Assembly: GCF_001907195.1 (NCBI RefSeq)
Contig: NZ_LVWA01000002.1
Span: 372,001 to 436,000 of the forward strand
Origin: Pontibacter flavimaris
GTDB taxonomy: Bacteria; Bacteroidota; Bacteroidia; Cytophagales; Hymenobacteraceae
Direction of reading: 5' to 3'
DNA length: 64,000 nucleotides
The notes below the pieces were generated by a model that made no database searches, was not told where the DNA came from, and worked only from the letters and a program-made list of their open reading frames with translations. The position numbers were made by a program, and so were the translations under genes. Below, piece by piece: positions 1 through 64,000 of this stretch. Each line of letters opens with the position of its first letter. Position 1 is the stretch's first letter.

Positions 1-713
1 CTCATCTTTAAACCTAAGATTACCTCCACTATTGTATCTTCCTCTTGTTGGAAATTCCTTTGCCTTCATACGGGCAGATCTCCTTTCAACAAGCGGTATT
101 CAGCCTCATGTGCCCAATTCCTGGACTTGAAGAACGTACTTTTGTATGCCTGTGATGTATAGTCCTCGAATAGTCCGAAAGCAGGAAACTCTTCCACTTA
201 ATTGATCTTTCCGAGCGCTACCCCTAACTGGCCAAAGAGTTTAGAACTGTCTATACCGACACATAAACCCTTATGCGAGTTTGCGTAGTGAGACCACATC
301 AGGAAATTATCCTGCTTTGCAGATAGGCTCAAGATTCCAAAAGCTCTGTCAAACCTCTCCTGACTTTCCACGTTGTGACGCGCCAGGTGATGCTCGTCAA
401 ACAATAAATCTTCAGACTGGTGCTTATAAACATACTCGTGAATTTCTTTCTCAGTGAAATGAGGATAATTCAATTTAGCTAATTGAACATACTTTATAAA
501 AATCTTATCCGGGGTTAATTCCTTAGGATCATAGCGAAGCGGAAATGAGGCATCAAAAGGAACATTGAACGAGCAGGCGGGTGCCAGGAAAATCTCAAAT
601 TGAATTAACAAATTTTTATGAAATGAGTTTTCCCAATCCCTGTATTTATACAATATTCTTGGAATACCGTCCATGCTTGTAAAGATGAAACGCCTGTAGA
701 GATGCCGTATCAT
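1..713 (-). pseudogene. DUF2971 family protein broken by two in-frame stops (3' end outside window)
   Basis: The first 171 codons (713 down to 201) carry the DUF2971 pattern: LYKYRDW near the start and a WSHYANSHKGLCVGID block. A TAA at 198-200 ends the reading frame. Read straight through, the same frame continues with typical family sequence (VEEFPAF, then KSRNWAHEAEYRLLKGDL), meets a TGA at 66-68, and continues again (IVEVILGLKM) to the window edge. No frameshift is needed, so two base substitutions inactivated an otherwise intact gene. The first stop falls where the family usually has Tyr in a VNY-type motif. The start could be Met14 rather than Met1. The function of DUF2971 proteins is not established; they often occur in accessory and defence regions. 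Confidence 0.75.
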
Positions 714-896
714 AATACCTAATTATAGGTTTGATGATGCACATCTGTTTATGAACTTATAAATTAATCACTTTATAGCGTCTTTTCAGATTTGATTTAG
801 CTTGAGGCTGGGACTGAGCGCCTATTCAATGACTTTGCGCTCCATCTCTCTGTTAGCTTACACTTTGCCCTGTTGAACGAACAAACGTGCTTTAAC

Positions 897-2453
897 TTAT
901 TCACCTATGTTCACGATGAACTCATAGCTTCTGGCCACACATACACCGTTTTTCACGATAAAGCACTCCGCCCAGTGTGTCCCCTTATAGCTTGAGTACT
1001 CTTTCTGGTTTAGTCCTCCCTTGCCTAGTGTCCTAGAGTGATAAATGCCTCCTCTCAGTCCCTTGTTCTTCTCTGCCTCTTCGCCTGTATTCACTATCTG
1101 CCAATAGACATCAAACGGTTTAGGAACGTTGGTGGAGGCGACAAAGAAGATGTCACAATATTTAGGCACAATATTATTCCCTGTTAAAGTAACTCGCTTG
1201 CCTTTGCTGTTTTTGTAGTGACCATGTATTTCTACTTTATAGCGAATCACAACCGGCCACTGAGGCTGCTGCCTATGGGCTGCGTTTATAACAGCTAGCA
1301 AATAGGATGGCTGCTGGTACCTCTCAGTAATCAGGTTTTTGACACCAAGCTCTTCTACAGCCTCGTTAACCGATCGGGTGCCGAACAGCTCTTTGGAGTA
1401 TCTGTAAGCCTCGGTCAGATTGCATGACAGAAGAAGTGCAAAGTCCTCTTTGGCTTTCTCGAGCCATTCATAGAAGTTCTTCTCCCTTTCTGACTCTAAA
1501 AACCACCTGTCAGCGAAGTTTTCCTCAGGGTTAACAGGGTTGCCGACCCACTTGATGTACCTGTCAAGTGCTGGGCTGTATCTCTCCTCTATGAAGCTTT
1601 CCATGCGCTGGAGCACGTTGGAGAGAGCCAGGGCAACATCGGCCTCCCTATTATATGCCCTGGCGGCCAGAGTTGTGATGATGATGGAGATCGGCTTGCA
1701 TGGGTCTCCCCCATACATGATGTCCCTGTGCCTTTTAAGAAGCTGAACTACCCTCTGCAGGGGCTCTTTTCGCTTTTCGTAGACTGGGAGTGGCTCAACG
1801 GAGGCCCTGATGCTGCGGGACTCTAGCAGAGAAACTCTCGACCTTTCCTTGAACCATGCCGCATAGCCGAATGGATTGCTCTTCAGCCAGTTGGTCGTGT
1901 TCGTGTCAGATGTGTAATTCCCAAGCCGCTTGTCCGTGATACGGAGCGCCAGCTGATCCACCTGGCTTTGGTCCAAAGAGGCAAATGAACTCTCGAGCAA
2001 GGTATAGTGGCCGGTGCCTACGATGGCGGGCAGTATGTCCATGTGAAATTTAGCGGACTCAGCGTAAACGAGCGTCCAGCACCGGTTGCCTTCCTCATCA
2101 AGCATGCGTTTATAAATTTCATCCGCCTTCAGCTGCCCACCCACGGCATGCTTTAAGTGCCACTGAGCCCAGGCTGCTCCTTTTCCGCTTAACCTGCAGA
2201 CCAAGTCCACATCCAGCTCGTCATCCTCGATGAGAGGCCTTATCATGGTCCCTATCAGAAATGACCCCTGGGGTTTGATGTCAGGATTATAAGGACTAAG
2301 GGAGGAGCCTTCTTTCGACAGGTGTTTGGCAACAGCAGTATACCTGTCCACCACGGTTTGATATTGTGCCTCTGTAATGTCAAGGGCAGCGGCGATTTGC
2401 TCTAACAATTGACCTGTGCCTACTGTTTTTTTAAAAGGTGAGGGAAATAGCAT
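897..2453 (-). CDS. CBASS CD-NTase (cGAS/DncV-like nucleotidyltransferase) with AGS-C sensor domain
   Basis: 518 aa. This enzyme should make a cyclic oligonucleotide alarm signal on phage infection. The nucleotidyltransferase core is visible: GSFLIGT at residues 63-69, the metal-binding DVD at 81-83, and a third acidic residue D139 in FHMDILPA. The C-terminal part (about 385-518) has the features of the AGS-C domain: the CDIFFVASTNVPKPFDVYW and WQIVNTGEEA stretches, an LRGG, and a final THWAECFIVKNG...ARSYEF pattern. This domain is described as a fused sensor in CD-NTases. The gene is last in a minus-strand operon and starts 6 nt after the HNH-SAVED gene. No Cap2/Cap3 or HORMA/TRIP13 partners are present, so gene content fits type I CBASS. 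The exact nucleotide product cannot be read from sequence. Confidence 0.88.
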   Translation of the reverse strand: MLFPSPFKKTVGTGQLLEQIAAALDITEAQYQTVVDRYTAVAKHLSKEGSSLSPYNPDIKPQGSFLIGTMIRPLIEDDELDVDLVCRLSGKGAAWAQWHLKHAVGGQLKADEIYKRMLDEEGNRCWTLVYAESAKFHMDILPAIVGTGHYTLLESSFASLDQSQVDQLALRITDKRLGNYTSDTNTTNWLKSNPFGYAAWFKERSRVSLLESRSIRASVEPLPVYEKRKEPLQRVVQLLKRHRDIMYGGDPCKPISIIITTLAARAYNREADVALALSNVLQRMESFIEERYSPALDRYIKWVGNPVNPEENFADRWFLESEREKNFYEWLEKAKEDFALLLSCNLTEAYRYSKELFGTRSVNEAVEELGVKNLITERYQQPSYLLAVINAAHRQQPQWPVVIRYKVEIHGHYKNSKGKRVTLTGNNIVPKYCDIFFVASTNVPKPFDVYWQIVNTGEEAEKNKGLRGGIYHSRTLGKGGLNQKEYSSYKGTHWAECFIVKNGVCVARSYEFIVNIGE

Positions 2454-2459
2454 GTTCGG

Positions 2460-3608
2460 TTAGTAGTTTTGAATTTCAATAACTTGTCTAAAGCCCTCAG
2501 CCGCCGTGTTCTCATCATACAGCAGCAAGGACATATCTGCCTTGGGCATCCAGGAGCGGCCTAGCTCCACCGCTGCGCTAATAGGCATAGCAGGAAACAC
2601 GTGCAAGGGCACCTCAGAGCCGTACTGCGCCTTGATCTGATTCAGCAAAAGCCTGAGCTCTTTGCTAAAGCTCTGTAAATGTTTCATGCATTTGAGGAAG
2701 TCATTGAAAGGCTCTTCTGTAGTGAGGGTGAAGATCGCCACGTCCTCCCCAAGCACTCGGTGGATCCTGTCGTTGGTGATAGTAGCACTCAACGATAAAT
2801 TTAGGGCCACCTGTGCTTGCTTTTCCTTGGAGGAGTGGACAAAGTAGCGGACATCACTGTATTCACCATCTGGTTGCCATTTCCACGATTTAGGGTTGCG
2901 TATGGGCTGGTGAACTTCTGCGTGCTGGATGTCGTTGATCAGGGTCCCGAGCTTTACCAGAAGCGGAATCGGCGCAAAGGCAAAAATGGACAGGTGCTCT
3001 ATTTCTCCCCTACGCAGCCTTGGCTTTAGCTGCTCGGTGAAAAGGGTCTCTAAGCTCCTAATCTCTGACTGCCAAAAAAAGTCGTCTTTATCTCGCTGCG
3101 GACTGTTTCTCAAGCCTAAATCAATGGCGTGAGGGGCTGCCGGATAACGCTCAGGCGGCAAGTACCCTCTCACGGTCTCGAAGTTGAGAACAGGAGTATG
3201 CTCACCTACATTAGCGCGGTAGACAACAATATGACTCCTCTTGTCTACATCTATGTCGGTTAGTGCCTCAATCCTTTCCTCATGCTCGGCCTTCATTGCC
3301 TGAAGATACGCTACCGGATGGTTCTTAGGATCGGCTTCATCAATTCTGTTGTGGCACTCGTCACAAAGCAGCATAAGGTTTTCATAAGCTATCTCAAGTT
3401 TCTCGGAGAGCTCCTCGTCTCCACGTGGTCCATCTTCCTTAGCTGCAATGATATGAGAGATATAAGCCTTATTTATATCTTTCTGCATCAAGGAATCCCT
3501 CCACAGCACAATGTTGCACCCTCGGTACTGACAACGTCCCGCTGATTTCACCCACAGTTTTCTTGCCGTGCCCTGTGGAATGGCTTTTCTTGGTCTTTTA
3601 ACAGGCAT
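2460..3608 (-). CDS. cap5: CBASS effector: HNH endonuclease with SAVED domain (Cap5-type)
   Basis: 382 aa. The N-terminal part is an HNH nuclease: C26 and C31 (CQYRGC), H52 in YISHIIAA, N77, then C82/C85/H86 in LLCDECH, which fits a zinc-stapled beta-beta-alpha-metal fold. From about residue 150 to the end it matches a SAVED domain (LSIFAFAPIPLLVKLG; HVFPAMPISAAVELGRSW; MSLLLYDEN), the pocket that binds the cyclic nucleotide made by the neighbouring CD-NTase. In characterised Cap5 proteins ligand binding drives oligomerisation and destroys DNA, killing the cell. It is placed directly before the CD-NTase (6 nt gap) and 75 nt after the 89-aa gene. Family assignment is strong; ligand identity is unknown. 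Confidence 0.88.
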   Translation of the reverse strand: MPVKRPRKAIPQGTARKLWVKSAGRCQYRGCNIVLWRDSLMQKDINKAYISHIIAAKEDGPRGDEELSEKLEIAYENLMLLCDECHNRIDEADPKNHPVAYLQAMKAEHEERIEALTDIDVDKRSHIVVYRANVGEHTPVLNFETVRGYLPPERYPAAPHAIDLGLRNSPQRDKDDFFWQSEIRSLETLFTEQLKPRLRRGEIEHLSIFAFAPIPLLVKLGTLINDIQHAEVHQPIRNPKSWKWQPDGEYSDVRYFVHSSKEKQAQVALNLSLSATITNDRIHRVLGEDVAIFTLTTEEPFNDFLKCMKHLQSFSKELRLLLNQIKAQYGSEVPLHVFPAMPISAAVELGRSWMPKADMSLLLYDENTAAEGFRQVIEIQNY

Positions 3609-3683
3609 AATAGGTATTACTTCTCGATCTCCCCGGCAGTGTTCATCTGCAGAACGTTTCGTGTTATAATGAATTTGAAAGGT

Positions 3684-3953
3684 TTACACTAACAGCTTTA
3701 AGAGTTTTATGGCTATTGAGCCGAACTTTTCGCTGTTTTCCTTCAGTTTAAGGACTTTCTGGTTGTCGTTTGTTCCGGAATTGACAAGGGCTATCAGCTC
3801 CAGTAGCTTTTCCTTGTCAGCTTTCTCAGGGAAAAGCTCCTCGATTTCCTCCTCCTTAAGTCGGGTGATGCCAGAGATTATTGCCTGGTACTCCTCATCT
3901 GTTTGCTGCTGCGCCCTGCGCGCAGCGGCTGCATACTTATTCGGCTTTGCCAT
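3684..3953 (-). CDS. Small charged hypothetical protein in the CBASS-like operon
   Basis: 89 aa, no family recognised. The N-terminus is rich in Ala, Arg and Gln (KYAAAARRAQQQTDEEY), followed by an acidic, helical-looking stretch (LKEEEIEELFPEKADKEKLLELIALV) and a Lys/Leu-rich end. No signal peptide or membrane segment is seen, so it is probably cytoplasmic. Its start overlaps the end of the lipoprotein gene by 17 nt, which argues for translational coupling and a shared task with the lipoprotein and patatin. A regulatory or scaffold role is possible but not shown. Confidence 0.65.
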   Translation of the reverse strand: MAKPNKYAAAARRAQQQTDEEYQAIISGITRLKEEEIEELFPEKADKEKLLELIALVNSGTNDNQKVLKLKENSEKFGSIAIKLLKLLV

Positions 3954-4599
3954 TTGTTACTTTGTTTACTTTTTCCTTGAAATCGTTTACTAGGCTAGGG
4001 ATGTCCTCAGCTTTTGCTCCTGCCTTCAGCATTTTCTCCATTACCTGGTTTACCTTGTCAATGGGTATCAAGCTCTCCGTGTCCACATTGAGCTGCCGCT
4101 GTAGCTGCTTCCGTGTTTCAACTACCTCCGCAGCAGATCCCAGATGAGCTGTCAAAGCTCGATTCACATGCAGCATTTCCTGGTAATGCGCCTCGACTTG
4201 GCTGCGGATAAGTCTGTCCATCTCATCAACGGCTTTCATCATGGAGCTTCTCCGTCCATCAATGATCGGAATTGCTGCCTGGGCAAACTCTATGATTTCT
4301 GTCCCCTTTTCCTCATCGGTGCTGGCAGACTGTATGTTAGCTAAGACTCCAGACTCTTTAACAAAATTGGCCGTGAAGGAGGGAACATAATCTTCCTCCA
4401 TGAACTTGTCCACCTTGTCCTTCTGTAGACGGGTGTATTGGTCCAGCAGTCTCAGGTGGGACACGCGGGCATGCAGGATCATTTGCGTCAGCTCACCGCT
4501 GAGCTCAACGGAGGCCTTGGGGATAGTGACACAGCTCGTTATGAGCAGCAGCATTGCGGCTGCGCACAACGATAGTGTTCCTCTCAATGATTTTCTCAT
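3937..4599 (-). CDS. Lipoprotein of unknown function coupled to a patatin phospholipase
   Basis: 220 aa. The N-terminus is a lipoprotein signal: charged MRKSLRG, a hydrophobic run, then a lipobox ending LITSC with Cys23, so the protein should be membrane anchored outside the cytoplasm. The remainder is mostly helical and charged, with likely coiled-coil stretches (for example HLRLLDQYTRLQKDKVDKF and EVVETRKQLQRQLN). Its start overlaps the patatin stop by 4 nt (ATGA), and its end overlaps the 89-aa gene, so the three are tightly coupled. A periplasm-facing lipoprotein in a CBASS-like operon is unusual; it could sense envelope damage or pair with the phospholipase at the membrane. No family name is recognised. 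Confidence 0.75.
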   Translation of the reverse strand: MRKSLRGTLSLCAAAMLLLITSCVTIPKASVELSGELTQMILHARVSHLRLLDQYTRLQKDKVDKFMEEDYVPSFTANFVKESGVLANIQSASTDEEKGTEIIEFAQAAIPIIDGRRSSMMKAVDEMDRLIRSQVEAHYQEMLHVNRALTAHLGSAAEVVETRKQLQRQLNVDTESLIPIDKVNQVMEKMLKAGAKAEDIPSLVNDFKEKVNKVTNGKAE

Positions 4600-5651
4600 C
4601 TTGATTCATTGATAGTGTAAAGAGGAAGGGCGTATTCCACAGGGTCAGAGCTTTGCAGCAGCACCTCCACGATTCGGTCCAGTTCCTGAGAGCAGTTCTG
4701 CGCCGTCTCGATTCCCACTTCGACTAATGCCTGTATGTTTGGTTGCCTGGCATCGTCCATTTCCAGATTGGCGTTCCCCATTCTGGATGGTTGGATCCGC
4801 ACGTAGTTGTCCCCGTGCCCACCTGCTGAGAATATCTTTTTCAGGTGGTAGTCTGTGGTTTCGGAGGCACCTGCCATCATGATGTCGATCACCGGCCGAA
4901 TCCATCCGATGGCACCCCAGTCCTTTGCATTAGGATACCTATAGGGCGTATGCTCACTGCCTGTGCCTATAGAGACGATGAACATGTCCTTAGCGCTTGG
5001 TTTACCCACTGCGTTGCGCACCTCCGAGTAAGCGCAAAGTGCAGGATTGTTGGCAAAGACCCCGCCGTCCACCAATGGGTAACTTATCCCACTGCATGAC
5101 CTGACTAGGGCTGCCTCAAAATAGGTAGGCGCGGCGGAGGTGGCACGGCACACGTCCCGGACCAGGAAGTCCCCTCCGTTCCCCTTCTGCGCGAAGTCAT
5201 GCTGAGCGAAAAAGTGAGAAACTCTCCGTTCGATATCGTAGGCAGGGATCAGACAGGGTTTCAGCAGCTGGCTCAGTCTCAGGTCGCCAAAGTAGCCTTC
5301 CAGCAGGGACTCAAGAGCCGAAGCGTTATATTTCTCGTCCATCGTGCCGAAACCTGAGTGTATATTTTGCCACATACTCACATCGAAAATTTCTTTTCCG
5401 TTCTCCACATAGAGGTCAACTGCCTCTTTGGCAGAGAATCTGGCTTTCGTAGGGTCCCCATTTGAAGGGCAAAGGCTGATACAGGTCAGTATGCCGCCTG
5501 TACTGGTTCCAGCGAAGAAGTCAAAGTAGTCAGCAATGCGTGCCTGGGGATTACCTGTCCTTACCTGTAGTTTCTCCTCAAGAGCAACCAGCACTTGACC
5601 GGGTATGATGCCGCGAATACCGCCGCCGTCAATTGATAGAATTTTTTTCAT
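4596..5651 (-). CDS. capV: Patatin-like phospholipase, CapV-type effector
   Basis: 351 aa, a cytoplasmic patatin lipase. The oxyanion loop DGGGIRG is at residues 8-14, the nucleophile elbow GTSTG at 48-52 (Ser50), and the catalytic Asp is D195 in VDGGVFANNPA. The sequence and length fit CBASS CapV phospholipases, which break down membrane phospholipids when bound to a cyclic dinucleotide. It is the first long gene of the operon and overlaps the lipoprotein gene by 4 nt. Two explanations are open: a second effector for the same CD-NTase, or the head of a separate patatin-lipoprotein-small protein module. The catalytic assignment is strong; dependence on this CD-NTase is inferred from position. 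Confidence 0.85.
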   Translation of the reverse strand: MKKILSIDGGGIRGIIPGQVLVALEEKLQVRTGNPQARIADYFDFFAGTSTGGILTCISLCPSNGDPTKARFSAKEAVDLYVENGKEIFDVSMWQNIHSGFGTMDEKYNASALESLLEGYFGDLRLSQLLKPCLIPAYDIERRVSHFFAQHDFAQKGNGGDFLVRDVCRATSAAPTYFEAALVRSCSGISYPLVDGGVFANNPALCAYSEVRNAVGKPSAKDMFIVSIGTGSEHTPYRYPNAKDWGAIGWIRPVIDIMMAGASETTDYHLKKIFSAGGHGDNYVRIQPSRMGNANLEMDDARQPNIQALVEVGIETAQNCSQELDRIVEVLLQSSDPVEYALPLYTINESR

Positions 5652-5817
5652 TGGCTAAAAAGTTTAATTTAAGTAAATACACTAAGTGCCCTTTAACTGG
5701 CCTAAACCCGAGAGCACACATTGATAAGGCTGTTGTTGTGCCTTGAGTAATAAATGCAAGAGAACCGGTGCTCTCCTGTCTATGTTACCCATAGGCGCAA
5801 CAGCAGCTCTCGCAAGG

Positions 5818-5991
5818 TTATTTTTCCTTACGCACACCCTTAAAAGGCTTACCATCGGACTTCTGGTCCATGAAGCGACCAGTATTTGAATCACGTTTCA
5901 CCCAGCGGTCGTTTTGCGGGTTGTAAGTCTGGGAGCGCTCTCTTACGGCTCCGTTTCTGTGGCCATCCCCGGCCGGTTTGTTAGTTGCCAT
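5818..5991 (-). CDS. Small conserved basic protein upstream of the patatin gene
   Basis: 57 aa from the ATG at 5991. An earlier in-frame Met at 6024 would add an AT-rich, poorly coding extension, so the later start is preferred. The protein is very polar and basic, with GDGHRNGAVRERSQ near the start, NPQNDRWVKRD in the middle and KPFKGVRKEK at the end. I recall this pattern as a widespread small protein of unknown function found near defence genes, but cannot verify it here. There is no membrane segment or signal peptide. It is co-oriented with the CBASS-like operon, 166 nt upstream of the patatin start. That gap contains an 8-bp inverted repeat (GAGAGCAC / GTGCTCTC). Confidence 0.65.
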   Translation of the reverse strand: MATNKPAGDGHRNGAVRERSQTYNPQNDRWVKRDSNTGRFMDQKSDGKPFKGVRKEK

Positions 5992-6424
5992 AAACAATTC
6001 GTTTAAAAAGCTATTTATCACCATAGATCACACAGCCCGACTTGGCGCATGGATATCCCTTGGCCATTTAAATGGCTAAGAATTGCTGTGACAGCACGCG
6101 TTGCTTTATAGATCCTAAATGGCAGGATGCAGCATACCTCCTGTGTTACGGAGCTGCCCACAGCACAGCTGTGGATACAGGTATCCGTGATGCAAGGATG
6201 TCACCCATGCCAATTCATGATACATGTATGTCTCTGGCCCATGTACCGTTTTGATTCCAACATGCAGGTTTTACTGTTTCGTCATATAAGAGCTCTAAAA
6301 CCTTTGCCTGACTTTATTGAGGTGCAGACGAATGACCTATGGTGCTTAAAAACGCACCGCAACTGTTATAAGTGAAAATAGCCGGGAGGGCAGGCTGGCT
6401 AAACCAAGTGAAGAATTCAGAGGT
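5992..6424. other. Non-coding stretch, nothing recognised
   Basis: About 430 bp upstream of the 57-aa gene. Short open frames exist on the plus strand but have no protein-like composition or family resemblance. The promoter of the 57-aa gene must lie at the left edge. A TAGCTTTT word about 15-25 nt before its ATG resembles the Bacteroidota -7 element with one mismatch. Confidence 0.4.
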
Positions 6425-6455
6425 ATTGCAAATTGCAACCTTATTGTTACCTTTG
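6425..6455 (+). promoter_or_regulatory. Bacteroidota-type promoter for a putative small RNA
   Basis: TACCTTTG at 6448-6455 matches the -7 consensus TAnnTTTG exactly, and ATTG at 6425-6428 sits 19 nt upstream where the TTTG element at -33 is expected. No coding region follows on the plus strand, only the hairpin-rich segment that ends in a terminator about 100 nt later. Confidence 0.6.
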
Positions 6456-6461
6456 CGTTCC

Positions 6462-6561
6462 CATTATTGAAGTCCCTAACTTCACTCCAGAATCCTGCAA
6501 GATTCTGACCCAAAGAAACCAGCAAACTATGCTAGCATAGATGAGCTGGTTTTGTTTTTTT
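6462..6561 (+). ncRNA. Putative stand-alone small RNA
   Basis: A roughly 100-nt segment lies between a good promoter (-7 element 6448-6455) and a good intrinsic terminator (6518-6561). It contains a first hairpin (AGAATC / GATTCT, about 6489-6505) and then the terminator stem, which encloses a perfect 12-bp palindrome TATGCTAGCATA (6528-6539). No start codon with a plausible protein is present. The neighbours point away from it: the CBASS-like operon to the left and the toxin-antitoxin operon to the right are both on the minus strand, the latter ending at 6768. It does not resemble an RNA family that I know. The start position is estimated from the promoter. Confidence 0.5.
6518..6561 (+). 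terminator. Intrinsic terminator of the putative small RNA
   Basis: Stem ACCAGC (6518-6523) pairs with GCTGGT (6545-6550), with an inner palindrome at 6528-6539, followed by a T-rich tract (TTTGTTTTTTT). It is oriented for plus-strand transcription. Confidence 0.65.
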
Positions 6562-6767
6562 GTACTAAAGCAAGAAACATGCCATACATTTGCCTATTTC
6601 TATATATTATTAATATTTCTTTAAATTCCCTATTCTAAGATATATGCCATCACTTAGGTGTAAATGGCACGAGCATAAACAGCCATATTGTCATAAACCA
6701 TAAAGTGCTTGTCACCTTTCCACAAGCACAAAGCAGTGCTACAGCTTTTCTGGAAGGCGAAGCAGGA

Positions 6768-7772
6768 TCAGCTAAAATGCTTAAGTTTAAAAGCGTGCTT
6801 CTGGTAACTGATTAGTTTCCGGTCCTCATAGTTTTTAATCCAAGCATCTTCCTCATGGCTTATCTCAACCAGATCAGAGGTTGATATTTTCCCAAAATTG
6901 GACCTTACTTTCTCCATAACGGACAGCTCCGCAGCACTAAATAGGGAAGCATCAAACGGCTGTAAACCTGAGAAGCTTTCCGCCACGTAGTCTGCTACCG
7001 ACCTTTGTTCAATGGAAACCAAGCCATCTTCCTGTAACTTCACGTACAGCTTGTCATATTCGGCAGGCACCGGTCCGAACTTAATTGCTCTGTACTCAAG
7101 ACCCGTTATGGAGTAACCGGTCCGCTTGTAGCAGCCGAAGTCCGCGTAGAAAAGCAACTTGTTCAGCTTTGTCTTGGTGACTCCTAACGTTTGGCTAAAG
7201 TATGAGATAATCTGGGCCACCTTATAGAAGTCCGGCTTATGAAAACCTGAGTACTCGCTGGGCAAATCGTCATGCGTTATCTGTCTTACCAGCAGGTATT
7301 CCCAAAGATTTTTTTCCCTATGCTCAATAAGCTTTTTAGCTCTCTGCTCAAATTTCTCCGTTTCCGAAAGGCTAAGCAAATGCTCGCTTGCCTTCACCTG
7401 CTTTATGAAATCCTCCGGCTCTCTAATGGCTAGGATAAGTCGGCCGTTAGCTACGGATGGAATCTCTCCGGTCTCATATAGTCTATACTGATTGGCACCA
7501 AATCCCAAGATTAAAGACATCTTACTAGCCGACACACCATACTGCTCCCGGATCTCCTTGATCTCGTCTGGAAACGGGATGCCGTATCTTTCACGGTACT
7601 GGTTGTATACCTGGTTCAGGTTGATGGAATCAAGTATGTCATCAGTGAACTGCTCTCCGCTGTCTTCGCACAAATAATAATGGTACATTACCTCAAACTC
7701 CTCCTTGCGGAATGGCAATTTTGCCGACTCCATCACTAACTTCATCTCTTTACCTGTTATTGGGCTTTGCAT
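6768..7772 (-). CDS. SocA/Panacea-domain antitoxin with MqsA-like HTH N-terminus
   Basis: 334 aa from the ATG at 7772, which directly follows the toxin stop; the upstream Met at 7817 lies inside the toxin gene. The N-terminal part has an MqsA/YgiT-like arrangement (SPITGKEMKL; FRKEEFEVMYHYYLCEDSGEQF) in which the usual zinc cysteines are mostly lost. An XRE-type helix-turn-helix follows (REQYGVSASKMSLILGFGANQYRLYETGEIPS). The C-terminal half is a SocA/Panacea domain (TKTKLNKLLFYADFGCYKRTGYSITGLEYRAIKFGPVP). Panacea antitoxins neutralise diverse toxins, and the HTH suggests autoregulation of the operon. It is second in a two-gene operon. Its role, island maintenance or anti-phage abortive response, is inferred. 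Confidence 0.82.
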   Translation of the reverse strand: MQSPITGKEMKLVMESAKLPFRKEEFEVMYHYYLCEDSGEQFTDDILDSINLNQVYNQYRERYGIPFPDEIKEIREQYGVSASKMSLILGFGANQYRLYETGEIPSVANGRLILAIREPEDFIKQVKASEHLLSLSETEKFEQRAKKLIEHREKNLWEYLLVRQITHDDLPSEYSGFHKPDFYKVAQIISYFSQTLGVTKTKLNKLLFYADFGCYKRTGYSITGLEYRAIKFGPVPAEYDKLYVKLQEDGLVSIEQRSVADYVAESFSGLQPFDASLFSAAELSVMEKVRSNFGKISTSDLVEISHEEDAWIKNYEDRKLISYQKHAFKLKHFS

Positions 7773-7773
7773 A

Positions 7774-8127
7774 TTACTTGCTTTTGAAAGGGTACACCAT
7801 TGGCTTTTCGGCCACATGAAACGAAATACAAATCACATTGGAGCCCGGCCGGCCCATGGAAACCTTAATATAGACCTCTTTTTTGCGTATGACTTTGCCA
7901 AACACCCACATTGGAGCAACACCATATAGGGTATCCTCCAGCGGTCCTTCACAGTAGTCATTCAGCTCGAGTTCCTCAATAATCTCCCTTCTGCTTGTTG
8001 GGGTAATCTCTAGCTCAAGTAAGGCTCTGCTATTTTTTCCTCGCTCATCTCGGAAGAGAATACTGAATACGCTCAACTTTGTGTGGAAATCGCTAAGGAA
8101 TCTCTTTACATCCTCTCTACTTACCAT
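7774..8127 (-). CDS. Putative toxin of the SocA/Panacea-type toxin-antitoxin pair
   Basis: 117 aa. I recognise the overall pattern (DYCEGP, MWVFGK, EVYIKV, ICISFHVAEKPMVYPFK) as a Bacteroidota family that usually precedes a SocA-domain antitoxin and is annotated as a toxin component. It may belong to the MqsR/RelE-like mRNA interferase group, but no catalytic residue can be assigned with confidence. The stop is 1 nt before the antitoxin start, so the two are translationally coupled with the toxin first. A promoter lies just upstream (8137-8168), leaving a very short leader. Confidence 0.65.
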   Translation of the reverse strand: MVSREDVKRFLSDFHTKLSVFSILFRDERGKNSRALLELEITPTSRREIIEELELNDYCEGPLEDTLYGVAPMWVFGKVIRKKEVYIKVSMGRPGSNVICISFHVAEKPMVYPFKSK

Positions 8128-8136
8128 TCCTTAACG

Positions 8137-8168
8137 CAAATGTATACAACATAGTTTCAAAATACAAC
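8137..8168 (-). promoter_or_regulatory. Promoter of the toxin-antitoxin operon
   Basis: On the minus strand TACATTTG (8137-8144) is an exact TAnnTTTG -7 element. GTTG (8165-8168) lies 20 nt upstream, close to the expected TTTG. Transcription would begin only a few bases before the toxin ATG at 8127, so the mRNA may be nearly leaderless. Confidence 0.55.
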
Positions 8169-8227
8169 TTTAAAGTTTACAAAATACATATGATAAACTA
8201 AAATATCAATCTTATAGTTGAATAAGC

Positions 8228-10255
8228 TTAAACTTTAGAATCAAAAAGAAAAGTAATTTCGCAGGCCTTACACAACCGCTTTTCCTGGTAATACTCCGCT
8301 ATATCGCACCTGCCATTAGTTTTCTGGAAAATATCCAGTCCTCTTCCTAGCAAAATCTTCCAGCCATTATTCAGCTCAATGGAGCGGTCATGGATGTTTT
8401 CATCAAACTCAAAGGAGAAGAAGATGCCCGATGGCTCCAGCGAGTCGATAATTTCTTTAAAGGCTCCTTTCGCATTCTCCAGATAGTCTTCGTTGTTGCT
8501 GGTGATCAAGTGCAGCTTTATTTCCTGCCCCTCTACTTTTACTTTAGCGACCAGTGCGGTGAATTCCATGAAATTCCGGAGCTGATACGGCAGCCGGATA
8601 TAAGGGTCTGTTAGCTTTATGTCAGTAGCTCCTGCCAGATGCCTACCAAACAGTTTCTCATAGGAGACTCCTGTCTGGTTATCTCGGATAATCTTTTGAC
8701 CTGCTTCCGGTTCTGCCTCCTTAACCTCTGGTTTAGTTGCTACTACTATATCGCTTTCAGATGCTGCTTCAAACGTTGGCTCCGGAGCCTTGTCTTTAGC
8801 GCCATATTCGATAATTTCCAGCGTCTGTACTTCCTTCTTCGTGCCAGAGGATTTGTCTGTATAGCTGAAGTCAACCTTCTCAAAGGTCTCATCCATGATA
8901 TGAAGCTGCTCTTTCACGCGCCTTCTGCATTCGATAGCAAACTCCAGTAGCTCCTGAGCATCTTCTTTACCAAAACTACCATCCGGAAAGATTACCTTTA
9001 CCAGTCCTGAGAAGGTCTTGGAAATGGCTGTTTTATCACGGGTAGTAATGCTGTCGGATAGCTCAAAGAACTCGGTGTAGGCATGTGTGTGATCCTCTTT
9101 GCGCAGTTCTTTCAGTACCTCAGCCAGGTAATCGACAATAAAGCCATAGTCAGAGGTGAACATCTCGTTGCGAAGCTTCTGCACCTCCCAGCCTGGCAGG
9201 TAGGCGTGTATCCTGTCCAGGAAAGCGGTATCGTAATAGTCTCTTGGCAGCGCTTCGAATAAGTCAGAGTGCTTGAGCATGTAGGGTACAGAGTGATCCG
9301 TGTTACCGACAAATACCATGGAAGCAGAAGCGCCATATACCTGCGTACCCCTCGAAAAAGACTTGTTGGCCATGTAGTTCTTCAGGATGTCTACCAGGCC
9401 ACGATCCGCCCGCTTATCCTTGCCAGCGAATTCGTCATAAGCCACTACATCCCAATAGCCCACCAAGCCAATGTCACCGGTAGTGTTGTTCACGAAAAGC
9501 TTGGCTTTGGAGACTTCGCCTCCGGAAATAAGCATGCCGTGCGGCGACATCTCCGAGTAAATGTGTGATTTACCCGTCCCTTTTGGCCCCAGCTCAATCA
9601 GGTTGTAGTTATTCTCAGCGAATGGGATCAATCGGGAGAGCTGGAGGAGCTTAGAGCGGAAAGAAAACTCCTTTGGGTTCAGGCCAATCGACTGCATCAG
9701 CGCATCGATCCACTCCTCTTTCGAAAAGTGCCTGCGGGTGGCTTTGTACTCGGCAACATCAATGTTGGCTATTTGGATTGGTTTGAGGTTATCGATGATC
9801 CAGGGCGACACGTCGCGCTCATCGGATGGCATGTAGCCCATGGTGACGATGCACCACACCCCGCTGGAGAGCAGCTTCTTGTGGTCTTTCACAACCAGGT
9901 CACTGATAACCACCTTGTTCAGGCCTAGATTGGCAAAGTCGGCCTCGTACACATCTTTTCGGTCATTCAGCTTTACCGATACCTTGTCGATGATCCGGTG
10001 AGAGCCTTTTTCCCGGATAGTGGACTTGATCATCTGCGCCTCATCCCGGTGCACAAAGTGCCTGGAGATGATGTTTTTCACGTTCTCTACGCCCTCTGCA
10101 ATTGTATCCTCCACATCCGTAGCGCAGTACTGGCCCAGCAGGTACTCCAGTACGTAGGTAGGCACAATGGCATTTCCCTTCACCAGTTTAGTGAGATCCT
10201 TGCGCACCACCTTACCGGAGAAATGCGTGTTTAGAAGCTGATCAATGGTACTCAT
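8228..10255 (-). CDS. brxL: BREX protein BrxL (AAA+ ATPase) with a MITD1-like C-terminal domain
   Basis: 675 aa. The first 460 residues are a standard BrxL: Walker A GPKGTGKS at 223-230, Walker B-like WDVVAYDEFAG (about 268-278), and the BrxL stretch HGMLISGGEVSKAKLF. Canonical BrxL proteins end in a Lon-like protease domain. Here a low-complexity linker (about 470-525) leads into residues 530-675, which look like the MIT_C (PLD-like) domain of eukaryotic MITD1: YEKLFGRHLAGA, then DPYIRLPYQLRNFMEF, then IHDRSIELNNGW and GRGLDIF. No Lon Ser-Lys dyad context is apparent. It is last in the BREX operon, starting 2 nt after pglZ. BrxL helps block phage replication. The domain replacement is my reading and is not tested. 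Confidence 0.85.
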   Translation of the reverse strand: MSTIDQLLNTHFSGKVVRKDLTKLVKGNAIVPTYVLEYLLGQYCATDVEDTIAEGVENVKNIISRHFVHRDEAQMIKSTIREKGSHRIIDKVSVKLNDRKDVYEADFANLGLNKVVISDLVVKDHKKLLSSGVWCIVTMGYMPSDERDVSPWIIDNLKPIQIANIDVAEYKATRRHFSKEEWIDALMQSIGLNPKEFSFRSKLLQLSRLIPFAENNYNLIELGPKGTGKSHIYSEMSPHGMLISGGEVSKAKLFVNNTTGDIGLVGYWDVVAYDEFAGKDKRADRGLVDILKNYMANKSFSRGTQVYGASASMVFVGNTDHSVPYMLKHSDLFEALPRDYYDTAFLDRIHAYLPGWEVQKLRNEMFTSDYGFIVDYLAEVLKELRKEDHTHAYTEFFELSDSITTRDKTAISKTFSGLVKVIFPDGSFGKEDAQELLEFAIECRRRVKEQLHIMDETFEKVDFSYTDKSSGTKKEVQTLEIIEYGAKDKAPEPTFEAASESDIVVATKPEVKEAEPEAGQKIIRDNQTGVSYEKLFGRHLAGATDIKLTDPYIRLPYQLRNFMEFTALVAKVKVEGQEIKLHLITSNNEDYLENAKGAFKEIIDSLEPSGIFFSFEFDENIHDRSIELNNGWKILLGRGLDIFQKTNGRCDIAEYYQEKRLCKACEITFLFDSKV

Positions 10256-10257
10256 CC

Positions 10258-12753
10258 TTAAAAATCATCAAAATCGTTGGAGAAGGAGATGTTGAGCGTA
10301 TACATGTACTCCTTGTAAAGCTTCCATTTTGAGGATCCTTCCACCGGCTCTTCCAGCACCAGCTTCACGGTTTGGTTTTTATACTTGCCGCTGGCCTTAC
10401 TGCTCAGCTGGAAGCGGTGCTTTACCTCACGCTGGCGCTCACTGCCCTCCTCTATGTCAAAATTATAGCTAAACTGATCACTCAGCAACTCCCCGTCATT
10501 CGAGAAGATGGCGGCCCGTATAGTTCTTGGCTGGATAGAATCCGTGGCTACTTCTGTCTGCAGGAAAGACACGGACAGGATGTTTGTAGTGATCTTATTG
10601 GATTGCTGGATCACATCCACATCCACCTGCTTGAGGGTATCCTGGCGCTTCTTGGTGACTTTCACCAGCGGAATAACTACCTCTTGCAGGGAAGCTCCGC
10701 CATGCACGAATCTGGAACCTGCCCCTTTTACCCGGTGCCTGTTGATGGACTTTGGTATCAGCACATCAAAGTCTCCCGCCAGATTCAGCTCACCCGCTTT
10801 AAAGTGCCTGGTGCTGGCGTCGCCTTTCAGGTTCCTGCCCAGGATAAAGCGCCTGTTCTCTTTCCATACTTCCCCGTCTACCTGCACGTCCGAGAAATCT
10901 GACTCCTCCAGTGCAGTATGCTGGTATATAAAGCCATGATCGGAGGTGATGATCATATTGGTGCCGTTCATGTTGGCAATGCGCTTGATCACGTCCATCA
11001 GGAAGACCAGCTCCCTTTCAACCGCCTCAAACACCTTGTCCTCCGACGTCTTGTCGTCACCGGTCTTATCAATTTGGTTATGGAAGATGTAGATGACATC
11101 GTACTGCTTCACAAAGGCTCTGCCTTCAGTAGAAGAATTCATCTTCATGAAGTCTTCGGCCTGAATGCCAACGGCCTTGTAGCCTTCCAACGCTGCCAAA
11201 ACCTTGTTCCTTCCCTGCAGCCCTTGGCACGGCAGCTCATCCACACAAACTTCATCCGAGCCGTCTACTATAGAAAGCGACTTGTGAGGCAGCAGGGCCG
11301 CCATACCCAGCTGCGTGTAGGAAGGCATGGCTGTCAGCATGTACTGCAGCTCACCTTCATACCTGTTCTGAGCGTTCACTTTCTGCAGGTACTCATAGCC
11401 GCACTCGTAGCGCAGCGCATCGGATATAATCACGAACTGACGCTGTCCTCTGTTCAGGGTTGGCTCTACATGGTCCTTATAAAAGCGAGTCTGAGACACG
11501 CGTGGCAGCAACGGCCATTCCGGGGCAGCGTCGACCACAGCCTGCCAGTTGTTGTTTAGCTGCAGCAGCCAGTCATTGGAGTATACTTTCTCTACTTTCT
11601 CGAAGAGCGGCTTCAGCACCCTATCCTGGTTTTTATTGCGGTAATGCCAGATGAACTTACGGTAGTTGTAATCCACCAGGTGCAAATCCTGGCTGTAGCG
11701 CTTGGCTCCCTGCTCTATACTTGAAAAGGCTACGCTAGCGTATTTACGCACAAGCGAGATCATCTCCATAGCGTGGGAGATGGCCGCATAGAAGTCTTTG
11801 AACTCTCGGTACCAGTATTTGTTCTCCCGGTGCTTAACCACTTGGCTGGCTTTGTCATTGCCAATGCTTTCGCTAACCACCAGGTGAATCAGGTCGTGTA
11901 TGATTTTAAAATCTACCAGACGGAAAAGGTCATCCTCCAGGATATCCTCCAGGTTGGCGTCTTCCAGCAGGGGCTGCACGTTCAGGTCTTCCGCTATTTT
12001 GGCGGATAGTTGCTGAAAGGCTTCCTGATAGGAGATGGTGTCTTTCCATACCGATAATAAGAGGCTGGCATCCTTGGTGAGGCCGGAGCTTTTGGTAAGC
12101 GAGAACACATTAGAAAACACCTCCAGCAGGAAATCATAGATACCAGGCGACTCGGCATAATACTTAAAGCTGTCGCTAATTAGGCCCCAGTAGAACGTGT
12201 TCAGGTTATAGCGCTCCAACTCCCGATCCGGACGCTCGTTGCCATCGTTAAAGGCGCTGGCGTGTGCCTGGATAAAGGCAGTCAAACTGATGGTGTTGGT
12301 ACCGAACAGGACAGCCAGCATTTTGTAGCGGATGTCCCTGAACGTATCTTCTTTGCCCAACAGGGCTTTCAGCTTCTGCCTGCGGTCTTTGCTCTTGAAG
12401 AACTCGATGTGCTCTGTTACCAGGTCTTTAAGGCCGTAGTCCAGGCCAAGTTCCTGCAGGAAGGTAGCCTCCTGGTTGGTATGGAACTCGTAGTGCGCCA
12501 GCTCTAGGTCCTGCAGCCAGTTGTTTACATATGCTGGTCGCTTGCAGGTGCGGTATATCAGATACTGACCTTCCGTATCTTCCCTGGAAACTTTATGCTT
12601 GATGTAGAACTCGTTGTTCTGTACATGAATGCGCTCCACCCCAGGCAGGGCCAGTTCCTCAAACCTGTCTTTTAGCTCCTCCTTCTCATCGTGCCAGAAA
12701 ATAACCCTGTACCTTTCGAAAAGCTTGCGTAGCGAATCTTCTATCTGGCTCAT
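10258..12753 (-). CDS. pglZ: BREX type 1 alkaline phosphatase-like protein PglZ
   Basis: 831 aa, the full length expected for the type A PglZ of BREX type 1. The alkaline phosphatase superfamily core is visible: VIISDALRYECGYEY at about 441-455 supplies a metal-binding Asp, and IITSDHGFIYQ at about 601-611 supplies the second Asp-His pair. The N-terminal half is helical and typical of the family. PglZ is the hallmark BREX gene, needed for both methylation and phage exclusion. Its start overlaps the end of pglX by 4 nt and its stop is 2 nt from brxL, so it lies within one tightly packed operon. No truncation is seen. Confidence 0.92.
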   Translation of the reverse strand: MSQIEDSLRKLFERYRVIFWHDEKEELKDRFEELALPGVERIHVQNNEFYIKHKVSREDTEGQYLIYRTCKRPAYVNNWLQDLELAHYEFHTNQEATFLQELGLDYGLKDLVTEHIEFFKSKDRRQKLKALLGKEDTFRDIRYKMLAVLFGTNTISLTAFIQAHASAFNDGNERPDRELERYNLNTFYWGLISDSFKYYAESPGIYDFLLEVFSNVFSLTKSSGLTKDASLLLSVWKDTISYQEAFQQLSAKIAEDLNVQPLLEDANLEDILEDDLFRLVDFKIIHDLIHLVVSESIGNDKASQVVKHRENKYWYREFKDFYAAISHAMEMISLVRKYASVAFSSIEQGAKRYSQDLHLVDYNYRKFIWHYRNKNQDRVLKPLFEKVEKVYSNDWLLQLNNNWQAVVDAAPEWPLLPRVSQTRFYKDHVEPTLNRGQRQFVIISDALRYECGYEYLQKVNAQNRYEGELQYMLTAMPSYTQLGMAALLPHKSLSIVDGSDEVCVDELPCQGLQGRNKVLAALEGYKAVGIQAEDFMKMNSSTEGRAFVKQYDVIYIFHNQIDKTGDDKTSEDKVFEAVERELVFLMDVIKRIANMNGTNMIITSDHGFIYQHTALEESDFSDVQVDGEVWKENRRFILGRNLKGDASTRHFKAGELNLAGDFDVLIPKSINRHRVKGAGSRFVHGGASLQEVVIPLVKVTKKRQDTLKQVDVDVIQQSNKITTNILSVSFLQTEVATDSIQPRTIRAAIFSNDGELLSDQFSYNFDIEEGSERQREVKHRFQLSSKASGKYKNQTVKLVLEEPVEGSSKWKLYKEYMYTLNISFSNDFDDF

Positions 12754-15700
12754 ACTACCTCCGGTGTTTTTACCCAGTCAAACTCCGCTACTTTCTTTTT
12801 GGTCTTAGCATCGTTAAGGCCAGGAACGGCTTTTACAGCCTTGCCGAAAAGGTTATAGTTCACCAGTACGCCGTTGTCCAGGTCGATGGCAAGGCGCTCG
12901 GTGGCTAGCGGGTACAGGATCTCACGCTCATACTCCTGCAGCTCCAGCAGCACCTGGTCAATCCTGGCTCGCTCCTTAATGGCTTTGGTTTTCTCGGTGG
13001 CAGAACCGCTCACCTCTACTCTATCCAGGTGCTCGCGGCGTGTGCGCAATTTCTCCTGGTACTCGCGCAGGTATTTGTTGAGTATGTTGTTGACTGTATC
13101 CGGGGTATAGCGGTGCATGTAAATCAGCACGTTGAAAGACCCTTGAGGCGAAGAGAATTGCCAGTAGATCGGGCGCTTCTTATATCGGCGCACATGATCG
13201 TTGTAGAAGTCTTTCACGAAGTATTTGCGGATGTCTTTGCCGAGGCACTCCTCCACAAAAGCCAGGTTCTTGGCGAAGTTGGCCTCGCCGAACGTTACTT
13301 TCAGGAACTCGTGGAAGCGGCCCACAATGTCGTCTTCGAACCACTCGTCGTCGAGTATTGGGATGATGTTGTCGGCATCGGGCAGGAAAGAGACCTCCTG
13401 TGCTTCCTTCTCCAGTTTCTGTAAGTAGTCTTGCAGCGTTTCGCCCTGATTGGCCAGTATAAGCCCCAGCTTGTCCAGCGAGTAACGACCGAACATGCAT
13501 CCCACGGCGTAGCTCACGAACTGGGCCATCACTTCATCGGCATGAAAGACTAATTCGCCGTTTTCAACGCTGGTTTCTTGTTGGAGGATGGTGATGTCTT
13601 CTAGGGGAACATCAGGAGTAAGTTCGTCTTGGAGTTCGTAATTTTCAATGAATTGTTTGTTAAGCTCCTCTTCGTTTTTATGGAGTTGAAAAAATTTATT
13701 ACTCCAGTATTGCTGGAATAGGTCGTAAGTTTCCTCCAAATCTTGTCCCTTTATTTTGACAAATTCGTTTTTTTGAAAATTCCATGACAACTCGCTTAAA
13801 TCCCATTCAGCTTTTGATATATCAACAGAATTACTCACAGCTTTTTCGAAGCTTTCACTCACAAACTCTGTAAAAGGAAGATTAGCAATATCTCCAGTTT
13901 GGAGATTTATAGTGGGATTAAGAACTTTGGTTATTTCACTATGAAATTTAGTATTCAATATTCCTAAAATAAACAAGCTTCTCTTATCAGCAAAATAGCT
14001 CATACCACCAATATCATAGATAAAACCTTTAGGAAAATACCTAAATGAACAGCCACCAGACGTTACTAGTCCCCAAGAAATAGATTCTTTGAAGAAATAC
14101 TCTAAGTTTTGTGGTCGAGAACGCAGTTTTCCTTTATCATCTTTGAAATTTTTAATTTCAACTCCATCATTAAACCAGTTCACAAGGTACTCGTGATTTC
14201 CATACCACTTTCTCTTACTCCCACCCTTATTATAAGGAAACCAAACTTTATTACTAAGTTTTGCATCTTGAGCATTTAATGCGTTATAACAAGTTTGGTC
14301 TAAACCGACTTCATACCATAGCCTAATGAATCTATTGTTATCAGCTGTTGCTAACCCTTGCTTTGCATCCCCTACATCTGATAACTTTTGGGTAGTTGAG
14401 AAGATATCTTTTACCTTATCGCTCAACCAATAGCCGATTGGACTTCCTGGAATCTTGTTAAAATCACTTTGATTCGTTAGATAAAAACCATAGTTCTTAT
14501 CTAAGAATAGACTCCTAATTTTATCAACAGAACGAACATTTACATGGTTTTTGAATAATCTTCTATATATGCCCTTCTCTTCTAATTGAAAGGACCTTTT
14601 AATAGTGAATGCAACAGTTCCGAAATCAGAACCAAAAATTCCCCTCCCTAAATGTAAAAGCGTTTCTATCTGGACTGTCTTTAGTAATTTCTTCCTGAAT
14701 TTCTCAAAAGAAGACAGGAACATCCATGATGGTAAATTTATCATACCAACCAAACCATTCATCACTACTTGATTCCAAGCTCTTTCCATAAAGCAAGTCA
14801 TCAAGTCTGATTTACTGTCCGGATAGTTTTGCTTTATGAAATCAGCAAGTGACGTGTTCATGTTGCCACCACCCATGTACGGCGGGTTGTCCACGATACA
14901 GGTATATTTCTGCCCCAGCAAGCGCAGTTGCTCCATCGTGATTTTCAGCTGCTGCAAATCGTACTGCTCGTACATATCAGCCTGTACCAGCTTCTCCTCA
15001 ATTTTCCGCAGCACATTCTCTATCTCCGGCAGACCGGCATGCGGCACAATCAGCGAGCCCAGGTTGGTGGCTTGTCGCATGTGCTTCAGGTCGTGCAGCA
15101 ATTCATCGGATGGGCTTATGCCTATACCTGCCAGCGCATTTGCTGCCTGTTTCTCGTCCAGCGTCAGGTCCTGGAAGCACAGGATGTGCGGCTGTGGCAC
15201 CTCGCCTTTCTTGAAGAAGCGGCGCTGGTAGCTGCGGGCCTTCATCATCAGGGCCATGGCCGCCAGCTGCGCTGCCCGCTCGTCTATCTCGAAGCCGAAG
15301 AGGTTGTGCTGGATAATCAGCTTCGGTATCTCGCTGGCGCTATATCCCTCCTCCTCGTAAATCTTGGTGAGCAACTCAAAGCCATACACCAAGATGTGCC
15401 CCGAGCCGCAGGCCTGGTCCAGCAAGGTGATTTCCTCCGGGGAGCTTATCTTCAGGTAGTCCTCGCTCTGCAGCGAAGCCGATTCTATAAAGTATGGCAT
15501 GTATTCCCCGAGACGAGAGTTGGGCTTGTTCTGCAGCCACAGTTTGCCCACGGTGTTCTGCACCATGTACTCCACAATCCAGCGCGGCGTAAAGAGCTGC
15601 GTGGCGGCCGGTATGTCCTCTTTCTTCACCTTGGCCTTGGAGGCAAACACCTCATCCTTTTTCTCGGAGATGTAGAACTGGTAGAGCCAGCCGATAATCT

Positions 15701-16283
15701 CCACCTGCTGGCAGTCTTCGTCGGCCATACCTTCGCGCACGTCGTGCACAATGGAGAACTCGCTGGTCAGGTCGTCTGGCAGCAAGAGCTCAGTGTAGTC
15801 GTTTATGCGCTCAAACAGGAAAGGCAGCACCGTGTGCAGGTGGTTGCAGGCCGCGATCAGGAGCACCTTATAAGCCTCATTCTGCGGGTTAGCGCTCGGC
15901 ACCCTGCCATCCAACAGGTCGTATACTTGCTGGGCGTTTACCTTCAGGTCTTCGGAGATGTGCCCTTGCTTGGCCTCGTCCAGCAACTCCGGGAAGGTAT
16001 AGCCCTCCTTCGGGGAGATCACCCGAATGTCGAGTGGCTGATAGTTGTTTACGTCCATGAATCGCAGCGCTATAAAGCGGTTGAACCAGGTATAAGCTAC
16101 CTTCTCAATCAACTGTGCTTTACTAGTTCTGGCAAGCTCTTCCTTCAGCGCATTTACTTGCACTGCTTTCTCACGAAGCTCTACAGTATCCGTATTCAGA
16201 ACGTACTCCAGCTTGGCCCCTACCTGCTCTATTAGTTTCTTTCGCGCCTCCTGGGCAAATCTCTTTAGCTTATTGGTATTCAT
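12750..16283 (-). CDS. pglX: BREX type 1 adenine-specific DNA methyltransferase PglX
   Basis: 1177 aa. PglX methylates an adenine in a non-palindromic site to mark self DNA. The SAM-binding motif I (LLDQACGSGHILVYGF) is at about 287-302 and the catalytic NPPY of an N6-adenine methylase at 466-469 (IVDNPPYMGGG). After the catalytic motif, roughly residues 478-903 (14850 down to 13575) the DNA becomes plainly AT-rich compared with both flanks, and codon choice changes. This is where the target-recognition region is expected, so specificity may have been swapped by recombination. The C-terminal part is family-typical and returns to normal composition. It overlaps pglZ by 4 nt and lies 3 nt from brxC. 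Confidence 0.92.
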   Translation of the reverse strand: MNTNKLKRFAQEARKKLIEQVGAKLEYVLNTDTVELREKAVQVNALKEELARTSKAQLIEKVAYTWFNRFIALRFMDVNNYQPLDIRVISPKEGYTFPELLDEAKQGHISEDLKVNAQQVYDLLDGRVPSANPQNEAYKVLLIAACNHLHTVLPFLFERINDYTELLLPDDLTSEFSIVHDVREGMADEDCQQVEIIGWLYQFYISEKKDEVFASKAKVKKEDIPAATQLFTPRWIVEYMVQNTVGKLWLQNKPNSRLGEYMPYFIESASLQSEDYLKISSPEEITLLDQACGSGHILVYGFELLTKIYEEEGYSASEIPKLIIQHNLFGFEIDERAAQLAAMALMMKARSYQRRFFKKGEVPQPHILCFQDLTLDEKQAANALAGIGISPSDELLHDLKHMRQATNLGSLIVPHAGLPEIENVLRKIEEKLVQADMYEQYDLQQLKITMEQLRLLGQKYTCIVDNPPYMGGGNMNTSLADFIKQNYPDSKSDLMTCFMERAWNQVVMNGLVGMINLPSWMFLSSFEKFRKKLLKTVQIETLLHLGRGIFGSDFGTVAFTIKRSFQLEEKGIYRRLFKNHVNVRSVDKIRSLFLDKNYGFYLTNQSDFNKIPGSPIGYWLSDKVKDIFSTTQKLSDVGDAKQGLATADNNRFIRLWYEVGLDQTCYNALNAQDAKLSNKVWFPYNKGGSKRKWYGNHEYLVNWFNDGVEIKNFKDDKGKLRSRPQNLEYFFKESISWGLVTSGGCSFRYFPKGFIYDIGGMSYFADKRSLFILGILNTKFHSEITKVLNPTINLQTGDIANLPFTEFVSESFEKAVSNSVDISKAEWDLSELSWNFQKNEFVKIKGQDLEETYDLFQQYWSNKFFQLHKNEEELNKQFIENYELQDELTPDVPLEDITILQQETSVENGELVFHADEVMAQFVSYAVGCMFGRYSLDKLGLILANQGETLQDYLQKLEKEAQEVSFLPDADNIIPILDDEWFEDDIVGRFHEFLKVTFGEANFAKNLAFVEECLGKDIRKYFVKDFYNDHVRRYKKRPIYWQFSSPQGSFNVLIYMHRYTPDTVNNILNKYLREYQEKLRTRREHLDRVEVSGSATEKTKAIKERARIDQVLLELQEYEREILYPLATERLAIDLDNGVLVNYNLFGKAVKAVPGLNDAKTKKKVAEFDWVKTPEVV

Positions 16284-16286
16284 CTG

Positions 16287-19200
16287 CTATAGCGTAATTC
16301 TCTTGTTCTCCTGAATTTGTTTGAGGTAGGCTTCCCGGATGGTGTTCACGTAATCGTCCACGTCCTGGGCTGTCTCTAGCGTGCCTTTCTTGAACTTTAC
16401 CTCTACATTGGCGCGTCGTACATATACCACCGGCCGCTCCTGCACATCATTGCCCGCGCCACCGCCACTCTGGCCATTACCTCCTGGCACCGGCACCGGA
16501 TCTGGTTTGGGCAGTAGGTTCTGAATTTCGTTCAGCAATCGCACTTTCAGGTCGTTTGTACCAAGGGCATACTGCCTGATGTTGGAGATGTACCGGTTGC
16601 CCTTGATCCTATAGATCACCTCATCCAGCGGCCTTAGAATATTCTCCTGCTGTCTTTCGGTAAGCTTCAGGAAGTCAGCGTTGGCAGATAACTGCTCTTT
16701 ATGCTGCTCCACCGTCTCTACCGCCTTCTCTTTCTCCTCCTCCAGCTTGCTCAGCACTTTCTTGCTCAGTGCTTCCATAGCAGCCTTGGCTTCGCGTATG
16801 CCTGTACCGGCATAAGGCTTTTTGTCGGCGTAAACCGTCCACAGCGTCTGCAGCTCGTCCCCCTCAATATGTTCAAAATTGGACTGATCGCCGTTCAGGA
16901 AAACCTTTATCTCATCGTAAATCTTCTTCTGGTCACTGTTCCAGAAGCGCTTGATCGGGTCCAGCAGATCTTCCTTGGTATCCAGCAGCTCGTCTTCAAA
17001 GTCCTTCAGGTTCAGCAGGAAGTAGTTGAGCTCTTTTTGGGCTAACCTATCCAGCGTATCACGTAAAGGCTCTAAAGAGGCCGTAAAAGGATAGCTGTTG
17101 CGCTGCGCCACCAGGTCCCTCACAAAAGTCAGCTCATTGTTAAGCTTGCTTCTGAAGGCTAGTGCCACATCCTTTGCCTCGGTAGCCGCACACGTCTCAT
17201 CAAACAATTCATTATATACTTCCTTCAGTGCTCTTACCTGCTTCGGGTCAAAGTCGATCTGCGGCTCCAGCAAGGTGTTAGGCTGTAGTCTGTTGTTCAG
17301 AAGCGAGGCTAGCACCTCCTCATCGCCCAGGAGGTTTGAGTTTTGCCTAACATCCAGCTTCCCCCGCTTGTAAAGCCTGGCCACCACAGTCCAGATGGCA
17401 TTTGGGTACCAGCCGTAGGGTTTTTTCACAAACTGATCCCGGATATCGGTCAGTGAGGTGCGGTCAGACTGCTTTTTTCTTCTGTTGATATAGTTGAGCA
17501 CCTCATTCTCAGGCTCTGAGATAGTATTGTCATCAGTGCCGAACAGATCATTCATCTTAGTCTTGATTGTCTGCTTAACAGTATCCTCAGAGAAAGCTGT
17601 CGCACCAAGCATTTTCAGATTTGGGTAAGCGATTTTCACCAGGTCCTGGAAAGCGTTGATCACCTTTGTCCTGCCGTCCGAGGTGTTCCCGATCTCATGC
17701 TTGCTGCCGTTCAACAGTATATCGGCTTCTCCCAGCAATTTCTGCAGGAGTAGTCTCAGGGTGCGCCTTCTCTCTCCGTTCTGTGTTCCCTTATCGTAGA
17801 GCAGACGCTTTATACTTTCCTTGTTGTTGGTGGACTGGCTCTGCTTGATGTACTTATCCGTTTTGAGGTAAAGCCGCACATCTTTTAGCAGGCGCTCATC
17901 GGCAGGCAGCACGGCCATCATCATGGTATTATAGCCCAGCGTTTGCGCTCTCAGCAGGCCCGGGTTCTCATAGTTATCGTTGTTAGGCGTGATTACGTCT
18001 ATCACCAGCTCCTTCTCCCTGCCAAGTATCACACCGTCTATCTTATGGGTGAACTCGTAATCCTGCTTGTTCTCCGCATACCTGATCTTGGTATCCCGGA
18101 TAACCTCATCAAAAATCAGTTCGTTCAGCAGCTGCGTCACACTCGATTCATCCACATCCGTGGCTTTAATCTCCTGCTCGATGTCCTTCTCATCATCGGT
18201 CAGGAACTCGTACAGGTCACCGTTCCGCTGCACATAAGTCTGTGCTTCCAGCAGGTTAAGCGCCTCCAGCACCTTTTTGTCGTGCGCCTTCAGATCGATA
18301 TGTATACTGTCGATCATCAGCACCGATATATTGCGGGTGGTGGTTTTAAAGTTGGTGAAATACTTTACCAGGAAGAGTGCCTTGAGCACCTTGATGGCAA
18401 AGGTATCGTCCAGGTTTTTCTCTGCCAGGGTAATAGAAGTCTGTATCTCCCCTCTAATGGTGGAGCGAATACCCTCATAAAGCAGATCAAAGGTAACGAG
18501 CGCATCGGTATCGCAATCGGCCATGCGCAGCACCACGTCCTGAAACACGCCCAGCATGGAGCGCTCCCCAACCGAGGCATGCTTCCCCTGAAAGGCGTTG
18601 TGGTTAGACAGCGCCCGGATACATTGCTGGAACAGGTCGAACTGGTAGGGCACAAAAGGGTATTTGTTGACGAAGTTCTTCTCTTCCCTGTAGCCTTTAA
18701 ACTGCACTCCCACCTCTGAGAAGGAAAGCAGTGTTTCGAGATTAGAGTGCTGCTTTTGCCAGGTATGTGCCAGCAGGGCCTTTGGCTCCGCCTTCTTCTG
18801 GAGCAGACGCTTCTCGATCACCTCGTCCACGTTGGCTGAGGTAAGCGGTACTTTGATCTTGAACCTGGCCTGTATTCTGGAGAAGTCGTTTTGCTGGGAC
18901 TTGTTCATGTCGCCCACTACCTTCTCCATATCCTCCTGAGAGGTCACCAGCACCCAGGCCTGGCCTTTTGTCTTTGTCGCCAGTGTCTCGGCTATCGTCT
19001 GCAGGTTGAGCATCAGCTTGGTGTTGTCGCTGATGTACTGGCCCACCTCATCCACGAAGAAGTTCAGCCTGAAGCCTTTGGGCTTTGTTTTGATGTAGTC
19101 GTTTACCTTGTCGCAAAAGTCCAGGATGGAAATGGCGCTGTCATCGCGCAAGGTCTTGATGATGTTCTGATACCCTTCCTGGGCAGGGCCGAGCAGCGAA

Positions 19201-19826
19201 GTAAGCGCTCTGTTGATGGCCTCCTTAACCTTCGGGTCGAAGTACTTCCTCCTGCCCGTAAACCAAGACTCCCCGGCCTCTTCCTCGAACTTCTTTGTGA
19301 AATCTGCATAAACCCCTTTTGAGGTCAGCCACCTTTCAAAATCCGCCACGTGCCGTTGCCCCCCGAAAAAGCCCTGGTGGTCGTTAAGCACTTTATAAAA
19401 CACGTTCAGGATAGCGTCTTCCTCCTGCTTGCTCGTAATCTGGGCCTGCTGGTCTATATTGAATAGGATAGACTCAGAAGGGATACGGGTTGCCTGGATC
19501 ACGTCCGCCTTCAGCATTTCGTCATCCTCTATCTTGTTGGCAAACACCTCCCCAAGCTTAAAGCCGTCAAACTCCCTGTTTTCCATCACATAAGAGAGAA
19601 TCTTGAGCAGGTGGGACTTACCGGACCCGAAGAAGCCAGAAATCCAAACGCCGTTGGCTCCCTGGTAATCATTGTAGGCGGCGAAGAAGTCACGGATCTT
19701 GCGGGAGACCTCATTTGTCACCACATACTCCTCTACCTCCTGAAAGACGTGCTCCTGGTCATCGGCTTTGATAACAGTTTCGATGGTTCGGGTGATGTCT
19801 CTCTCAAAAATGTCTTGCAGTTTCAT
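16287..19826 (-). CDS. brxC: BREX type 1 P-loop ATPase BrxC
   Basis: 1179 aa, normal for BrxC. The Walker A motif GFFGSGKSH is at 64-72, in the family context GVWISGFFGSGKSHLLKILSY. The first residues (MKLQDIFERDITRTIETVIKADD) are typical of the family. A DEVGQYISDN stretch further on may supply Walker B function. The C-terminal third has coiled-coil-like segments and ends in a Gly/Pro linker (PVPGGNGQSGGGAGNDV) and a short basic tail. BrxC is required for BREX methylation and exclusion. It overlaps brxB by 4 nt and is followed by pglX after 3 nt. Confidence 0.92.
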   Translation of the reverse strand: MKLQDIFERDITRTIETVIKADDQEHVFQEVEEYVVTNEVSRKIRDFFAAYNDYQGANGVWISGFFGSGKSHLLKILSYVMENREFDGFKLGEVFANKIEDDEMLKADVIQATRIPSESILFNIDQQAQITSKQEEDAILNVFYKVLNDHQGFFGGQRHVADFERWLTSKGVYADFTKKFEEEAGESWFTGRRKYFDPKVKEAINRALTSLLGPAQEGYQNIIKTLRDDSAISILDFCDKVNDYIKTKPKGFRLNFFVDEVGQYISDNTKLMLNLQTIAETLATKTKGQAWVLVTSQEDMEKVVGDMNKSQQNDFSRIQARFKIKVPLTSANVDEVIEKRLLQKKAEPKALLAHTWQKQHSNLETLLSFSEVGVQFKGYREEKNFVNKYPFVPYQFDLFQQCIRALSNHNAFQGKHASVGERSMLGVFQDVVLRMADCDTDALVTFDLLYEGIRSTIRGEIQTSITLAEKNLDDTFAIKVLKALFLVKYFTNFKTTTRNISVLMIDSIHIDLKAHDKKVLEALNLLEAQTYVQRNGDLYEFLTDDEKDIEQEIKATDVDESSVTQLLNELIFDEVIRDTKIRYAENKQDYEFTHKIDGVILGREKELVIDVITPNNDNYENPGLLRAQTLGYNTMMMAVLPADERLLKDVRLYLKTDKYIKQSQSTNNKESIKRLLYDKGTQNGERRRTLRLLLQKLLGEADILLNGSKHEIGNTSDGRTKVINAFQDLVKIAYPNLKMLGATAFSEDTVKQTIKTKMNDLFGTDDNTISEPENEVLNYINRRKKQSDRTSLTDIRDQFVKKPYGWYPNAIWTVVARLYKRGKLDVRQNSNLLGDEEVLASLLNNRLQPNTLLEPQIDFDPKQVRALKEVYNELFDETCAATEAKDVALAFRSKLNNELTFVRDLVAQRNSYPFTASLEPLRDTLDRLAQKELNYFLLNLKDFEDELLDTKEDLLDPIKRFWNSDQKKIYDEIKVFLNGDQSNFEHIEGDELQTLWTVYADKKPYAGTGIREAKAAMEALSKKVLSKLEEEKEKAVETVEQHKEQLSANADFLKLTERQQENILRPLDEVIYRIKGNRYISNIRQYALGTNDLKVRLLNEIQNLLPKPDPVPVPGGNGQSGGGAGNDVQERPVVYVRRANVEVKFKKGTLETAQDVDDYVNTIREAYLKQIQENKRITL

Positions 19827-20407
19827 GCCTTAAGTTTGTAGTTGTCGATGTTAAAAGCCCTGTAGTAGTTGTCATCCTTCAGCAGGCCGAACAACTCTAA
19901 AGAGTACCCATTGTATTTCCCAGGGAAGAAGGCCACCGTAGGGGCATCCTTTGCCACGTTTTGCAGGTTGTTGAGTATGTTGTGTGAGCGGATAAAAGGG
20001 AAAACCAAGCCTATGCCGGTCAGGAAGTACACTTTGGCACCGCTGCTGGCAATCAGTTGCCGGATGGCAGGCATCAGCACTTCATTAATATCCAGTATGG
20101 ATTGCAGCGCCTCTTTGAACTCATCCTTGTCCATTTCCTTCTCCAGCTCGAAAATCTCCCCCTGCCCCAGCTCCCGGTTGATAATCATCATGGCTAGATC
20201 ATAGAGGTTTATCTCCAGCACAGGAATACCGTGGTTCTCCAGCTTGTTCCGGAGTCCTTTGATGGCTTTGTCCACCTCCACCTGGTCTTTCGCCTCATGG
20301 GGGGAAATAAAGAAGGGGATTTCACCGCCAAGCGACTTCATTTCCAGAAAGTCGCTGCTGGATATTACCTTATATAAATGCTCAAATCCTTCTGCTACGC
20401 TGTTCAT
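19823..20407 (-). CDS. brxB: BREX protein BrxB (DUF1788)
   Basis: 194 aa, full family length. DUF1788 features include IPFFISPHEAKDQVEVDKAI, VLEINLYDLAMMII, and VYFLTGIGLVFPFIRSHNILNNLQ with TVAFFPGKYNGYSLELFG near the end. BrxB is a small cytoplasmic protein needed in BREX type 1; its biochemical role is not settled. It lies 1 nt after brxA and overlaps brxC by 4 nt, matching canonical order. Confidence 0.9.
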   Translation of the reverse strand: MNSVAEGFEHLYKVISSSDFLEMKSLGGEIPFFISPHEAKDQVEVDKAIKGLRNKLENHGIPVLEINLYDLAMMIINRELGQGEIFELEKEMDKDEFKEALQSILDINEVLMPAIRQLIASSGAKVYFLTGIGLVFPFIRSHNILNNLQNVAKDAPTVAFFPGKYNGYSLELFGLLKDDNYYRAFNIDNYKLKA

Positions 20408-20408
20408 G

Positions 20409-21017
20409 CTAACTTGCTCTGTTTACCAACTCCATGTCCGGCATTAAATATATTTTCAGCCACTCCGGGTCATCCCCCACCACCGCCCGTGCAACTTTCT
20501 CGTCCACTAGCTGAGGGATAATTTTCCTTGACTTCACATTATCAATAAGCCCGGTTTGCTCCAAAAACTTGAAGGTAACCTGCCTTACCTTTTTGGCTGT
20601 GTTTTCTGTCAGGTTTTCCAGTTCGGGGTGCGCCTGGCTCTTTCTTCTGAAGAAAGAAACATACTCCCCCTCTGTGAGCTGGTAATCAAAGACAATGGCC
20701 TTCTCCCGAACGGCCTCCACCACAAAGTCTCTGATAAAGGCGTATGCCTTGCATACACTAAGCAGGGCAATTTGCCTTTGTGACACCATATCCCCGTTGG
20801 CCAGGATTTCGAGCTGATCACCTGTCAGGGTATCAATCCGGAGTTTTATCTCTCTGAACTGGGTACTGATGGTTTTTGATCGTTGCCCCTTCACAACAGA
20901 ACTCTTGTCAATCCCTGCCATTCCCTGCTCTAAACCGGCTCTAGCCAACTCAGACATTTCAGGCAGCATCAAGGAAGCCCCTGTAAAAGACAGTCTGTAT
21001 TTCTTCTCCCTATCCAT
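20409..21017 (-). CDS. brxA: BREX protein BrxA (DUF1819)
   Basis: 202 aa. The family signature is visible: YRLSFTGASLMLPEMSELA at the start, then a helical body with LLSVCKAYAFIRDFVVEAVREK, and a final WLKIYLMPDMELV. BrxA is a small DUF1819 protein of BREX type 1, reported to bind DNA and resembling the NusB-like fold. It overlaps the upstream HTH gene by 8 nt, so the regulator and BREX are one transcription unit, and is 1 nt from brxB. Confidence 0.9.
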   Translation of the reverse strand: MDREKKYRLSFTGASLMLPEMSELARAGLEQGMAGIDKSSVVKGQRSKTISTQFREIKLRIDTLTGDQLEILANGDMVSQRQIALLSVCKAYAFIRDFVVEAVREKAIVFDYQLTEGEYVSFFRRKSQAHPELENLTENTAKKVRQVTFKFLEQTGLIDNVKSRKIIPQLVDEKVARAVVGDDPEWLKIYLMPDMELVNRAS

Positions 21018-21195
21018 TTGTATTCTTCAGCACGCTTATTTCAACTTCCAGGATGGCACTTAATTTCTCCAGGTGATCCGGACTAGGCATGGTTTTGCCG
21101 CTGCACCAGTTACTTACCGTTACCTCAGACACTCCCATCTTGGAGGCAAGCCACTTTTGCTTTACCCCACGTGCTTTTATCAACGCTTTCAGCAT
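21010..21195 (-). CDS. Small XRE-type HTH regulator heading the BREX operon
   Basis: 61 aa, essentially a single helix-turn-helix domain: ALIKARGVKQKWLASKMGVSEVTVSNWCSGKTMPSPDHLEKLSAIL, with helices that fit the Cro/CI fold. It is the first gene of the BREX unit and overlaps brxA by 8 nt, so it is likely an autorepressor controlling BREX dose. It is not the larger WYL-domain BrxR seen in other BREX loci. A -7-like element lies 35-42 nt upstream. Confidence 0.82.
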   Translation of the reverse strand: MLKALIKARGVKQKWLASKMGVSEVTVSNWCSGKTMPSPDHLEKLSAILEVEISVLKNTNG

Positions 21196-21229
21196 AATCC
21201 CTTTAAGAAAAATTAAAGTGCTCCTGAAT

Positions 21230-21260
21230 CAAAAGTAGTGAAAGAATATGGGAAATTTTT
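21230..21260 (-). promoter_or_regulatory. Likely BREX operon promoter
   Basis: On the minus strand TACTTTTG (21230-21237) is an exact match to TAnnTTTG; the -33 region (about 21257-21260) is AT-rich but lacks a clear TTTG. The predicted start is about 25-30 nt before the regulator ATG at 21195. The weak -33 would suit a promoter under repressor control. Confidence 0.45.
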
Positions 21261-21453
21261 AATGTTTCGACAATTTACTTTTTTAAAGTATATAAAAAAC
21301 CTAATATGATAATGTTTTAATTTTATACATTGGATCTTAGTTTATTCTTGATTGGGCTTTGAATAAGGAGCATTCGTCAGCCATTTTTGCTCCCAATTAG
21401 CACAACTGTCTCTCTCAGGAAAGTTTTCTTCATTAGCTAAGTATATATCAATT

Positions 21454-21978
21454 GTGTCCTATACCTTTTCCACCCACACGCATCGTTTCGCTGTCTGGAC
21501 AGCCGCCAGAGCGGTGAGCAGAGACTTTATCGGTACTGAGTCCGTTCAAAAAGCCATTGAAGAATCCGGTTTGCCGGCGATGCTGGAGCAGTTAGCCGAG
21601 TGCGGTTCCCTTTGCCCAGCCACTTTCGATTCTTTCCACAAGGAGGCGGTTAACGCCATGGCTGAGCAGCTTAAGGCCTTGCTTGGGCCAAACGCGCACA
21701 AGGCCACCTATGGAAGAGTGGCGAAAATCATGGCCATTTATATAAAGACAAAGTTTGTTATTCCTGACCCGATATGCAGCCTGAGCAAAATGGCCCATCC
21801 CCCGATCGACGCTATTCTTTTAAAGAACCTTTCGAAAGAACATAGAGACCTAAAGGTTGCCCAGGTGAGATGGACCAAGCTCAATGAAGCAGAGTATTTC
21901 ACGTTGATCAATTCGCTTAGGCAGCGGTTTGATTTGGAGTGTTTTTGGGAGCTGGAGCAGTATTGGCTGCCAGGTTAA
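21454..21978 (+). CDS. Conserved hypothetical protein divergent from BREX
   Basis: 174 aa with a GTG start at 21454; no in-frame ATG is better placed. The N-terminus FSTHTHRFAVWTAARAVSRDF looks like a family motif I have seen in proteins next to restriction or defence genes, but no function is assigned. A central stretch AKIMAIYIKTKFVIP and a later WTKLNEAEYFTLINSLR also look conserved. There is no signal peptide or membrane span. The gene heads a three-gene plus-strand operon (12 nt to the next gene) that shares an AT-rich 258-bp divergent promoter region with BREX. Confidence 0.65.
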   Translation: MSYTFSTHTHRFAVWTAARAVSRDFIGTESVQKAIEESGLPAMLEQLAECGSLCPATFDSFHKEAVNAMAEQLKALLGPNAHKATYGRVAKIMAIYIKTKFVIPDPICSLSKMAHPPIDAILLKNLSKEHRDLKVAQVRWTKLNEAEYFTLINSLRQRFDLECFWELEQYWLPG

Positions 21979-21990
21979 AATGCGAGTATT

Positions 21991-22626
21991 ATGATGCCCT
22001 CCCTACCCGTTGTTATCAGGTGCCCCAAGTGTGGGAACCAGATGAAAAAGCAGGTCCTTTACTCTGGCAATACCTTCGGAGCTGCTTGCTATACTGATGG
22101 AAAGATGGAAGCACCGATGCTGCCGGAGCTCCCGCAGATCACCAAGTGCCCAGCCTGTAAAGAATTGTTCTGGATAGATGAAGCGGAAGAAGTAGGCGAG
22201 TACTTTCCTATGCCTCTGCTTCCCGGTGAAAAAGAATTTCCCTCAGTGCGGTTCCTATCCATTACGGATTACGACAAAGCACTAAGGAGGAACCTTAGCC
22301 GCAATACGGAAGATGAGCTATACCTGAGGAGACAGTTGTGGTGGAAATTCAATGATCGTGTACGCCGAGGTAAACCCCTAGTGAACTCACCTCGGGAGGA
22401 AACGATATGGAAAACAAACTTGGCCCTACTGGAGGGTATCTTGGATGATAATGACCCTGAGCAGCGGATTATGAAAGCAGAGGTGCTTCGCCACCTGGGC
22501 TTTTTTCTGTTGGCATCGACTAAACTTGAGTTTGTTCGGGATGAACAGTATAAGCAGGTTGTGGATATAATAAAGCAAGCTTGTAAAGAGCAAAAAACGG
22601 AGGTCTTAAAAGTAGAGGATAATTAA
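21991..22626 (+). CDS. Zinc-ribbon hypothetical protein
   Basis: 211 aa. Two CxxC knuckles near the N-terminus, CPKC (residues 11-14) and CPAC (about 54-57), would bind zinc as one ribbon. The region between them holds a single extra Cys. The rest is soluble and helical with many charged residues (RNTEDELYLRRQLWWKFNDRVR; DPEQRIMKAEVLRHLGFF) and no recognised domain. It starts 12 nt after the 174-aa gene and is followed after 55 nt by the TPR gene, so the three are probably co-transcribed. Its role beside BREX is unknown. Confidence 0.65.
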   Translation: MMPSLPVVIRCPKCGNQMKKQVLYSGNTFGAACYTDGKMEAPMLPELPQITKCPACKELFWIDEAEEVGEYFPMPLLPGEKEFPSVRFLSITDYDKALRRNLSRNTEDELYLRRQLWWKFNDRVRRGKPLVNSPREETIWKTNLALLEGILDDNDPEQRIMKAEVLRHLGFFLLASTKLEFVRDEQYKQVVDIIKQACKEQKTEVLKVEDN

Positions 22627-22681
22627 GCACAAGATTGGCTTTTGCCTGGGTGCCAGCTTTTAGGAAATAGCTGAAGGAAAC

Positions 22682-23524
22682 ATGGGAATATATGATTTTG
22701 TACCCTTAAAAGAGGGTGATAGCAACCGCAAGGTAATGGAAGCAGAGCACTACTACCAGGAAGGAAATGATCTGCAGTATAAGCAGAGGAATTATACAGC
22801 AGCGAGCGAGTCTTACCTGAAGGCGATTCAGTTGAGACCAGATTACATCGAGGCGTTGAACAATCACGCCCAAAATCTTAGGCTCAATATTAAGAACTAT
22901 CAGGAAGCATTTATCTACTATACAAAAGTGATCGAGCTTAATCCAAAGCTCGAAGATACCTTTTTTAGTAGAGGGCTGTGCAAAGGACACTTGGATGATC
23001 TTTTGGGCCAGATTGATGACTATACGAAAGTGATAGAGCTTGCTCCGACATCTGATAATTTTGTCTCAAGAGCGCTTATCAAGAAGAAAGCCAAAGACTA
23101 CACCGGTGTAGTAGAAGATTGCAGTCAGGCAATTTCCTTAAATGATAACAGCTCATATGCCTATCAATTTAGAGGAGAGGCCAAAGCCGAGCTCTCTGAC
23201 TTTAAGGAAGCTATTGCAGATTTAGAAAAAGCCATTGAAATAGAAGAAAGTAAAGCTAAGCGAGATCCAGCATACAAGCCCATGCTATTTGGCGCATTGA
23301 AAAGCTGTTCAGAAGCAAAATTCGCAGTAAATGACTTTCAGGGCTCATTGGATGATGCCGCGAAATTAGTTTCTCTTTTCCCGAACCACCCTTTGTCCTA
23401 TGCATTAAGCGCTAGAGCCAAAGAAAAGCTAGGGGATGTAGATGGCTATAGTAAAGATATGTCAGATTTCAAGCACTTAAATGACCAACACGTGAAGAAG
23501 TATGGGGTGTCATTTGAAGAATGA
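22682..23524 (+). CDS. Tetratricopeptide repeat protein
   Basis: 280 aa composed almost wholly of TPR units, roughly six, seen as repeats of the type A..YLKAIQLRPDYIEALNN, YYTKVIELNPKLEDTFFSRG, DYTKVIELAPTSDNFVSRA, DCSQAISLNDNSSYAYQFRG and DLEKAIEIEESKAKRDPAY. No signal peptide is present, so it is a cytoplasmic protein-protein interaction scaffold. It is the third gene of the plus-strand operon divergent from BREX. TPR proteins are common partners in defence systems, but no specific partner can be named. Downstream is about 200 bp with no gene before an IS element. Confidence 0.75.
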   Translation: MGIYDFVPLKEGDSNRKVMEAEHYYQEGNDLQYKQRNYTAASESYLKAIQLRPDYIEALNNHAQNLRLNIKNYQEAFIYYTKVIELNPKLEDTFFSRGLCKGHLDDLLGQIDDYTKVIELAPTSDNFVSRALIKKKAKDYTGVVEDCSQAISLNDNSSYAYQFRGEAKAELSDFKEAIADLEKAIEIEESKAKRDPAYKPMLFGALKSCSEAKFAVNDFQGSLDDAAKLVSLFPNHPLSYALSARAKEKLGDVDGYSKDMSDFKHLNDQHVKKYGVSFEE

Positions 23525-23726
23525 AAAAGTATACAAGCTCTCCTTCTCCCCTCTTGGGCTTCACAAGCTTTTAGATAAAAACACATTTATCGATCTGAAT
23601 TTTCGCATATAACCTTTTACCAACGACCGATCATAGAACGTTAAAGCAGTAAAGTTTAAGGCTGATCTAGTTTGAAATGTCTTGACTGGTAAAGAAGTAT
23701 GGGCAGGAAAAAGTGTAAAAATTCTA

Positions 23727-25118
23727 GAGGGAGTGTAATTTAAACTGTGTCCTTTCCATATCCTCGTTTACTGGCCCTGTTGGTGTAGTGGTGTGAATCC
23801 TTACAGCAACAGGGCCAACCTTTTGAAGTGCGTCTCACTTCAAGTCCAGCTGCATCCGCTCCCCAAACCAGATGGAGAGCTGCTGGGCCGTCTGGCTCCA
23901 GTTGCTTAGCGGCATGACCCACTTTTTACTGATGTTCTGGTGCGCCAGGTAAATCAGCTTCAGCAAGGCCATGTCCGATGGGAAAGCCCCCTTCGTTTTG
24001 GTCACCTTCCGCACCTGGCGGTGGTAGCCCTCAATAGTGTTGGTGGTGTAGATCAGGTGGCGAATCGGCCCGGTGTACTTAAAGTACGTGCTCAGTTTGT
24101 CCCAGTTCCGCTGCCAGCTCTCGAGCACCTTGGGGTATTTCTTGCCCCACTTCTCCTCCAACTCCAGCAGCCTCAGCTCAGCCAGTTCCTTTGTCTCTGC
24201 CCGGTAGACGGGCTTCAGGTCCCGCATAAACTCCTTCTGATCCCTGGAGCCCACGTACTTGAGGCTGTTTCTTATCTGATGCACGATGCAGCTCTGGACT
24301 TCAGCCTGCGGGAAGACACTGGCAATGGCCTCGGCAAAGCCCCTGAGGTTGTCGATGCAGGCAATAAGTATGTCTTGTAGCCCACGCTGCTGCAGGTCGG
24401 TGAGCACTGAGAGCCAGAAGGTAGCTCCCTCGCTTTCGGAGACGTACACGCCCAACAGTTCTTTGTGGCCATCTCTGTCAATGCCCAGGATGTTGTAGAC
24501 AGCTTTTGAGACGGTGCGCCCTTCCTGTCTGACCTTGTAGTGCATGGCGTCCAGCCAGACGATGCAGTAGAGCCTGTCCAGCGGCCGGGCCTGCCACTCC
24601 TTGACCTAGGGCACGATCTTCTCGGTGAGCGCAGCGAGCGTGTCATGGGAGATGTCCATGTCGTACATTTCCTTCAGGTGCGAGGAGATGTCGCGCAAAC
24701 TCATCCCCAAGCCGTACATGCTCAAAATGCGGGGCTCGAGGTTCTCGGCCAGCACCGTCTCTCTTTTTTTGATGATTTAGGGCTCAAAATCTGAGGAGCG
24801 GTCGCGGGATGATTCCACCTCGATCATTCCGTCCGAGGTGCGCACCTGCTTTGATACTTTGCCGTTGCGACGGTTGCCTTTCGCTCGCTGTTGGGCATCC
24901 AAATGCAGGTCCATCTCCGCCGACAGGGCGGCTTCCAGAAAGTGCTTCAGCAGGGGGCCAAGCGCGCCGTCTTTGCCGAAGGTGGGTTTGCCGCTCCTGA
25001 ACTCCTCCAGGAACTGGCGCTTGATCTTCTCCAGATCCAGCTCGTTTTTCTCTTCCATGTTGACTGTGTTAAAGGTAATACTGCTAATCCTTTGACACAG
25101 TTTATTTTACAGCCTCTC
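23727..25118 (-). mobile_element. IS256-family insertion sequence, inactive
   Basis: Imperfect terminal inverted repeats of about 25 bp bound the element: the left end GAGGGAGTGTAATTTAAACTGTGTC (given here as 23727-23751) pairs with the right end 25094-25118, where the inner 11 bases TAAACTGTGTC and an earlier TGTAA match exactly. The single transposase gene on the minus strand fills the space between. No 8-9 bp target duplication is visible outside the ends (AAATTCTA versus TAGACATA), which fits an old insertion or a later rearrangement. The transposase carries two nonsense codons. Confidence 0.75.
23835..25058 (-). pseudogene. IS256-family transposase with two in-frame nonsense codons
   Basis: Read through, the frame from 25058 to 23835 encodes about 405 aa of an IS256-type (Mutator) DDE transposase: an N-terminal part with LGPLLKHFLEAALSAEMDLHL, a first Asp in VWLDAMHYKV, a second in CIDNLRGFAEAI, and a late TNTIEGYHRQVRKVTK for the catalytic Glu. 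A TAA at 24777-24779 (after SSDFEP) and a TAG at 24606-24608 (after EKIVP) interrupt it without any frameshift. At both sites a Gln codon is expected, so each is a single C-to-T change on the coding strand. The enzyme should be inactive unless stops are read through. Confidence 0.85.
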
Positions 25119-25130
25119 TAGACATAAAAA

Positions 25131-25166
25131 GAAAGCACTTTTAAGTTTTATCTTAAAAGTGCTTTC
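25131..25166 (-). terminator. Strong hairpin terminator of the XRE pseudogene
   Basis: A perfect 15-bp stem GAAAGCACTTTTAAG / CTTAAAAGTGCTTTC with a 6-nt loop. On the minus strand it is followed by TTTTTATG, about 75 nt after the XRE pseudogene stop. It may also work on the plus strand. Confidence 0.75.
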
Positions 25167-25242
25167 TTTCGAGTGACTTCGACATTTCTAACTTATAACC
25201 AATTATCTAAAAGGCCTTATAAGTATACTTATTTGTAAGATA

Positions 25243-25650
25243 CTATTTCTCAAGATTCTGGCTCTTCAACATTCTTTCCAACAACATATTTTTTTCCCGT
25301 TCAGCTTTTAATAAGCCATCATAGAGTTCCACAATTTTTTCAATAGGGTTGAAAGTACACTGATGTAGTCCGCTATAATTACTAGATGACCCTTCATAGT
25401 TATTTTGTACATTAAACATCGCTCCTTCTTCCGAGAAGTTCTCAATGGCTTCAGGTGTTACGCCAAGAGCTTTAGCGATCTTCTCCAGCGTAGATTTGTC
25501 GACCTCCTCGTCTTGCTCAATACGCGAAATGTTCTGTTGCGTAGTGCCCAGCTCACTGGCTAGGGCGGACTACTTCGCGCCTAATGCAGTACGCATTCTG
25601 CGGACGTGATCGCCTAGGTGGATCGGTCGTTTTCTGGCTGTTGTTTCCAT
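25243..25650 (-). pseudogene. XRE-family regulator with an early in-frame stop
   Basis: The frame from ATG 25650 to TAG 25243 encodes 135 residues of a Cro/CI-type regulator: HLGDHVRRMRTALGAK, then a TAG at codon 27 (25570-25572), then SALASELGTTQQNISRIEQDEEV and a C-terminal tail NPIEKIVELYDGLLKAEREKN. A Gln (CAG) is expected at the stop, between the first two helices, so this looks like a single substitution. The layout matches the intact regulator at 32602-33057, including the tail NPIE...ELFEKLLRSEKEK, so the two are paralogues. Translation might restart downstream, but that product would lack the first helix. Confidence 0.8.
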
Positions 25651-25700
25651 AGGATTAATTTACGATTTTCTTCTTAAAATACCAATCAATAACTACTTGT

Positions 25701-25731
25701 TTTTCACAAGCAAAAAGTTGTTTATCACAAG
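25701..25731. promoter_or_regulatory. Repeated TTTTCACAAG-type sites upstream of the XRE pseudogene
   Basis: TTTTCACAAG (25701-25710) and TTATCACAAG (25722-25731) lie in tandem, 21 bp apart, in the 5' region of the XRE pseudogene. The same word occurs as an inverted pair at 26604-26633 before the excisionase-like gene, and once more (CTTGTGAA) at 26784-26791. Shared operator sites are likely; the regulator that binds them is unknown. Confidence 0.4.
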
Positions 25732-25935
25732 TGAACCACCTTACCCCTCAGCGTAGCTTAGTTTGCCCGTAGCTGGTTGTACCTTTAGGCAGCTAAACAT
25801 CCGCTATAAAGATAGAAGGTATTCGGTGCATATCAAAAACAGGCAAGCCTAGGCTGTCCTCCCGCTGCCAGAAAACGTCTTTCCGGAGGCTGGCAGGATG
25901 CGGCAACGCAGTCCCCCAGCCTCTCCGCTCACATT

Positions 25936-26283
25936 TCAATTCCAGGAAAAACCCAGCTTCATAACCGTAGCATCCCCGGCCGTTTCAGTTGCTGCACCCT
26001 CTTTGGATAGGGGCCTGATGCACACCAAGCTTTTGGAGGAGGGATCATAGGAAGGCAGGTAGTAAAGATACCCCCACCTGTCCAGCTCCCGGAGGCAGCG
26101 GTGGTACGTGGTGCGGGATCTGATGCGTGCCCATGCCATCACCTCTTTCCTGTTCACCCGGAAAGCCCCGCCGCCCCGGCTCTGGACCAGCAGCGCCATG
26201 TAGAGGTTCAGGTGCGGGCGGCGCAGGCGCTTGTCTCTTCCCGCTTTCCTGTAAAAGCCCGTCAGTTGCGCACTTACCTCCAT
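25936..26283 (-). CDS. Probable winged-helix DNA-binding protein of the mobile element
   Basis: 115 aa, overlapping the end of the excisionase-like gene by 10 nt. The sequence HLNLYMALLVQSRGGGAFRVNRKEVMAWARIRSRTTYHRCLRELDRWGYL reads like a winged helix: a helical start, a recognition helix around SRTTYHRCLREL and a following strand. The C-terminal tail is short and unremarkable. It is probably an accessory factor for excision, replication or regulation of the element. Function is not established. Confidence 0.6.
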   Translation of the reverse strand: MEVSAQLTGFYRKAGRDKRLRRPHLNLYMALLVQSRGGGAFRVNRKEVMAWARIRSRTTYHRCLRELDRWGYLYYLPSYDPSSKSLVCIRPLSKEGAATETAGDATVMKLGFSWN

Positions 26284-26552
26284 GACCGAACCTCCTTCCC
26301 GTTCAGCAGCCTGGAGATATCCTCCAGGCGGTAGTAGTGGGTGCCTCCGACCTTGACTGAGGGCAGCGTACCCTCCACCCGCAGCTTCTGCAGCGTGGAG
26401 GGGGAGACCTGCAGCATGCGCCGCACCTCGGCGGACTTGAGCACCTTCTTCGGCGCCTCGGCCTGCTGCTTCCCGATCAGCCTGGCCAGGTCCTCGAGCA
26501 GCTGCCGGTGGAAGGCTTGCAGGTCTTGCTTGGTGATGATTTCTACAGACAT
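26274..26552 (-). CDS. Excisionase-like helix-turn-helix protein
   Basis: 92 aa. The C-terminal half is a MerR/excisionase-type HTH: KVLKSAEVRRMLQVSPSTLQKLRVEGTLPSVKVGGTHYYRLEDISRLL. This is the form common beside integrases in Bacteroidota integrative elements. The N-terminal 35 residues form a charged helix. It overlaps the 115-aa gene by 10 nt, so both are co-expressed. Its promoter region contains the inverted CACAAG/CTTGTG pair at 26604-26633. A role in excision directionality or as a regulator of mobility is likely. Confidence 0.75.
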   Translation of the reverse strand: MSVEIITKQDLQAFHRQLLEDLARLIGKQQAEAPKKVLKSAEVRRMLQVSPSTLQKLRVEGTLPSVKVGGTHYYRLEDISRLLNGKEVRSWR

Positions 26553-26603
26553 CGTTTTACTCGTTTTGGTTATAGGGTGAAGTTGCCCTTTTTCACCTCT
26601 CCC

Positions 26604-26633
26604 TTTTCACAAGCTGAACCCGACTTGTGAAAA
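26604..26633. promoter_or_regulatory. 10-bp perfect inverted repeat upstream of the excisionase-like gene
   Basis: TTTTCACAAG (26604-26613) and CTTGTGAAAA (26624-26633) form a perfect 10-bp dyad with a 10-nt spacer, 50-80 nt before the ATG at 26552. It shares its half-site with 25701-25731 and is a good operator candidate. Confidence 0.5.
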
Positions 26634-26914
26634 ACAATTTTCCCGGGTAAAAAACAAGGAGGTAAGCCCCCCTTCGAGCCCTTAACCCCACCAGATTCGC
26701 CTGAACTGGGCTGTTTCCGCCAAATCCCCATTATCCTACCTAAAGAACCATTGCCTGTACCGTTTTCCCCAACTCGGCCTTGCCTTGTGAACACGCCCCG
26801 CCTTTGCCCCTCACCTTTGGAGGGAGTCAAAGAAAAGTCGCTATGGGGCAAGGGCTGTCCCTACTCCCGCTTTCCACTTCATCGATTCAAATCTTTAAAA
26901 CGAACCGCATAATT

Positions 26915-27279
26915 ATGGAAACCAACACCAACCCATCGAAAAGCCAGGTGAAAAACCCTTCAGGCGAGGTCCAGCCGCGGGACCGTCTGGCAGTAGGCGA
27001 GAACGCCTACCAGCGCATCTGCCGAAAAGGCGAGCACGGGTGCGCTAGAGTGGCTCATCAAAGGGGCCTCGGGAGGGCAAACCTATGCGAATATGTCACC
27101 GGCTAAGCACACAGCCTTCGACGCGCTCAAAGGTTGCCCTCAAGCTCAGCCTCCTAGGCCTGCAGGTTCAGCGGGAGGGGCCGGGGCCGGTCGAACCCGA
27201 GTGCGAGCAGACCCTAGACGAAATCATCCGCCAGCTCGCTGTCCTCAACATCCCCGACCCGCAAGATGATCCGGCATGA
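26915..27279 (+). pseudogene. Frameshifted mobile-element protein (two single-base insertions)
   Basis: Three consecutive frames join into one plausible protein. It starts at ATG 26915 (ETNTNPSKSQVKNP...RICRKGEHG). With one extra base near 27041 removed, it continues ALEWLIKGASGGQTYANMSPAKHTAFDALK. With a second extra base near 27132 removed, it ends VALKLSLLGLQVQ...EQTLDEIIRQLAVLNIPDPQ before TGA 27279. Each step gives natural-looking residues, whereas each single frame stops early or degenerates. No family is recognised. It precedes the mobilization block in the same orientation, so it may have been a mobilization accessory gene. The alternative is that only the first, 64-residue frame is real. 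Confidence 0.45.
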
Positions 27280-27789
27280 GGCCTTCCGCTGCCATCGCTA
27301 CTGCTTCAAAAACCCCAGGCGCTGCTGGCGCCTCTCTCCAACGCACGGCCAGCCACACGCACTTTGCCATGGCCCTGCTCCCACCTTTTCTCTTCCGCCT
27401 GGCCAGCCTCTTGTAGGGTAACTCCTGCCGGCAAGCAATGCACCCCGGCCCCGGGCGAGCCTAGGGCCGCCCTGCCCAGGGAGCGAAGCAAGCCTGCAGG
27501 AGCGGCGGGTCCCGGGGGAGCTTTCCCGGCAGGCAAGCAACGCACCTCCCCCCGCTCAAAGCCAGCCGGGGCTGTCTTTTCCGGGGGGGAGGCGCGAAGC
27601 AAGCCCGCCGGAAAAGAGCAAGATGGAACAGGACTGACGTCCGGTTCAATCTTGCCCTGCGGGGCGAAAGGCCCATAGCCGCCTGCAAAGCGGGGTTGCC
27701 GGCACCCTGCCTGCCGCGGGATCTATAGAACAGTTACAAACAGACAGCTAACTAGCTGATTATTAACAACTAATTATATAAAAACGCTT
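27280..27789. other. GC-rich non-coding region upstream of mobilization genes
   Basis: About 500 bp, mostly very GC-rich. Open frames cross it on both strands, but they are low-complexity and overlap one another. Degenerate repeats are present (GGCAAGCAATGCACC near 27432 and GGCAAGCAACGCACC near 27531; GCGAAGCAAGCC near 27483 and 27592). The last 70 bp turn AT-rich and contain the palindrome CAGCTA-AC-TAGCTG (27745-27758) before the first mobilization gene. The interrupted palindrome at 27618-27655 is listed separately. Confidence 0.5.
27618..27655. other. oriT: Candidate origin of transfer (nested palindrome)
   Basis: A 38-bp interrupted palindrome: GCAAGAT (27618-27624) pairs with ATCTTGC (27649-27655), AAC (27627-27629) pairs with GTT (27644-27646), and an inner GGAC-TGAC-GTCC (27631-27642) closes the tip. 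It lies 135 bp upstream of the BtgA-like gene, the usual place for oriT in mobilizable Bacteroidota elements. No T-tract follows it, so it is not an obvious terminator. The nick site cannot be assigned. Confidence 0.45.
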
Positions 27790-28314
27790 ATGAAGACAGT
27801 CGGAATACCCGAGGCCGTGCACGCCAGGCTCAAGCACTACTGCGCCCGCCACGGCCTAGGCCTGGGCGAGTGCATCGCCGCCTCGCTCACCTACTTCGAG
27901 CGGCACGGCCTCAACCCCGCGACCCACGAGAGCCCCACGGCCGAGATGAACCGGCTCATCAAGCGGGTGGACCAGGTCATCGCCTTCATCCGCAAGCAGG
28001 AGAGCGACCTGCTGCGCCCCATGACCGAGGCCGTGAGCCTGAGCGAGGCCCGCATCGAACGCAGCCTGGACACCGTGGCCACGGCCAAACAGCTGCAGCT
28101 CCTGGAGGAGCACCTGGCTAGCCTGGTCCGGCAGCTCAATACGCTAGTGCCGGCCGCAGCTGCCGCCAGGGCGGCCACCGAGCGGCTGCTCTCTGAACAC
28201 GCGCGGCGCGAGCTGGAGGCGCTGCAGTTGCTGGCACGCCTGGTGGATGCCAAGAACAAGAGCGGCTTTCTACAGGACCTCACTAAACTCTACCAGGAAG
28301 GGGGCCAGCCGTGA
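27790..28314 (+). CDS. BtgA/BfmA-family mobilization accessory protein
   Basis: 174 aa. The start KTVGIPEAVHARLKHYCARHGLGLGECIAASLTYFERHGLNP is the ribbon-helix-helix-like DNA-binding part typical of BtgA/BfmA proteins, which bind oriT and help the relaxase. The remainder is a long helical, coiled-coil-rich region (EARIERSLDTVATAKQLQLLEEHL; AARAATERLLSEHARRELEALQLL). It overlaps the relaxase gene by 4 nt. Codon usage is very GC-rich, unlike the BREX and CBASS genes, so this block has a separate origin. Confidence 0.8.
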   Translation: MKTVGIPEAVHARLKHYCARHGLGLGECIAASLTYFERHGLNPATHESPTAEMNRLIKRVDQVIAFIRKQESDLLRPMTEAVSLSEARIERSLDTVATAKQLQLLEEHLASLVRQLNTLVPAAAAARAATERLLSEHARRELEALQLLARLVDAKNKSGFLQDLTKLYQEGGQP

Positions 28315-29138
28315 ACATCAAGATCCTCGGCGGCGGCTCAGGGACCTACGCAAACCGGGGCAGCAGCGCGGCCCTGGTCAACTACCTCCAGCACGAGGAC
28401 CTGCAGCGCCTCCGGCAGGGGCAGGCCGCAGAGCCCTTCTTCGACCAGGAGCGCGAGAGGGTGAGCGCCCGGGAGGTAATCTACCGGCTCGACCACAACA
28501 AGGGGCAGCTGGGGAAGAGCGACGCCAAGTTCTACGCCTTGATCGTCAGCCCCTCGGAGCGGGAGCTTAAGCACCTGGGCCAAACGAAGGAGGAGCAGGC
28601 CCGGGCGCTGAAGGCCTACGTGCGGGAGGAGGTGCTGCCGGCCTACGCGGCCAATTTCAACAAGGGGCTGGAAGCTAAGGACATCCTGTACTATGGCAAG
28701 GTACACCACGAGCGCGACGGGCAGACGGGGCGGGAAGAGATGCACGTCCACCTCATCGTCTCGCGCAAGGACATGGAAAACAAAATAAAGCTCAGCCCCA
28801 TGACCAACCACCGCGCCACCGGGAAGGGAGCCGTCAGGGGCGGCTTTGACCGGGAGGCCTTCGTGAGCGCCTGCGAGGAGCGGTTCGACCGCCAGACGGG
28901 CTACCAAAGAGAGCAGCAGGAAAGCTTCGCCTACTGCCACGCCCTGAAGAAGGGGAGTGTGGAGGCGATCCGGCAGCAGGCCCGGGAAAGGGTGGCGCTG
29001 GAGGCGAAGCGGAAACAGCAGGAGAAGCAGGCGGAGAGAATGAAACAACAGCAGGAGCAAAAGCTAGCGGAGAAGGCAAGGCAACAGCAAAGCCGGCAGG
29101 AAAAGAAACAGGGGCAACACAGGGGGATCAGGCGATGA
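28311..29138 (+). CDS. Relaxase / mobilization nuclease (BtgB/MobB-like)
   Basis: 275 aa. The relaxase starts IKILGGGSGTYANRGSSAALVNYLQHED, typical of Bacteroidota mobilization proteins grouped under DUF5712. A metal-binding HxH in EEMHVHLIVSRKD follows, then SPMTNHRATGKGAVRGGFDR. It should nick oriT and stay covalently attached to the transferred strand, although the catalytic Tyr was not pinpointed. The C-terminal 60 residues are a Lys/Gln-rich helix. It overlaps the genes on both sides by 4 nt, giving a compact three-gene mobilization operon. Confidence 0.8.
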   Translation: MNIKILGGGSGTYANRGSSAALVNYLQHEDLQRLRQGQAAEPFFDQERERVSAREVIYRLDHNKGQLGKSDAKFYALIVSPSERELKHLGQTKEEQARALKAYVREEVLPAYAANFNKGLEAKDILYYGKVHHERDGQTGREEMHVHLIVSRKDMENKIKLSPMTNHRATGKGAVRGGFDREAFVSACEERFDRQTGYQREQQESFAYCHALKKGSVEAIRQQARERVALEAKRKQQEKQAERMKQQQEQKLAEKARQQQSRQEKKQGQHRGIRR

Positions 29139-30802
29139 GAAAGGGACAGTTAAAGGATTACCGCGGCTGCGGCTGCCTGGCCCTGCTGCTCTTGCTTTTC
29201 GGCATGGCCCTGTTCCTAGTGCTCGTGCACCAGGCCCCCGCCGTGGCGGGCGGAATTGTGCTGACGGCGGGAGGCCTTCTCGCAGGCATTGTCGCTTATG
29301 GGCTCTACAGGCTCTCCAGGTACCTACTGGGGCGGGTGGGCCAGGTCTGTCAAGGCCTGCGAGCGGACAGGCATCCTTACAGCCTGGAGCTGGCCACCAC
29401 CCGGGGGCCGATCCGGCTCTACAACCCTTTCAGGGGGATCCTCGTCGTGGGCGCTGCCGGCAGCGGCAAGAGCGAGAGCATCGCCCTGCCCCTGATGCGC
29501 GGCTTTGCCCGAAAGGCCTACAGCGGGGTGCTCTACGACTTCAAGTTCCCCAGCCTGACAGGGGACATGCACAGCTTCCTGGCCGCGCAGGAGAGCCCGC
29601 TGCCGCACTACTTCCTCCACTTCCACGACCCGCTCGGCTCCTACCGCGTCAACCCCCTGCACCCCCGCTACCTGCCCCACACCGGCTACGCCCGCGAGTA
29701 CGCCACGGCCATCGTCAGCAACCTGATGCGGGAGAGTATCAAAAGGCCCGACTTCTGGACCCGCAGCGCCACCGACCTACTCACCGCCTGCATCTGGTAC
29801 CTGCGCTCGGAGCACCCGGACCTGTGCGACCTGCCGCACGTGCTGGCCCTCGTCACCAGCCCGGACGAGAAGCTCCTAAGGACGCTCCGGCAGAACGAGC
29901 AGTGCGCGCAGATGACCGTCTCCATCCTGGGGGCGCTCGAGCGGGGGGCGGAGAACCAGGTGAGCGGCGTGGTGGGCACGCTGCAGGGGGCCGTGGCGCA
30001 GCTCAACACGCCCGAGGTCTGCTACCTCTTCGGGGGCGATGACTTCTCGCTGGACATCAACGACCCTGAGAACCCCATTATCCTCTCGCTGGGGAGCCAC
30101 CCGAGCCTTGCCGGCACCTACGCCCCCCTGTGCAGCCTGGTCATCACCGTGGCGACCCGGCTGATGAACCAGCCGGGCAAGCACCACAGCTTCCTGCTCC
30201 TGGACGAGGGGCCAACCGTGTTCATCCCCCACCTGGAGCTGCTGCCCAACACGGCCAGGAGCAACCGGGTGGCCACCGTGTTCATGTGCCAGGACCTGGC
30301 GCAGCTGGTGGACATGTACGGTACGGAGAAGGCCGACGTGCTGAGCGCGGCGCTCAACAGCCACTTCTACGGGAGGGTGAGCAGCAGCAAGACAGCCCGG
30401 TTCATGTCTGAGCAGTTCGGCCGCTACGACCAGGTCTACACCACCTCCAGCGCCAGCAGAAACTGGCGTCAGTGGCTCGGGGGCAATGTGGGGAAAAGCG
30501 AGACGGTGCAGGAGCGCGACAGGATCAGGGCCAGCGAGTTCCTCCGGTTCCCTGTCGGCCGCTTCGCCGGCATCGCCGTGGAGAGCAACAAGACAGAGTT
30601 CAACGCGCAGTTCCGGGTGCCGGCAAGGCCGCCGCAGGTCCCCCTCCCCCGGCCGGCCACGAAAGGCGATATACAGGAGTATTACCGACGGGTAAGGCGG
30701 GAGGTAAACAGCCTGCTCGTGGCCGTGGTCACTCCACAGGAGCCGGTGCCAAGGAAACAGCCGGGGCAGGATCCCGCCTCCCGCTTCCGGCTTGACGTGT
30801 AA
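29135..30802 (+). CDS. Type IV coupling protein (VirD4/TraG-like, MobC)
   Basis: 555 aa. Two hydrophobic segments near the N-terminus (LALLLLLFGMALFLVLV and AGGIVLTAGGLLAGIVAYGLY) anchor it in the inner membrane. The Walker A VVGAAGSGKSESIALPLM lies around residues 105-122, and a Walker B-like SFLLLDEGPTVF lies further on, followed by the RSNRVATVFMCQDLAQL stretch typical of TraG/VirD4 ATPases. It delivers the relaxase-DNA complex to a conjugation pore. No pore genes are present, so the element is mobilizable rather than self-conjugative. The C-terminal tail is Pro-rich and basic. Confidence 0.85.
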   Translation: MRKGQLKDYRGCGCLALLLLLFGMALFLVLVHQAPAVAGGIVLTAGGLLAGIVAYGLYRLSRYLLGRVGQVCQGLRADRHPYSLELATTRGPIRLYNPFRGILVVGAAGSGKSESIALPLMRGFARKAYSGVLYDFKFPSLTGDMHSFLAAQESPLPHYFLHFHDPLGSYRVNPLHPRYLPHTGYAREYATAIVSNLMRESIKRPDFWTRSATDLLTACIWYLRSEHPDLCDLPHVLALVTSPDEKLLRTLRQNEQCAQMTVSILGALERGAENQVSGVVGTLQGAVAQLNTPEVCYLFGGDDFSLDINDPENPIILSLGSHPSLAGTYAPLCSLVITVATRLMNQPGKHHSFLLLDEGPTVFIPHLELLPNTARSNRVATVFMCQDLAQLVDMYGTEKADVLSAALNSHFYGRVSSSKTARFMSEQFGRYDQVYTTSSASRNWRQWLGGNVGKSETVQERDRIRASEFLRFPVGRFAGIAVESNKTEFNAQFRVPARPPQVPLPRPATKGDIQEYYRRVRREVNSLLVAVVTPQEPVPRKQPGQDPASRFRLDV

Positions 30803-31180
30803 CGCCTTCCGATAGCTACAACTTGACTAAGACCTGGCAAATCATCCCAAGCCCACTTAAAAGGCTGTTGGCATGTGGAAAACGCCCGCCGGGGTTTCCC
30901 ACATGCCAACAGCACGGTAGTAGTGGTAAAGGCAAAGAAGCACAAGCAAGGAGAAAGGGAGGGAGTCTGGAAGGAGCGCAGGCGGAAAGCCACCCCAATG
31001 CAAAAGTCCATGGTCATTGGAGTTGGCGCAAAGGTAGGCCCCGGGCTGCCGGGGCGCCCAAAAGACTACGGCATAAACCCGCTAGGCCCGCCCGCGGCCC
31101 ATTTATTCCGTTTCCTTCTGGGCTTGGTTGCCCGGGGCCTGGAGGGGCACCATAATCAATTCCCTCACTCATAAAACCAG
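30803..31180. other. Non-coding gap with a strong hairpin
   Basis: About 380 bp between the coupling protein and RadC genes. The main feature is the 14-bp inverted repeat at 30865-30912. Short open frames across it have no protein character. The last 30 bp are AT-rich and probably hold the RadC start region. Confidence 0.4.
30865..30912. repeat. 14-bp perfect inverted repeat
   Basis: CTGTTGGCATGTGG (30865-30878) pairs exactly with CCACATGCCAACAG (30899-30912), with extra AAA/TTT pairing inside and a GC-rich 14-nt tip. It lies 63 bp after the coupling protein stop. There is no T-tract on the plus strand, so a simple intrinsic terminator is not convincing; on the minus strand only CCTTTT follows. 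Confidence 0.6.
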
Positions 31181-31657
31181 ATGATTATGGAAAAGACCAT
31201 TAAAACATCCGCCACCACCAGAGTAGCCGAAGTCAAGCTCTCCTACCGGAACAAAGTGAAGCCCTCAGAGCGCCCGCAGGTCACCTGCTCTGCTGACTCC
31301 TACAAGGTACTCAAAGAGAGCTGGGACACGGGCAAGCTGGAGTTCGTCGAGCAGTTCAAGGTGCTGCTCTTAAACCGCGCCAACCGGGTGCTGGGCGTCT
31401 ACGAGCTCTCCACCGGCGGCGTAGCGGGCACCGTGGCAGACCCCAAGCTCGTCTTCGTGGCAGCGCTCAAGGCCTGCGCCTCCGGCGTCATCCTCTCGCA
31501 CAACCACCCCTCAGGCAACCTCAAGCCCAGCGCAGCCGACCTGCAGCTCACCAGGAAGCTCAGGAAGGGCGGCGAGCTCCTGGACATCGCCGTGCTGGAC
31601 CATATCATCCTCACCAGCGAGGGCTACTACTCCCTGGCAGACGAGGGGCTTTTATAG
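31181..31657 (+). CDS. radC: RadC/JAB-domain protein (mobile-element type)
   Basis: 158 aa (or 156 from the second ATG at 31187). The JAB/MPN+ metalloprotease-like motif is clear: GVILSHNHPSGNLKPSAADLQLT, with the HxHPSG...D zinc ligands. The preceding EQFKVLLLNRANRVLGVYELSTGGVAGTVADPKLVF and the following ILTSEGYYSLADEGLL are typical of RadC. This shorter form lacks the helix-hairpin-helix region of chromosomal RadC and is common in Bacteroidota integrative elements, where an anti-restriction role has been suggested. It is followed by its own terminator. Confidence 0.85.
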   Translation: MIMEKTIKTSATTRVAEVKLSYRNKVKPSERPQVTCSADSYKVLKESWDTGKLEFVEQFKVLLLNRANRVLGVYELSTGGVAGTVADPKLVFVAALKACASGVILSHNHPSGNLKPSAADLQLTRKLRKGGELLDIAVLDHIILTSEGYYSLADEGLL

Positions 31658-31671
31658 CCCCTCTCCTTTTC
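31643..31671 (+). terminator. Intrinsic terminator of the radC gene
   Basis: GAGGGGC (31643-31649) and GCCCCTC (31657-31663) form a stem that overlaps the end of the coding region, followed by TCCTTTTCTT. Confidence 0.65.
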
Positions 31672-31710
31672 TTGCACATCTATATGCGTAGGCCAACCTG
31701 CCAGAGTAAT

Positions 31711-31975
31711 ATGTAAAGGTTCATAGGATGCGCTACAGTTGCGGGCATTGGCTGATCCTTATTGTGTTACGACTATTGAAGCTGTGGACTTAGGGGTAGC
31801 CCGGGAGGGTTATCCATAAATCCACAGCTATTTTTTTGCCTGTGCCGCCATGAAAAAGCAGGAACAGAAGAAGAAAGCCAGAGCAGACTGGATCAGGGTT
31901 TCCCAGCAGTTGGGGCTATCGGCAAGGCCGTCCGCCGCTGCGGCATCGCCCGCTCCACACTGCAGCGATGGCCCA
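31711..31975 (+). repeat. Degenerate repeat, copy 1 (IS481-like 5' end)
   Basis: This about 260-bp stretch resembles 33143-33400 throughout: a leader, a hairpin with a T-tract, then the 5' part of a transposase-like gene. The hairpin arms are GCTGTGGA (31781-31788) and TCCACAGC (31821-31828). In the second copy the arms have different bases but still pair. The two copies flank the XRE gene at 32602. Confidence 0.55.
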
Positions 31976-32060
31976 GGCACCTGCCCTGGGAGGGATTGGC
32001 TGGCCGCTCAAGAACGCTGTATGGAGGCCATTCGTGCGCCTGGATACGGCTAGTGCGTGG
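31850..32060 (+). pseudogene. IS481-like transposase N-terminal remnant, copy 1
   Basis: The frame from ATG 31850 gives KKARADWIRVSQQLG. A one-base shift then gives AIGKAVRRCGIARSTLQRW and GLAGRSRTL. This order matches the start of IS481-type transposases, where a short basic lead is followed by a helix-turn-helix with RRCGISRSTLxRW. The rest of the transposase is missing. It is a truncated and frameshifted relic, and the family call rests on the HTH pattern only. Confidence 0.5.
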
Positions 32061-32487
32061 AGATCTTGTACCCTCTACAGTGTAACCAGGAGGAGGCACC
32101 TTAAAGGGCTGACAGGACCGGTCCAAAATCGAATGATGCACCGTCACGAAACGGTTTGTGTCTAGCAGGAGGCTTTCATAAGACCCTTGTGTTAACTTAA
32201 TTCAAGTTGCGGGCACTATCACGCTTGAATTATATAGCTGCTTACTAGTAGATGTTATGAAGAGTATTTCCACGCGCAAAAGCAGCACCGCACCCTTTTT
32301 CTGAGCTTGTGGGTTCCTTGAGAGCAGGTGGGTCGTGCAGGTTGCTTTTCTCATCGTGAGGTAAGGTATAAATGCGTATCCGCCGGGTTGTTTTACCCTT
32401 GCCAGGACAGAGTATTTAACATGGCAGGATGTGGTAAAAAACACCCGGGCGGGGCTGTTCAACATGGAAAATTTTAGATATTTTTTG
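32060..32487. other. Non-coding stretch, nothing recognised
   Basis: About 430 bp between the IS481-like remnant and the XRE promoter. An 87-codon open frame on the minus strand (32202-32465) has no family resemblance and is not counted as a gene. Confidence 0.35.
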
Positions 32488-32503
32488 TATCTTCACGAAG
32501 ATA
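32488..32503. promoter_or_regulatory. Palindromic operator candidate before the XRE gene
   Basis: TATCTTC-AC-GAAGATA (32488-32503) is a perfect 7-bp dyad about 100 bp before the XRE ATG, right after a T-rich run with TTTG at 32484-32487. It is a natural autorepressor site. Confidence 0.4.
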
Positions 32504-32601
32504 AGAAGATCAGTTTGGAGCTAATAATAAAAGCATTGGTATAGAACCACTTAGGAGTGGTATTATACTACACGACTTTCTCACTTTTAAACTTAATAGC
32601 T

Positions 32602-33057
32602 ATGTTTACCGACGTGGATGAAAAACCAAAGCGTACGCCGCACCTGGGCAGGAAGGTACAGCGTGTGCGCGAGATCATAGGCATGAAGCAAATGGCTTTA
32701 GCCGATGTTACGGGCATGAGCCAGCAGAATATCTCCAAGCTGGAGCAGAGCGAAAGCATGCCGGAAGAAACACTGGAGAAACTGGCGAAGGGGTTAGGCG
32801 TGACGGCCGACTTTATCAAAAGCTTTGATGAGGAGAAGGCGGTGTATAACATTCAGACGAACATGACTTTTAATGACCAAGCCGGTAACGTGAACTATCA
32901 GCTAAATCAAAATACTATCCATAACCCAATTGAGCAGGTCGCTGAGCTTTTTGAAAAGCTACTTCGAAGTGAGAAGGAGAAAGTGGAGATATTGACCAAT
33001 GCTAATCAAGCCATTCAAGATTTGGTGAAGCAGATTAATGAGATAAGGGGAAGCTAG
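32602..33057 (+). CDS. XRE-family transcriptional regulator
   Basis: 151 aa from the ATG at 32602, which follows an AT-rich leader; an upstream in-frame extension to 32557 is poorly coding. The N-terminal Cro/CI HTH is clear: HLGRKVQRVREIIGMKQMALADVTGMSQQNISKLEQSESMPEETLEKLAKGLGV. The C-terminal part (NPIEQVAELFEKLLRSEKEKVEIL) is a helix likely to dimerise. It shares this whole plan with the broken gene at 25243-25650. It lies between two IS481-like relics. Target genes are unknown; its own promoter dyad is one candidate. Confidence 0.8.
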   Translation: MFTDVDEKPKRTPHLGRKVQRVREIIGMKQMALADVTGMSQQNISKLEQSESMPEETLEKLAKGLGVTADFIKSFDEEKAVYNIQTNMTFNDQAGNVNYQLNQNTIHNPIEQVAELFEKLLRSEKEKVEILTNANQAIQDLVKQINEIRGS

Positions 33058-33142
33058 ATTTAGCGGGGTTTTGACAGTAGCTAAGGCCTGAATTTGTGCT
33101 TTGTTGAAATACCTCAAAGAAAGAGACAATGTGTTAGAACCT

Positions 33143-33400
33143 AAGTGTGAAGGTTCAAAAGGTTCGCTGCAGCTACGGTACTGGCTTGATCTTGTAACAT
33201 GACTACTGTTGAAGCGGAGGATTTATGGGTAACCCGGGAGCGTTATCGATAAATCTTCCGCTGTTTTTTTCCTGTATCGCTATAAATAAGCAGGAACAGA
33301 GAAAAAAGTCAGAGCAGGCAGGATCAAGATTTACCAACAGCTAGGGCCATCAGCAAGGCTGTCCGCCACTGCGGCATTGCCCGCTCCAGAAGGCCTCACC
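33143..33400 (+). repeat. Degenerate repeat, copy 2 (IS481-like 5' end)
   Basis: Second copy of 31711-31975. It has a stronger hairpin with T-tract: GCGGAGGATTTAT (33214-33226) pairs with ATAAATCTTCCGC (33249-33261), followed by TGTTTTTTT. A transposase-like lead KKVRAGRIKIYQQLG follows and, after a one-base shift, AISKAVRHCGIARS, after which homology ends. The hairpin may also end transcription from the XRE gene upstream. Confidence 0.5.
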
Positions 33401-33537
33401 GGCTGGCCAGGTAGAAGAGAGAAGACGAGAAAGAAAGCCCAGCAAATACTGGTCAGGATAAAACCTGCCGAAATTAGAAATATCCATACTTTGGCAGACC
33501 TGTTAGTGGAGCGGATCTATAGAACCAACACACTTAA

Positions 33538-33936
33538 CTAAAGCTCTACAGCCAACAACTCCTTTCCCAACTCGTGCAGCGCATGCTCTATCTTCTTGGC
33601 CTGTGGCCTCCGCGGTTTTTTAAGCCCGGTGGCATAGTGCTGCAGCTGCTTTTGGTTGATTCCCGTCATCCGCTCAAGCGCCGCATTGGTGATTATACCC
33701 TTATAGTAGTTGAGCAGACTCACGGTGTCAAACCTGTAAACCAGCTCATACTCCCCCTTCAGCACAGCTGGAACACCCTCCTCCGCGTTATACTGTTTCA
33801 GGAGCCGGATAGCGTCCACCACGGACTGCTTGGCCTCCGCCACCGTTTCCCCTCCGCCATAGACACCCTCAACGTTCTCGGCGTAGGCGCTGTAGAGGTC
33901 ATCTGTCTTTTCGATAATGATGCGTACCTGCTTCAT
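33538..33936 (-). CDS. hicB: HicB-family antitoxin
   Basis: 132 aa from the ATG at 33936; a longer frame to 34014 overlaps the toxin gene and is less likely. The N-terminus (VRIIIEKTDDLYSAYAENVEGVYGGGETVAEAKQSVVDAI) is the degraded RNase H-like HicB fold. The C-terminal part (LERMTGINQKQLQHYATGLKKPRRPQAKKI) is a DNA-binding HTH for autoregulation. It lies 40 nt after hicA in the same operon. Confidence 0.85.
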   Translation of the reverse strand: MKQVRIIIEKTDDLYSAYAENVEGVYGGGETVAEAKQSVVDAIRLLKQYNAEEGVPAVLKGEYELVYRFDTVSLLNYYKGIITNAALERMTGINQKQLQHYATGLKKPRRPQAKKIEHALHELGKELLAVEL

Positions 33937-33976
33937 CTTGTTTAGAACTTTGCCCTTGTTGACGTAAGTATGCAGG

Positions 33977-34156
33977 CTATTGAAGCCCCATCTCCTTCTT
34001 GATCTTCTTTTCAATTCCCTTGCCTACCTCCTTTGCCCCATGGAAAGGAACCGGGTAGGTCTTGCCGCCCTTACTGTAGATGTAGTGGCTGCCCTCAGCC
34101 CGGATCAGCTCCCACCCGTGCTTACGGATAAGGCGGTGCAACTCCGATGATTTCAT
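33977..34156 (-). CDS. hicA: HicA-family mRNA interferase toxin
   Basis: 59 aa from the ATG at 34156, which begins KSSELHRLIRKHGWELIRAEGSHYIY, the usual HicA start; the frame open to 34264 is an upstream extension. The double-stranded RNA-binding-like fold and catalytic His (GSHYIY) are conserved, as is YPVPFHGAKEVGKGIEKKI. It cleaves mRNA when not bound by HicB. The gene precedes hicB and lies next to the integrase, a common position for island stabilisation. Confidence 0.88.
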   Translation of the reverse strand: MKSSELHRLIRKHGWELIRAEGSHYIYSKGGKTYPVPFHGAKEVGKGIEKKIKKEMGLQ

Positions 34157-34274
34157 AGAGCTTCTGAAGAATAACGATGCAAAGGTAGTAAAAGTTCTAC
34201 CTTTTAACAGCATCATGAATGATATGTATGTAGTACTGACTGTATCTAACCTGTAATGAAGCAACGCCCTGTTG

Positions 34275-35501
34275 CTACTTTTCCTTCTTTATGGTAAGTC
34301 TTTCCCGGAGCTGCTGCATGTCATCGCTCACCTTCTGGTCCAGGATCTTGGCGTAGTGCTGGGTGGTTCTCAGGTTGCGATGCCCTAGCATCCGGCTCAC
34401 CGTCTCAATCGGCACTCCGTTGCTCAGGGTGACGGTGGTGGCAAAGGTGTGGCGGGCGATATGGAAGGTGAGCGTCTTGTGGATTTCGCACAGATCGGCG
34501 ATCTCCTTCAGGTAAGCGTTCATCTTCTGGTTGCTCAGCACCGGCAGCACCCTGTCCTGGTAGAGGCACTGCGGGTGGTCCTGGTAGCGGTCCAGGATGT
34601 CCAGGGCCACTGGCAGGAGCGGGATCCGGGAAGGGGTCTCTGTCTTCTGCCTCCTGGTGAAGATCCATCTTTCCCCGTCCATGCCCTCGCGGATTTCAGA
34701 GCGCCTGAGCTTCTGCACGTCCACGTAAGCAAGGCCGGTATAGCAGCTGAACAGGAAGACGTCGCGCACCTGGTCCAGCCTGTCGGTGGCGAACTCCTTG
34801 GCTGCCATCCGCTGCAGCTCGGCCTCGGTGAGGTACTCCCGCACCACTTCCTTCTTATTCATCTTGAAGCCCAGGAATGGGTCGCGCTCCAGCCAGCCGT
34901 TCTTCAGGCAGAGGTGAATGACCTTCTTGAAGTTGGCCAGGTACTTCATCGCGGTATTATGATTGCAGTTCCGGACGCTCTTGAACCAGAACTCATAATC
35001 GGTGATAAACCGGTAGGACAGCTTCTTCACGTCAATGTCCTCGGCGCTGTACTTCCACTGGATAAAATCCCGGGTGTGCTGCAAGGATGTCTTGTAACGG
35101 GTCAGCGTTAGCGGGGCGTAGTCCTTGCCCACCAGCTCGCCCACCTGATCATTGTGCATCTGGAACACCTCTAGAAGCAGCACCGGCTTCTCCTCCACTC
35201 CTATCCACTTCTCCTTGAACGTTTCCACGTTGACGGGCATGCCTTCCTCGATCAGCTCCCGATGGTGTCCGTATGCCTTTGCCCGCAGGGTGTCCAGATA
35301 GGCGTTCACGCTTCTAGCTTCCGCTGAGCTACCCTTCACCTTGCCTGCCTCGGCTGACCATCGGGCGGGTGAGACGTAGCGGTGAGTGCTCAACTCTAAC
35401 CGCTGGCCCTGCAGCGTGACGCGCAGGTAAATCGGCACGAGATTGTCTTTGGTGGTCTTGGCTTTTCTGCCGTAGAACAGGATGCTGATTTTGGTGTTCA
35501 T
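34275..35501 (-). CDS. int: Tyrosine recombinase / site-specific integrase
   Basis: 408 aa from the ATG at 35501, the usual start of Bacteroidota integrases (NTKISILFYGRKAKTTKDNLVPIYLRVT). An Arm-DNA-binding part is followed by a SAM-like domain and the catalytic domain: Arg in FSCYTGLAYVDVQKL context, HIARHTFAT supplying the His-x-x-Arg, a second His in MLGHRNLRTTQHYAKI, and the Tyr nucleophile in that HYAKI. It reads away from ssrA, whose 3' end is 252 bp from its start codon. It is the likely integrase of the island; that the ssrA 3' end is its target is inferred from position. Confidence 0.9.
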   Translation of the reverse strand: MNTKISILFYGRKAKTTKDNLVPIYLRVTLQGQRLELSTHRYVSPARWSAEAGKVKGSSAEARSVNAYLDTLRAKAYGHHRELIEEGMPVNVETFKEKWIGVEEKPVLLLEVFQMHNDQVGELVGKDYAPLTLTRYKTSLQHTRDFIQWKYSAEDIDVKKLSYRFITDYEFWFKSVRNCNHNTAMKYLANFKKVIHLCLKNGWLERDPFLGFKMNKKEVVREYLTEAELQRMAAKEFATDRLDQVRDVFLFSCYTGLAYVDVQKLRRSEIREGMDGERWIFTRRQKTETPSRIPLLPVALDILDRYQDHPQCLYQDRVLPVLSNQKMNAYLKEIADLCEIHKTLTFHIARHTFATTVTLSNGVPIETVSRMLGHRNLRTTQHYAKILDQKVSDDMQQLRERLTIKKEK

Positions 35502-35599
35502 TTCGTTACTCCTTTTATGCTTAAAACTAACAATCAAACCAAGGCTCCACAAGATGTAAAACAACTGTACATCTCACTGTAAGCCAAGTTGTTGCACTT

Positions 35600-35644
35600 A
35601 AATTCGGATACCCAAAATCACAATGGCTTCGGGTACCCGAATTT
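35600..35644. promoter_or_regulatory. 14-bp inverted repeat upstream of the integrase
   Basis: AAATTCGGATACCC (35600-35613) and GGGTACCCGAATTT (35631-35644) pair with one mismatch across a 17-nt spacer. The position, 100-140 bp before the integrase ATG, suits a regulatory operator or arm-type recombinase sites of the attachment region. Confidence 0.5.
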
Positions 35645-35694
35645 GCTGCCTCAGGAAGGAGAGAAAATGTAAAATTCAGGTGGGGCTAAAAACA

Positions 35695-35729
35695 AAAAAG
35701 CCCTTAAATCGCTGATTTAAGAGCTTTTT
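35695..35729 (-). terminator. tmRNA terminator
   Basis: On the minus strand AGCTCTTAAATC (35714-35725) pairs with GATTTAAGGGCT (35699-35710) over a 3-nt loop, one mismatch, followed by TTTTTTG. It begins 28 bp after the tmRNA 3' end. Confidence 0.75.
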
Positions 35730-35752
35730 ATGTTAATTGATAAGGTACTAAG

Positions 35753-36119
35753 TGGAGATGCAGGGATTCGAACCCTGGTCCAGACAAGGAAATCAACGGG
35801 CTTTCTACATGCTTAGGTTTATTCGGGTTGTCGGGAGTTTGCTAGTATAAACCAAACTAATGCGCCCTCCTTAGATGCTTTATTTCGCCTGTGTACCGCA
35901 CCCTTACACAAACTAGTAAATCGGATCGAAGCCTCTGGTGTGCAAGCAGATCTACGAAACCTGCACGAGACTATGGCAATTGCTTAATACCTAGACTAAG
36001 CAGCCATGGCGTAATTAGATTCGCCAGTTATTGTTCGAACGAATTTTTAACAGGTGGTACGTTCATCACCCGACATGCTTACACGCAATCTGCACAAGCT
36101 GTCAATTCCGGTCATCCCC
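35753..36119 (-). ncRNA. ssrA: tmRNA
   Basis: 367 nt on the minus strand. The 5' end GGGGATG (36113-36119) pairs with CATCTCC near the 3' end, forming the tRNA-like acceptor with one G-U pair. The 3' part contains GGGTTCGAATCCC, the T-arm of the tRNA-like domain. CCA is not encoded and must be added. The tag frame (36025 down to 35996) reads GESNYAMAA followed by TAG, close to the GETNYALAA type of other Bacteroidota. It rescues stalled ribosomes and marks incomplete proteins for proteolysis. Its 3' end is the boundary of the accessory island. Confidence 0.95.
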
Positions 36120-36194
36120 ATTAAGTTAAAGAACGTTGTTCTTGCTGTTTATACTTCAAGAAGTATGCCACAAACATAACGATTATCTGTGGCA

Positions 36195-36240
36195 TTTTAG
36201 CTGTTGCCAGCGAATAAATAACGTCTGGCAACAGCTAAAA
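36195..36240. terminator. Bidirectional terminator after the transglutaminase gene
   Basis: A perfect 16-bp inverted repeat TTTTAGCTGTTGCCAG / CTGGCAACAGCTAAAA with a 14-nt loop lies 24 bp beyond the stop at 36264. The A/T-rich flanks serve both directions. Confidence 0.75.
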
Positions 36241-36263
36241 AGTTTCAGGTGTATACTTTATAC

Positions 36264-37400
36264 TTACCTGGCAGCCGTAGTAGTGGCAGCAGGCAGCACA
36301 GGTGCCTGATACAGGTCTGAGAGGGAGTTGGTATACTTGTAGCGGCCCATCTTGTACTTGCGCTGGAACACCTCCGGCACTTTGGCTCCCACTGGCACGA
36401 GCATCAGCGAGCTCTTGCCATCAATGGTTTCCCGCTCAAAAGCCACGCCCTCGCGGTTGTCGAAGCGCACATCGAAGTAGTACAGGTAGGGGTACACCCA
36501 GTTCACGTACTGCATCTTGCCGGCCCCAGACAAACTCCTGATCTCTAATTTATTGTAGTTATTGGCGATCGCCTGCTGAAACTCCACCGCATTCAGGGGC
36601 ACGTTGTTGAGCACCGGCATCACGTCAAACTGTCCGTCCAGCATCACCCACTTCCGCAGATCCGGCAGGTATACTTCCAGCAGCACGTGTCCGGCACCGG
36701 ATTCTATCGTTTCCACCTCCTTCATCTTCAGGCCCATGGTGCGGGCGGGCAGGCCGATGGCGTTCAGGCAGGCGGTGGTGACGATGCCATACTCTACGCA
36801 ACGGAACTGCTTGCCATCCTTTACCTCAGCCAGGATGGTGAGCGCATCGGGGTTGCTAGGCTCGTTCATGCCGTTGTGCTGCCACTGCTGGTGCACCCAG
36901 TTTACCATGCGCAGTGCTTTTTCGGTATCATTGGCGGCACCTGCCACTAGGGCATCCAGGTTGTAGGTAGTGCGCAGTTGCTGCAGGTAAGCGTTGTTTG
37001 GGTCTTGCTCATACAGCAACGTATAGGCCGGCACCACCTGTTTCTTGTTAAACTCTACCGCCTCGAAGCCATACCCCTGCAGCTCGGTCAGGGCATAGGC
37101 GGTGTCGTTCAGGTTCACGTAGAAGCGGTACGACTTGCCTGCCTGCACTTTAAAGCTGATGGAGTCGGTGTTGGTGTGGAAGGTAAAAATCTCCTTGCCG
37201 TTGTGCACCGGCACTTTCAGCACATCCGGCGATAGTTGCGGCGAGATGTTCCAGTTGCCCCTTACCCACTCTTTGCCTATTCTGTAATCGGCCACCGTAG
37301 CAGTTGCTTTGATGACAGGAAGTCCTTTGTAAACTTTCTGAGCAAAGGCTGGCGCGAGCAGCACCAGCATAAAGAGCATAAATGAGAATGACTTTTTCAT
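36264..37400 (-). CDS. Secreted transglutaminase-like protein
   Basis: 378 aa with a Sec signal peptide (KKSFSFMLFMLVLLAPAFA, cleavage after about residue 20). The transglutaminase-like triad is readable: Cys201 in FRCVEYG, His238 in GAGHVLLEVY and Asp255 in VMLDGQFD. The N-terminal 130 residues look like a beta-rich domain. Proteins of this kind may process peptides or crosslink at the cell surface; no substrate can be assigned. It stands alone on the minus strand downstream of the permease gene and shares its direction. Confidence 0.8.
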   Translation of the reverse strand: MKKSFSFMLFMLVLLAPAFAQKVYKGLPVIKATATVADYRIGKEWVRGNWNISPQLSPDVLKVPVHNGKEIFTFHTNTDSISFKVQAGKSYRFYVNLNDTAYALTELQGYGFEAVEFNKKQVVPAYTLLYEQDPNNAYLQQLRTTYNLDALVAGAANDTEKALRMVNWVHQQWQHNGMNEPSNPDALTILAEVKDGKQFRCVEYGIVTTACLNAIGLPARTMGLKMKEVETIESGAGHVLLEVYLPDLRKWVMLDGQFDVMPVLNNVPLNAVEFQQAIANNYNKLEIRSLSGAGKMQYVNWVYPYLYYFDVRFDNREGVAFERETIDGKSSLMLVPVGAKVPEVFQRKYKMGRYKYTNSLSDLYQAPVLPAATTTAAR

Positions 37401-37440
37401 GGTTTTATTTTGTATAGGTTGTGTCGTATAAGCTTACCAT

Positions 37441-39807
37441 TTACTCGGCCCGGAGCGAGTTTACCGGGTTGGCCACCGCCGTTTTAAAGGCATGGAAGCT
37501 GAGCGTGAACATGGCGATGATGATGGTGGAGACAAAGGCCATGGCGAAGATCCACCAGCTCATCTCGGTGCGGTCGGCGTAGTCGTTAAGCCAGTTGCTC
37601 ATGAAATACCAGCCCAGCGGCAGGGCAATCAAGTTGGCAATCAGCACCAGCTTCAGGAAATCCTTGGAAAGCAGGTAAACGATGCTTGCTACCGAGGCCC
37701 CCAGCACCTTGCGCACGCCAATCTCCTTGGTGCGCTGCTCCGCCGTGAAAAGGGCCAGCCCAAACAACCCTAGGCAGGAGATGAAAATAGCGATACCCGC
37801 AAAGTACTTGGTCAGTTGGCCCATGATGGCCTCTGTTTTATACATCCGCTCAAAGTCCTCGTCCAGGAAGTGATATTCGAACGGGAAGGCTGGGTTTTGC
37901 TTTCTCACAATGCCCTCCATGGCGGTCAACACCTCTGCTGTTTGCCCTGAAGTAAGGCGGACAAAAACGGTGTTGGCATCGTTCATGTCCAGCATCATCA
38001 CCAGGGGCTTCATCGTATCGTGCATAGAGGTAGTCTTAAAGTCTTTCACTACTCCGATGATGACCGCGCGCTGATCCCCGCGTGCAAGCCACTGCCCTAC
38101 AGGCTCCTGCATCTGCATGAGGCGGGCGGCCTCTTCGTTTATGATCACTTTGCTTTCCTCTGCGCCGTAATCTTTCGAAAAGCTTCTGCCCTCCTTCACC
38201 TGCACTCCCATGGTCTCCAGGAAATCGTAGTCGATTTTTAACATGCTAAACAGAATGTCTGCATCAGGGTCTTTCCCTTCCCAATGCACATCTCCCGTGG
38301 AGTTGCCGACCATCAATGGGTTCTGGTTAGCAGCCGTAACACCGGTTACCCCTGGCACTTTCAGCAGCTCTTCCTTCATCACATCGTAACGGTCGCGGAG
38401 CTCTCCCTCCAGCGGCAACAGCACCACGTTCTCTCTGTTTAGGCCAATGTTCTTGGTTCGGATGAAGTGCAGCTGCAGGTATACCACCAGGGTGCTTATG
38501 ATCAGCAAGGCAGAAAGTATAAACTGAAAAACAACCAGGCCCTTGCGGAACACCGATACGCTTTTGCTCAGCTTAGCCGTGCCTTTCAGTACCACCGCCG
38601 GATTGAAAGAGGACAGGAAGAAGGCCGGGTAACTACCGGAAACGATCCCTGTTAGTAGAGCCACCCCCAGCAGCATCAGAAGCAGCGAAGGATCAGAGAA
38701 GTTGAGGTTTATAAACTTTCCGGTTAGGTCATTGAAGTGCGGTAGCAGGATGCCGATCAGGTTGACCGATATGAACAGCGCCAGGAAAGCCACCAGCACC
38801 GACTCCACCATAAACTGACTCAACAAAGCCAGTTTATTGGCCCCGATAGCTTTGCGGACACCCACCTCTTTGGCGCGCTTGGCGGAACGGGCGGTGGCCA
38901 GGTTCATAAAGTTGATGCAGGCAATAACAAGTATAAATAAAGCGACCACGGTAAAGAGGCGCACAACCTCTACTCTGCCGCCACTGGCTTTGCTGCCGGT
39001 AAAGTCGCCATGCAAGTACATATCGGCCACGGGCTGCACAAACAGGTCTGTTTTGGAGCCTTCATGGTACTTCCTTATCAGGGGCTTGATCTTCTCGTTA
39101 AAAGCGACAATGTCGGTGCCGGGCTGCAGTTGCAGAAAAGTACGCAAGGCATTGTTTCCCCACTCCTGCAGCCACTCGCTTCCGGGGCTGTTGATCCAGT
39201 CATTCACCGGCATCACGTAATCAAACTGCATGGTGGAGTTCTTCGGCACGTCCTGCATCACCCCGGTTACTTTGTAGCTGGTGGTGTTGTTTATCTTGAA
39301 GAGCTTGCCCAGCGCCTCCTCCGGGGAAGGGAAGAACTGCCTGGCCACCGTTTCGGAAATCACCACCGTGTTTGGCTGCGACAGTACCGTTCTGGCATCA
39401 CCATGCAGCAGCGGGAAAGAAAACACCTCGAAGAACTCCGGGTCCGCGTAGCGACCGTTCACTTTCAGGACCTTATCCCCGTAGGCAAAGAGTTGTTCCC
39501 AGTCCCAGGTAGTGGAGCGCACCGCATGAATCACCTCCGGTAACTCCCGCTCCAGCGCCTCAGCCAGCGGCCCCGGCGTGGCATCCACGGTCAGGTCGTC
39601 GGCGCCGGGGTAGCTTTGCACCTCCATCACGCGATACAGGTTGTCTATATCCGCATGGAAACGATCAACACTCAGCTCGTCCCGCACCCACAGAAGTATA
39701 AGTATGGAGCAGGTCATGCCCAGCGCCAGACCGGAGACGTTAATGAGCGAAAAAACCTTGTGGCGCATCAGGTTGCGGTAGGCCATTTTGAGGTAGTTCT
39801 TAATCAT
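37441..39807 (-). CDS. ABC transporter permease, FtsX/MacB-type
   Basis: 788 aa from the ATG at 39807 (IKNYLKMAYRNLMRHKVFSLINV), the usual start; the frame open to 39885 adds a non-coding lead. It has the Bacteroidota double-permease plan: one N-terminal membrane helix (SLINVSGLALGMTCSILILLWV), a large periplasmic MacB_PCD domain, three helices, a second domain, and a last set of helices near the C-terminus. The NFMNLATARSAKRAKEVGVRKAIG and TKEIGVRKVLGASVASIVYLL stretches are the FtsX signatures. No ATPase gene is adjacent. Similar permeases often sit beside a sigma54 response regulator, as here, suggesting control by envelope stress. Confidence 0.85.
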   Translation of the reverse strand: MIKNYLKMAYRNLMRHKVFSLINVSGLALGMTCSILILLWVRDELSVDRFHADIDNLYRVMEVQSYPGADDLTVDATPGPLAEALERELPEVIHAVRSTTWDWEQLFAYGDKVLKVNGRYADPEFFEVFSFPLLHGDARTVLSQPNTVVISETVARQFFPSPEEALGKLFKINNTTSYKVTGVMQDVPKNSTMQFDYVMPVNDWINSPGSEWLQEWGNNALRTFLQLQPGTDIVAFNEKIKPLIRKYHEGSKTDLFVQPVADMYLHGDFTGSKASGGRVEVVRLFTVVALFILVIACINFMNLATARSAKRAKEVGVRKAIGANKLALLSQFMVESVLVAFLALFISVNLIGILLPHFNDLTGKFINLNFSDPSLLLMLLGVALLTGIVSGSYPAFFLSSFNPAVVLKGTAKLSKSVSVFRKGLVVFQFILSALLIISTLVVYLQLHFIRTKNIGLNRENVVLLPLEGELRDRYDVMKEELLKVPGVTGVTAANQNPLMVGNSTGDVHWEGKDPDADILFSMLKIDYDFLETMGVQVKEGRSFSKDYGAEESKVIINEEAARLMQMQEPVGQWLARGDQRAVIIGVVKDFKTTSMHDTMKPLVMMLDMNDANTVFVRLTSGQTAEVLTAMEGIVRKQNPAFPFEYHFLDEDFERMYKTEAIMGQLTKYFAGIAIFISCLGLFGLALFTAEQRTKEIGVRKVLGASVASIVYLLSKDFLKLVLIANLIALPLGWYFMSNWLNDYADRTEMSWWIFAMAFVSTIIIAMFTLSFHAFKTAVANPVNSLRAE

Positions 39808-40111
39808 AGTTGTAGGTGTTGCGCTGTAAAAGTATGGCCCGGAAATTTTTTTTAAAAGTTTTCCCGGTGGACACAAAGCCTGCAAGAAATTAAGATGCCA
39901 AAAGTATAAACATCTTATTTACAGCTATTTATACTACAACCACAAAGCATAAGTGTACGCTTCCGATACAGCTGCACGCGCTACACCTGTGCGCTTCCGC
40001 TACAAGTATAAACTCAGGCGCCATCCTGCTCAAACCTGCCGCTGTTTCCATTTTTATTTTTATTAGATGGAATTGGTATATTCGATTCTTCAACCTGAAT
40101 TTTGCTTGCCT

Positions 40112-41471
<1,360 letters not shown>

Positions 41472-41482
<11 letters not shown>

Positions 41483-42830
41483 ACGCCTCGAATTCGGGCT
41501 GCTGGTCCGGCTTATACTTTTGCTGGGCATGATGCTCCTCACGGTGCATTTCCTGACGCACTTTACCTGGCTGCAGGTCGGCTCGGGCATCCTGGTGATG
41601 CTGGCGCAGGTATGGGAACTGGCCCGGTACGTGACGCGCAGCAATAACGAGCTGGCCCGTTTCCTGGAGGCCGTGAAGCAGCGTGATTTCTCGCAGCGCT
41701 TTAACGAGCACACCACCAACAGCTCGCTGCGGCAGCTGCACGCGTCCTTCAACCTCATCAACGATACCTACAAGCAGCTGCACATTGAGAAGGAGGCGCA
41801 GTTCCGGTACATGCAGACTATCCTGCAGATGATCGACACGGGCATTATGGCTGTGGATGAGGAGACCGGCGAGGTGGAGTGGGTAAACGAGGCCTTTAAA
41901 AGTATACTGCACCTGCCCTACCTCAAAAGTATAAACGGCCTGGAGCCGCGCTACCCGCTGCTGCACGAGGCCCTGCAACGCATAAAACCCGGCGAAAGCA
42001 GGCTGCTCAAACTAAAGCTGCAGGAGGTGCAGGCGCAGCTGCTGCTGTCGGCCACGGCTTTTACCATGCAGCACCGCCACCTGCTGCTCATCGCGCTAAA
42101 GAACGTGAGCGCCACCGTGGACGCCACCGAAACAGAGGCCTGGCAGAAGCTGCTGCGCGTGATGACGCACGAGATCATGAACTCGGTGGCGCCCATCGCC
42201 TCGCTGGCCGACACCCTGGGCCACCATCTGCACCTGGAGCGCGAGAAGTATGAGCAGGAGCCGGAGAAGTACATAGACCCCGAACTGCTGCAGGATACCG
42301 AAGAGGGCATTTCCATCATCAAAAAGCGCAGTGAAGGGCTTTTGCGCTTCGCCCACTTCTACCGCAACCTGAACAAGCAGCAGGAACTGATGCTGACCAC
42401 CGTGTATGTGCAGGAGCTGTTTAAAAGTATAAACGGCCTGATGCGTCCGCAGCTGGAGGAGCAGGGTGTAACGCTGGACTGCCATGTAACGCCGTCCAAC
42501 CTCACCCTGCAGGGCGACGTGAACCTGCTGGAGCAGGTCCTCATCAACCTCATCCTGAATGCCAAGCGCGCCGTGCAGGGCAGGCCGGAGCCGCAGGTTA
42601 TACTTACTGCAGCCCAGGAAAACGGCGGGATAGTGATTGAAGTGCAGGATAACGGCAGCGGCATCCCGGAAGAGCTGCTGGAGAGCATCTTCATCCCATT
42701 TTTCACCTCCCACAAGGACGGCTCCGGCATCGGCCTGAGCCTGGCCAAGCACATCATGCTGCTGCACAAAGGCAGTATACAGGTAAGCTCCGAGGAGGGC
42801 GTGGGGACCGTGTTCAGGCTATACTTCTAG
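41472..42830 (+). CDS. Sensor histidine kinase
   Basis: 452 aa. Two closely spaced membrane segments near the N-terminus (LVRLILLLGMMLLTVHFL; LQVGSGILVMLAQVWEL), then a HAMP-like and PAS-like part (about 60-215), the phosphoacceptor His233 in VMTHEIMNSVAPIASL, and an ATPase domain with NLILNAKRAV (N box), DNGSGIP (G1), IFIPFFTSHKDGSGIGLSL (F and G2). The short periplasmic part suggests it senses membrane or cytoplasmic cues. It is co-translated with the NtrC-type regulator. The phrase AAAAGTATAAACGGCCTG occurs twice in this gene, each time coding for Lys-Ser-Ile-Asn-Gly-Leu. Confidence 0.9.
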
Positions 42831-43103
42831 CAGCCACAATCTAAAGTCATACTTTCGGCAGATGACCCTCTCTGCTGGAGGCATGCGTATCTGTGCGCTG
42901 CTGAGCCTCAGAACACTGTTTTGTGTTAGTGTATACTTCCCCTCCATCTGGCTTTATATTGGTATAAGTATAAAATACATTTCTCACAGTAGCGGTTTAT
43001 AGACTATTCAAAGGTAGGCATAGACAATATCTATAAACAATAGTATCTGAGATAGAGTATACTGTTGTAGTAAAATTATTTTATCACCTACCGGCAAGCC
43101 AAT

Positions 43104-44753
43104 ATGAAAGAGAACAAGAAATACCGCACCGCAAACCTGGGCGACAACCAAAAGGGCAAGAGCAATGGGAATTCCCGCACACTGACCACCCGCCAGGGCC
43201 ACCCCGTAACCGACAATCAGAATATCCGCACCATCGGCAGCCGTGGCCCGGCTACGATGGAGAACTACCACTTTATTGAGAAGATCTCGCATTTTGACCG
43301 CGAGCGCGTGCCCGAGCGCGTGGTGCATGCCCGTGGCGCTGGCGCGCATGGGGTATTCCAGGCTTACGGCATGGTGGGCAACGACCCGGTGGAGAAGTTG
43401 ACCCGCGCTAAATTATTCGGGAAAGGGAAGGAAACCCCGGTTTTCGTACGTTTCTCTACCGTAGGGCATGGCACGCACTCTCCTGAGACACTGCGCGACC
43501 CGCGGGGCTTTGCCGTGAAATTCTATACCGAAGACGGCAACTGGGATCTGGTGGGCAACAACCTGAAGATCTTCTTCATCCGCGACGCCATGAAGTTCCC
43601 GGATCTGATCCACTCCCAAAAGCCCGACCCGGTAACCAACATCCAGAGCGCTGAGCGTATCTTCGACTTTTTCTCGGGCTCTCCCGAGGCAACGCACATG
43701 GTCACATTCCTGTACTCGCCCTGGGGCATTCCGGCCAATTACCGCCAGATGCAGGGCTCCGGTGTGAATACCTATAAATGGGTGAACGCCGATGGCGAGG
43801 CCGTGCTGGTGAAATACCACTGGGAACCGCTGCAGGGCATCCGCAACCTGACACAGAAAGAGGCGCAAGAAATACAAGGCAAGAACTTCAACCACGGCAC
43901 GCAGGACCTGTACGAGGCCATTGACCGCGGCGATTTCCCGGAGTGGGAGCTGAACGTGCAGATCATGAGCGATGATGAGCACCCTGAACTGGACTTCGAC
44001 CCGCTGGACGACACCAAAATATGGCCCAAGGAGCAGTTCCCTTGGTACCCGGTGGGCAAAATGACGCTGAACCGCAACCCGGTAGATTACTTTAATGAGG
44101 TTGAGCTTTCTGCTTTCGGAACCGGCGTGCTGGTAGATGGCCTGGATTTCTCGGATGATAAAATGCTGCAGGGCCGTACCTTCTCCTACTCCGACACCCA
44201 GCGCTACCGCGTGGGCGCCAACTATTTACAGTTGCCGATAAACGCCGCCAAAACGCATGTGGCCACCAACCAGCGCGGCGGCCAGATGGCTTTTGACACC
44301 GACTTTGCGGAGGGCCAGAACATCCACGTGAACTATGAGCCCTCCATATTGGGCGGTTTAGAGGAGGCGCCGAGGCCGGAGAAGGAGTATACGCCACGCT
44401 ACGAGGCCAACCTGGTGCGCCAGCACATCGACCGCACCAACCATTTCGGGCAGGCGGGCGATACTTTCCGCAACTTTGAGGACTGGGAGCGCGACGAGCT
44501 GATCAACAACCTGGGCAACGACCTGGCCAAGTGCGATCCACGCATTCAGGAGAAGATGCTGAGCTACTTTACACAGGCCGACGAGGAGTATGGCCGCCGG
44601 GTGAAGGAGAGCATCGCGCGTGCTACAGAAGAGAAGAAGAAAATGATGAAGCACGACAAGATTGCCGGAACGGACGGCCCGCTGGGCAACGTAACCGGCG
44701 AGGAAGGCGTGGAAGAGGCGCAGGACCGGTCGCATCCGGGCAAGCCATACTAA
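43104..44753 (+). CDS. katA: Catalase (heme, small-subunit clade)
   Basis: 549 aa, slightly longer than the usual clade 3 catalase because of an N-terminal polar lead and a charged C-terminal tail. The catalytic His75 is in [15 protein letters not shown], the Asn in [21 protein letters not shown], and the heme-ligating Tyr in [21 protein letters not shown]. It decomposes hydrogen peroxide in the cytoplasm. It is monocistronic and followed by a strong terminator. The 273-bp upstream region is AT-rich with several short dyads. Confidence 0.95.
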
Positions 44754-44791
44754 ACACACCGCTGTAAAGTATGAACTTCATACTTGCTGAG

Positions 44792-44835
44792 AAACACCAA
44801 AGGCAGTTGCGAAAAGCGGCTGCCTTTGGTGTTTT
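44792..44835 (+). terminator. Terminator of the catalase gene
   Basis: AAACACCAAAGGCAG (44792-44806) and CTGCCTTTGGTGTTT (44820-44834) form a perfect 15-bp stem, followed by TATACTTTG. It may also act in reverse. Confidence 0.75.
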
Positions 44836-45010
44836 ATACTTTGTTTTATGTTCCGCCAAGAAAGCCCTGCTGAAGCCGCAGCACACGCCCCGGCCGGTTT
44901 TACCCTAAGGGGCAGCAGCTGGTTTCAACCCTGAGGCTTTACCTGCGTTCATAGCTATAGAATTATAAATCAATATCTAACAGCAGGTTATACTTAAAAA
45001 TAATTGAGCG

Positions 45011-46132
45011 ATGGGTGTAACAGGATTGCAGCAGCAGGTTACCGGTATCTTAGCCACTGCGGATGTAAAAGTAAACGGTCCCGATCCCTGGGATTTGCAG
45101 GTGCACGACGAGCGGTTTTACAAGCGCGTGCTGTCGGAGGGCACCCTGGGTCTGGGCGAGTCTTACATGGATGGCTGGTGGGACTGCGCAAGTATAGATC
45201 AGTTTGTGTTCAAGGTAATCAGGGCTGATCTGTATAAACAGGCAAAGCTCGGATGGAGATCGGTGCTGCAAGTGTTGCTCGCCAAACTGCTGAACATGCA
45301 GCGCAAAGGCAAGGCCGCCCGTAACGCCCAGCGCCACTACGACATCGGCAACAAACTCTACCAGCTCATGCTCGACAAGCGCATGGTGTACAGTTGCGCG
45401 TACTGGAAGGATGCTCAAACACTGGACCAGGCCCAGGAAAACAAACTCGACCTGATCTGCCGGAAACTATACCTGCAGCCGGGCCAGCGCGTGCTCGACA
45501 TCGGCTGTGGCTGGGGAGGCTTTGCCAGGTATGCCGCCGAGAAGTATGGCGTGGAGGTGGTGGGCGTAACCGTGTCGCGGGAGCAGGCGGCACTGGCGCA
45601 GGAGCTGTGCCGGGGGCTGCCCGTAGACATACGCCTGCAGGACTACCGCGACGTGAACGAGCAATTCGACCATGTGGTATCGGTGGGAATGGTGGAGCAT
45701 GTGGGCTACCGCAACCACCGCACGTTTATGCAAACCGCCGCCCGCTGCCTGAAGGATGACGGCCTTTTCCTGCTGCACACCATTGGCGTAAACTTCTCCA
45801 AAGTGTCTGCCGACCCCTTTACCGACACCTACATTTTCCCCAACTGCCTCATACCCTCCATCCGACAGCTCGGGGCTGCCATGGAGCACGTTTTTATGGT
45901 GGAAGACTGGCACAACTTCGGCCCCTACTACGATCATACTTTGATGGCCTGGTTCCGGAACTTTGATAGCAACTGGGAGCAACTGCAAGGCGAGTACGGC
46001 GAACGCTTTTACCGCATGTGGCAGTACTATTTGCTCTCCAGCGCCGGCTCGTTCAGGGCGCGCAACAACCAGCTTTGGCAACTGGTGCTCTCGAAAAAAG
46101 GAATTGTGGGCGGATATGAGGCGGTGAGGTGA
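45011..46132 (+). CDS. cfa: Cyclopropane-fatty-acyl-phospholipid synthase
   Basis: 373 aa, usual length. The SAM-binding motif VLDIGCGWGG is at 161-170, and the family stretches NAQRHYDIGNKLYQLMLDKRMVYSCAYW, VSVGMVEHVGYRNH and a late AWFRNFDSNWEQL are present. It adds a methylene bridge to unsaturated acyl chains of membrane phospholipids, a change linked with stress and stationary phase. It stands alone between the catalase terminator and a 437-bp repeat-rich gap. No signal peptide is present, as expected for a peripheral membrane enzyme. Confidence 0.93.
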   Translation: MGVTGLQQQVTGILATADVKVNGPDPWDLQVHDERFYKRVLSEGTLGLGESYMDGWWDCASIDQFVFKVIRADLYKQAKLGWRSVLQVLLAKLLNMQRKGKAARNAQRHYDIGNKLYQLMLDKRMVYSCAYWKDAQTLDQAQENKLDLICRKLYLQPGQRVLDIGCGWGGFARYAAEKYGVEVVGVTVSREQAALAQELCRGLPVDIRLQDYRDVNEQFDHVVSVGMVEHVGYRNHRTFMQTAARCLKDDGLFLLHTIGVNFSKVSADPFTDTYIFPNCLIPSIRQLGAAMEHVFMVEDWHNFGPYYDHTLMAWFRNFDSNWEQLQGEYGERFYRMWQYYLLSSAGSFRARNNQLWQLVLSKKGIVGGYEAVR

Positions 46133-46242
46133 TCCGTGGAAGTATAAACAACCCCTACCAAGGAGCTCCTCTTGTAGGGGAACCCGACGCCCGTTAATGG
46201 ATCAAGCAGAGGCAGGAAAAGGCACAAGCGGAGACCTACGCC

Positions 46243-46312
46243 GAGTATAGCTGGCAAGTATGACCGAAGTATAAGTATAGCCAAAGTATAAACCGGCAAG
46301 TATAAAAGTATG
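46243..46312. repeat. Cluster of AAGTATA words
   Basis: Seven copies of AGTATA/AGTATG occur within about 70 bp in the cfa-dnaX gap (starting near 46244, 46258, 46268, 46274, 46285, 46299 and 46307), all in the same direction and joined by short spacers. The same word is scattered across the backbone genes. Confidence 0.6.
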
Positions 46313-46462
46313 GCTTATGCGGATCTGGAAATCCGCAGCAGAAAGGTCCCGAATAGGAATGCCCTGAAACAGCGGGAGAACCGGGCTTACAATTTAAGTG
46401 GATCAGAACATAGTACGTCACGAGCGAGGACAGCCGCGCCAGATCAAGCTATTGCACTTTCT

Positions 46463-46522
46463 AAATTTTTAACCTTCTAACTTTCTAACTAAAAATCCCC
46501 CTAACTTTCTAACTTTCTAACG
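46463..46522. repeat. CTAACTTT tandem-like array before dnaX
   Basis: CTAACTTT and close variants repeat across about 60 bp. Similar arrays occur at 60930-60998 and, inverted, at 60763-60807. Confidence 0.6.
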
Positions 46523-46555
46523 TCCAACTTGCTCCCATCTAAGCGTCAGATTGAT

Positions 46556-46563
46556 TATCTTTG
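46556..46563 (+). promoter_or_regulatory. -7 element of the dnaX promoter
   Basis: TATCTTTG is an exact TAnnTTTG match only 7 nt before the dnaX ATG at 46570. Transcription would start at or just before the ATG, so the mRNA may be nearly leaderless. A CTTG at 46528-46531 is a weak -33 candidate with a long 24-nt spacer. Confidence 0.45.
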
Positions 46564-46569
46564 TAAGTA

Positions 46570-48468
46570 ATGGAGAACTTTGTAGTATCAGCGCGCAAGT
46601 ACCGCCCAAGCACGTTCGATAGCGTGGTAGGGCAGCACCATATCACCAACACCCTTAAAAACGCCATCAGCAGCAAGCACCTGGCGCAGGCATTCCTTTT
46701 CTGCGGTCCGCGCGGGGTGGGCAAGACGACCTGTGCCCGCATTCTGGCCAAAACGATCAACTGCGAGAATATCACGCCGGAGACCGAAGCCTGCAACGAG
46801 TGCGATTCCTGCCGCAGCTTTAACTCCAACAGTTCGTTCAACATCCACGAGCTAGATGCTGCCTCCAACAACTCCGTAGAGGATATCCGCAACCTGGTGG
46901 AGCAGGTGCGCTACGCGCCGCAAACGGGCAAGTATAAAATCTATATTATTGACGAGGTGCACATGCTCTCGAACCAGGCCTTCAACGCTTTCCTGAAGAC
47001 GCTGGAGGAGCCGCCATCTTATGCTATTTTCATACTCGCCACCACCGAGCGCCACAAGATCATCCCGACCATCCTTTCGCGCTGCCAGATCTTCGACTTT
47101 AATAGGATCCGTATAGAGGACATGGTGCGCCACCTGGGCAATATCGCCCAAAAGGAAAGTGTACAGGCCGAGCCCGACGCCCTGCACCTGATCTCACAGA
47201 AAGCCGACGGCGCCCTGCGCGACGCCCTCTCGATCTTCGACCAGATGGTAACCTTCTCGGGCCACAACGTCACCTACAAGGCCACTGTCGAGAACCTGCA
47301 CATCCTGGATTACGATTACTATTTCCGTTTGACGGATCATTTGCTGGCGCAAAACCTGCCAGGCTCTTTGTTGCTGTTCGATGAGATCCTGAAGAACGGC
47401 TTTGATGCGCATAACTTCCTGATCGGGATTGCAGAGCACTTCCGCAGCCTGCTGGTGTGCAAAGACCCGCAGACGATTCAATTGCTGGAGGTGTCGGATA
47501 ACATCAAGGCGAAGTATGCCGAGCAATCACAAAAATCTTCCGTTTCGTTCCTGCTATCTGGATTGAACCTGGTGAGCACCTGCGACACCAACTACAAGAG
47601 CAGCAAGAACCAGCGCCTGCACGTAGAGCTTTGCCTCATGAAACTGGCGCACCTGAACGCCGCGTTGAGTTTTGCCAGTGAAGGAGAAGGATCAAAAAAA
47701 GCTAAGGTAGCGGCTCCGGCACCAGCCCCTACCGCTACAACAGGTGCCACCTCTGCGCCTGCCGCAGCCATACCTTCGGCACAGATGCAGCAGCCAGTCA
47801 AAGCCGATAGTATTCCGTCGGAGCGCCTGCAGCCGCAGCACGCGCCGCAGCATGTGCCCTCTGAGGGCCTGCAGCAGTCACCAAAGCCACAGCAGGTAAC
47901 ACCGGACGCACACATCGCACCTCCTCAGGCTGCGGCACCTGCGCCAGCAACTGCCTCGGACAAGCCGCGTGCCGGCCTGCAACTGCCTCCGCCTAAAAAG
48001 CTAGGTAAGCTGCCCAGCCTGAAGGATTTGCAGCACCAACAGGCTGCCGTAGCGGACGTAGCCCTAGCCGAGGAGGAAGAGGACACCAATTATGGTGCCG
48101 TGGTGCCGGTGGATGAGGCCAGGCTGAAAACGGTGTGGCATGCTATACTTCGCCGGAAGAAGGCGGAGAACATGATGGAGTATACCCTGCTCAACCGCCA
48201 GTACCACATTGGCCCGGAAAACGAGGTGGTGCTTCAGCTGGAAAACCACGTGATGATGGACCAGTTCACGGCGCTTCGCCCGGACATCTTGCGTGAGCTC
48301 AAGCGCGAGCTGGGCAACAAAAGTATAAAACTGCGGGCCGAGGTAGTGGAAGTGCAGGACGAAGGCCGCAAACTCTATACTTCGGCAGACAAGTTTAATT
48401 ACCTGGCAGAAAAGTACCCGGTGCTCATCGACCTGAAACAGCGCTTCGGCCTGGATGCAGACTTTTAA
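46570..48468 (+). CDS. dnaX: DNA polymerase III subunit gamma/tau
   Basis: 632 aa. The clamp-loader AAA+ core has the Walker A GPRGVGKT at 46-53, a zinc module with C65, C75, C78 and C81, the Walker B IYIIDEVHML, and the sensor motif FILATTERHKIIPTILSRCQIF. A long Ala/Pro/Gln-rich linker (about 378-490) leads to a C-terminal domain that should contact the polymerase. It loads the sliding clamp during chromosome replication. The gene is preceded by repeat arrays and followed by a terminator. Confidence 0.95.
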   Translation: MENFVVSARKYRPSTFDSVVGQHHITNTLKNAISSKHLAQAFLFCGPRGVGKTTCARILAKTINCENITPETEACNECDSCRSFNSNSSFNIHELDAASNNSVEDIRNLVEQVRYAPQTGKYKIYIIDEVHMLSNQAFNAFLKTLEEPPSYAIFILATTERHKIIPTILSRCQIFDFNRIRIEDMVRHLGNIAQKESVQAEPDALHLISQKADGALRDALSIFDQMVTFSGHNVTYKATVENLHILDYDYYFRLTDHLLAQNLPGSLLLFDEILKNGFDAHNFLIGIAEHFRSLLVCKDPQTIQLLEVSDNIKAKYAEQSQKSSVSFLLSGLNLVSTCDTNYKSSKNQRLHVELCLMKLAHLNAALSFASEGEGSKKAKVAAPAPAPTATTGATSAPAAAIPSAQMQQPVKADSIPSERLQPQHAPQHVPSEGLQQSPKPQQVTPDAHIAPPQAAAPAPATASDKPRAGLQLPPPKKLGKLPSLKDLQHQQAAVADVALAEEEEDTNYGAVVPVDEARLKTVWHAILRRKKAENMMEYTLLNRQYHIGPENEVVLQLENHVMMDQFTALRPDILRELKRELGNKSIKLRAEVVEVQDEGRKLYTSADKFNYLAEKYPVLIDLKQRFGLDADF

Positions 48469-48492
48469 GACGATAAGTCTTATGAATTACCT

Positions 48493-48530
48493 CAGCCCCT
48501 TCTCTACAAGATGGGGCTGTTTATTTAATT
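48493..48530 (+). terminator. Terminator of dnaX
   Basis: CAGCCCC (48493-48499) and GGGGCTG (48513-48519) form a 7-bp stem followed by TTTATTTAATT. Confidence 0.65.
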
Positions 48531-48602
48531 TGGTACTGTTCTTATCTTGGCTTATATTTTTAAATAATTCCCACTATATTTATAAAAATTAACATCAAAA
48601 CT

Positions 48603-51563
48603 ATGGCGATAAAAAGAGGTACCTCTTTGCTGTTGCTTGCGCTGGGCCTTGTGTTCACGCAATGCAAAAACGAAGCATACCAAACCCAATCCACGACCAA
48701 TACGGCTGTAACAGCAGCTGCAACTCCCGCCGAGAAGGAGTATACATACGAGACTGTCCCCAACGACCCGCTCAATGCCCGTATTTATACCTTGGACAAC
48801 GGTCTGAAAGTATACTTGTCGGACTACGAGGAGGCACCGCGCATCCAGACATTCATTGCCGTGCGTGCCGGTTCTAAAAACGACCCTGCTGATGCCACCG
48901 GCCTGGCCCACTACCTGGAGCACATGGTGTTTAAGGGCACTACCGAACTCGGCACCCGGTACTGGGAAAAAGAGAAAGTAGAGCTGGATAAAATCGAGGC
49001 GCTGTACGAAAAGTATAGAGCCACCAAAGACGAAGCCGCCCGCAAAAAGATTTACCACCAGATCGACTCTGTCTCCGGCGTGGCCGCCACCTATGCCGTT
49101 GCCAACGAGTATGACAAGATCCTGGGCGCCATCGGGGCTAAAGGCACCAACGCCTATACCTGGGTAGATCAGACGGTGTATACCAACGACATCCCAAGCA
49201 ATCAGTTGGAGCGCTGGATCGAGCTGGAGGCTGATCGCTTTGCCGATATGGTACCGCGTATCTTCCACACCGAACTGGAGGCCGTGTACGAAGAGAAAAA
49301 CCGCTCCCTGGACAGTGATGGCCGCAAAGTGGCTGAGGTGATCAACACCGAGCTTTTCCCGACGCACCAGTACGGCACGCAAACCACTATTGGTACTATC
49401 GAGCACCTGAAGAACCCCTCTATCACCGAGATCAAGAAGTACTACACCAAGTACTACATCCCCAACAACATGGCCATTGCCATGAGTGGTGATCTGGACT
49501 TTGACCAGACCATCCGCCTGATCGATAAGTATTGGGGAAGTATGGAGAAGCAGCCGGAGCCCGCCTTTACTGTAGCGCAGGAGCAGCCCATCCAAAAGCC
49601 GATCGTGAAGGAGGTACTAGGACCGGATGCGGAGAACGTGTCGATCGCCTTCCGTACGCCGGGCATCAACGAAAGAGACGCCTTGGTGATTCAGATGATC
49701 AGCAATTTGCTCTACAACGGCCAGGCGGGCCTGATAGACCTGAACCTGAACCAGCAGCAGAAAGTACTCCAGGCTTACGCCTACGACACGCCAATGAAAG
49801 ACTATGGCACCTTCCGGGTGACGGGCATGCCGCGCCAGGGCCAGACGCTGGACCAGGTGCGCGACCTGTTGCTGCAGCAGCTGGAGCTGATTAAGAAAGG
49901 TTCTTTCGACGAGTCGCTGCTACAGGCGGTGGTGAACAACGACAAGATCAATACCATGAAGGCCTACGAGGACAACGGCAACCGCGCGGATGCGTTCGTG
50001 ACGTCCTTTATCTATGAAATGCCTTGGGAGAAGTTCGTAAACCGCCCTGCAGTGTTTGCCAACATCACCAAGCAGGATGTAGTGGATGTCGCCAACAAAT
50101 ACTTCAGCAACAACTATGTGCTGGTGTACAAGAAAACCGGCAAAGATCCGAACGCGCAGAAAGTAGAGAAGCCGGCCATCACGCCGGTAGCCGTTAACCG
50201 CGATGTCCAGTCTGAGTACTACAAAGCCTTTATGGCCAAAGAGGTGCAGCCGCTGCAACCTGTGTTTATCGACTATACAAAAGATATCACAGAGTCCAAA
50301 CTGAAGCAGAACATCCCGCTGCTTTACACCAAAAACAAGGATAACGGCCTGTTCCAGCTCTATTACATCCTGGACATAGGCACCAACAACGACCCGAAAC
50401 TGGGCATGGCCGTAAACTACCTCAAGTACCTGGGCACGGACAAGTATACGGCCGAGCAGTTGCAGAAGGAGTTTTACCAGCTGGGCACCTCGTTTGACGT
50501 GTTCTCCAGCGGCGACCAGGTATATGTGAGCCTGACAGGCCTGGATGAGAACTTCGAGAAAGGCCTGAACCTGTTTGAGAGCGTACTGGCCAACGCCAAG
50601 CCAGACCAAAAGGCGCTGAACGACATGGTGGCCGGAGTGCTGAAAGCGCGTGACGATGCCAAGAAAAACAAAGGCGTCATTCTGCAGCAGGCCATGATGA
50701 ACTACGCCAAGTATGGCCCGAAGAACCCGTTCAACACCGTGCTGAGCGAAAAACAGCTAAGGGCCCTGAAGCCACAGGAACTGGTGAATATCATCAAGAG
50801 TATCCCGACCTACGAGCACCGTGTGCTATACTATGGTCCACGTGAAACAGAGAACCTGGTAGCCACCCTGAACGCCGGCCACAACGTGCCAGCCACGCTG
50901 AAGCCGGTACCCGCAGAAGTAGTATATCCTGAGCTGGATATCAAAGAGCCAACCGTGTACTGGGCAGACTATAACATGGTACAGGCCGAGATGATGTTTG
51001 TGAGCAAGTCGGTGCCTTACACGAAAGACATTATTCCGGTGGTGCGTTTGTACAACGAGTACATGGGCGGTATCGTGTTCCAGGACCTGCGCGAGTCGAA
51101 GGCCCTCGCCTACTCCACTTACTCCTACTATGGCACGGCATCCAAGAAAGAGCGCGCCAACTACCTGGTGTCTTACATCGGGGCGCAGGCCGATAAGCTG
51201 TCGGAGGCGATGGCGGGCATGCAGGCCCTGCTAACGGATATGCCTTTGGCCGATGCTAACTTCCAGAACGCGCAGGCTGCCCTTCGCAACAGCATCTCTA
51301 CCGAGCGCATCACCAAGTCGGGTATCCTTTTCGACTACGAGCGCGCCAAAAAGCTGGGCCTGAACTACGACATCCGGCAGGACGTGTACCAAAACGCCAA
51401 CTCCATGACTTTTGACCAGCTGAAGGAGTTCCAGCAGAAGTATGTAAAAGCCCAGCCACAGGCTATACTTGTGATCGGTTCTAAAGATAAGCTGAACTTT
51501 AAAGAACTGGAGAAGTATGGCAAAGTGAAACAGCTGACTTTGAAAGAACTGTTTGGGTATTAA
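48603..51563 (+). CDS. M16 family zinc metallopeptidase lipoprotein
   Basis: 986 aa with a lipoprotein signal ending at Cys21 (LVFTQC), so likely anchored in the envelope. The inverted zinc motif HYLEH is at 103-107 (GLAHYLEHMVFKGT), and the downstream Glu lies in TELEAVYEEKNRSLD. Two M16 halves follow: the N-terminal one is catalytic, while the second, starting around 530, lacks the motif as usual. Members degrade peptides in the periplasm or at the surface. It is monocistronic and followed by a strong terminator. Codons contain many AAGTAT words. Confidence 0.93.
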   Translation: MAIKRGTSLLLLALGLVFTQCKNEAYQTQSTTNTAVTAAATPAEKEYTYETVPNDPLNARIYTLDNGLKVYLSDYEEAPRIQTFIAVRAGSKNDPADATGLAHYLEHMVFKGTTELGTRYWEKEKVELDKIEALYEKYRATKDEAARKKIYHQIDSVSGVAATYAVANEYDKILGAIGAKGTNAYTWVDQTVYTNDIPSNQLERWIELEADRFADMVPRIFHTELEAVYEEKNRSLDSDGRKVAEVINTELFPTHQYGTQTTIGTIEHLKNPSITEIKKYYTKYYIPNNMAIAMSGDLDFDQTIRLIDKYWGSMEKQPEPAFTVAQEQPIQKPIVKEVLGPDAENVSIAFRTPGINERDALVIQMISNLLYNGQAGLIDLNLNQQQKVLQAYAYDTPMKDYGTFRVTGMPRQGQTLDQVRDLLLQQLELIKKGSFDESLLQAVVNNDKINTMKAYEDNGNRADAFVTSFIYEMPWEKFVNRPAVFANITKQDVVDVANKYFSNNYVLVYKKTGKDPNAQKVEKPAITPVAVNRDVQSEYYKAFMAKEVQPLQPVFIDYTKDITESKLKQNIPLLYTKNKDNGLFQLYYILDIGTNNDPKLGMAVNYLKYLGTDKYTAEQLQKEFYQLGTSFDVFSSGDQVYVSLTGLDENFEKGLNLFESVLANAKPDQKALNDMVAGVLKARDDAKKNKGVILQQAMMNYAKYGPKNPFNTVLSEKQLRALKPQELVNIIKSIPTYEHRVLYYGPRETENLVATLNAGHNVPATLKPVPAEVVYPELDIKEPTVYWADYNMVQAEMMFVSKSVPYTKDIIPVVRLYNEYMGGIVFQDLRESKALAYSTYSYYGTASKKERANYLVSYIGAQADKLSEAMAGMQALLTDMPLADANFQNAQAALRNSISTERITKSGILFDYERAKKLGLNYDIRQDVYQNANSMTFDQLKEFQQKYVKAQPQAILVIGSKDKLNFKELEKYGKVKQLTLKELFGY

Positions 51564-51586
51564 CAGCCAGATTACAGAATTTATAA

Positions 51587-51622
51587 AAAGCGGCAGCCAT
51601 AATTGGCCGCCGCTTTCGTTTT
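51587..51622 (+). terminator. Terminator of the M16 peptidase gene
   Basis: AAAGCGGC (51587-51594) and GCCGCTTT (51609-51616) form the stem, with extra GCCA/TGGC pairing inside, followed by CGTTTTG. Confidence 0.7.
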
Positions 51623-51795
51623 GTATCCAGGCTATAGTTCTATAAATCATAGATCTATAGAAGAAAACCTGATTCGTCTTGTCAATATCAGGGTTGGTCT
51701 AATACCAGAAACTGGCGTGGCTGTATTTACGATATTCGTATACAAACCTGCTCAGGCAGGCTTGCTTGACAGGGTATAAACTTATAATCTTGGAT

Positions 51796-52002
51796 ATGGA
51801 GAACAGGATGAACTACACAAAAGCAATAGTATTATTGGTATCAGGTATAGTTTCATTAGTTGCGATGCTTTTGTTGGGCGAAGAAAATCAAGTGTATGGT
51901 TTCCTTACAGGTTATGGATACACAGCTTTCGCGTGCGGAATAATGGCTATACTTTATACTTACCTTAAAGATCAGAAATCGAGAAGGCGCAATGCATTGT
52001 AA
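51796..52002 (+). CDS. Small membrane protein of unknown function
   Basis: About 68 aa from the ATG at 51796 (ENRMNYTKAIVLL); 51766 and 51808 are alternative starts. Two hydrophobic helices are visible (AIVLLVSGIVSLVAMLLLG and YTAFACGIMAILYTYL), ending in a basic tail KDQKSRRRNAL, so both termini are probably cytoplasmic. No family is recognised. It is AT-richer than its neighbours and convergent with the NmrA-like gene. Confidence 0.5.
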   Translation: MENRMNYTKAIVLLVSGIVSLVAMLLLGEENQVYGFLTGYGYTAFACGIMAILYTYLKDQKSRRRNAL

Positions 52003-52010
52003 TAACAATT

Positions 52011-52928
52011 TTACCGCTTTGTCAGCACTTCGGCTACAGTAGTCCATTTAATCTCAGGATAACGGTTGTTATCTAAGGGTTCCAGCTTCGGCAGTCCGCT
52101 GAACATATCCCGCATGTATTGCATGCCCTGCCAGGCTGGAAAGACTTCTTTACTATCAGGAGTAACTGCTTTTGTGATCTTGATGATTGAGTTGAGTAAG
52201 CCCAGTCCTCCAACCCGGAACAACTTAAACTCTTGGTTGGTAGCTTTGCTGGCAGCATCTTTCAAACCATGAGCATTTAATACATCGCCGGCAATGCGCA
52301 GGTAGCGTGGTGTGGTATGGTCAAGAGCGGCAGCCGCAGTATACTCAGCGGTATTCTGAATGGTGGTAAAATCCATCAGCTGGTTTGCATTGCCATAATA
52401 CATAACCCGCTTTAATGGGAAAAGAACGATAGGCGCCTGCCCGGTAAGCAGATCAGCAAACATGCCGCATAAAATTGAAGTAGCTTGGATAGGAGCTTTG
52501 TCTAATCGTTCTTTAAATTCTTTCCGGAAGTCCAGGTTGCGGTTGTTACCACAAGGCAGCTTCGTGAAATCGATGGCAAAGTCGGATGGTATAAAACGAG
52601 GCACTCCGGCTGCTACAGCTGCATTTAATAATAGGGTTTGAATACCAACCATAACATAATGCAACCCCGACAAAGCCGAAACCACACAACTTGCACCTTC
52701 GCAGGCCTTCGCCAGGTCAGAAGCGTTATGAAAATCCACTTCACAGATAGTCGCTCCTGCTTTTCGCAAGGCAGCCACTTTACTTGCATCACTATCCGGT
52801 CGGACCAGTACTCTAGCAATAGCCCCTTTTGCTAAAAGTGATCGGGCAATTCGCCCACCTAAATCTCCGGTAGCGCCGGCCAGAACTATCGTTGGTTGGA
52901 GTGAGCCTGAAATATTGTTCGTGTCCAT
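52011..52928 (-). CDS. NmrA-like NAD(P)-binding protein
   Basis: 305 aa. The Rossmann motif GATGDLGGRIARSLL lies near residue 18, and the pattern VLVRPDSDASKVAALRKAGATICEVDFHN is typical of atypical short-chain dehydrogenases of the NmrA/isoflavone reductase group. FIPSDFAIDF marks the expected substrate side. It lacks a clear YxxxK dyad, so it may be a redox sensor or an oxidoreductase of unknown substrate. It is monocistronic. Its 5' region lies next to the REP-like inverted repeat. Confidence 0.8.
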   Translation of the reverse strand: MDTNNISGSLQPTIVLAGATGDLGGRIARSLLAKGAIARVLVRPDSDASKVAALRKAGATICEVDFHNASDLAKACEGASCVVSALSGLHYVMVGIQTLLLNAAVAAGVPRFIPSDFAIDFTKLPCGNNRNLDFRKEFKERLDKAPIQATSILCGMFADLLTGQAPIVLFPLKRVMYYGNANQLMDFTTIQNTAEYTAAAALDHTTPRYLRIAGDVLNAHGLKDAASKATNQEFKLFRVGGLGLLNSIIKITKAVTPDSKEVFPAWQGMQYMRDMFSGLPKLEPLDNNRYPEIKWTTVAEVLTKR

Positions 52929-53000
52929 AGCTGCTTGTTTACCTTTGGTTGTAGCAGGCTTTTGTAGGAAAGGTTACATCTTGTGGAATTTAGAGGCAGT

Positions 53001-53145
53001 TCATGCCGCAAGTTTAGCGGCAGCGCAACTTGTGGCTTGCCATGAAGCCAGTTTGTAACTGGCGAAAGTAGATCAGATATATATGCCAGTTACAAACTGG
53101 CACCATATCAACCACCAGTTACCGCTGCGCTCAAACTGGCGGTAT
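53001..53145 (+). repeat. Left arm of the RAYT-flanking inverted repeat
   Basis: It starts CATGCCGCAAGTTTAGCG, then carries GCCAGTTTGTAACTGGC, a TAGATCAGATATATATG spacer, GCCAGTTACAAACTGGC, and ends in an ACCGC...GCGGT-type hairpin (ACCACCAGTTACCGC...CAAACTGGCGGTAT). The right arm mirrors it. Confidence 0.85.
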
Positions 53146-53147
53146 GG

Positions 53148-53696
53148 CTAGTTTAGAAGAATAATCTCTACCATGCCTTTTCCTCCTGCATAGTCTGTGG
53201 CGCTGCTGTAAGGGTAATACTGCGGCTCCCACACAAAACCAGCTTCTACAGGATTATTATGAATATAGTTAAGTTTCTGCTCTATTAGAAAGTTTGAGTT
53301 GAGTTCGATAGGCTGGTTGTGTTGTTGCCAGAACTGGAAATCCTGGTTATTGGCATTTCGCTTGCCCGCACGTTCAAACATCCAGAGCATCCAATCCTTC
53401 CGGCTCTCCTGCGGATTATCGACTATGGCTTTTACAATCGTTTTGGAAGTATGTTTTTTCAGATCGCGGATAATATGGGATTGATTTGCCGATCGGGAGC
53501 CGATGATGAGATGAACGTGGTTAGACATGATGCACCAAGCATACACTTCCAGACCTTTCTTCCTGATGCAGTAATTCAGACTATCAACTACGATGTCTTT
53601 ATAGGCAGGTCTGGTAAAAACATCTATCCAGTTTATAATTGCAAACGAGATAAAGTGCAGCTGGCTCTGGTCGCTGATCTTATAGCTTCGGCTCAT
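53148..53696 (-). CDS. REP-associated tyrosine transposase (RAYT, Y1/HUH family)
   Basis: 182 aa. The HUH motif is His60-x-His62 in MSNHVHLIIGS, preceded by YAWCIMSN. The family signature KLNYIHNNPVEAGFV lies near the C-terminus; the catalytic Tyr was not assigned with certainty. RAYTs are single-copy relatives of IS200/IS605 transposases that act on REP hairpins. The two arms flank the gene closely (3 bp from its stop). Codon use is AT-richer than the housekeeping neighbours. Confidence 0.9.
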   Translation of the reverse strand: MSRSYKISDQSQLHFISFAIINWIDVFTRPAYKDIVVDSLNYCIRKKGLEVYAWCIMSNHVHLIIGSRSANQSHIIRDLKKHTSKTIVKAIVDNPQESRKDWMLWMFERAGKRNANNQDFQFWQQHNQPIELNSNFLIEQKLNYIHNNPVEAGFVWEPQYYPYSSATDYAGGKGMVEIILLN

Positions 53697-53748
53697 GGTA
53701 AAAAGTATACCCGAACTATAAATTCAGGTTACAACTATACTTTAGCTT

Positions 53749-53892
53749 ATACCGCCAGTTTGAGCGAAGCGGTAACTGGTGGTTGGTATGGCGCCAGTTT
53801 GTAACTGGCATATATATCTGATCTACTTTCGCCAGTTACAAACTGGCTTCATGGCAAGCCACAAATTGCGCTGACGCTAAACTTGCGGCATG
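53749..53892 (-). repeat. Right arm of the RAYT-flanking inverted repeat
   Basis: Reverse complement of 53001-53145 with few differences (for example GCGTCAGCGCAATTTGTGG against GCGGCAGCGCAACTTGTGG). The same hairpins occur in reverse order. Confidence 0.85.
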
Positions 53893-53987
53893 AAAAGAGA
53901 TATAAATCTTACAGCTTACTAACTTAGCAGGTGTTAGCAAGTAAAAAAATATGTTTTAATTATCCTTAATTATATATTTATGTTACT

Positions 53988-54383
53988 ATGTATAGATTTG
54001 TTTATGATTCGGACGATGGTCTAGGACTATCTATCATTCTTGTTAGCATCTTTGCTCTATTAGCAGTGGTTCTATACCTTATAAAATTCACGTTAATTAA
54101 GACAGGTTTGAAAACGCATGAGGAAATGCGTAACTTCATATCAGATGGTATAGATGAATTAGGCGCTGGATTAACTTTCTTTATTGGTTATTTCCTAGCA
54201 TCAGTTTTTGTGATGATGGTAGCAACCATATTGCTGAAGTTTATTGGTATACCATCAAAGATTAAAGGTTTATACACTCACGTTTGGATACTTATAACTC
54301 TATGCTTAGGCTATTGGTCTTATTTTGTAATCAAACAAGTATTTAGCTTTTGTCGCTTCGTAATCAACAGAAATAATAAATAA
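53988..54383 (+). CDS. Hypothetical membrane protein
   Basis: 131 aa, AT-rich. Three hydrophobic segments are visible: LSIILVSIFALLAVVLYLIKF, LTFFIGYFLASVFVMMVATILLKF and HVWILITLCLGYWSYFVI, with a basic end (RFVINRNNK). No family is recognised. It lies just beyond the RAYT unit and differs in composition from the backbone, so it may be recently acquired. No partner gene is evident. Confidence 0.55.
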   Translation: MYRFVYDSDDGLGLSIILVSIFALLAVVLYLIKFTLIKTGLKTHEEMRNFISDGIDELGAGLTFFIGYFLASVFVMMVATILLKFIGIPSKIKGLYTHVWILITLCLGYWSYFVIKQVFSFCRFVINRNNK

Positions 54384-54462
54384 TATATATTTATCTCCAC
54401 TTAAGCAAAGAGAATGTCTTCAATAAAATAATTTTCCACATCGATTTGATATGAAAATAATA

Positions 54463-54494
54463 GAAAGGCTGCCCGATCGCTCAGGCAGCCTTTC
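54463..54494 (-). terminator. Terminator of the isocitrate dehydrogenase gene
   Basis: GAAAGGCTGCC (54463-54473) and GGCAGCCTTTC (54484-54494) form a strong stem, followed on the minus strand by TATTATTTTC. It may also end transcription of the membrane protein gene from the left. Confidence 0.75.
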
Positions 54495-54515
54495 CTATTT
54501 TATACTTTATACTTC

Positions 54516-56894
<2,379 letters not shown>

Positions 56895-56911
56895 TTAGCA
56901 AATTAACCCGC

Positions 56912-56960
56912 TTTCAGCAGGAAAGTTATACTTCTCAAGTATAAAAAAGCGCTGCTGAAA
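56912..56960. repeat. Nested palindrome containing the AAGTATA word
   Basis: An outer pair TTTCAGCAG (56912-56920) / CTGCTGAAA (56952-56960) encloses a perfect inner pair TTATACTT (56926-56933) / AAGTATAA (56937-56944) with a CTC tip. It sits in the 385-bp gap between icd and the esterase gene, otherwise empty. Confidence 0.6.
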
Positions 56961-57129
56961 CCAACTGCTAAGTAAGTTTCCGGATGTTTTTGTGTCTTCT
57001 CGCCACCATTTCCCTGCCACTCCCCCACCTAGGCCGCACTTTCGCCCGTTTCCGCGGCACCCTGCGCAACAGCTATACTCTTAAGCCGTCTCTCAAAGCT
57101 TAGTTATAGCTTACCTATTTTACTGTTTT

Positions 57130-58461
57130 ATGAGTACAATTTATACTTCGCTTAGCCTACCCGTTTTACGCATCCTGCTTATTTCCTGCCTTATTTTTAG
57201 CATCATGCCTGCCTCTGCGCAGTTAAAAATAATGCCATTGGGCAACTCCATCACGCAAGGCAATACAGAGCATCCCTCCTACAGGTACCGGCTGTGGCAA
57301 AAACTTATTGATGCTGAGGCAGACTTTGAATTTGTAGGATCACACACTGTGAATGAGGGCGGCACCCCTGCGTTTCCTGCTTACAAAGGCCAGACTTTTA
57401 CCAACCGGAACGAAGGGCACTGGGGCTGGCGTGCCGACGAAATCCTGAATGGCCTGGGCAACGATAAGCCAAACAGGCTAAAGACCTGGCTGCGGGATTA
57501 CTCTCCTGATCTTGTGCTTTTGCATTTAGGATCAAACGATGTGATGCAGGAGCAACCTGTGGCTGAAACCATTGGCGAACTGGAGGAAGTTGTCAAGGAA
57601 ATTCGGAAAACGAACCCGGCTGTGGTCATCCTGTTGGCTCAACTGACTCCTTTATACTTGAATAAGGTGGGGCCGAACACAGTGGAAAGATTGAAAAACT
57701 TTAATGAGCAGATTCCGCTTCTGGCAGAGCGGTTGAATACGTTGCAGTCGCCGGTAATCGTGGTAGATCAGAACGCTGATTTTGACCCAACTCCCGGTGC
57801 CGATACCTGGGACGGAATCCACCCCAACGCCAGCGGTGAGGAGAAAATGGCCCAGCGCTGGTACGAGGCCATCATGAACGAGGTGATCGTGCCGCTCCCC
57901 GTGGAACTTTCCGCTTTTGGTGCGCGCAGTAACCTGCGTGGCGATGTGCTGCTGGAGTGGCAAACAGCCTCCGAAACCAACAATGCCTACTTTGAGGTGC
58001 AGCGCTCGCAGAACGGGAAAGAGTTTGAAGGAATTGCCAGGGTAGAGGGCGCAGGCACCACCGTGGTAACGCAGCATTATACTTTCACCGACTCTGCGGC
58101 CATGCCGGGTACTTTATACTACAGGCTAAAGCAGGTGGATGCCGATAGTACAAGCAGCCTGTCGAAGGTGGTGCAGGTGCAGGTAAGCGAGCGGCAGGAG
58201 CAGCTACAGGTATTTCCGACCAGCAGCCGGGGGCAGACCGTGATGGTGCACCTGCAGCATAACGACCCGGCCGAGGTGGCCCAGGTGCAGGTGTATACGA
58301 AGGAAGGAAAGCTGGTGCACAAGCGGGAAAACCTGCCGGGCAACAACGGTACCTTCAGCACTAAAATCCTGACGGAGCAGTTGCATGGCACCGGCGTTTA
58401 CCTGGTGCGCGTCATAGCAGGCGACAAAGTATACACTTCCAAGTTTGTGCTGGAGCGGTAG
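57130..58461 (+). CDS. Secreted SGNH/GDSL hydrolase with T9SS-type C-terminal domain
   Basis: 443 aa with a Sec signal peptide (cleavage after about residue 30, MPASAQ). The SGNH blocks are visible: block I IMPLGNSITQG with Ser40, block III GSNDV with Asn, and block V DGIHPN with the Asp and His. After about residue 255 a beta-rich linker domain (LEWQTASETNNAYFEVQRS) leads to a Por secretion-type sorting domain (LQVFPTSSRGQTVMVHL...GVYLVRVIAGDKVYTSKFVLE), so export by the type 9 system to the surface is expected. It probably deacetylates or hydrolyses polysaccharide esters. It ends back to back with the PRTase gene. Confidence 0.9.
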   Translation: MSTIYTSLSLPVLRILLISCLIFSIMPASAQLKIMPLGNSITQGNTEHPSYRYRLWQKLIDAEADFEFVGSHTVNEGGTPAFPAYKGQTFTNRNEGHWGWRADEILNGLGNDKPNRLKTWLRDYSPDLVLLHLGSNDVMQEQPVAETIGELEEVVKEIRKTNPAVVILLAQLTPLYLNKVGPNTVERLKNFNEQIPLLAERLNTLQSPVIVVDQNADFDPTPGADTWDGIHPNASGEEKMAQRWYEAIMNEVIVPLPVELSAFGARSNLRGDVLLEWQTASETNNAYFEVQRSQNGKEFEGIARVEGAGTTVVTQHYTFTDSAAMPGTLYYRLKQVDADSTSSLSKVVQVQVSERQEQLQVFPTSSRGQTVMVHLQHNDPAEVAQVQVYTKEGKLVHKRENLPGNNGTFSTKILTEQLHGTGVYLVRVIAGDKVYTSKFVLER

Positions 58462-59100
58462 TTATACATTATCCTGCTCCTGCAGCAGCTGCATCACCTC
58501 CTCGTCGGAGGTTTGGGAGAAGGCCTCGTAAAACTGGCCAACGGCCTGGAAGAACGGCGGCGTGAGCAGGCACACGAACTCATCCACCAGCCCCGAGAAG
58601 CGCTTGGCGGCCTCGGGCGGCGCCACCGGCACGGCCACCACCACACGGCGCGGCTGCTCTTTCTGCACCAGCTTCACGGTGGCCTCCAGGGTTTTGCCGG
58701 TGGCAATGCCATCGTCCACAATAATCACGATGCGGTCTTTGAAGGGGATGTGCCGGCGGTTGCCCATGAACAGGTTATACTTCTGCTGTATACTTTCGCG
58801 GATGCGTTGCACCTCCGCCGCGATGTACTCCTCCGACACGTCCGAGCGGTGGTCGTAGATGACACTGTCCATACTTACGGCGCCGATGGCGAACTCCGGG
58901 TTCAGGGGATGGCCTATCTTTTTGGAGACCGTTACCTCCAGCGGCATGCCCAGCGCTTTAGCAATGGGCGCCGCCACCGGCACGCCTCCCCTCGGAATGG
59001 CCAACACCACGCCAGACTCTCCTTTATACTTTAGCAGGCGCTCGGTCAGTAGCTGCGCTGCCTCCTCCCTGTTCCGGATCATGTCCATAGCTCTATTCAA
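58462..59100 (-). CDS. Phosphoribosyltransferase domain protein
   Basis: 212 aa; Met5 at 59088 is an alternative start. The type I PRTase motif VIIVDDGIATGKTL lies around residues 125-138, and the early GVVLAIPRGGVPVAAPIAKAL and SKKIGHPLNPEFAIGAV stretches are typical of a PRTase family of unknown substrate. Similar domains are found fused or adjacent to dienelactone hydrolase-like proteins, and such a hydrolase is the next gene on the same strand, 171 bp upstream. The stop codon abuts the convergent esterase gene directly. Confidence 0.82.
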   Translation of the reverse strand: MNRAMDMIRNREEAAQLLTERLLKYKGESGVVLAIPRGGVPVAAPIAKALGMPLEVTVSKKIGHPLNPEFAIGAVSMDSVIYDHRSDVSEEYIAAEVQRIRESIQQKYNLFMGNRRHIPFKDRIVIIVDDGIATGKTLEATVKLVQKEQPRRVVVAVPVAPPEAAKRFSGLVDEFVCLLTPPFFQAVGQFYEAFSQTSDEEVMQLLQEQDNV

Positions 59101-59107
59101 TTTTGAC

Positions 59108-59260
59108 TGAGCGAATGAGTGAATGAGTGAATATGACTATAAGTAATGATAAATGCGGGTATCAAACATCTTGCTCAAAAACATATTCTGTTGTTAACTA
59201 CAAGTCAAATAATGAATAACAAGCAACCGATAACCATTCACTCATCCACTCATTCGCTCA
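59108..59260. repeat. 25-bp inverted repeat between PRTase and hydrolase genes
   Basis: TGAGCGAATGAGTGAATGAGTGAAT (59108-59132) pairs with 59236-59260 with one mismatch; within each arm GAATGAGT is repeated. About 100 bp of AT-rich sequence lies between the arms. No open frame is inside. Confidence 0.65.
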
Positions 59261-59271
59261 TTCACAATTAA

Positions 59272-59955
59272 TCAAGGCCTGTCCTGATGCAGGGGCTGTT
59301 GCTTTCCGGGCTTCACGTACTTGCGGAACCAGTCGGTGGCGAGTTGGGCGGCCATTTCCAAGGCACCGGGCTCCTCGAACAGATGCGTGGCATCGGGCAC
59401 GATCTCCAGATCCTTGATACACTGCATCTGGTCCTGCGCCTGCATGTTCAGCGCCAGCACCTCCTCATCCCTGCCCCCCACAATTAGCAGCGTCGGCACC
59501 ATTAGGTCGGGCAGCACGGTATCAGCCAGGTCAGGCCGTCCGCCCCGGCTCACCACGGCTTTTATGATGTCGGGGCCTACGGCTGTGGCGGCTCCAATGG
59601 CGGATGCGGCGCCGGTGCTGGCTCCAAAAAAGGCTATATTCAGGTCTTTGGTGCGGGAATCTTTCTGCGCCCAGTACGTGGTGTCTATCAGGCGGCGGGT
59701 GAGTTTGGGAATATCGAACCGGTTGTTGTACTCCTGGTCCTCCTGCTCCGTAAGCAAATCAAAAAGCAGCGTAGCGAAACCCGACCGCTGCAGGTGCCCG
59801 GCCACAAAGCGGTTTCGGCTGCTGAGGCGGCTGCTGCCACTGCCATGCGAGAAGATGATCAGCCCGAAGGCATTTTCCGGGATAACCAGATCGCCGATAA
59901 GCGTGACGTCCCCCAGCTCCAGGCGGACGCTCTCGTTGAAAGTATAGTTTGCCAT
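59272..59955 (-). CDS. Dienelactone hydrolase-like alpha/beta hydrolase
   Basis: 227 aa from the ATG at 59955 (ANYTFNESVRLELGDVTL); a start at 59964 is possible, and the frame open to 60027 is an unlikely lead. An early GLIIFSHGSGSSR is the usual oxyanion-side loop, the nucleophile elbow is FFGASTGAA with Ser, an Asp lies in VGGRDEEVL, and the His in PDATHLFEEPGAL. The fold is cytoplasmic, with no signal peptide. It is paired with the PRTase gene downstream, as in known fused PRTase-hydrolase proteins. Substrate unknown. Confidence 0.82.
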   Translation of the reverse strand: MANYTFNESVRLELGDVTLIGDLVIPENAFGLIIFSHGSGSSRLSSRNRFVAGHLQRSGFATLLFDLLTEQEDQEYNNRFDIPKLTRRLIDTTYWAQKDSRTKDLNIAFFGASTGAASAIGAATAVGPDIIKAVVSRGGRPDLADTVLPDLMVPTLLIVGGRDEEVLALNMQAQDQMQCIKDLEIVPDATHLFEEPGALEMAAQLATDWFRKYVKPGKQQPLHQDRP

Positions 59956-60081
59956 AGCTTGCATAGGTATTATCGCAGTAAAAACCTGATTATCTGTATA
60001 CTTATCAGTACGACCAGGCATATCCAAAGTTCAGAAAGTATAACTCTCCGCCAGCCCTGCCACGTATCAGTGCTTAAAGCA

Positions 60082-60762
60082 ATGTCTTTCGCCATGCGTT
60101 ATACTTTATCTGTACTTGGTTTACTGCTGCTGCTCACCTCCTGCGGCCCGGATGGCAAACCCGGCATCCTGGGCAGGCTGCGCGTAGACTCGCTGGAGGC
60201 GGTACAGGAGGAGCCGCAGCCTGCCAGCCAGCCGGCGGACCCCGACACAGCCGCTTTTGCAGACGCGTTCAACCAATTTTTTAGTGCCCTGCAGGCCGGC
60301 GACACGGCTGCCCTGAACCGTTTTGTGGAAGCCGACCAGGGCCTTTGGCTGATAGAGCAGCCGGGCGCCATGCCCGCTTACAGCCATTTCACAAGTATAC
60401 AGCAGGTGCAGCGCGAGTACCAACAGCGGCCCTTTACAAGTATAAACCAGGAGGTAAAGGCTTGCCAGCTCGAGCACCGCGACACTTTCCCCGGTTTTGA
60501 TTGCGCTGATATGGACGGTGGCTCCACGGGCTTTGCCGAGGACGGCTGCTTTTATACATTTAAAACCGCCAACTTCCAACATACAGACATGTGGCAATAC
60601 GCCGACCTGAGCGAGCAGCAGGCGCAGCAGGTGCAGGAGCTACAGCAACAGGTACAGGCCACCGTGCTGCACACGGGCACTTCTTACCGCTTCCACTTTG
60701 GTTACCGCAACGGCCGCTGGCTGCTTCTGTTCGCCGACCTGCGCGTGCCCTGCAGCGCCTGA
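60082..60762 (+). CDS. Lipoprotein of unknown function
   Basis: 226 aa from 60082; the ATG at 60094 is an alternative that gives a cleaner signal peptide. The lipobox is LLLLLTSCG, so it is membrane anchored. A Pro/Ala/Glu-rich linker follows, then a domain that resembles SnoaL/NTF2-like folds in its start (AFADAFNQFFSALQAGDTAALNRFV), and a C-terminal YRFHFGYRNGRWLLLFADL that also suits that fold. No family can be named firmly. It is divergent from the hydrolase gene. Confidence 0.65.
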   Translation: MSFAMRYTLSVLGLLLLLTSCGPDGKPGILGRLRVDSLEAVQEEPQPASQPADPDTAAFADAFNQFFSALQAGDTAALNRFVEADQGLWLIEQPGAMPAYSHFTSIQQVQREYQQRPFTSINQEVKACQLEHRDTFPGFDCADMDGGSTGFAEDGCFYTFKTANFQHTDMWQYADLSEQQAQQVQELQQQVQATVLHTGTSYRFHFGYRNGRWLLLFADLRVPCSA

Positions 60763-61005
60763 GAGGAGTTAGAGAGTTTGGGAGGTAGAGAGTTTAGGGG
60801 TTAAGAGGGATAAAAAGTAATGGGGTTATACTTTGATTAGCGCTCTGCAGCCTTCACCCTATTGATCGGAAATAACGTATGCACGTACCAGTAATTTCAT
60901 ACTTTGATCACCAGGCCCATGCTCCACTTTCTAACTTTCTAACTTTCCACCTTTCTAACTCCCCAACTCTCTAACTCCTAAACTCTCTAACTTCCCAAAC
61001 TTCCC
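60763..61005. repeat. Inverted CTAACTT/AAGTTAG-type repeat region
   Basis: GGAGTTAGAGAGTT (60765-60778) is the exact reverse complement of AACTCTCTAACTCC (60965-60978). The right side (60930-60998) carries many copies of CTAACTTT, CTAACTCC and similar; the left side (60763-60807) is their inverse. The arrays lie between the lipoprotein stop and the endonuclease V ATG. Confidence 0.6.
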
Positions 61006-61692
61006 ATGGCTTACTACAGACGCTTCGACTACCCGGCACCAGACCCGGCTATACTTGCCCGGCTTACTGAACAGCAGCGCCAGATGCAGGAGCGCGTCAT
61101 CATCCAAAAGCCCGACTTTAACCTGAAGCTGATTGCCGGCTGCGACTCCTCTTTTATTGGGGAGGATACCATCCTGTCGGCATTCATACTTTTAACGTAC
61201 CCGCAGCTGGAAGTAGTGGAGAAAGTATGGCACCATGGGCCGGTGGAGCTGCCTTACATTCCGGGTTTCCTGGCCTTTCGGGAAGCGCCCAATCTGCTGA
61301 AAGCCTACGAAAAACTGAAACAAAAGCCTGATCTGATCATGGTGGACGGCCACGGCATTTCGCACCCGCGCGGGCTGGGCATTGCCACGCACCTGGGCCT
61401 GCACCTGAACAAACCCACCATGGGCGTTGCCAAAAAAGTGCTCGTGGGCAAGTATAAGGAGCCCGCCGCTACCAAAGGCGCCATCTCGCCGCTGGAGTAT
61501 AAAGGAGAGATCATTGCCAACGTGCTGCGCACCAAGGATAACATCAAGCCTGTCTTCGTTTCGCCGGGCCACCTGATGGACCTGGCATCCGCCACAGAAA
61601 TCGCGTTGAACTGCGCCACCAAGTATAAACTCCCCGAACCCACCCGCCTGGCCGACCATTATGCGGCGGTGTTTAAAAGCGAGGTAAAGTAA
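61006..61692 (+). CDS. nfi: Endonuclease V (deoxyinosine 3' endonuclease)
   Basis: 228 aa. The active-site acids are visible: Asp47 in IAGCDSSF, Glu93 in FLAFREAP and Asp114 in MVDGHGISHPRGLGIATHLG. The usual YIPGFLAFREAP and KPTMGVAKK stretches are present. It cleaves next to deaminated adenine (inosine) to start repair. It starts directly after the CTAACTT array, which lies where its promoter and ribosome binding site should be. It appears to be monocistronic. Confidence 0.93.
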   Translation: MAYYRRFDYPAPDPAILARLTEQQRQMQERVIIQKPDFNLKLIAGCDSSFIGEDTILSAFILLTYPQLEVVEKVWHHGPVELPYIPGFLAFREAPNLLKAYEKLKQKPDLIMVDGHGISHPRGLGIATHLGLHLNKPTMGVAKKVLVGKYKEPAATKGAISPLEYKGEIIANVLRTKDNIKPVFVSPGHLMDLASATEIALNCATKYKLPEPTRLADHYAAVFKSEVK

Positions 61693-62060
61693 GCCGCTCC
61701 TGCCAGCTATACTTTACCAGTTATACTTTATTTCTGATATCCCACCATGCTACTGACTAAGGCTAAGCACCTTAGCCATTCAACAGCTATATACATTTCC
61801 CCTATCCTTTTTCTCTCCAATTTCTGTTGGGGCCCTGTAATGTCCTTCCCGTTGCTGTAGCCACGCCACCCCTCCTGCGTCAAAAGCGCTGGATAGTGCC
61901 TGTATTGAATCCGGGGCCAAAAGAAACATCGGTCATCTTCTCCAGAGATATCAATCATCTTTCCTGCTGCCTATTATCATCATTTGCCTGCGGATGGCTA
62001 TCTACCTTTGTCATATAAAAATAACACAAATAGTTTCAGAGGCACTAAAACATAGAAATC
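61693..62060. other. Intergenic region with the yceI promoter
   Basis: About 370 bp. A short perfect hairpin GGCTAAG-CAC-CTTAGCC lies at 61761-61777. TACCTTTG at 62003-62010 exactly matches the -7 element, with TTTG at 61983-61986 upstream (16-nt spacer, slightly short), and probably drives the YceI gene at 62061. No gene is seen. Confidence 0.5.
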
Positions 62061-62648
62061 ATGAAAGCTCAGAAATTAGTAAGACTCTTGGTTGCGGCAG
62101 GCCTTTTCCTGGCAACCGGACTTAGCACTACAGTGCTTGCGCAGGATACATACAAACTGGCGGCCAAGCCGACGCTGACCGTCATGGGCGGCTCTACCAT
62201 ACACGATTGGGAAATGATCTCCGCACAGTCTCAGGGAAAAGCGGTACTGCTGGTGGAAGGAACCACCTTGAAAAGTGTGAAGTCAGCAAGTATCACCATG
62301 AAGACCGAGTCGCTGAAGAGTGGCAAGGACAAAATGAATGAGATTGCCTACGACGCCCTGAAAGCCAAGAAGTATGCAGACATCACCTTTACGCTGACTT
62401 CCTTTAAAAACCTGGACGGTAAAAAAGGACAGGCAACCGGCAACCTGACCATAGCAGGAACGACCAAACCGGTAACCTTTACGGTAGAATCCAGCGTGAA
62501 AGGCGGATCAGTTTTCATGACAGGCGAAACCGCCATCAAGTTCTCTGATTTCAACCTCACGCCGCCCACAGCCTTGCTCGGCACTGTAAAAACCACCAAC
62601 GACCTTAAGCTTACTTTCCGGGTTAGCTTCCTGCCAAACGTCATCTAA
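62061..62648 (+). CDS. YceI-like periplasmic lipid-binding protein
   Basis: 195 aa with a Sec signal peptide (cleaved after about residue 27, STTVLAQ). The YceI pattern is clear: TVMGGSTIHDWEM near the start of the mature protein, the central NEIAYDALKAKKYADITFTLTSF, then LTIAGTTKPVTFTVE and a final IKFSDFNLTPPTALLGTVKTTNDLKLTF. These small lipocalin-like barrels bind isoprenoid lipids in the periplasm. It is probably co-transcribed with the following outer membrane protein gene, 38 nt downstream. Confidence 0.88.
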   Translation: MKAQKLVRLLVAAGLFLATGLSTTVLAQDTYKLAAKPTLTVMGGSTIHDWEMISAQSQGKAVLLVEGTTLKSVKSASITMKTESLKSGKDKMNEIAYDALKAKKYADITFTLTSFKNLDGKKGQATGNLTIAGTTKPVTFTVESSVKGGSVFMTGETAIKFSDFNLTPPTALLGTVKTTNDLKLTFRVSFLPNVI

Positions 62649-62686
62649 CGATTCAAACAATACAGACACTTCTTATTCCTCATACC

Positions 62687-64000
62687 ATGAAAAAGATCGT
62701 ACTTTCTTTAAGTTTAATGCTAGGCTTAAGCTTAAGTTCATTCGCACAGATCACGCTCTCTGATTTACCTTATTGGAGACCTTACGATCAAAGAGGGCTC
62801 AACACGTTTGAGACAAGCAAAAAAGACTCCACCGCTTTTGATGGCATCAAGGTTCGCTTAGGTGGTGGCTTTGCCCAGCAGTTCCAGGGCTTGCAGCACA
62901 AGAACACGGCCACGGTAAACATGCAAACACAGGGCGGCAACGAGGTAAACCTGAACCAGCTTATGCCCATCGAGAATGGCTTTAACCTGGCCTCGGCTAA
63001 CCTGAACCTGGACGTGTTGCTGGCTGATGGTATCCGGTTAAACCTGGTGACCTACCTCTCTTCCCGCCACCACTCGGAGGCTTGGGTGAAAGGCGGTTAC
63101 ATCCAGATTGACAAAGCGGAGTTCCTGAACATCCCGCTGGTCGACAAACTGTTCGAGAACCTGACCCTGCGCGTAGGCCACATGGAGATCAACTACGGCG
63201 ATGCGCACTTCAGAAGAACCGATAACGCCCACGCGCTGCAGAACCCGTTTGTAGGAAACTATATCATGGATGCCTTCACAACCGAGATCGGCGCCGAAGC
63301 CATCTTCCAGTATAAAAACTTCCTGGCGGTAGGCTCCGTAACAGGCGGCGAAGTACAGGGCGGTATCCAGAACCCGGACCAGCGCAAACCTTCTTTCATC
63401 GGTAAGCTGGGCTACGACAACCAGCTAAACGAAGACCTGCGGGTAAGATTGACAGGCTCCGTGTACACCACTGCAGGCTCCGTTAGAAACACCCTCTACG
63501 GTGGCGACCGTGCCGGCTCACGTTACTTCCTGGTAATGGACCCTGCTAAAGTGGCGAGCGGTGTAGCCGTAACTCCTGCTACGCACTTTACTTCCGGCCA
63601 CATCAACCCGGGCCTGACCAACAGCCTGACCGCCATGGTGCTCAACCCCTTCGTCAAGTTCCGCGGCCTGGAGTTCTTCGGTAACTTTGAGCAGGCCAAA
63701 GGCAAAGGCAGACTGGGCGCCAACGACGAGCCTAAAGACCGTACCTGGACGCAGCTGGGAACTGACCTGGTGTACCGCTTCGGTAGCAACGAGAACCTCT
63801 ACCTGGCTGGCCGCTACAACGTGGTGGAAGGACGCCTGGCACCGCTGGCCTCTGCGCCAACAGTGCAGAATAACAAAGTGAACCTGGAGCGTGTGCAGGT
63901 AGGCGGCGGCTGGTTTGTAACCAAGAACGTGGTTGCCAAAGCCGAATACGTGAAGCAGCAGTACAAAGGCTTCGCCCCTACAGACATCCGCCACGGTGGT
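62687..64000 (+). CDS. Porin-like outer membrane protein (C-terminus outside window)
   Basis: The frame from ATG 62687 stays open to the window edge (438 codons). A signal peptide ends about residue 19 (LSSFAQ). The mature part alternates hydrophobic and polar residues with aromatic ends, typical of outer membrane beta-barrel strands (for example GIRLNLVTYLSSRHH, LTLRVGHMEINYGDAHFRRTD and LYLAGRYNVVEGRL). GHMEINYGDAHFRR resembles phosphate-selective porin-like proteins. Substrate unknown. It follows yceI by 38 nt, and the two may act together in the envelope. Confidence 0.75.
   Translation, partial: MKKIVLSLSLMLGLSLSSFAQITLSDLPYWRPYDQRGLNTFETSKKDSTAFDGIKVRLGGGFAQQFQGLQHKNTATVNMQTQGGNEVNLNQLMPIENGFNLASANLNLDVLLADGIRLNLVTYLSSRHHSEAWVKGGYIQIDKAEFLNIPLVDKLFENLTLRVGHMEINYGDAHFRRTDNAHALQNPFVGNYIMDAFTTEIGAEAIFQYKNFLAVGSVTGGEVQGGIQNPDQRKPSFIGKLGYDNQLNEDLRVRLTGSVYTTAGSVRNTLYGGDRAGSRYFLVMDPAKVASGVAVTPATHFTSGHINPGLTNSLTAMVLNPFVKFRGLEFFGNFEQAKGKGRLGANDEPKDRTWTQLGTDLVYRFGSNENLYLAGRYNVVEGRLAPLASAPTVQNNKVNLERVQVGGGWFVTKNVVAKAEYVKQQYKGFAPTDIRHGG

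Follow-up and report, generated by a model that had tools for sequence, protein, structure and literature searches.

The last gene of a type-1 BREX operon in Pontibacter flavimaris encodes a BrxL protein whose C-terminal part had been described, in a preliminary description made from the sequence alone, as a domain related to human MITD1 (MIT_C), which raises the questions of what this tail is, how widely it is carried by BrxL proteins and what it may do there. In the current work these questions were addressed for a stretch of 64,000 nucleotides (the window) and for relatives of its BrxL in other genomes.

The brxL gene and its surroundings

The BREX operon of the window is complete, with brxA, brxB, brxC, pglX and pglZ all present and brxL as its last gene. 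The corresponding features are:

8228 to 10255, minus strand: brxL open reading frame (675 aa; order BrxL_N, AAA+ (BrxL_ATPase), linker, MIT_C)
9833 to 10225, minus strand: BrxL_N domain (residues 11-141; Pfam E 1.8e-49)
8864 to 9802, minus strand: BrxL AAA+ domain, BrxL_ATPase (residues 152-464; Pfam E 3.6e-131)
8720 to 8794, minus strand: flexible linker of BrxL (residues 488-512; pLDDT <50)
8249 to 8671, minus strand: MIT_C (PLD-like) domain, at the place of the Lon-like domain (residues 529-669)
10258 to 12753, minus strand: pglZ (BREX-1 type A; TIGR02687, 737.6 bits)
12750 to 16283, minus strand: pglX (BREX-1 adenine methyltransferase; NF033452, 1342.7 bits)
16287 to 19826, minus strand: brxC (NF033441, 1100.1 bits)
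19823 to 20407, minus strand: brxB (PF08747, E 4.5e-39)
20409 to 21017, minus strand: brxA (PF08849, E 1.9e-36)

The window protein belongs to the BrxL proteins of type-1 BREX, combining BrxL_N with an AAA+ domain whose Walker A motif is intact (G223-x-K-G-T-G-K-S230, the residues of which are invariant in a 66-row alignment), within a full operon. It is matched by the BrxL model TIGR02688 at 601.8 bits (cut-off 329.3), and the PADLOC BrxL model PDLC02508 spans it end to end (991.7 bits, residues 1-670). Its N-terminal/AAA+ part is 99% identical to that of another Pontibacter locus (L027), and among the best 80 of at least 577 relatives the closest by MIT_C are Pontibacter loci, with 94% for three of them.

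A CBASS-like set (897-5651) is located beside the operon, and the pair of open reading frames at 6768-8127 is a candidate Panacea-type toxin-antitoxin:

897 to 2453: SMODS/AGS_C cyclase of the CBASS-like set
2460 to 3608: SAVED protein of the CBASS-like set
3937 to 4599: unassigned 220-aa open reading frame of the CBASS-like set
4596 to 5651: patatin phospholipase of the CBASS-like set
6768 to 7817: MqsA-like HTH and Panacea/SocA protein, just after brxL
7774 to 8127: 117-aa open reading frame overlapping the Panacea/SocA gene, with no Pfam, PADLOC or NCBIfam match

Identity and predicted fold of the tail

Both the coordinates and the motifs (DPYIR, IHDRxI, NNGW and GRGLD) that had been given for the MITD1-like domain were recovered in the brxL open reading frame. 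The Pfam family MIT_C (PF16565; curated cut-off of 25 bits) matches residues 529-669 at 143.1 bits (E 7.3e-42) over profile positions 1-140 of 142, and phmmer against the PDB aligned residues 522-663 with human MITD1 4a5z (E 1.5e-23) and residues 520-662 with 2ymb (E 3.3e-23), in agreement with the domain assignment of the preliminary description. The same search aligned the solved BrxL of Acinetobacter sp. NEB 394 (8EMC/8EMH) with window residues 4-470 only; that protein is alike in its N-terminal and AAA+ domains but ends in a Lon-like domain which pairs rings, and has no MIT_C. The Lon-type model TIGR02653 covers residues 3-474 only, at 624.3 bits, just below its cut-off of 628.25, and neither these sequence comparisons nor a Foldseek search of the fold found a Lon-like domain in the tail, so that MIT_C indeed stands where the solved BrxL has its Lon-like domain. 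Assignment to the Lon-tailed BrxL class was rejected, as MIT_C occupies the residues beyond the Lon-model matches, and so was assignment to MITD1 proper, a eukaryotic ESCRT cofactor, the N-terminal part being BrxL_N and AAA+ and not an MIT domain.

An AlphaFold2 model of the domain, based on an 83-sequence alignment, reached a pLDDT of 95.6 and a pTM of 0.91; its top five Foldseek matches were MITD1 chains (E ~1e-17 to 1e-16, TM 0.87-0.88), and it superposes on human MITD1 with Z 23.2 and 1.3 Å over 150 residues at 36-37% identity (VIA-align). The comparison with MITD1 proposed in the preliminary description thus returned the expected match and no Lon fold, and the full-length Pfam match and the predicted MITD1 fold place the tail in Pfam MIT_C. 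Sequence and model searches thereby confirm it as a MITD1-like domain of predicted PLD fold. In the full-length BrxL model (pLDDT 84.7) the linker 488-512 is disordered, which is why the domain is regarded as tethered.

Beyond MITD1, Foldseek returned the archaeal chromatin protein TrmBL2, followed by human PLD1, PssA, F13 of vaccinia and Zucchini, with E values of 3e-5 to 5e-4. The VIA-align Z values were 10.1 for SauUSI, 9.4 for PssA, 9.1 for F13, 8.9 for NucT and for PLD3, 8.6 for the NgoAVII R-protein and for Streptomyces PLD, 8.1 for Nuc and for Tdp1, and 7.9 for BfiI. Considering that rows within 1 Z of one another count as ties, PssA is tied with SauUSI, and nucleases and lipid enzymes appear to match the predicted fold about equally; this mixture implies that the fold alone does not pick the substrate. 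The model has the PLD fold expected of a PLD-superfamily nuclease, a fold that MIT_C has in common with the PLD-type restriction nucleases SauUSI, NgoAVII R and BfiI at an identity of ~7-10%. These three enzymes carry HxK motifs and have proven nuclease activity, and SauUSI is, by its PDB title, an ATP-dependent restriction endonuclease. A sequence search with a profile of 83 MIT_C domains gave no match to the classic PLD nucleases of the PDB up to E 10, matches beyond MITD1 being at chance level, and Pfam PLDc_2 matched 2 of the 83 members (best E 0.004).

Conserved residues and selection

Residue counts were taken over 117 distinct MIT_C domains; this set includes the exceptions L012, L033, L066, L135, L149, L150 and L019, which are absent from the 83-row alignment A2. 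The conserved motifs are:

8582 to 8608, minus strand: D550-P-Y-x-R554...Q558 (D in 116, R in 115 with one A and one gap, Q in 117 of 117 domains)
8369 to 8392, minus strand: H622-x-R624-x4-N629, HKD-like (H in 116, R in 117 of 117; last position D in 72, N in 43, S in 2)
8333 to 8347, minus strand: GRGLD, residues 637-641 (G639 and D641 in 117 of 117, R638 and L640 in 115 of 117)

Eleven columns are invariant in A2 (D550, R554, Q558, H622, R624, W632, R638, G639, L640, D641 and R660). Among the 117 domains W632 is kept in 114, the exception at D550 is an E in L150, and the A at R554 belongs to L149. The motif histidine is replaced by Q in L012 only, which marks this domain, judged from its sequence, as a candidate for a naturally inactive variant. 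The domain is acidic, with a mean net charge of -6.2 over the 83 domains and of -3 in the window.

The most strongly conserved positions resemble a pocket of the HKD type. The motif of the window departs from the H-x-K-x4-D of HKD nucleases, its histidine alone being canonical, and N629 at the aspartate position has its counterpart in human MITD1, which also has N; the window domain is not classed as an HKD nuclease, though it may work like one.

In comparison with L027 the dN/dS ratio is 0.033 for MIT_C, 0.49 for the linker and 0.013 for the N-terminal/AAA+ part. For MIT_C, the comparison with L029 gives 0.109, and in that with L152 the synonymous sites are saturated. The low dN/dS shows that the tail is under purifying selection, and a chance match or artefact is ruled out by the Pfam, phmmer, AlphaFold2, superposition and dN/dS results.

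Distribution of MIT_C-tailed BrxL

MIT_C was found above its cut-off in 19 of the 296 genomes of a phylum sample, in 6 of the 395 genomes of an overlapping class sample and in none of 14 well-known genomes used as a control, two of which contain the BrxL AAA+ domain. This AAA+ domain occurred in 27 genomes of the phylum sample at 38 places, 30 of which yielded loci; one was the window's own, and the other 29 were classified. A recognisable BrxL N-terminal/AAA+ part was present in 27 of these 29 loci, and a survey of their C-termini, as proposed in the preliminary description, gave 15 with MIT_C, 8 with a Lon-like domain, 2 with a short tail and 2 cut by a contig end. MIT_C and the Lon-like domain were the only large C-terminal domains met on BrxL, bar ~98 unassigned residues in L157. 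The tail had been regarded as a clear architectural departure, a view at odds with its presence in 15 of the 27 classifiable loci.

The published record points the same way. In passages of Rakesh and Krishnan 2026 (PMC12839542), which credit the finding to Li et al. 2025, an 'HKD-endoDNase' tail with a K-to-R change is said to replace the Lon-like domain in 1030 of 2913 type-1 BrxL taxa. We infer that this tail is MIT_C, because it is PLD-like with HxR and because MIT_C and the Lon-like domain were the only large BrxL tails met, in which case these taxa would also bear witness to how common MIT_C is; the word MITD1 is absent from the main text of PMC12839542, in which 'mitigate' is the sole 'mit' word. 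The 'HKD-endoDNase' BrxL and that of the window are both of type 1 with a PLD/HKD-type tail and K-to-R, whereas the window has N for the D of the motif. A passage of PMC12715929 names PF16565 as one of the BREX families of an earlier study, so that the link between MIT_C and BREX is already in print at the family level. Given the full-length PADLOC model and the survey in PMC12839542, the architecture is known, and the window locus is an ordinary further example.

With one genome scanned for each species, at least 577 relatives were confirmed, and the best 80 of them were analysed; these are mostly Bacteroidota, and other phyla are therefore under-sampled. At 87 of 94 loci (the best 80 of at least 577, plus 14 viral-contig loci) a single open reading frame joins MIT_C to the AAA+ domain of BrxL. 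The remaining seven comprise two at contig ends and five unfused cases, namely L028 and L100 with in-frame stops, L058 with an N run, and L083 and L104, which are other proteins. The stops are located at 5880-6110 in L028 and 5900-6060 in L100, at or just before MIT_C, with the AAA+ part open, and may reflect a natural tail-less BrxL, decay or an assembly error.

These two interrupted relatives are what speaks for MIT_C being a decaying remnant without a present role, an explanation which is highly improbable, since the dN/dS of 0.033 against L027 contradicts decay, while the 87 intact fusions and the 11 residues invariant in 83 domains also argue against it.

Among 72,556 plasmid records 25 matched MIT_C, including some from Actinomycetota, Bacteroidota and both Alpha- and Gammaproteobacteria; for 17 of these matches the annotation reads 'BREX system Lon protease-like protein BrxL', a name that hides the MIT_C tail. 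Used as single query, the window domain had no match at E 0.01 among 50,697 phage records. Viral contigs yielded the 14 loci already counted and, with another query, 10 further matches, partly on the same contigs; viral-contig relatives were found neither for the MIT_C of L149, described below, nor for the tail of L183.

Evolution of the tail swap

Trees built from the N-terminal/AAA+ part place the MIT_C-tailed BrxL proteins at three positions: a main clade that includes the window (support 100/100), a second clade consisting of L117, L173, L179, L182 and L183 (100/100), which a Lon-tailed row joins at 90/94, and L014, placed beside short-tailed BrxL. A single clade of all MIT_C-tailed BrxL was rejected (AU p 2.4e-6; 33 MIT_C rows versus 15), while a single clade without L014 was not (AU p 0.21). 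As the rejection vanishes once L014 is omitted, only the separateness of L014 is secure, yet L014 is itself a long branch, at which long branches meet on this tree, and the separateness of the second group rests on the support values 90/94. The simplest reading is that MIT_C was fused to BrxL at least twice, that is, a repeated gain; a single gain with later losses is a possible alternative.

The L014 protein (8540-10570) belongs to a candidate type-4/Ssp-like locus, L165 (499-12427), where its neighbours are SspB-like (DUF4007), SspC/BrxC-like and weakly matched PglZ genes. According to a passage of PMC12839542, type-4 BrxL has no C-terminal extension, and the MIT_C-tailed BrxL of L165 would fall outside this published wording.

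Other proteins with MIT_C

L066 (7147-8076) and L104 (5539-6459) encode proteins of at most 310 aa that share an alike, unassigned N-terminal part followed by MIT_C. McrB- and McrC-like genes adjoin both, and the L066 region is flanked by a BREX brxL on one side and by an EVE-AAA/McrC pair on the other. In L083 (5326-6456) an AbiEii nucleotidyltransferase is fused to MIT_C, 3' of a DUF6088 gene; L016 (790-3414) has MIT_C followed by 11 Sel1 repeat matches, and L151 has MIT_C fused to an IF2_N-like region. In L149 (5631-8474, Candidatus Thiodictyon syntrophicum) a dynamin-like GTPase (Dynamin_N E 2.8e-20) ends in MIT_C (E 2.7e-21). In L164 (1-3468, Rhodococcus opacus) AbiEi/AbiEii genes directly precede an MIT_C-tailed brxL.

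Three of the six non-BrxL carriers (L066, L104 and L083, as opposed to L016, L151 and L149) thus occur in a restriction or abortive-infection context, which favours action on nucleic acid, although caution is advisable in view of the acidity of the domain and of its fusion to a dynamin-like GTPase. The preliminary description had proposed that the tail links the AAA+ ring to a membrane or nucleic acid surface instead of to proteolysis. The nucleic acid part of this proposal is the favoured one. Its protease part did not hold: in passages of PMC10164562 and PMC12839542 the Lon-like tail of the solved BrxL is described as lacking catalytic residues and as joining two rings tail to tail, and no protease is therefore lost in MIT_C-tailed BrxL.

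Its membrane part found little support, given the mixture of nucleases and lipid enzymes among the nearest folds and the restriction or abortive-infection setting of several carriers, and is kept in play by the dynamin fusion. A tail that ties the BrxL ring to the membrane, for example at the site of phage DNA entry, would agree with MITD1 as the closest fold, with the lipid enzymes among the next-nearest folds and with the dynamin-like GTPase of L149; the PLD fold of MITD1 is said, in the title of Hadders 2012, to bind membranes. Such a tether is nonetheless unlikely: a single dynamin fusion faces two proteins linked to McrBC and the occurrence on BrxL at 87 of 94 loci, the dynamin-borne domain has A for R554 and V or L instead of W at W632, the residues common to MITD1 and bacteria are those of the HxR/RGLD pocket, and MIT_C is acidic overall.

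A putative function for the tail

We consider the MIT_C tail to be a tethered PLD-type nuclease or DNA-end binder, with a probability of about 0.5 and with catalysis as its conjectural part. Domain identity, predicted fold, conservation, purifying selection and the disordered linker are directly supported. The protein would keep the N-terminal and AAA+ domains of BrxL, with MIT_C on a flexible linker replacing the inactive, ring-pairing Lon-like domain. Together with the other BREX components, the ring would load onto unmethylated phage DNA, to which it would present several copies of MIT_C. Single-HKD nucleases work as paired domains. Two MIT_C domains may pair in the same manner, perhaps pairing rings as the Lon-like tail does, with H622/R624, perhaps together with D641 and D550/R554/Q558, forming a putative phosphodiester-binding site that would nick or cut DNA, or hold DNA ends.

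The nuclease or DNA-end binder is favoured by the type-1 operon, the PLD fold, the conservation of H622/R624/D641, the dN/dS of 0.033 and the disordered linker, and further by the McrBC-linked proteins of L066 and L104, the AbiEii fusion of L083, the BrxL of L165 and the independent naming as 'HKD-endoDNase'. It is weakened by HxR in place of HxK, by N in the window and N or S in 45 of 117 domains at the HKD aspartate, by Q in L012 and by the acidity of the domain; by the tie of PssA with SauUSI, the Z of 8.6 for Streptomyces PLD and the Foldseek order that starts with TrmBL2, PLD1 and PssA; and by the dynamin fusion and the absence of any PDB PLD nuclease among the matches of the 83-domain profile to E 10. 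Several of these points would also suit a non-catalytic docking or pairing module, which might pair rings or hold a BREX subunit or DNA: the HxR motif, the frequent N or S and the acidity, to which may be added the naming of MITD1 as a membrane binder in the Hadders title and the replacement of a tail that PMC10164562, in the passage concerned, presents as inactive and ring-pairing. We regard such a module as a rather doubtful alternative, though a more probable one than the membrane tether, considering that few residues of the domain are as well conserved as those of the putative active site, beyond what pairing alone seems to require.

Proposed close kinship with human MITD1

Human MITD1 (4A5Z, 2YMB) is like the window BrxL in its MIT_C domain, including the N at the HKD aspartate, and differs in having an N-terminal MIT domain instead of an AAA+ ring. 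As described in part of PMC9477494, the MIT domain binds ESCRT-III and MITD1 acts at the midbody in cytokinesis. By BLAST, human MITD1 is 47-50% identical to four second-group BrxL tails, 44% to the MIT_C of L150 and 32-40% to main-group BrxL tails. In a 32-row MIT_C tree it groups with the second BrxL group alone (97/99), and in an unrooted 28-row tree it is sister to seven second-group rows (100/99) versus 20 other bacterial MIT_C domains; this analysis, with one eukaryotic sequence, no root and only 151-154 columns, gives no direction of transfer, and the midpoint lies on the branch joining the two halves of the tree. Human MITD1 keeps all 11 columns that are invariant in the 83 bacterial domains of A2, and for this reason may keep the same putative phosphodiester-binding pocket.

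As a tentative proposal, held with less confidence than the function suggested above, the PLD-like domain of MITD1 and the tail of one BrxL subgroup would share a closer ancestor than BrxL tails do among themselves, the human domain being one that was domesticated from phage defence (or, with lower probability, BrxL having taken a eukaryotic domain) and that may retain the phosphodiester-binding pocket of a BREX effector. In the open-access journal literature that was searched, no paper linking human MITD1 with BREX was found.

The published 'HKD-endoDNase' tail would thus be tied to a curated family and to a solved relative, MITD1, and to this it can be added that MIT_C-tailed BrxL proteins do not form one clade and that one of them lies in a type-4/Ssp-like locus. 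A domain of a human ESCRT cofactor is thereby placed beside a bacterial defence domain, with up to 50% identity, and, if the proposed kinship is true, a domain of human cytokinesis would be closely related to one of phage defence.
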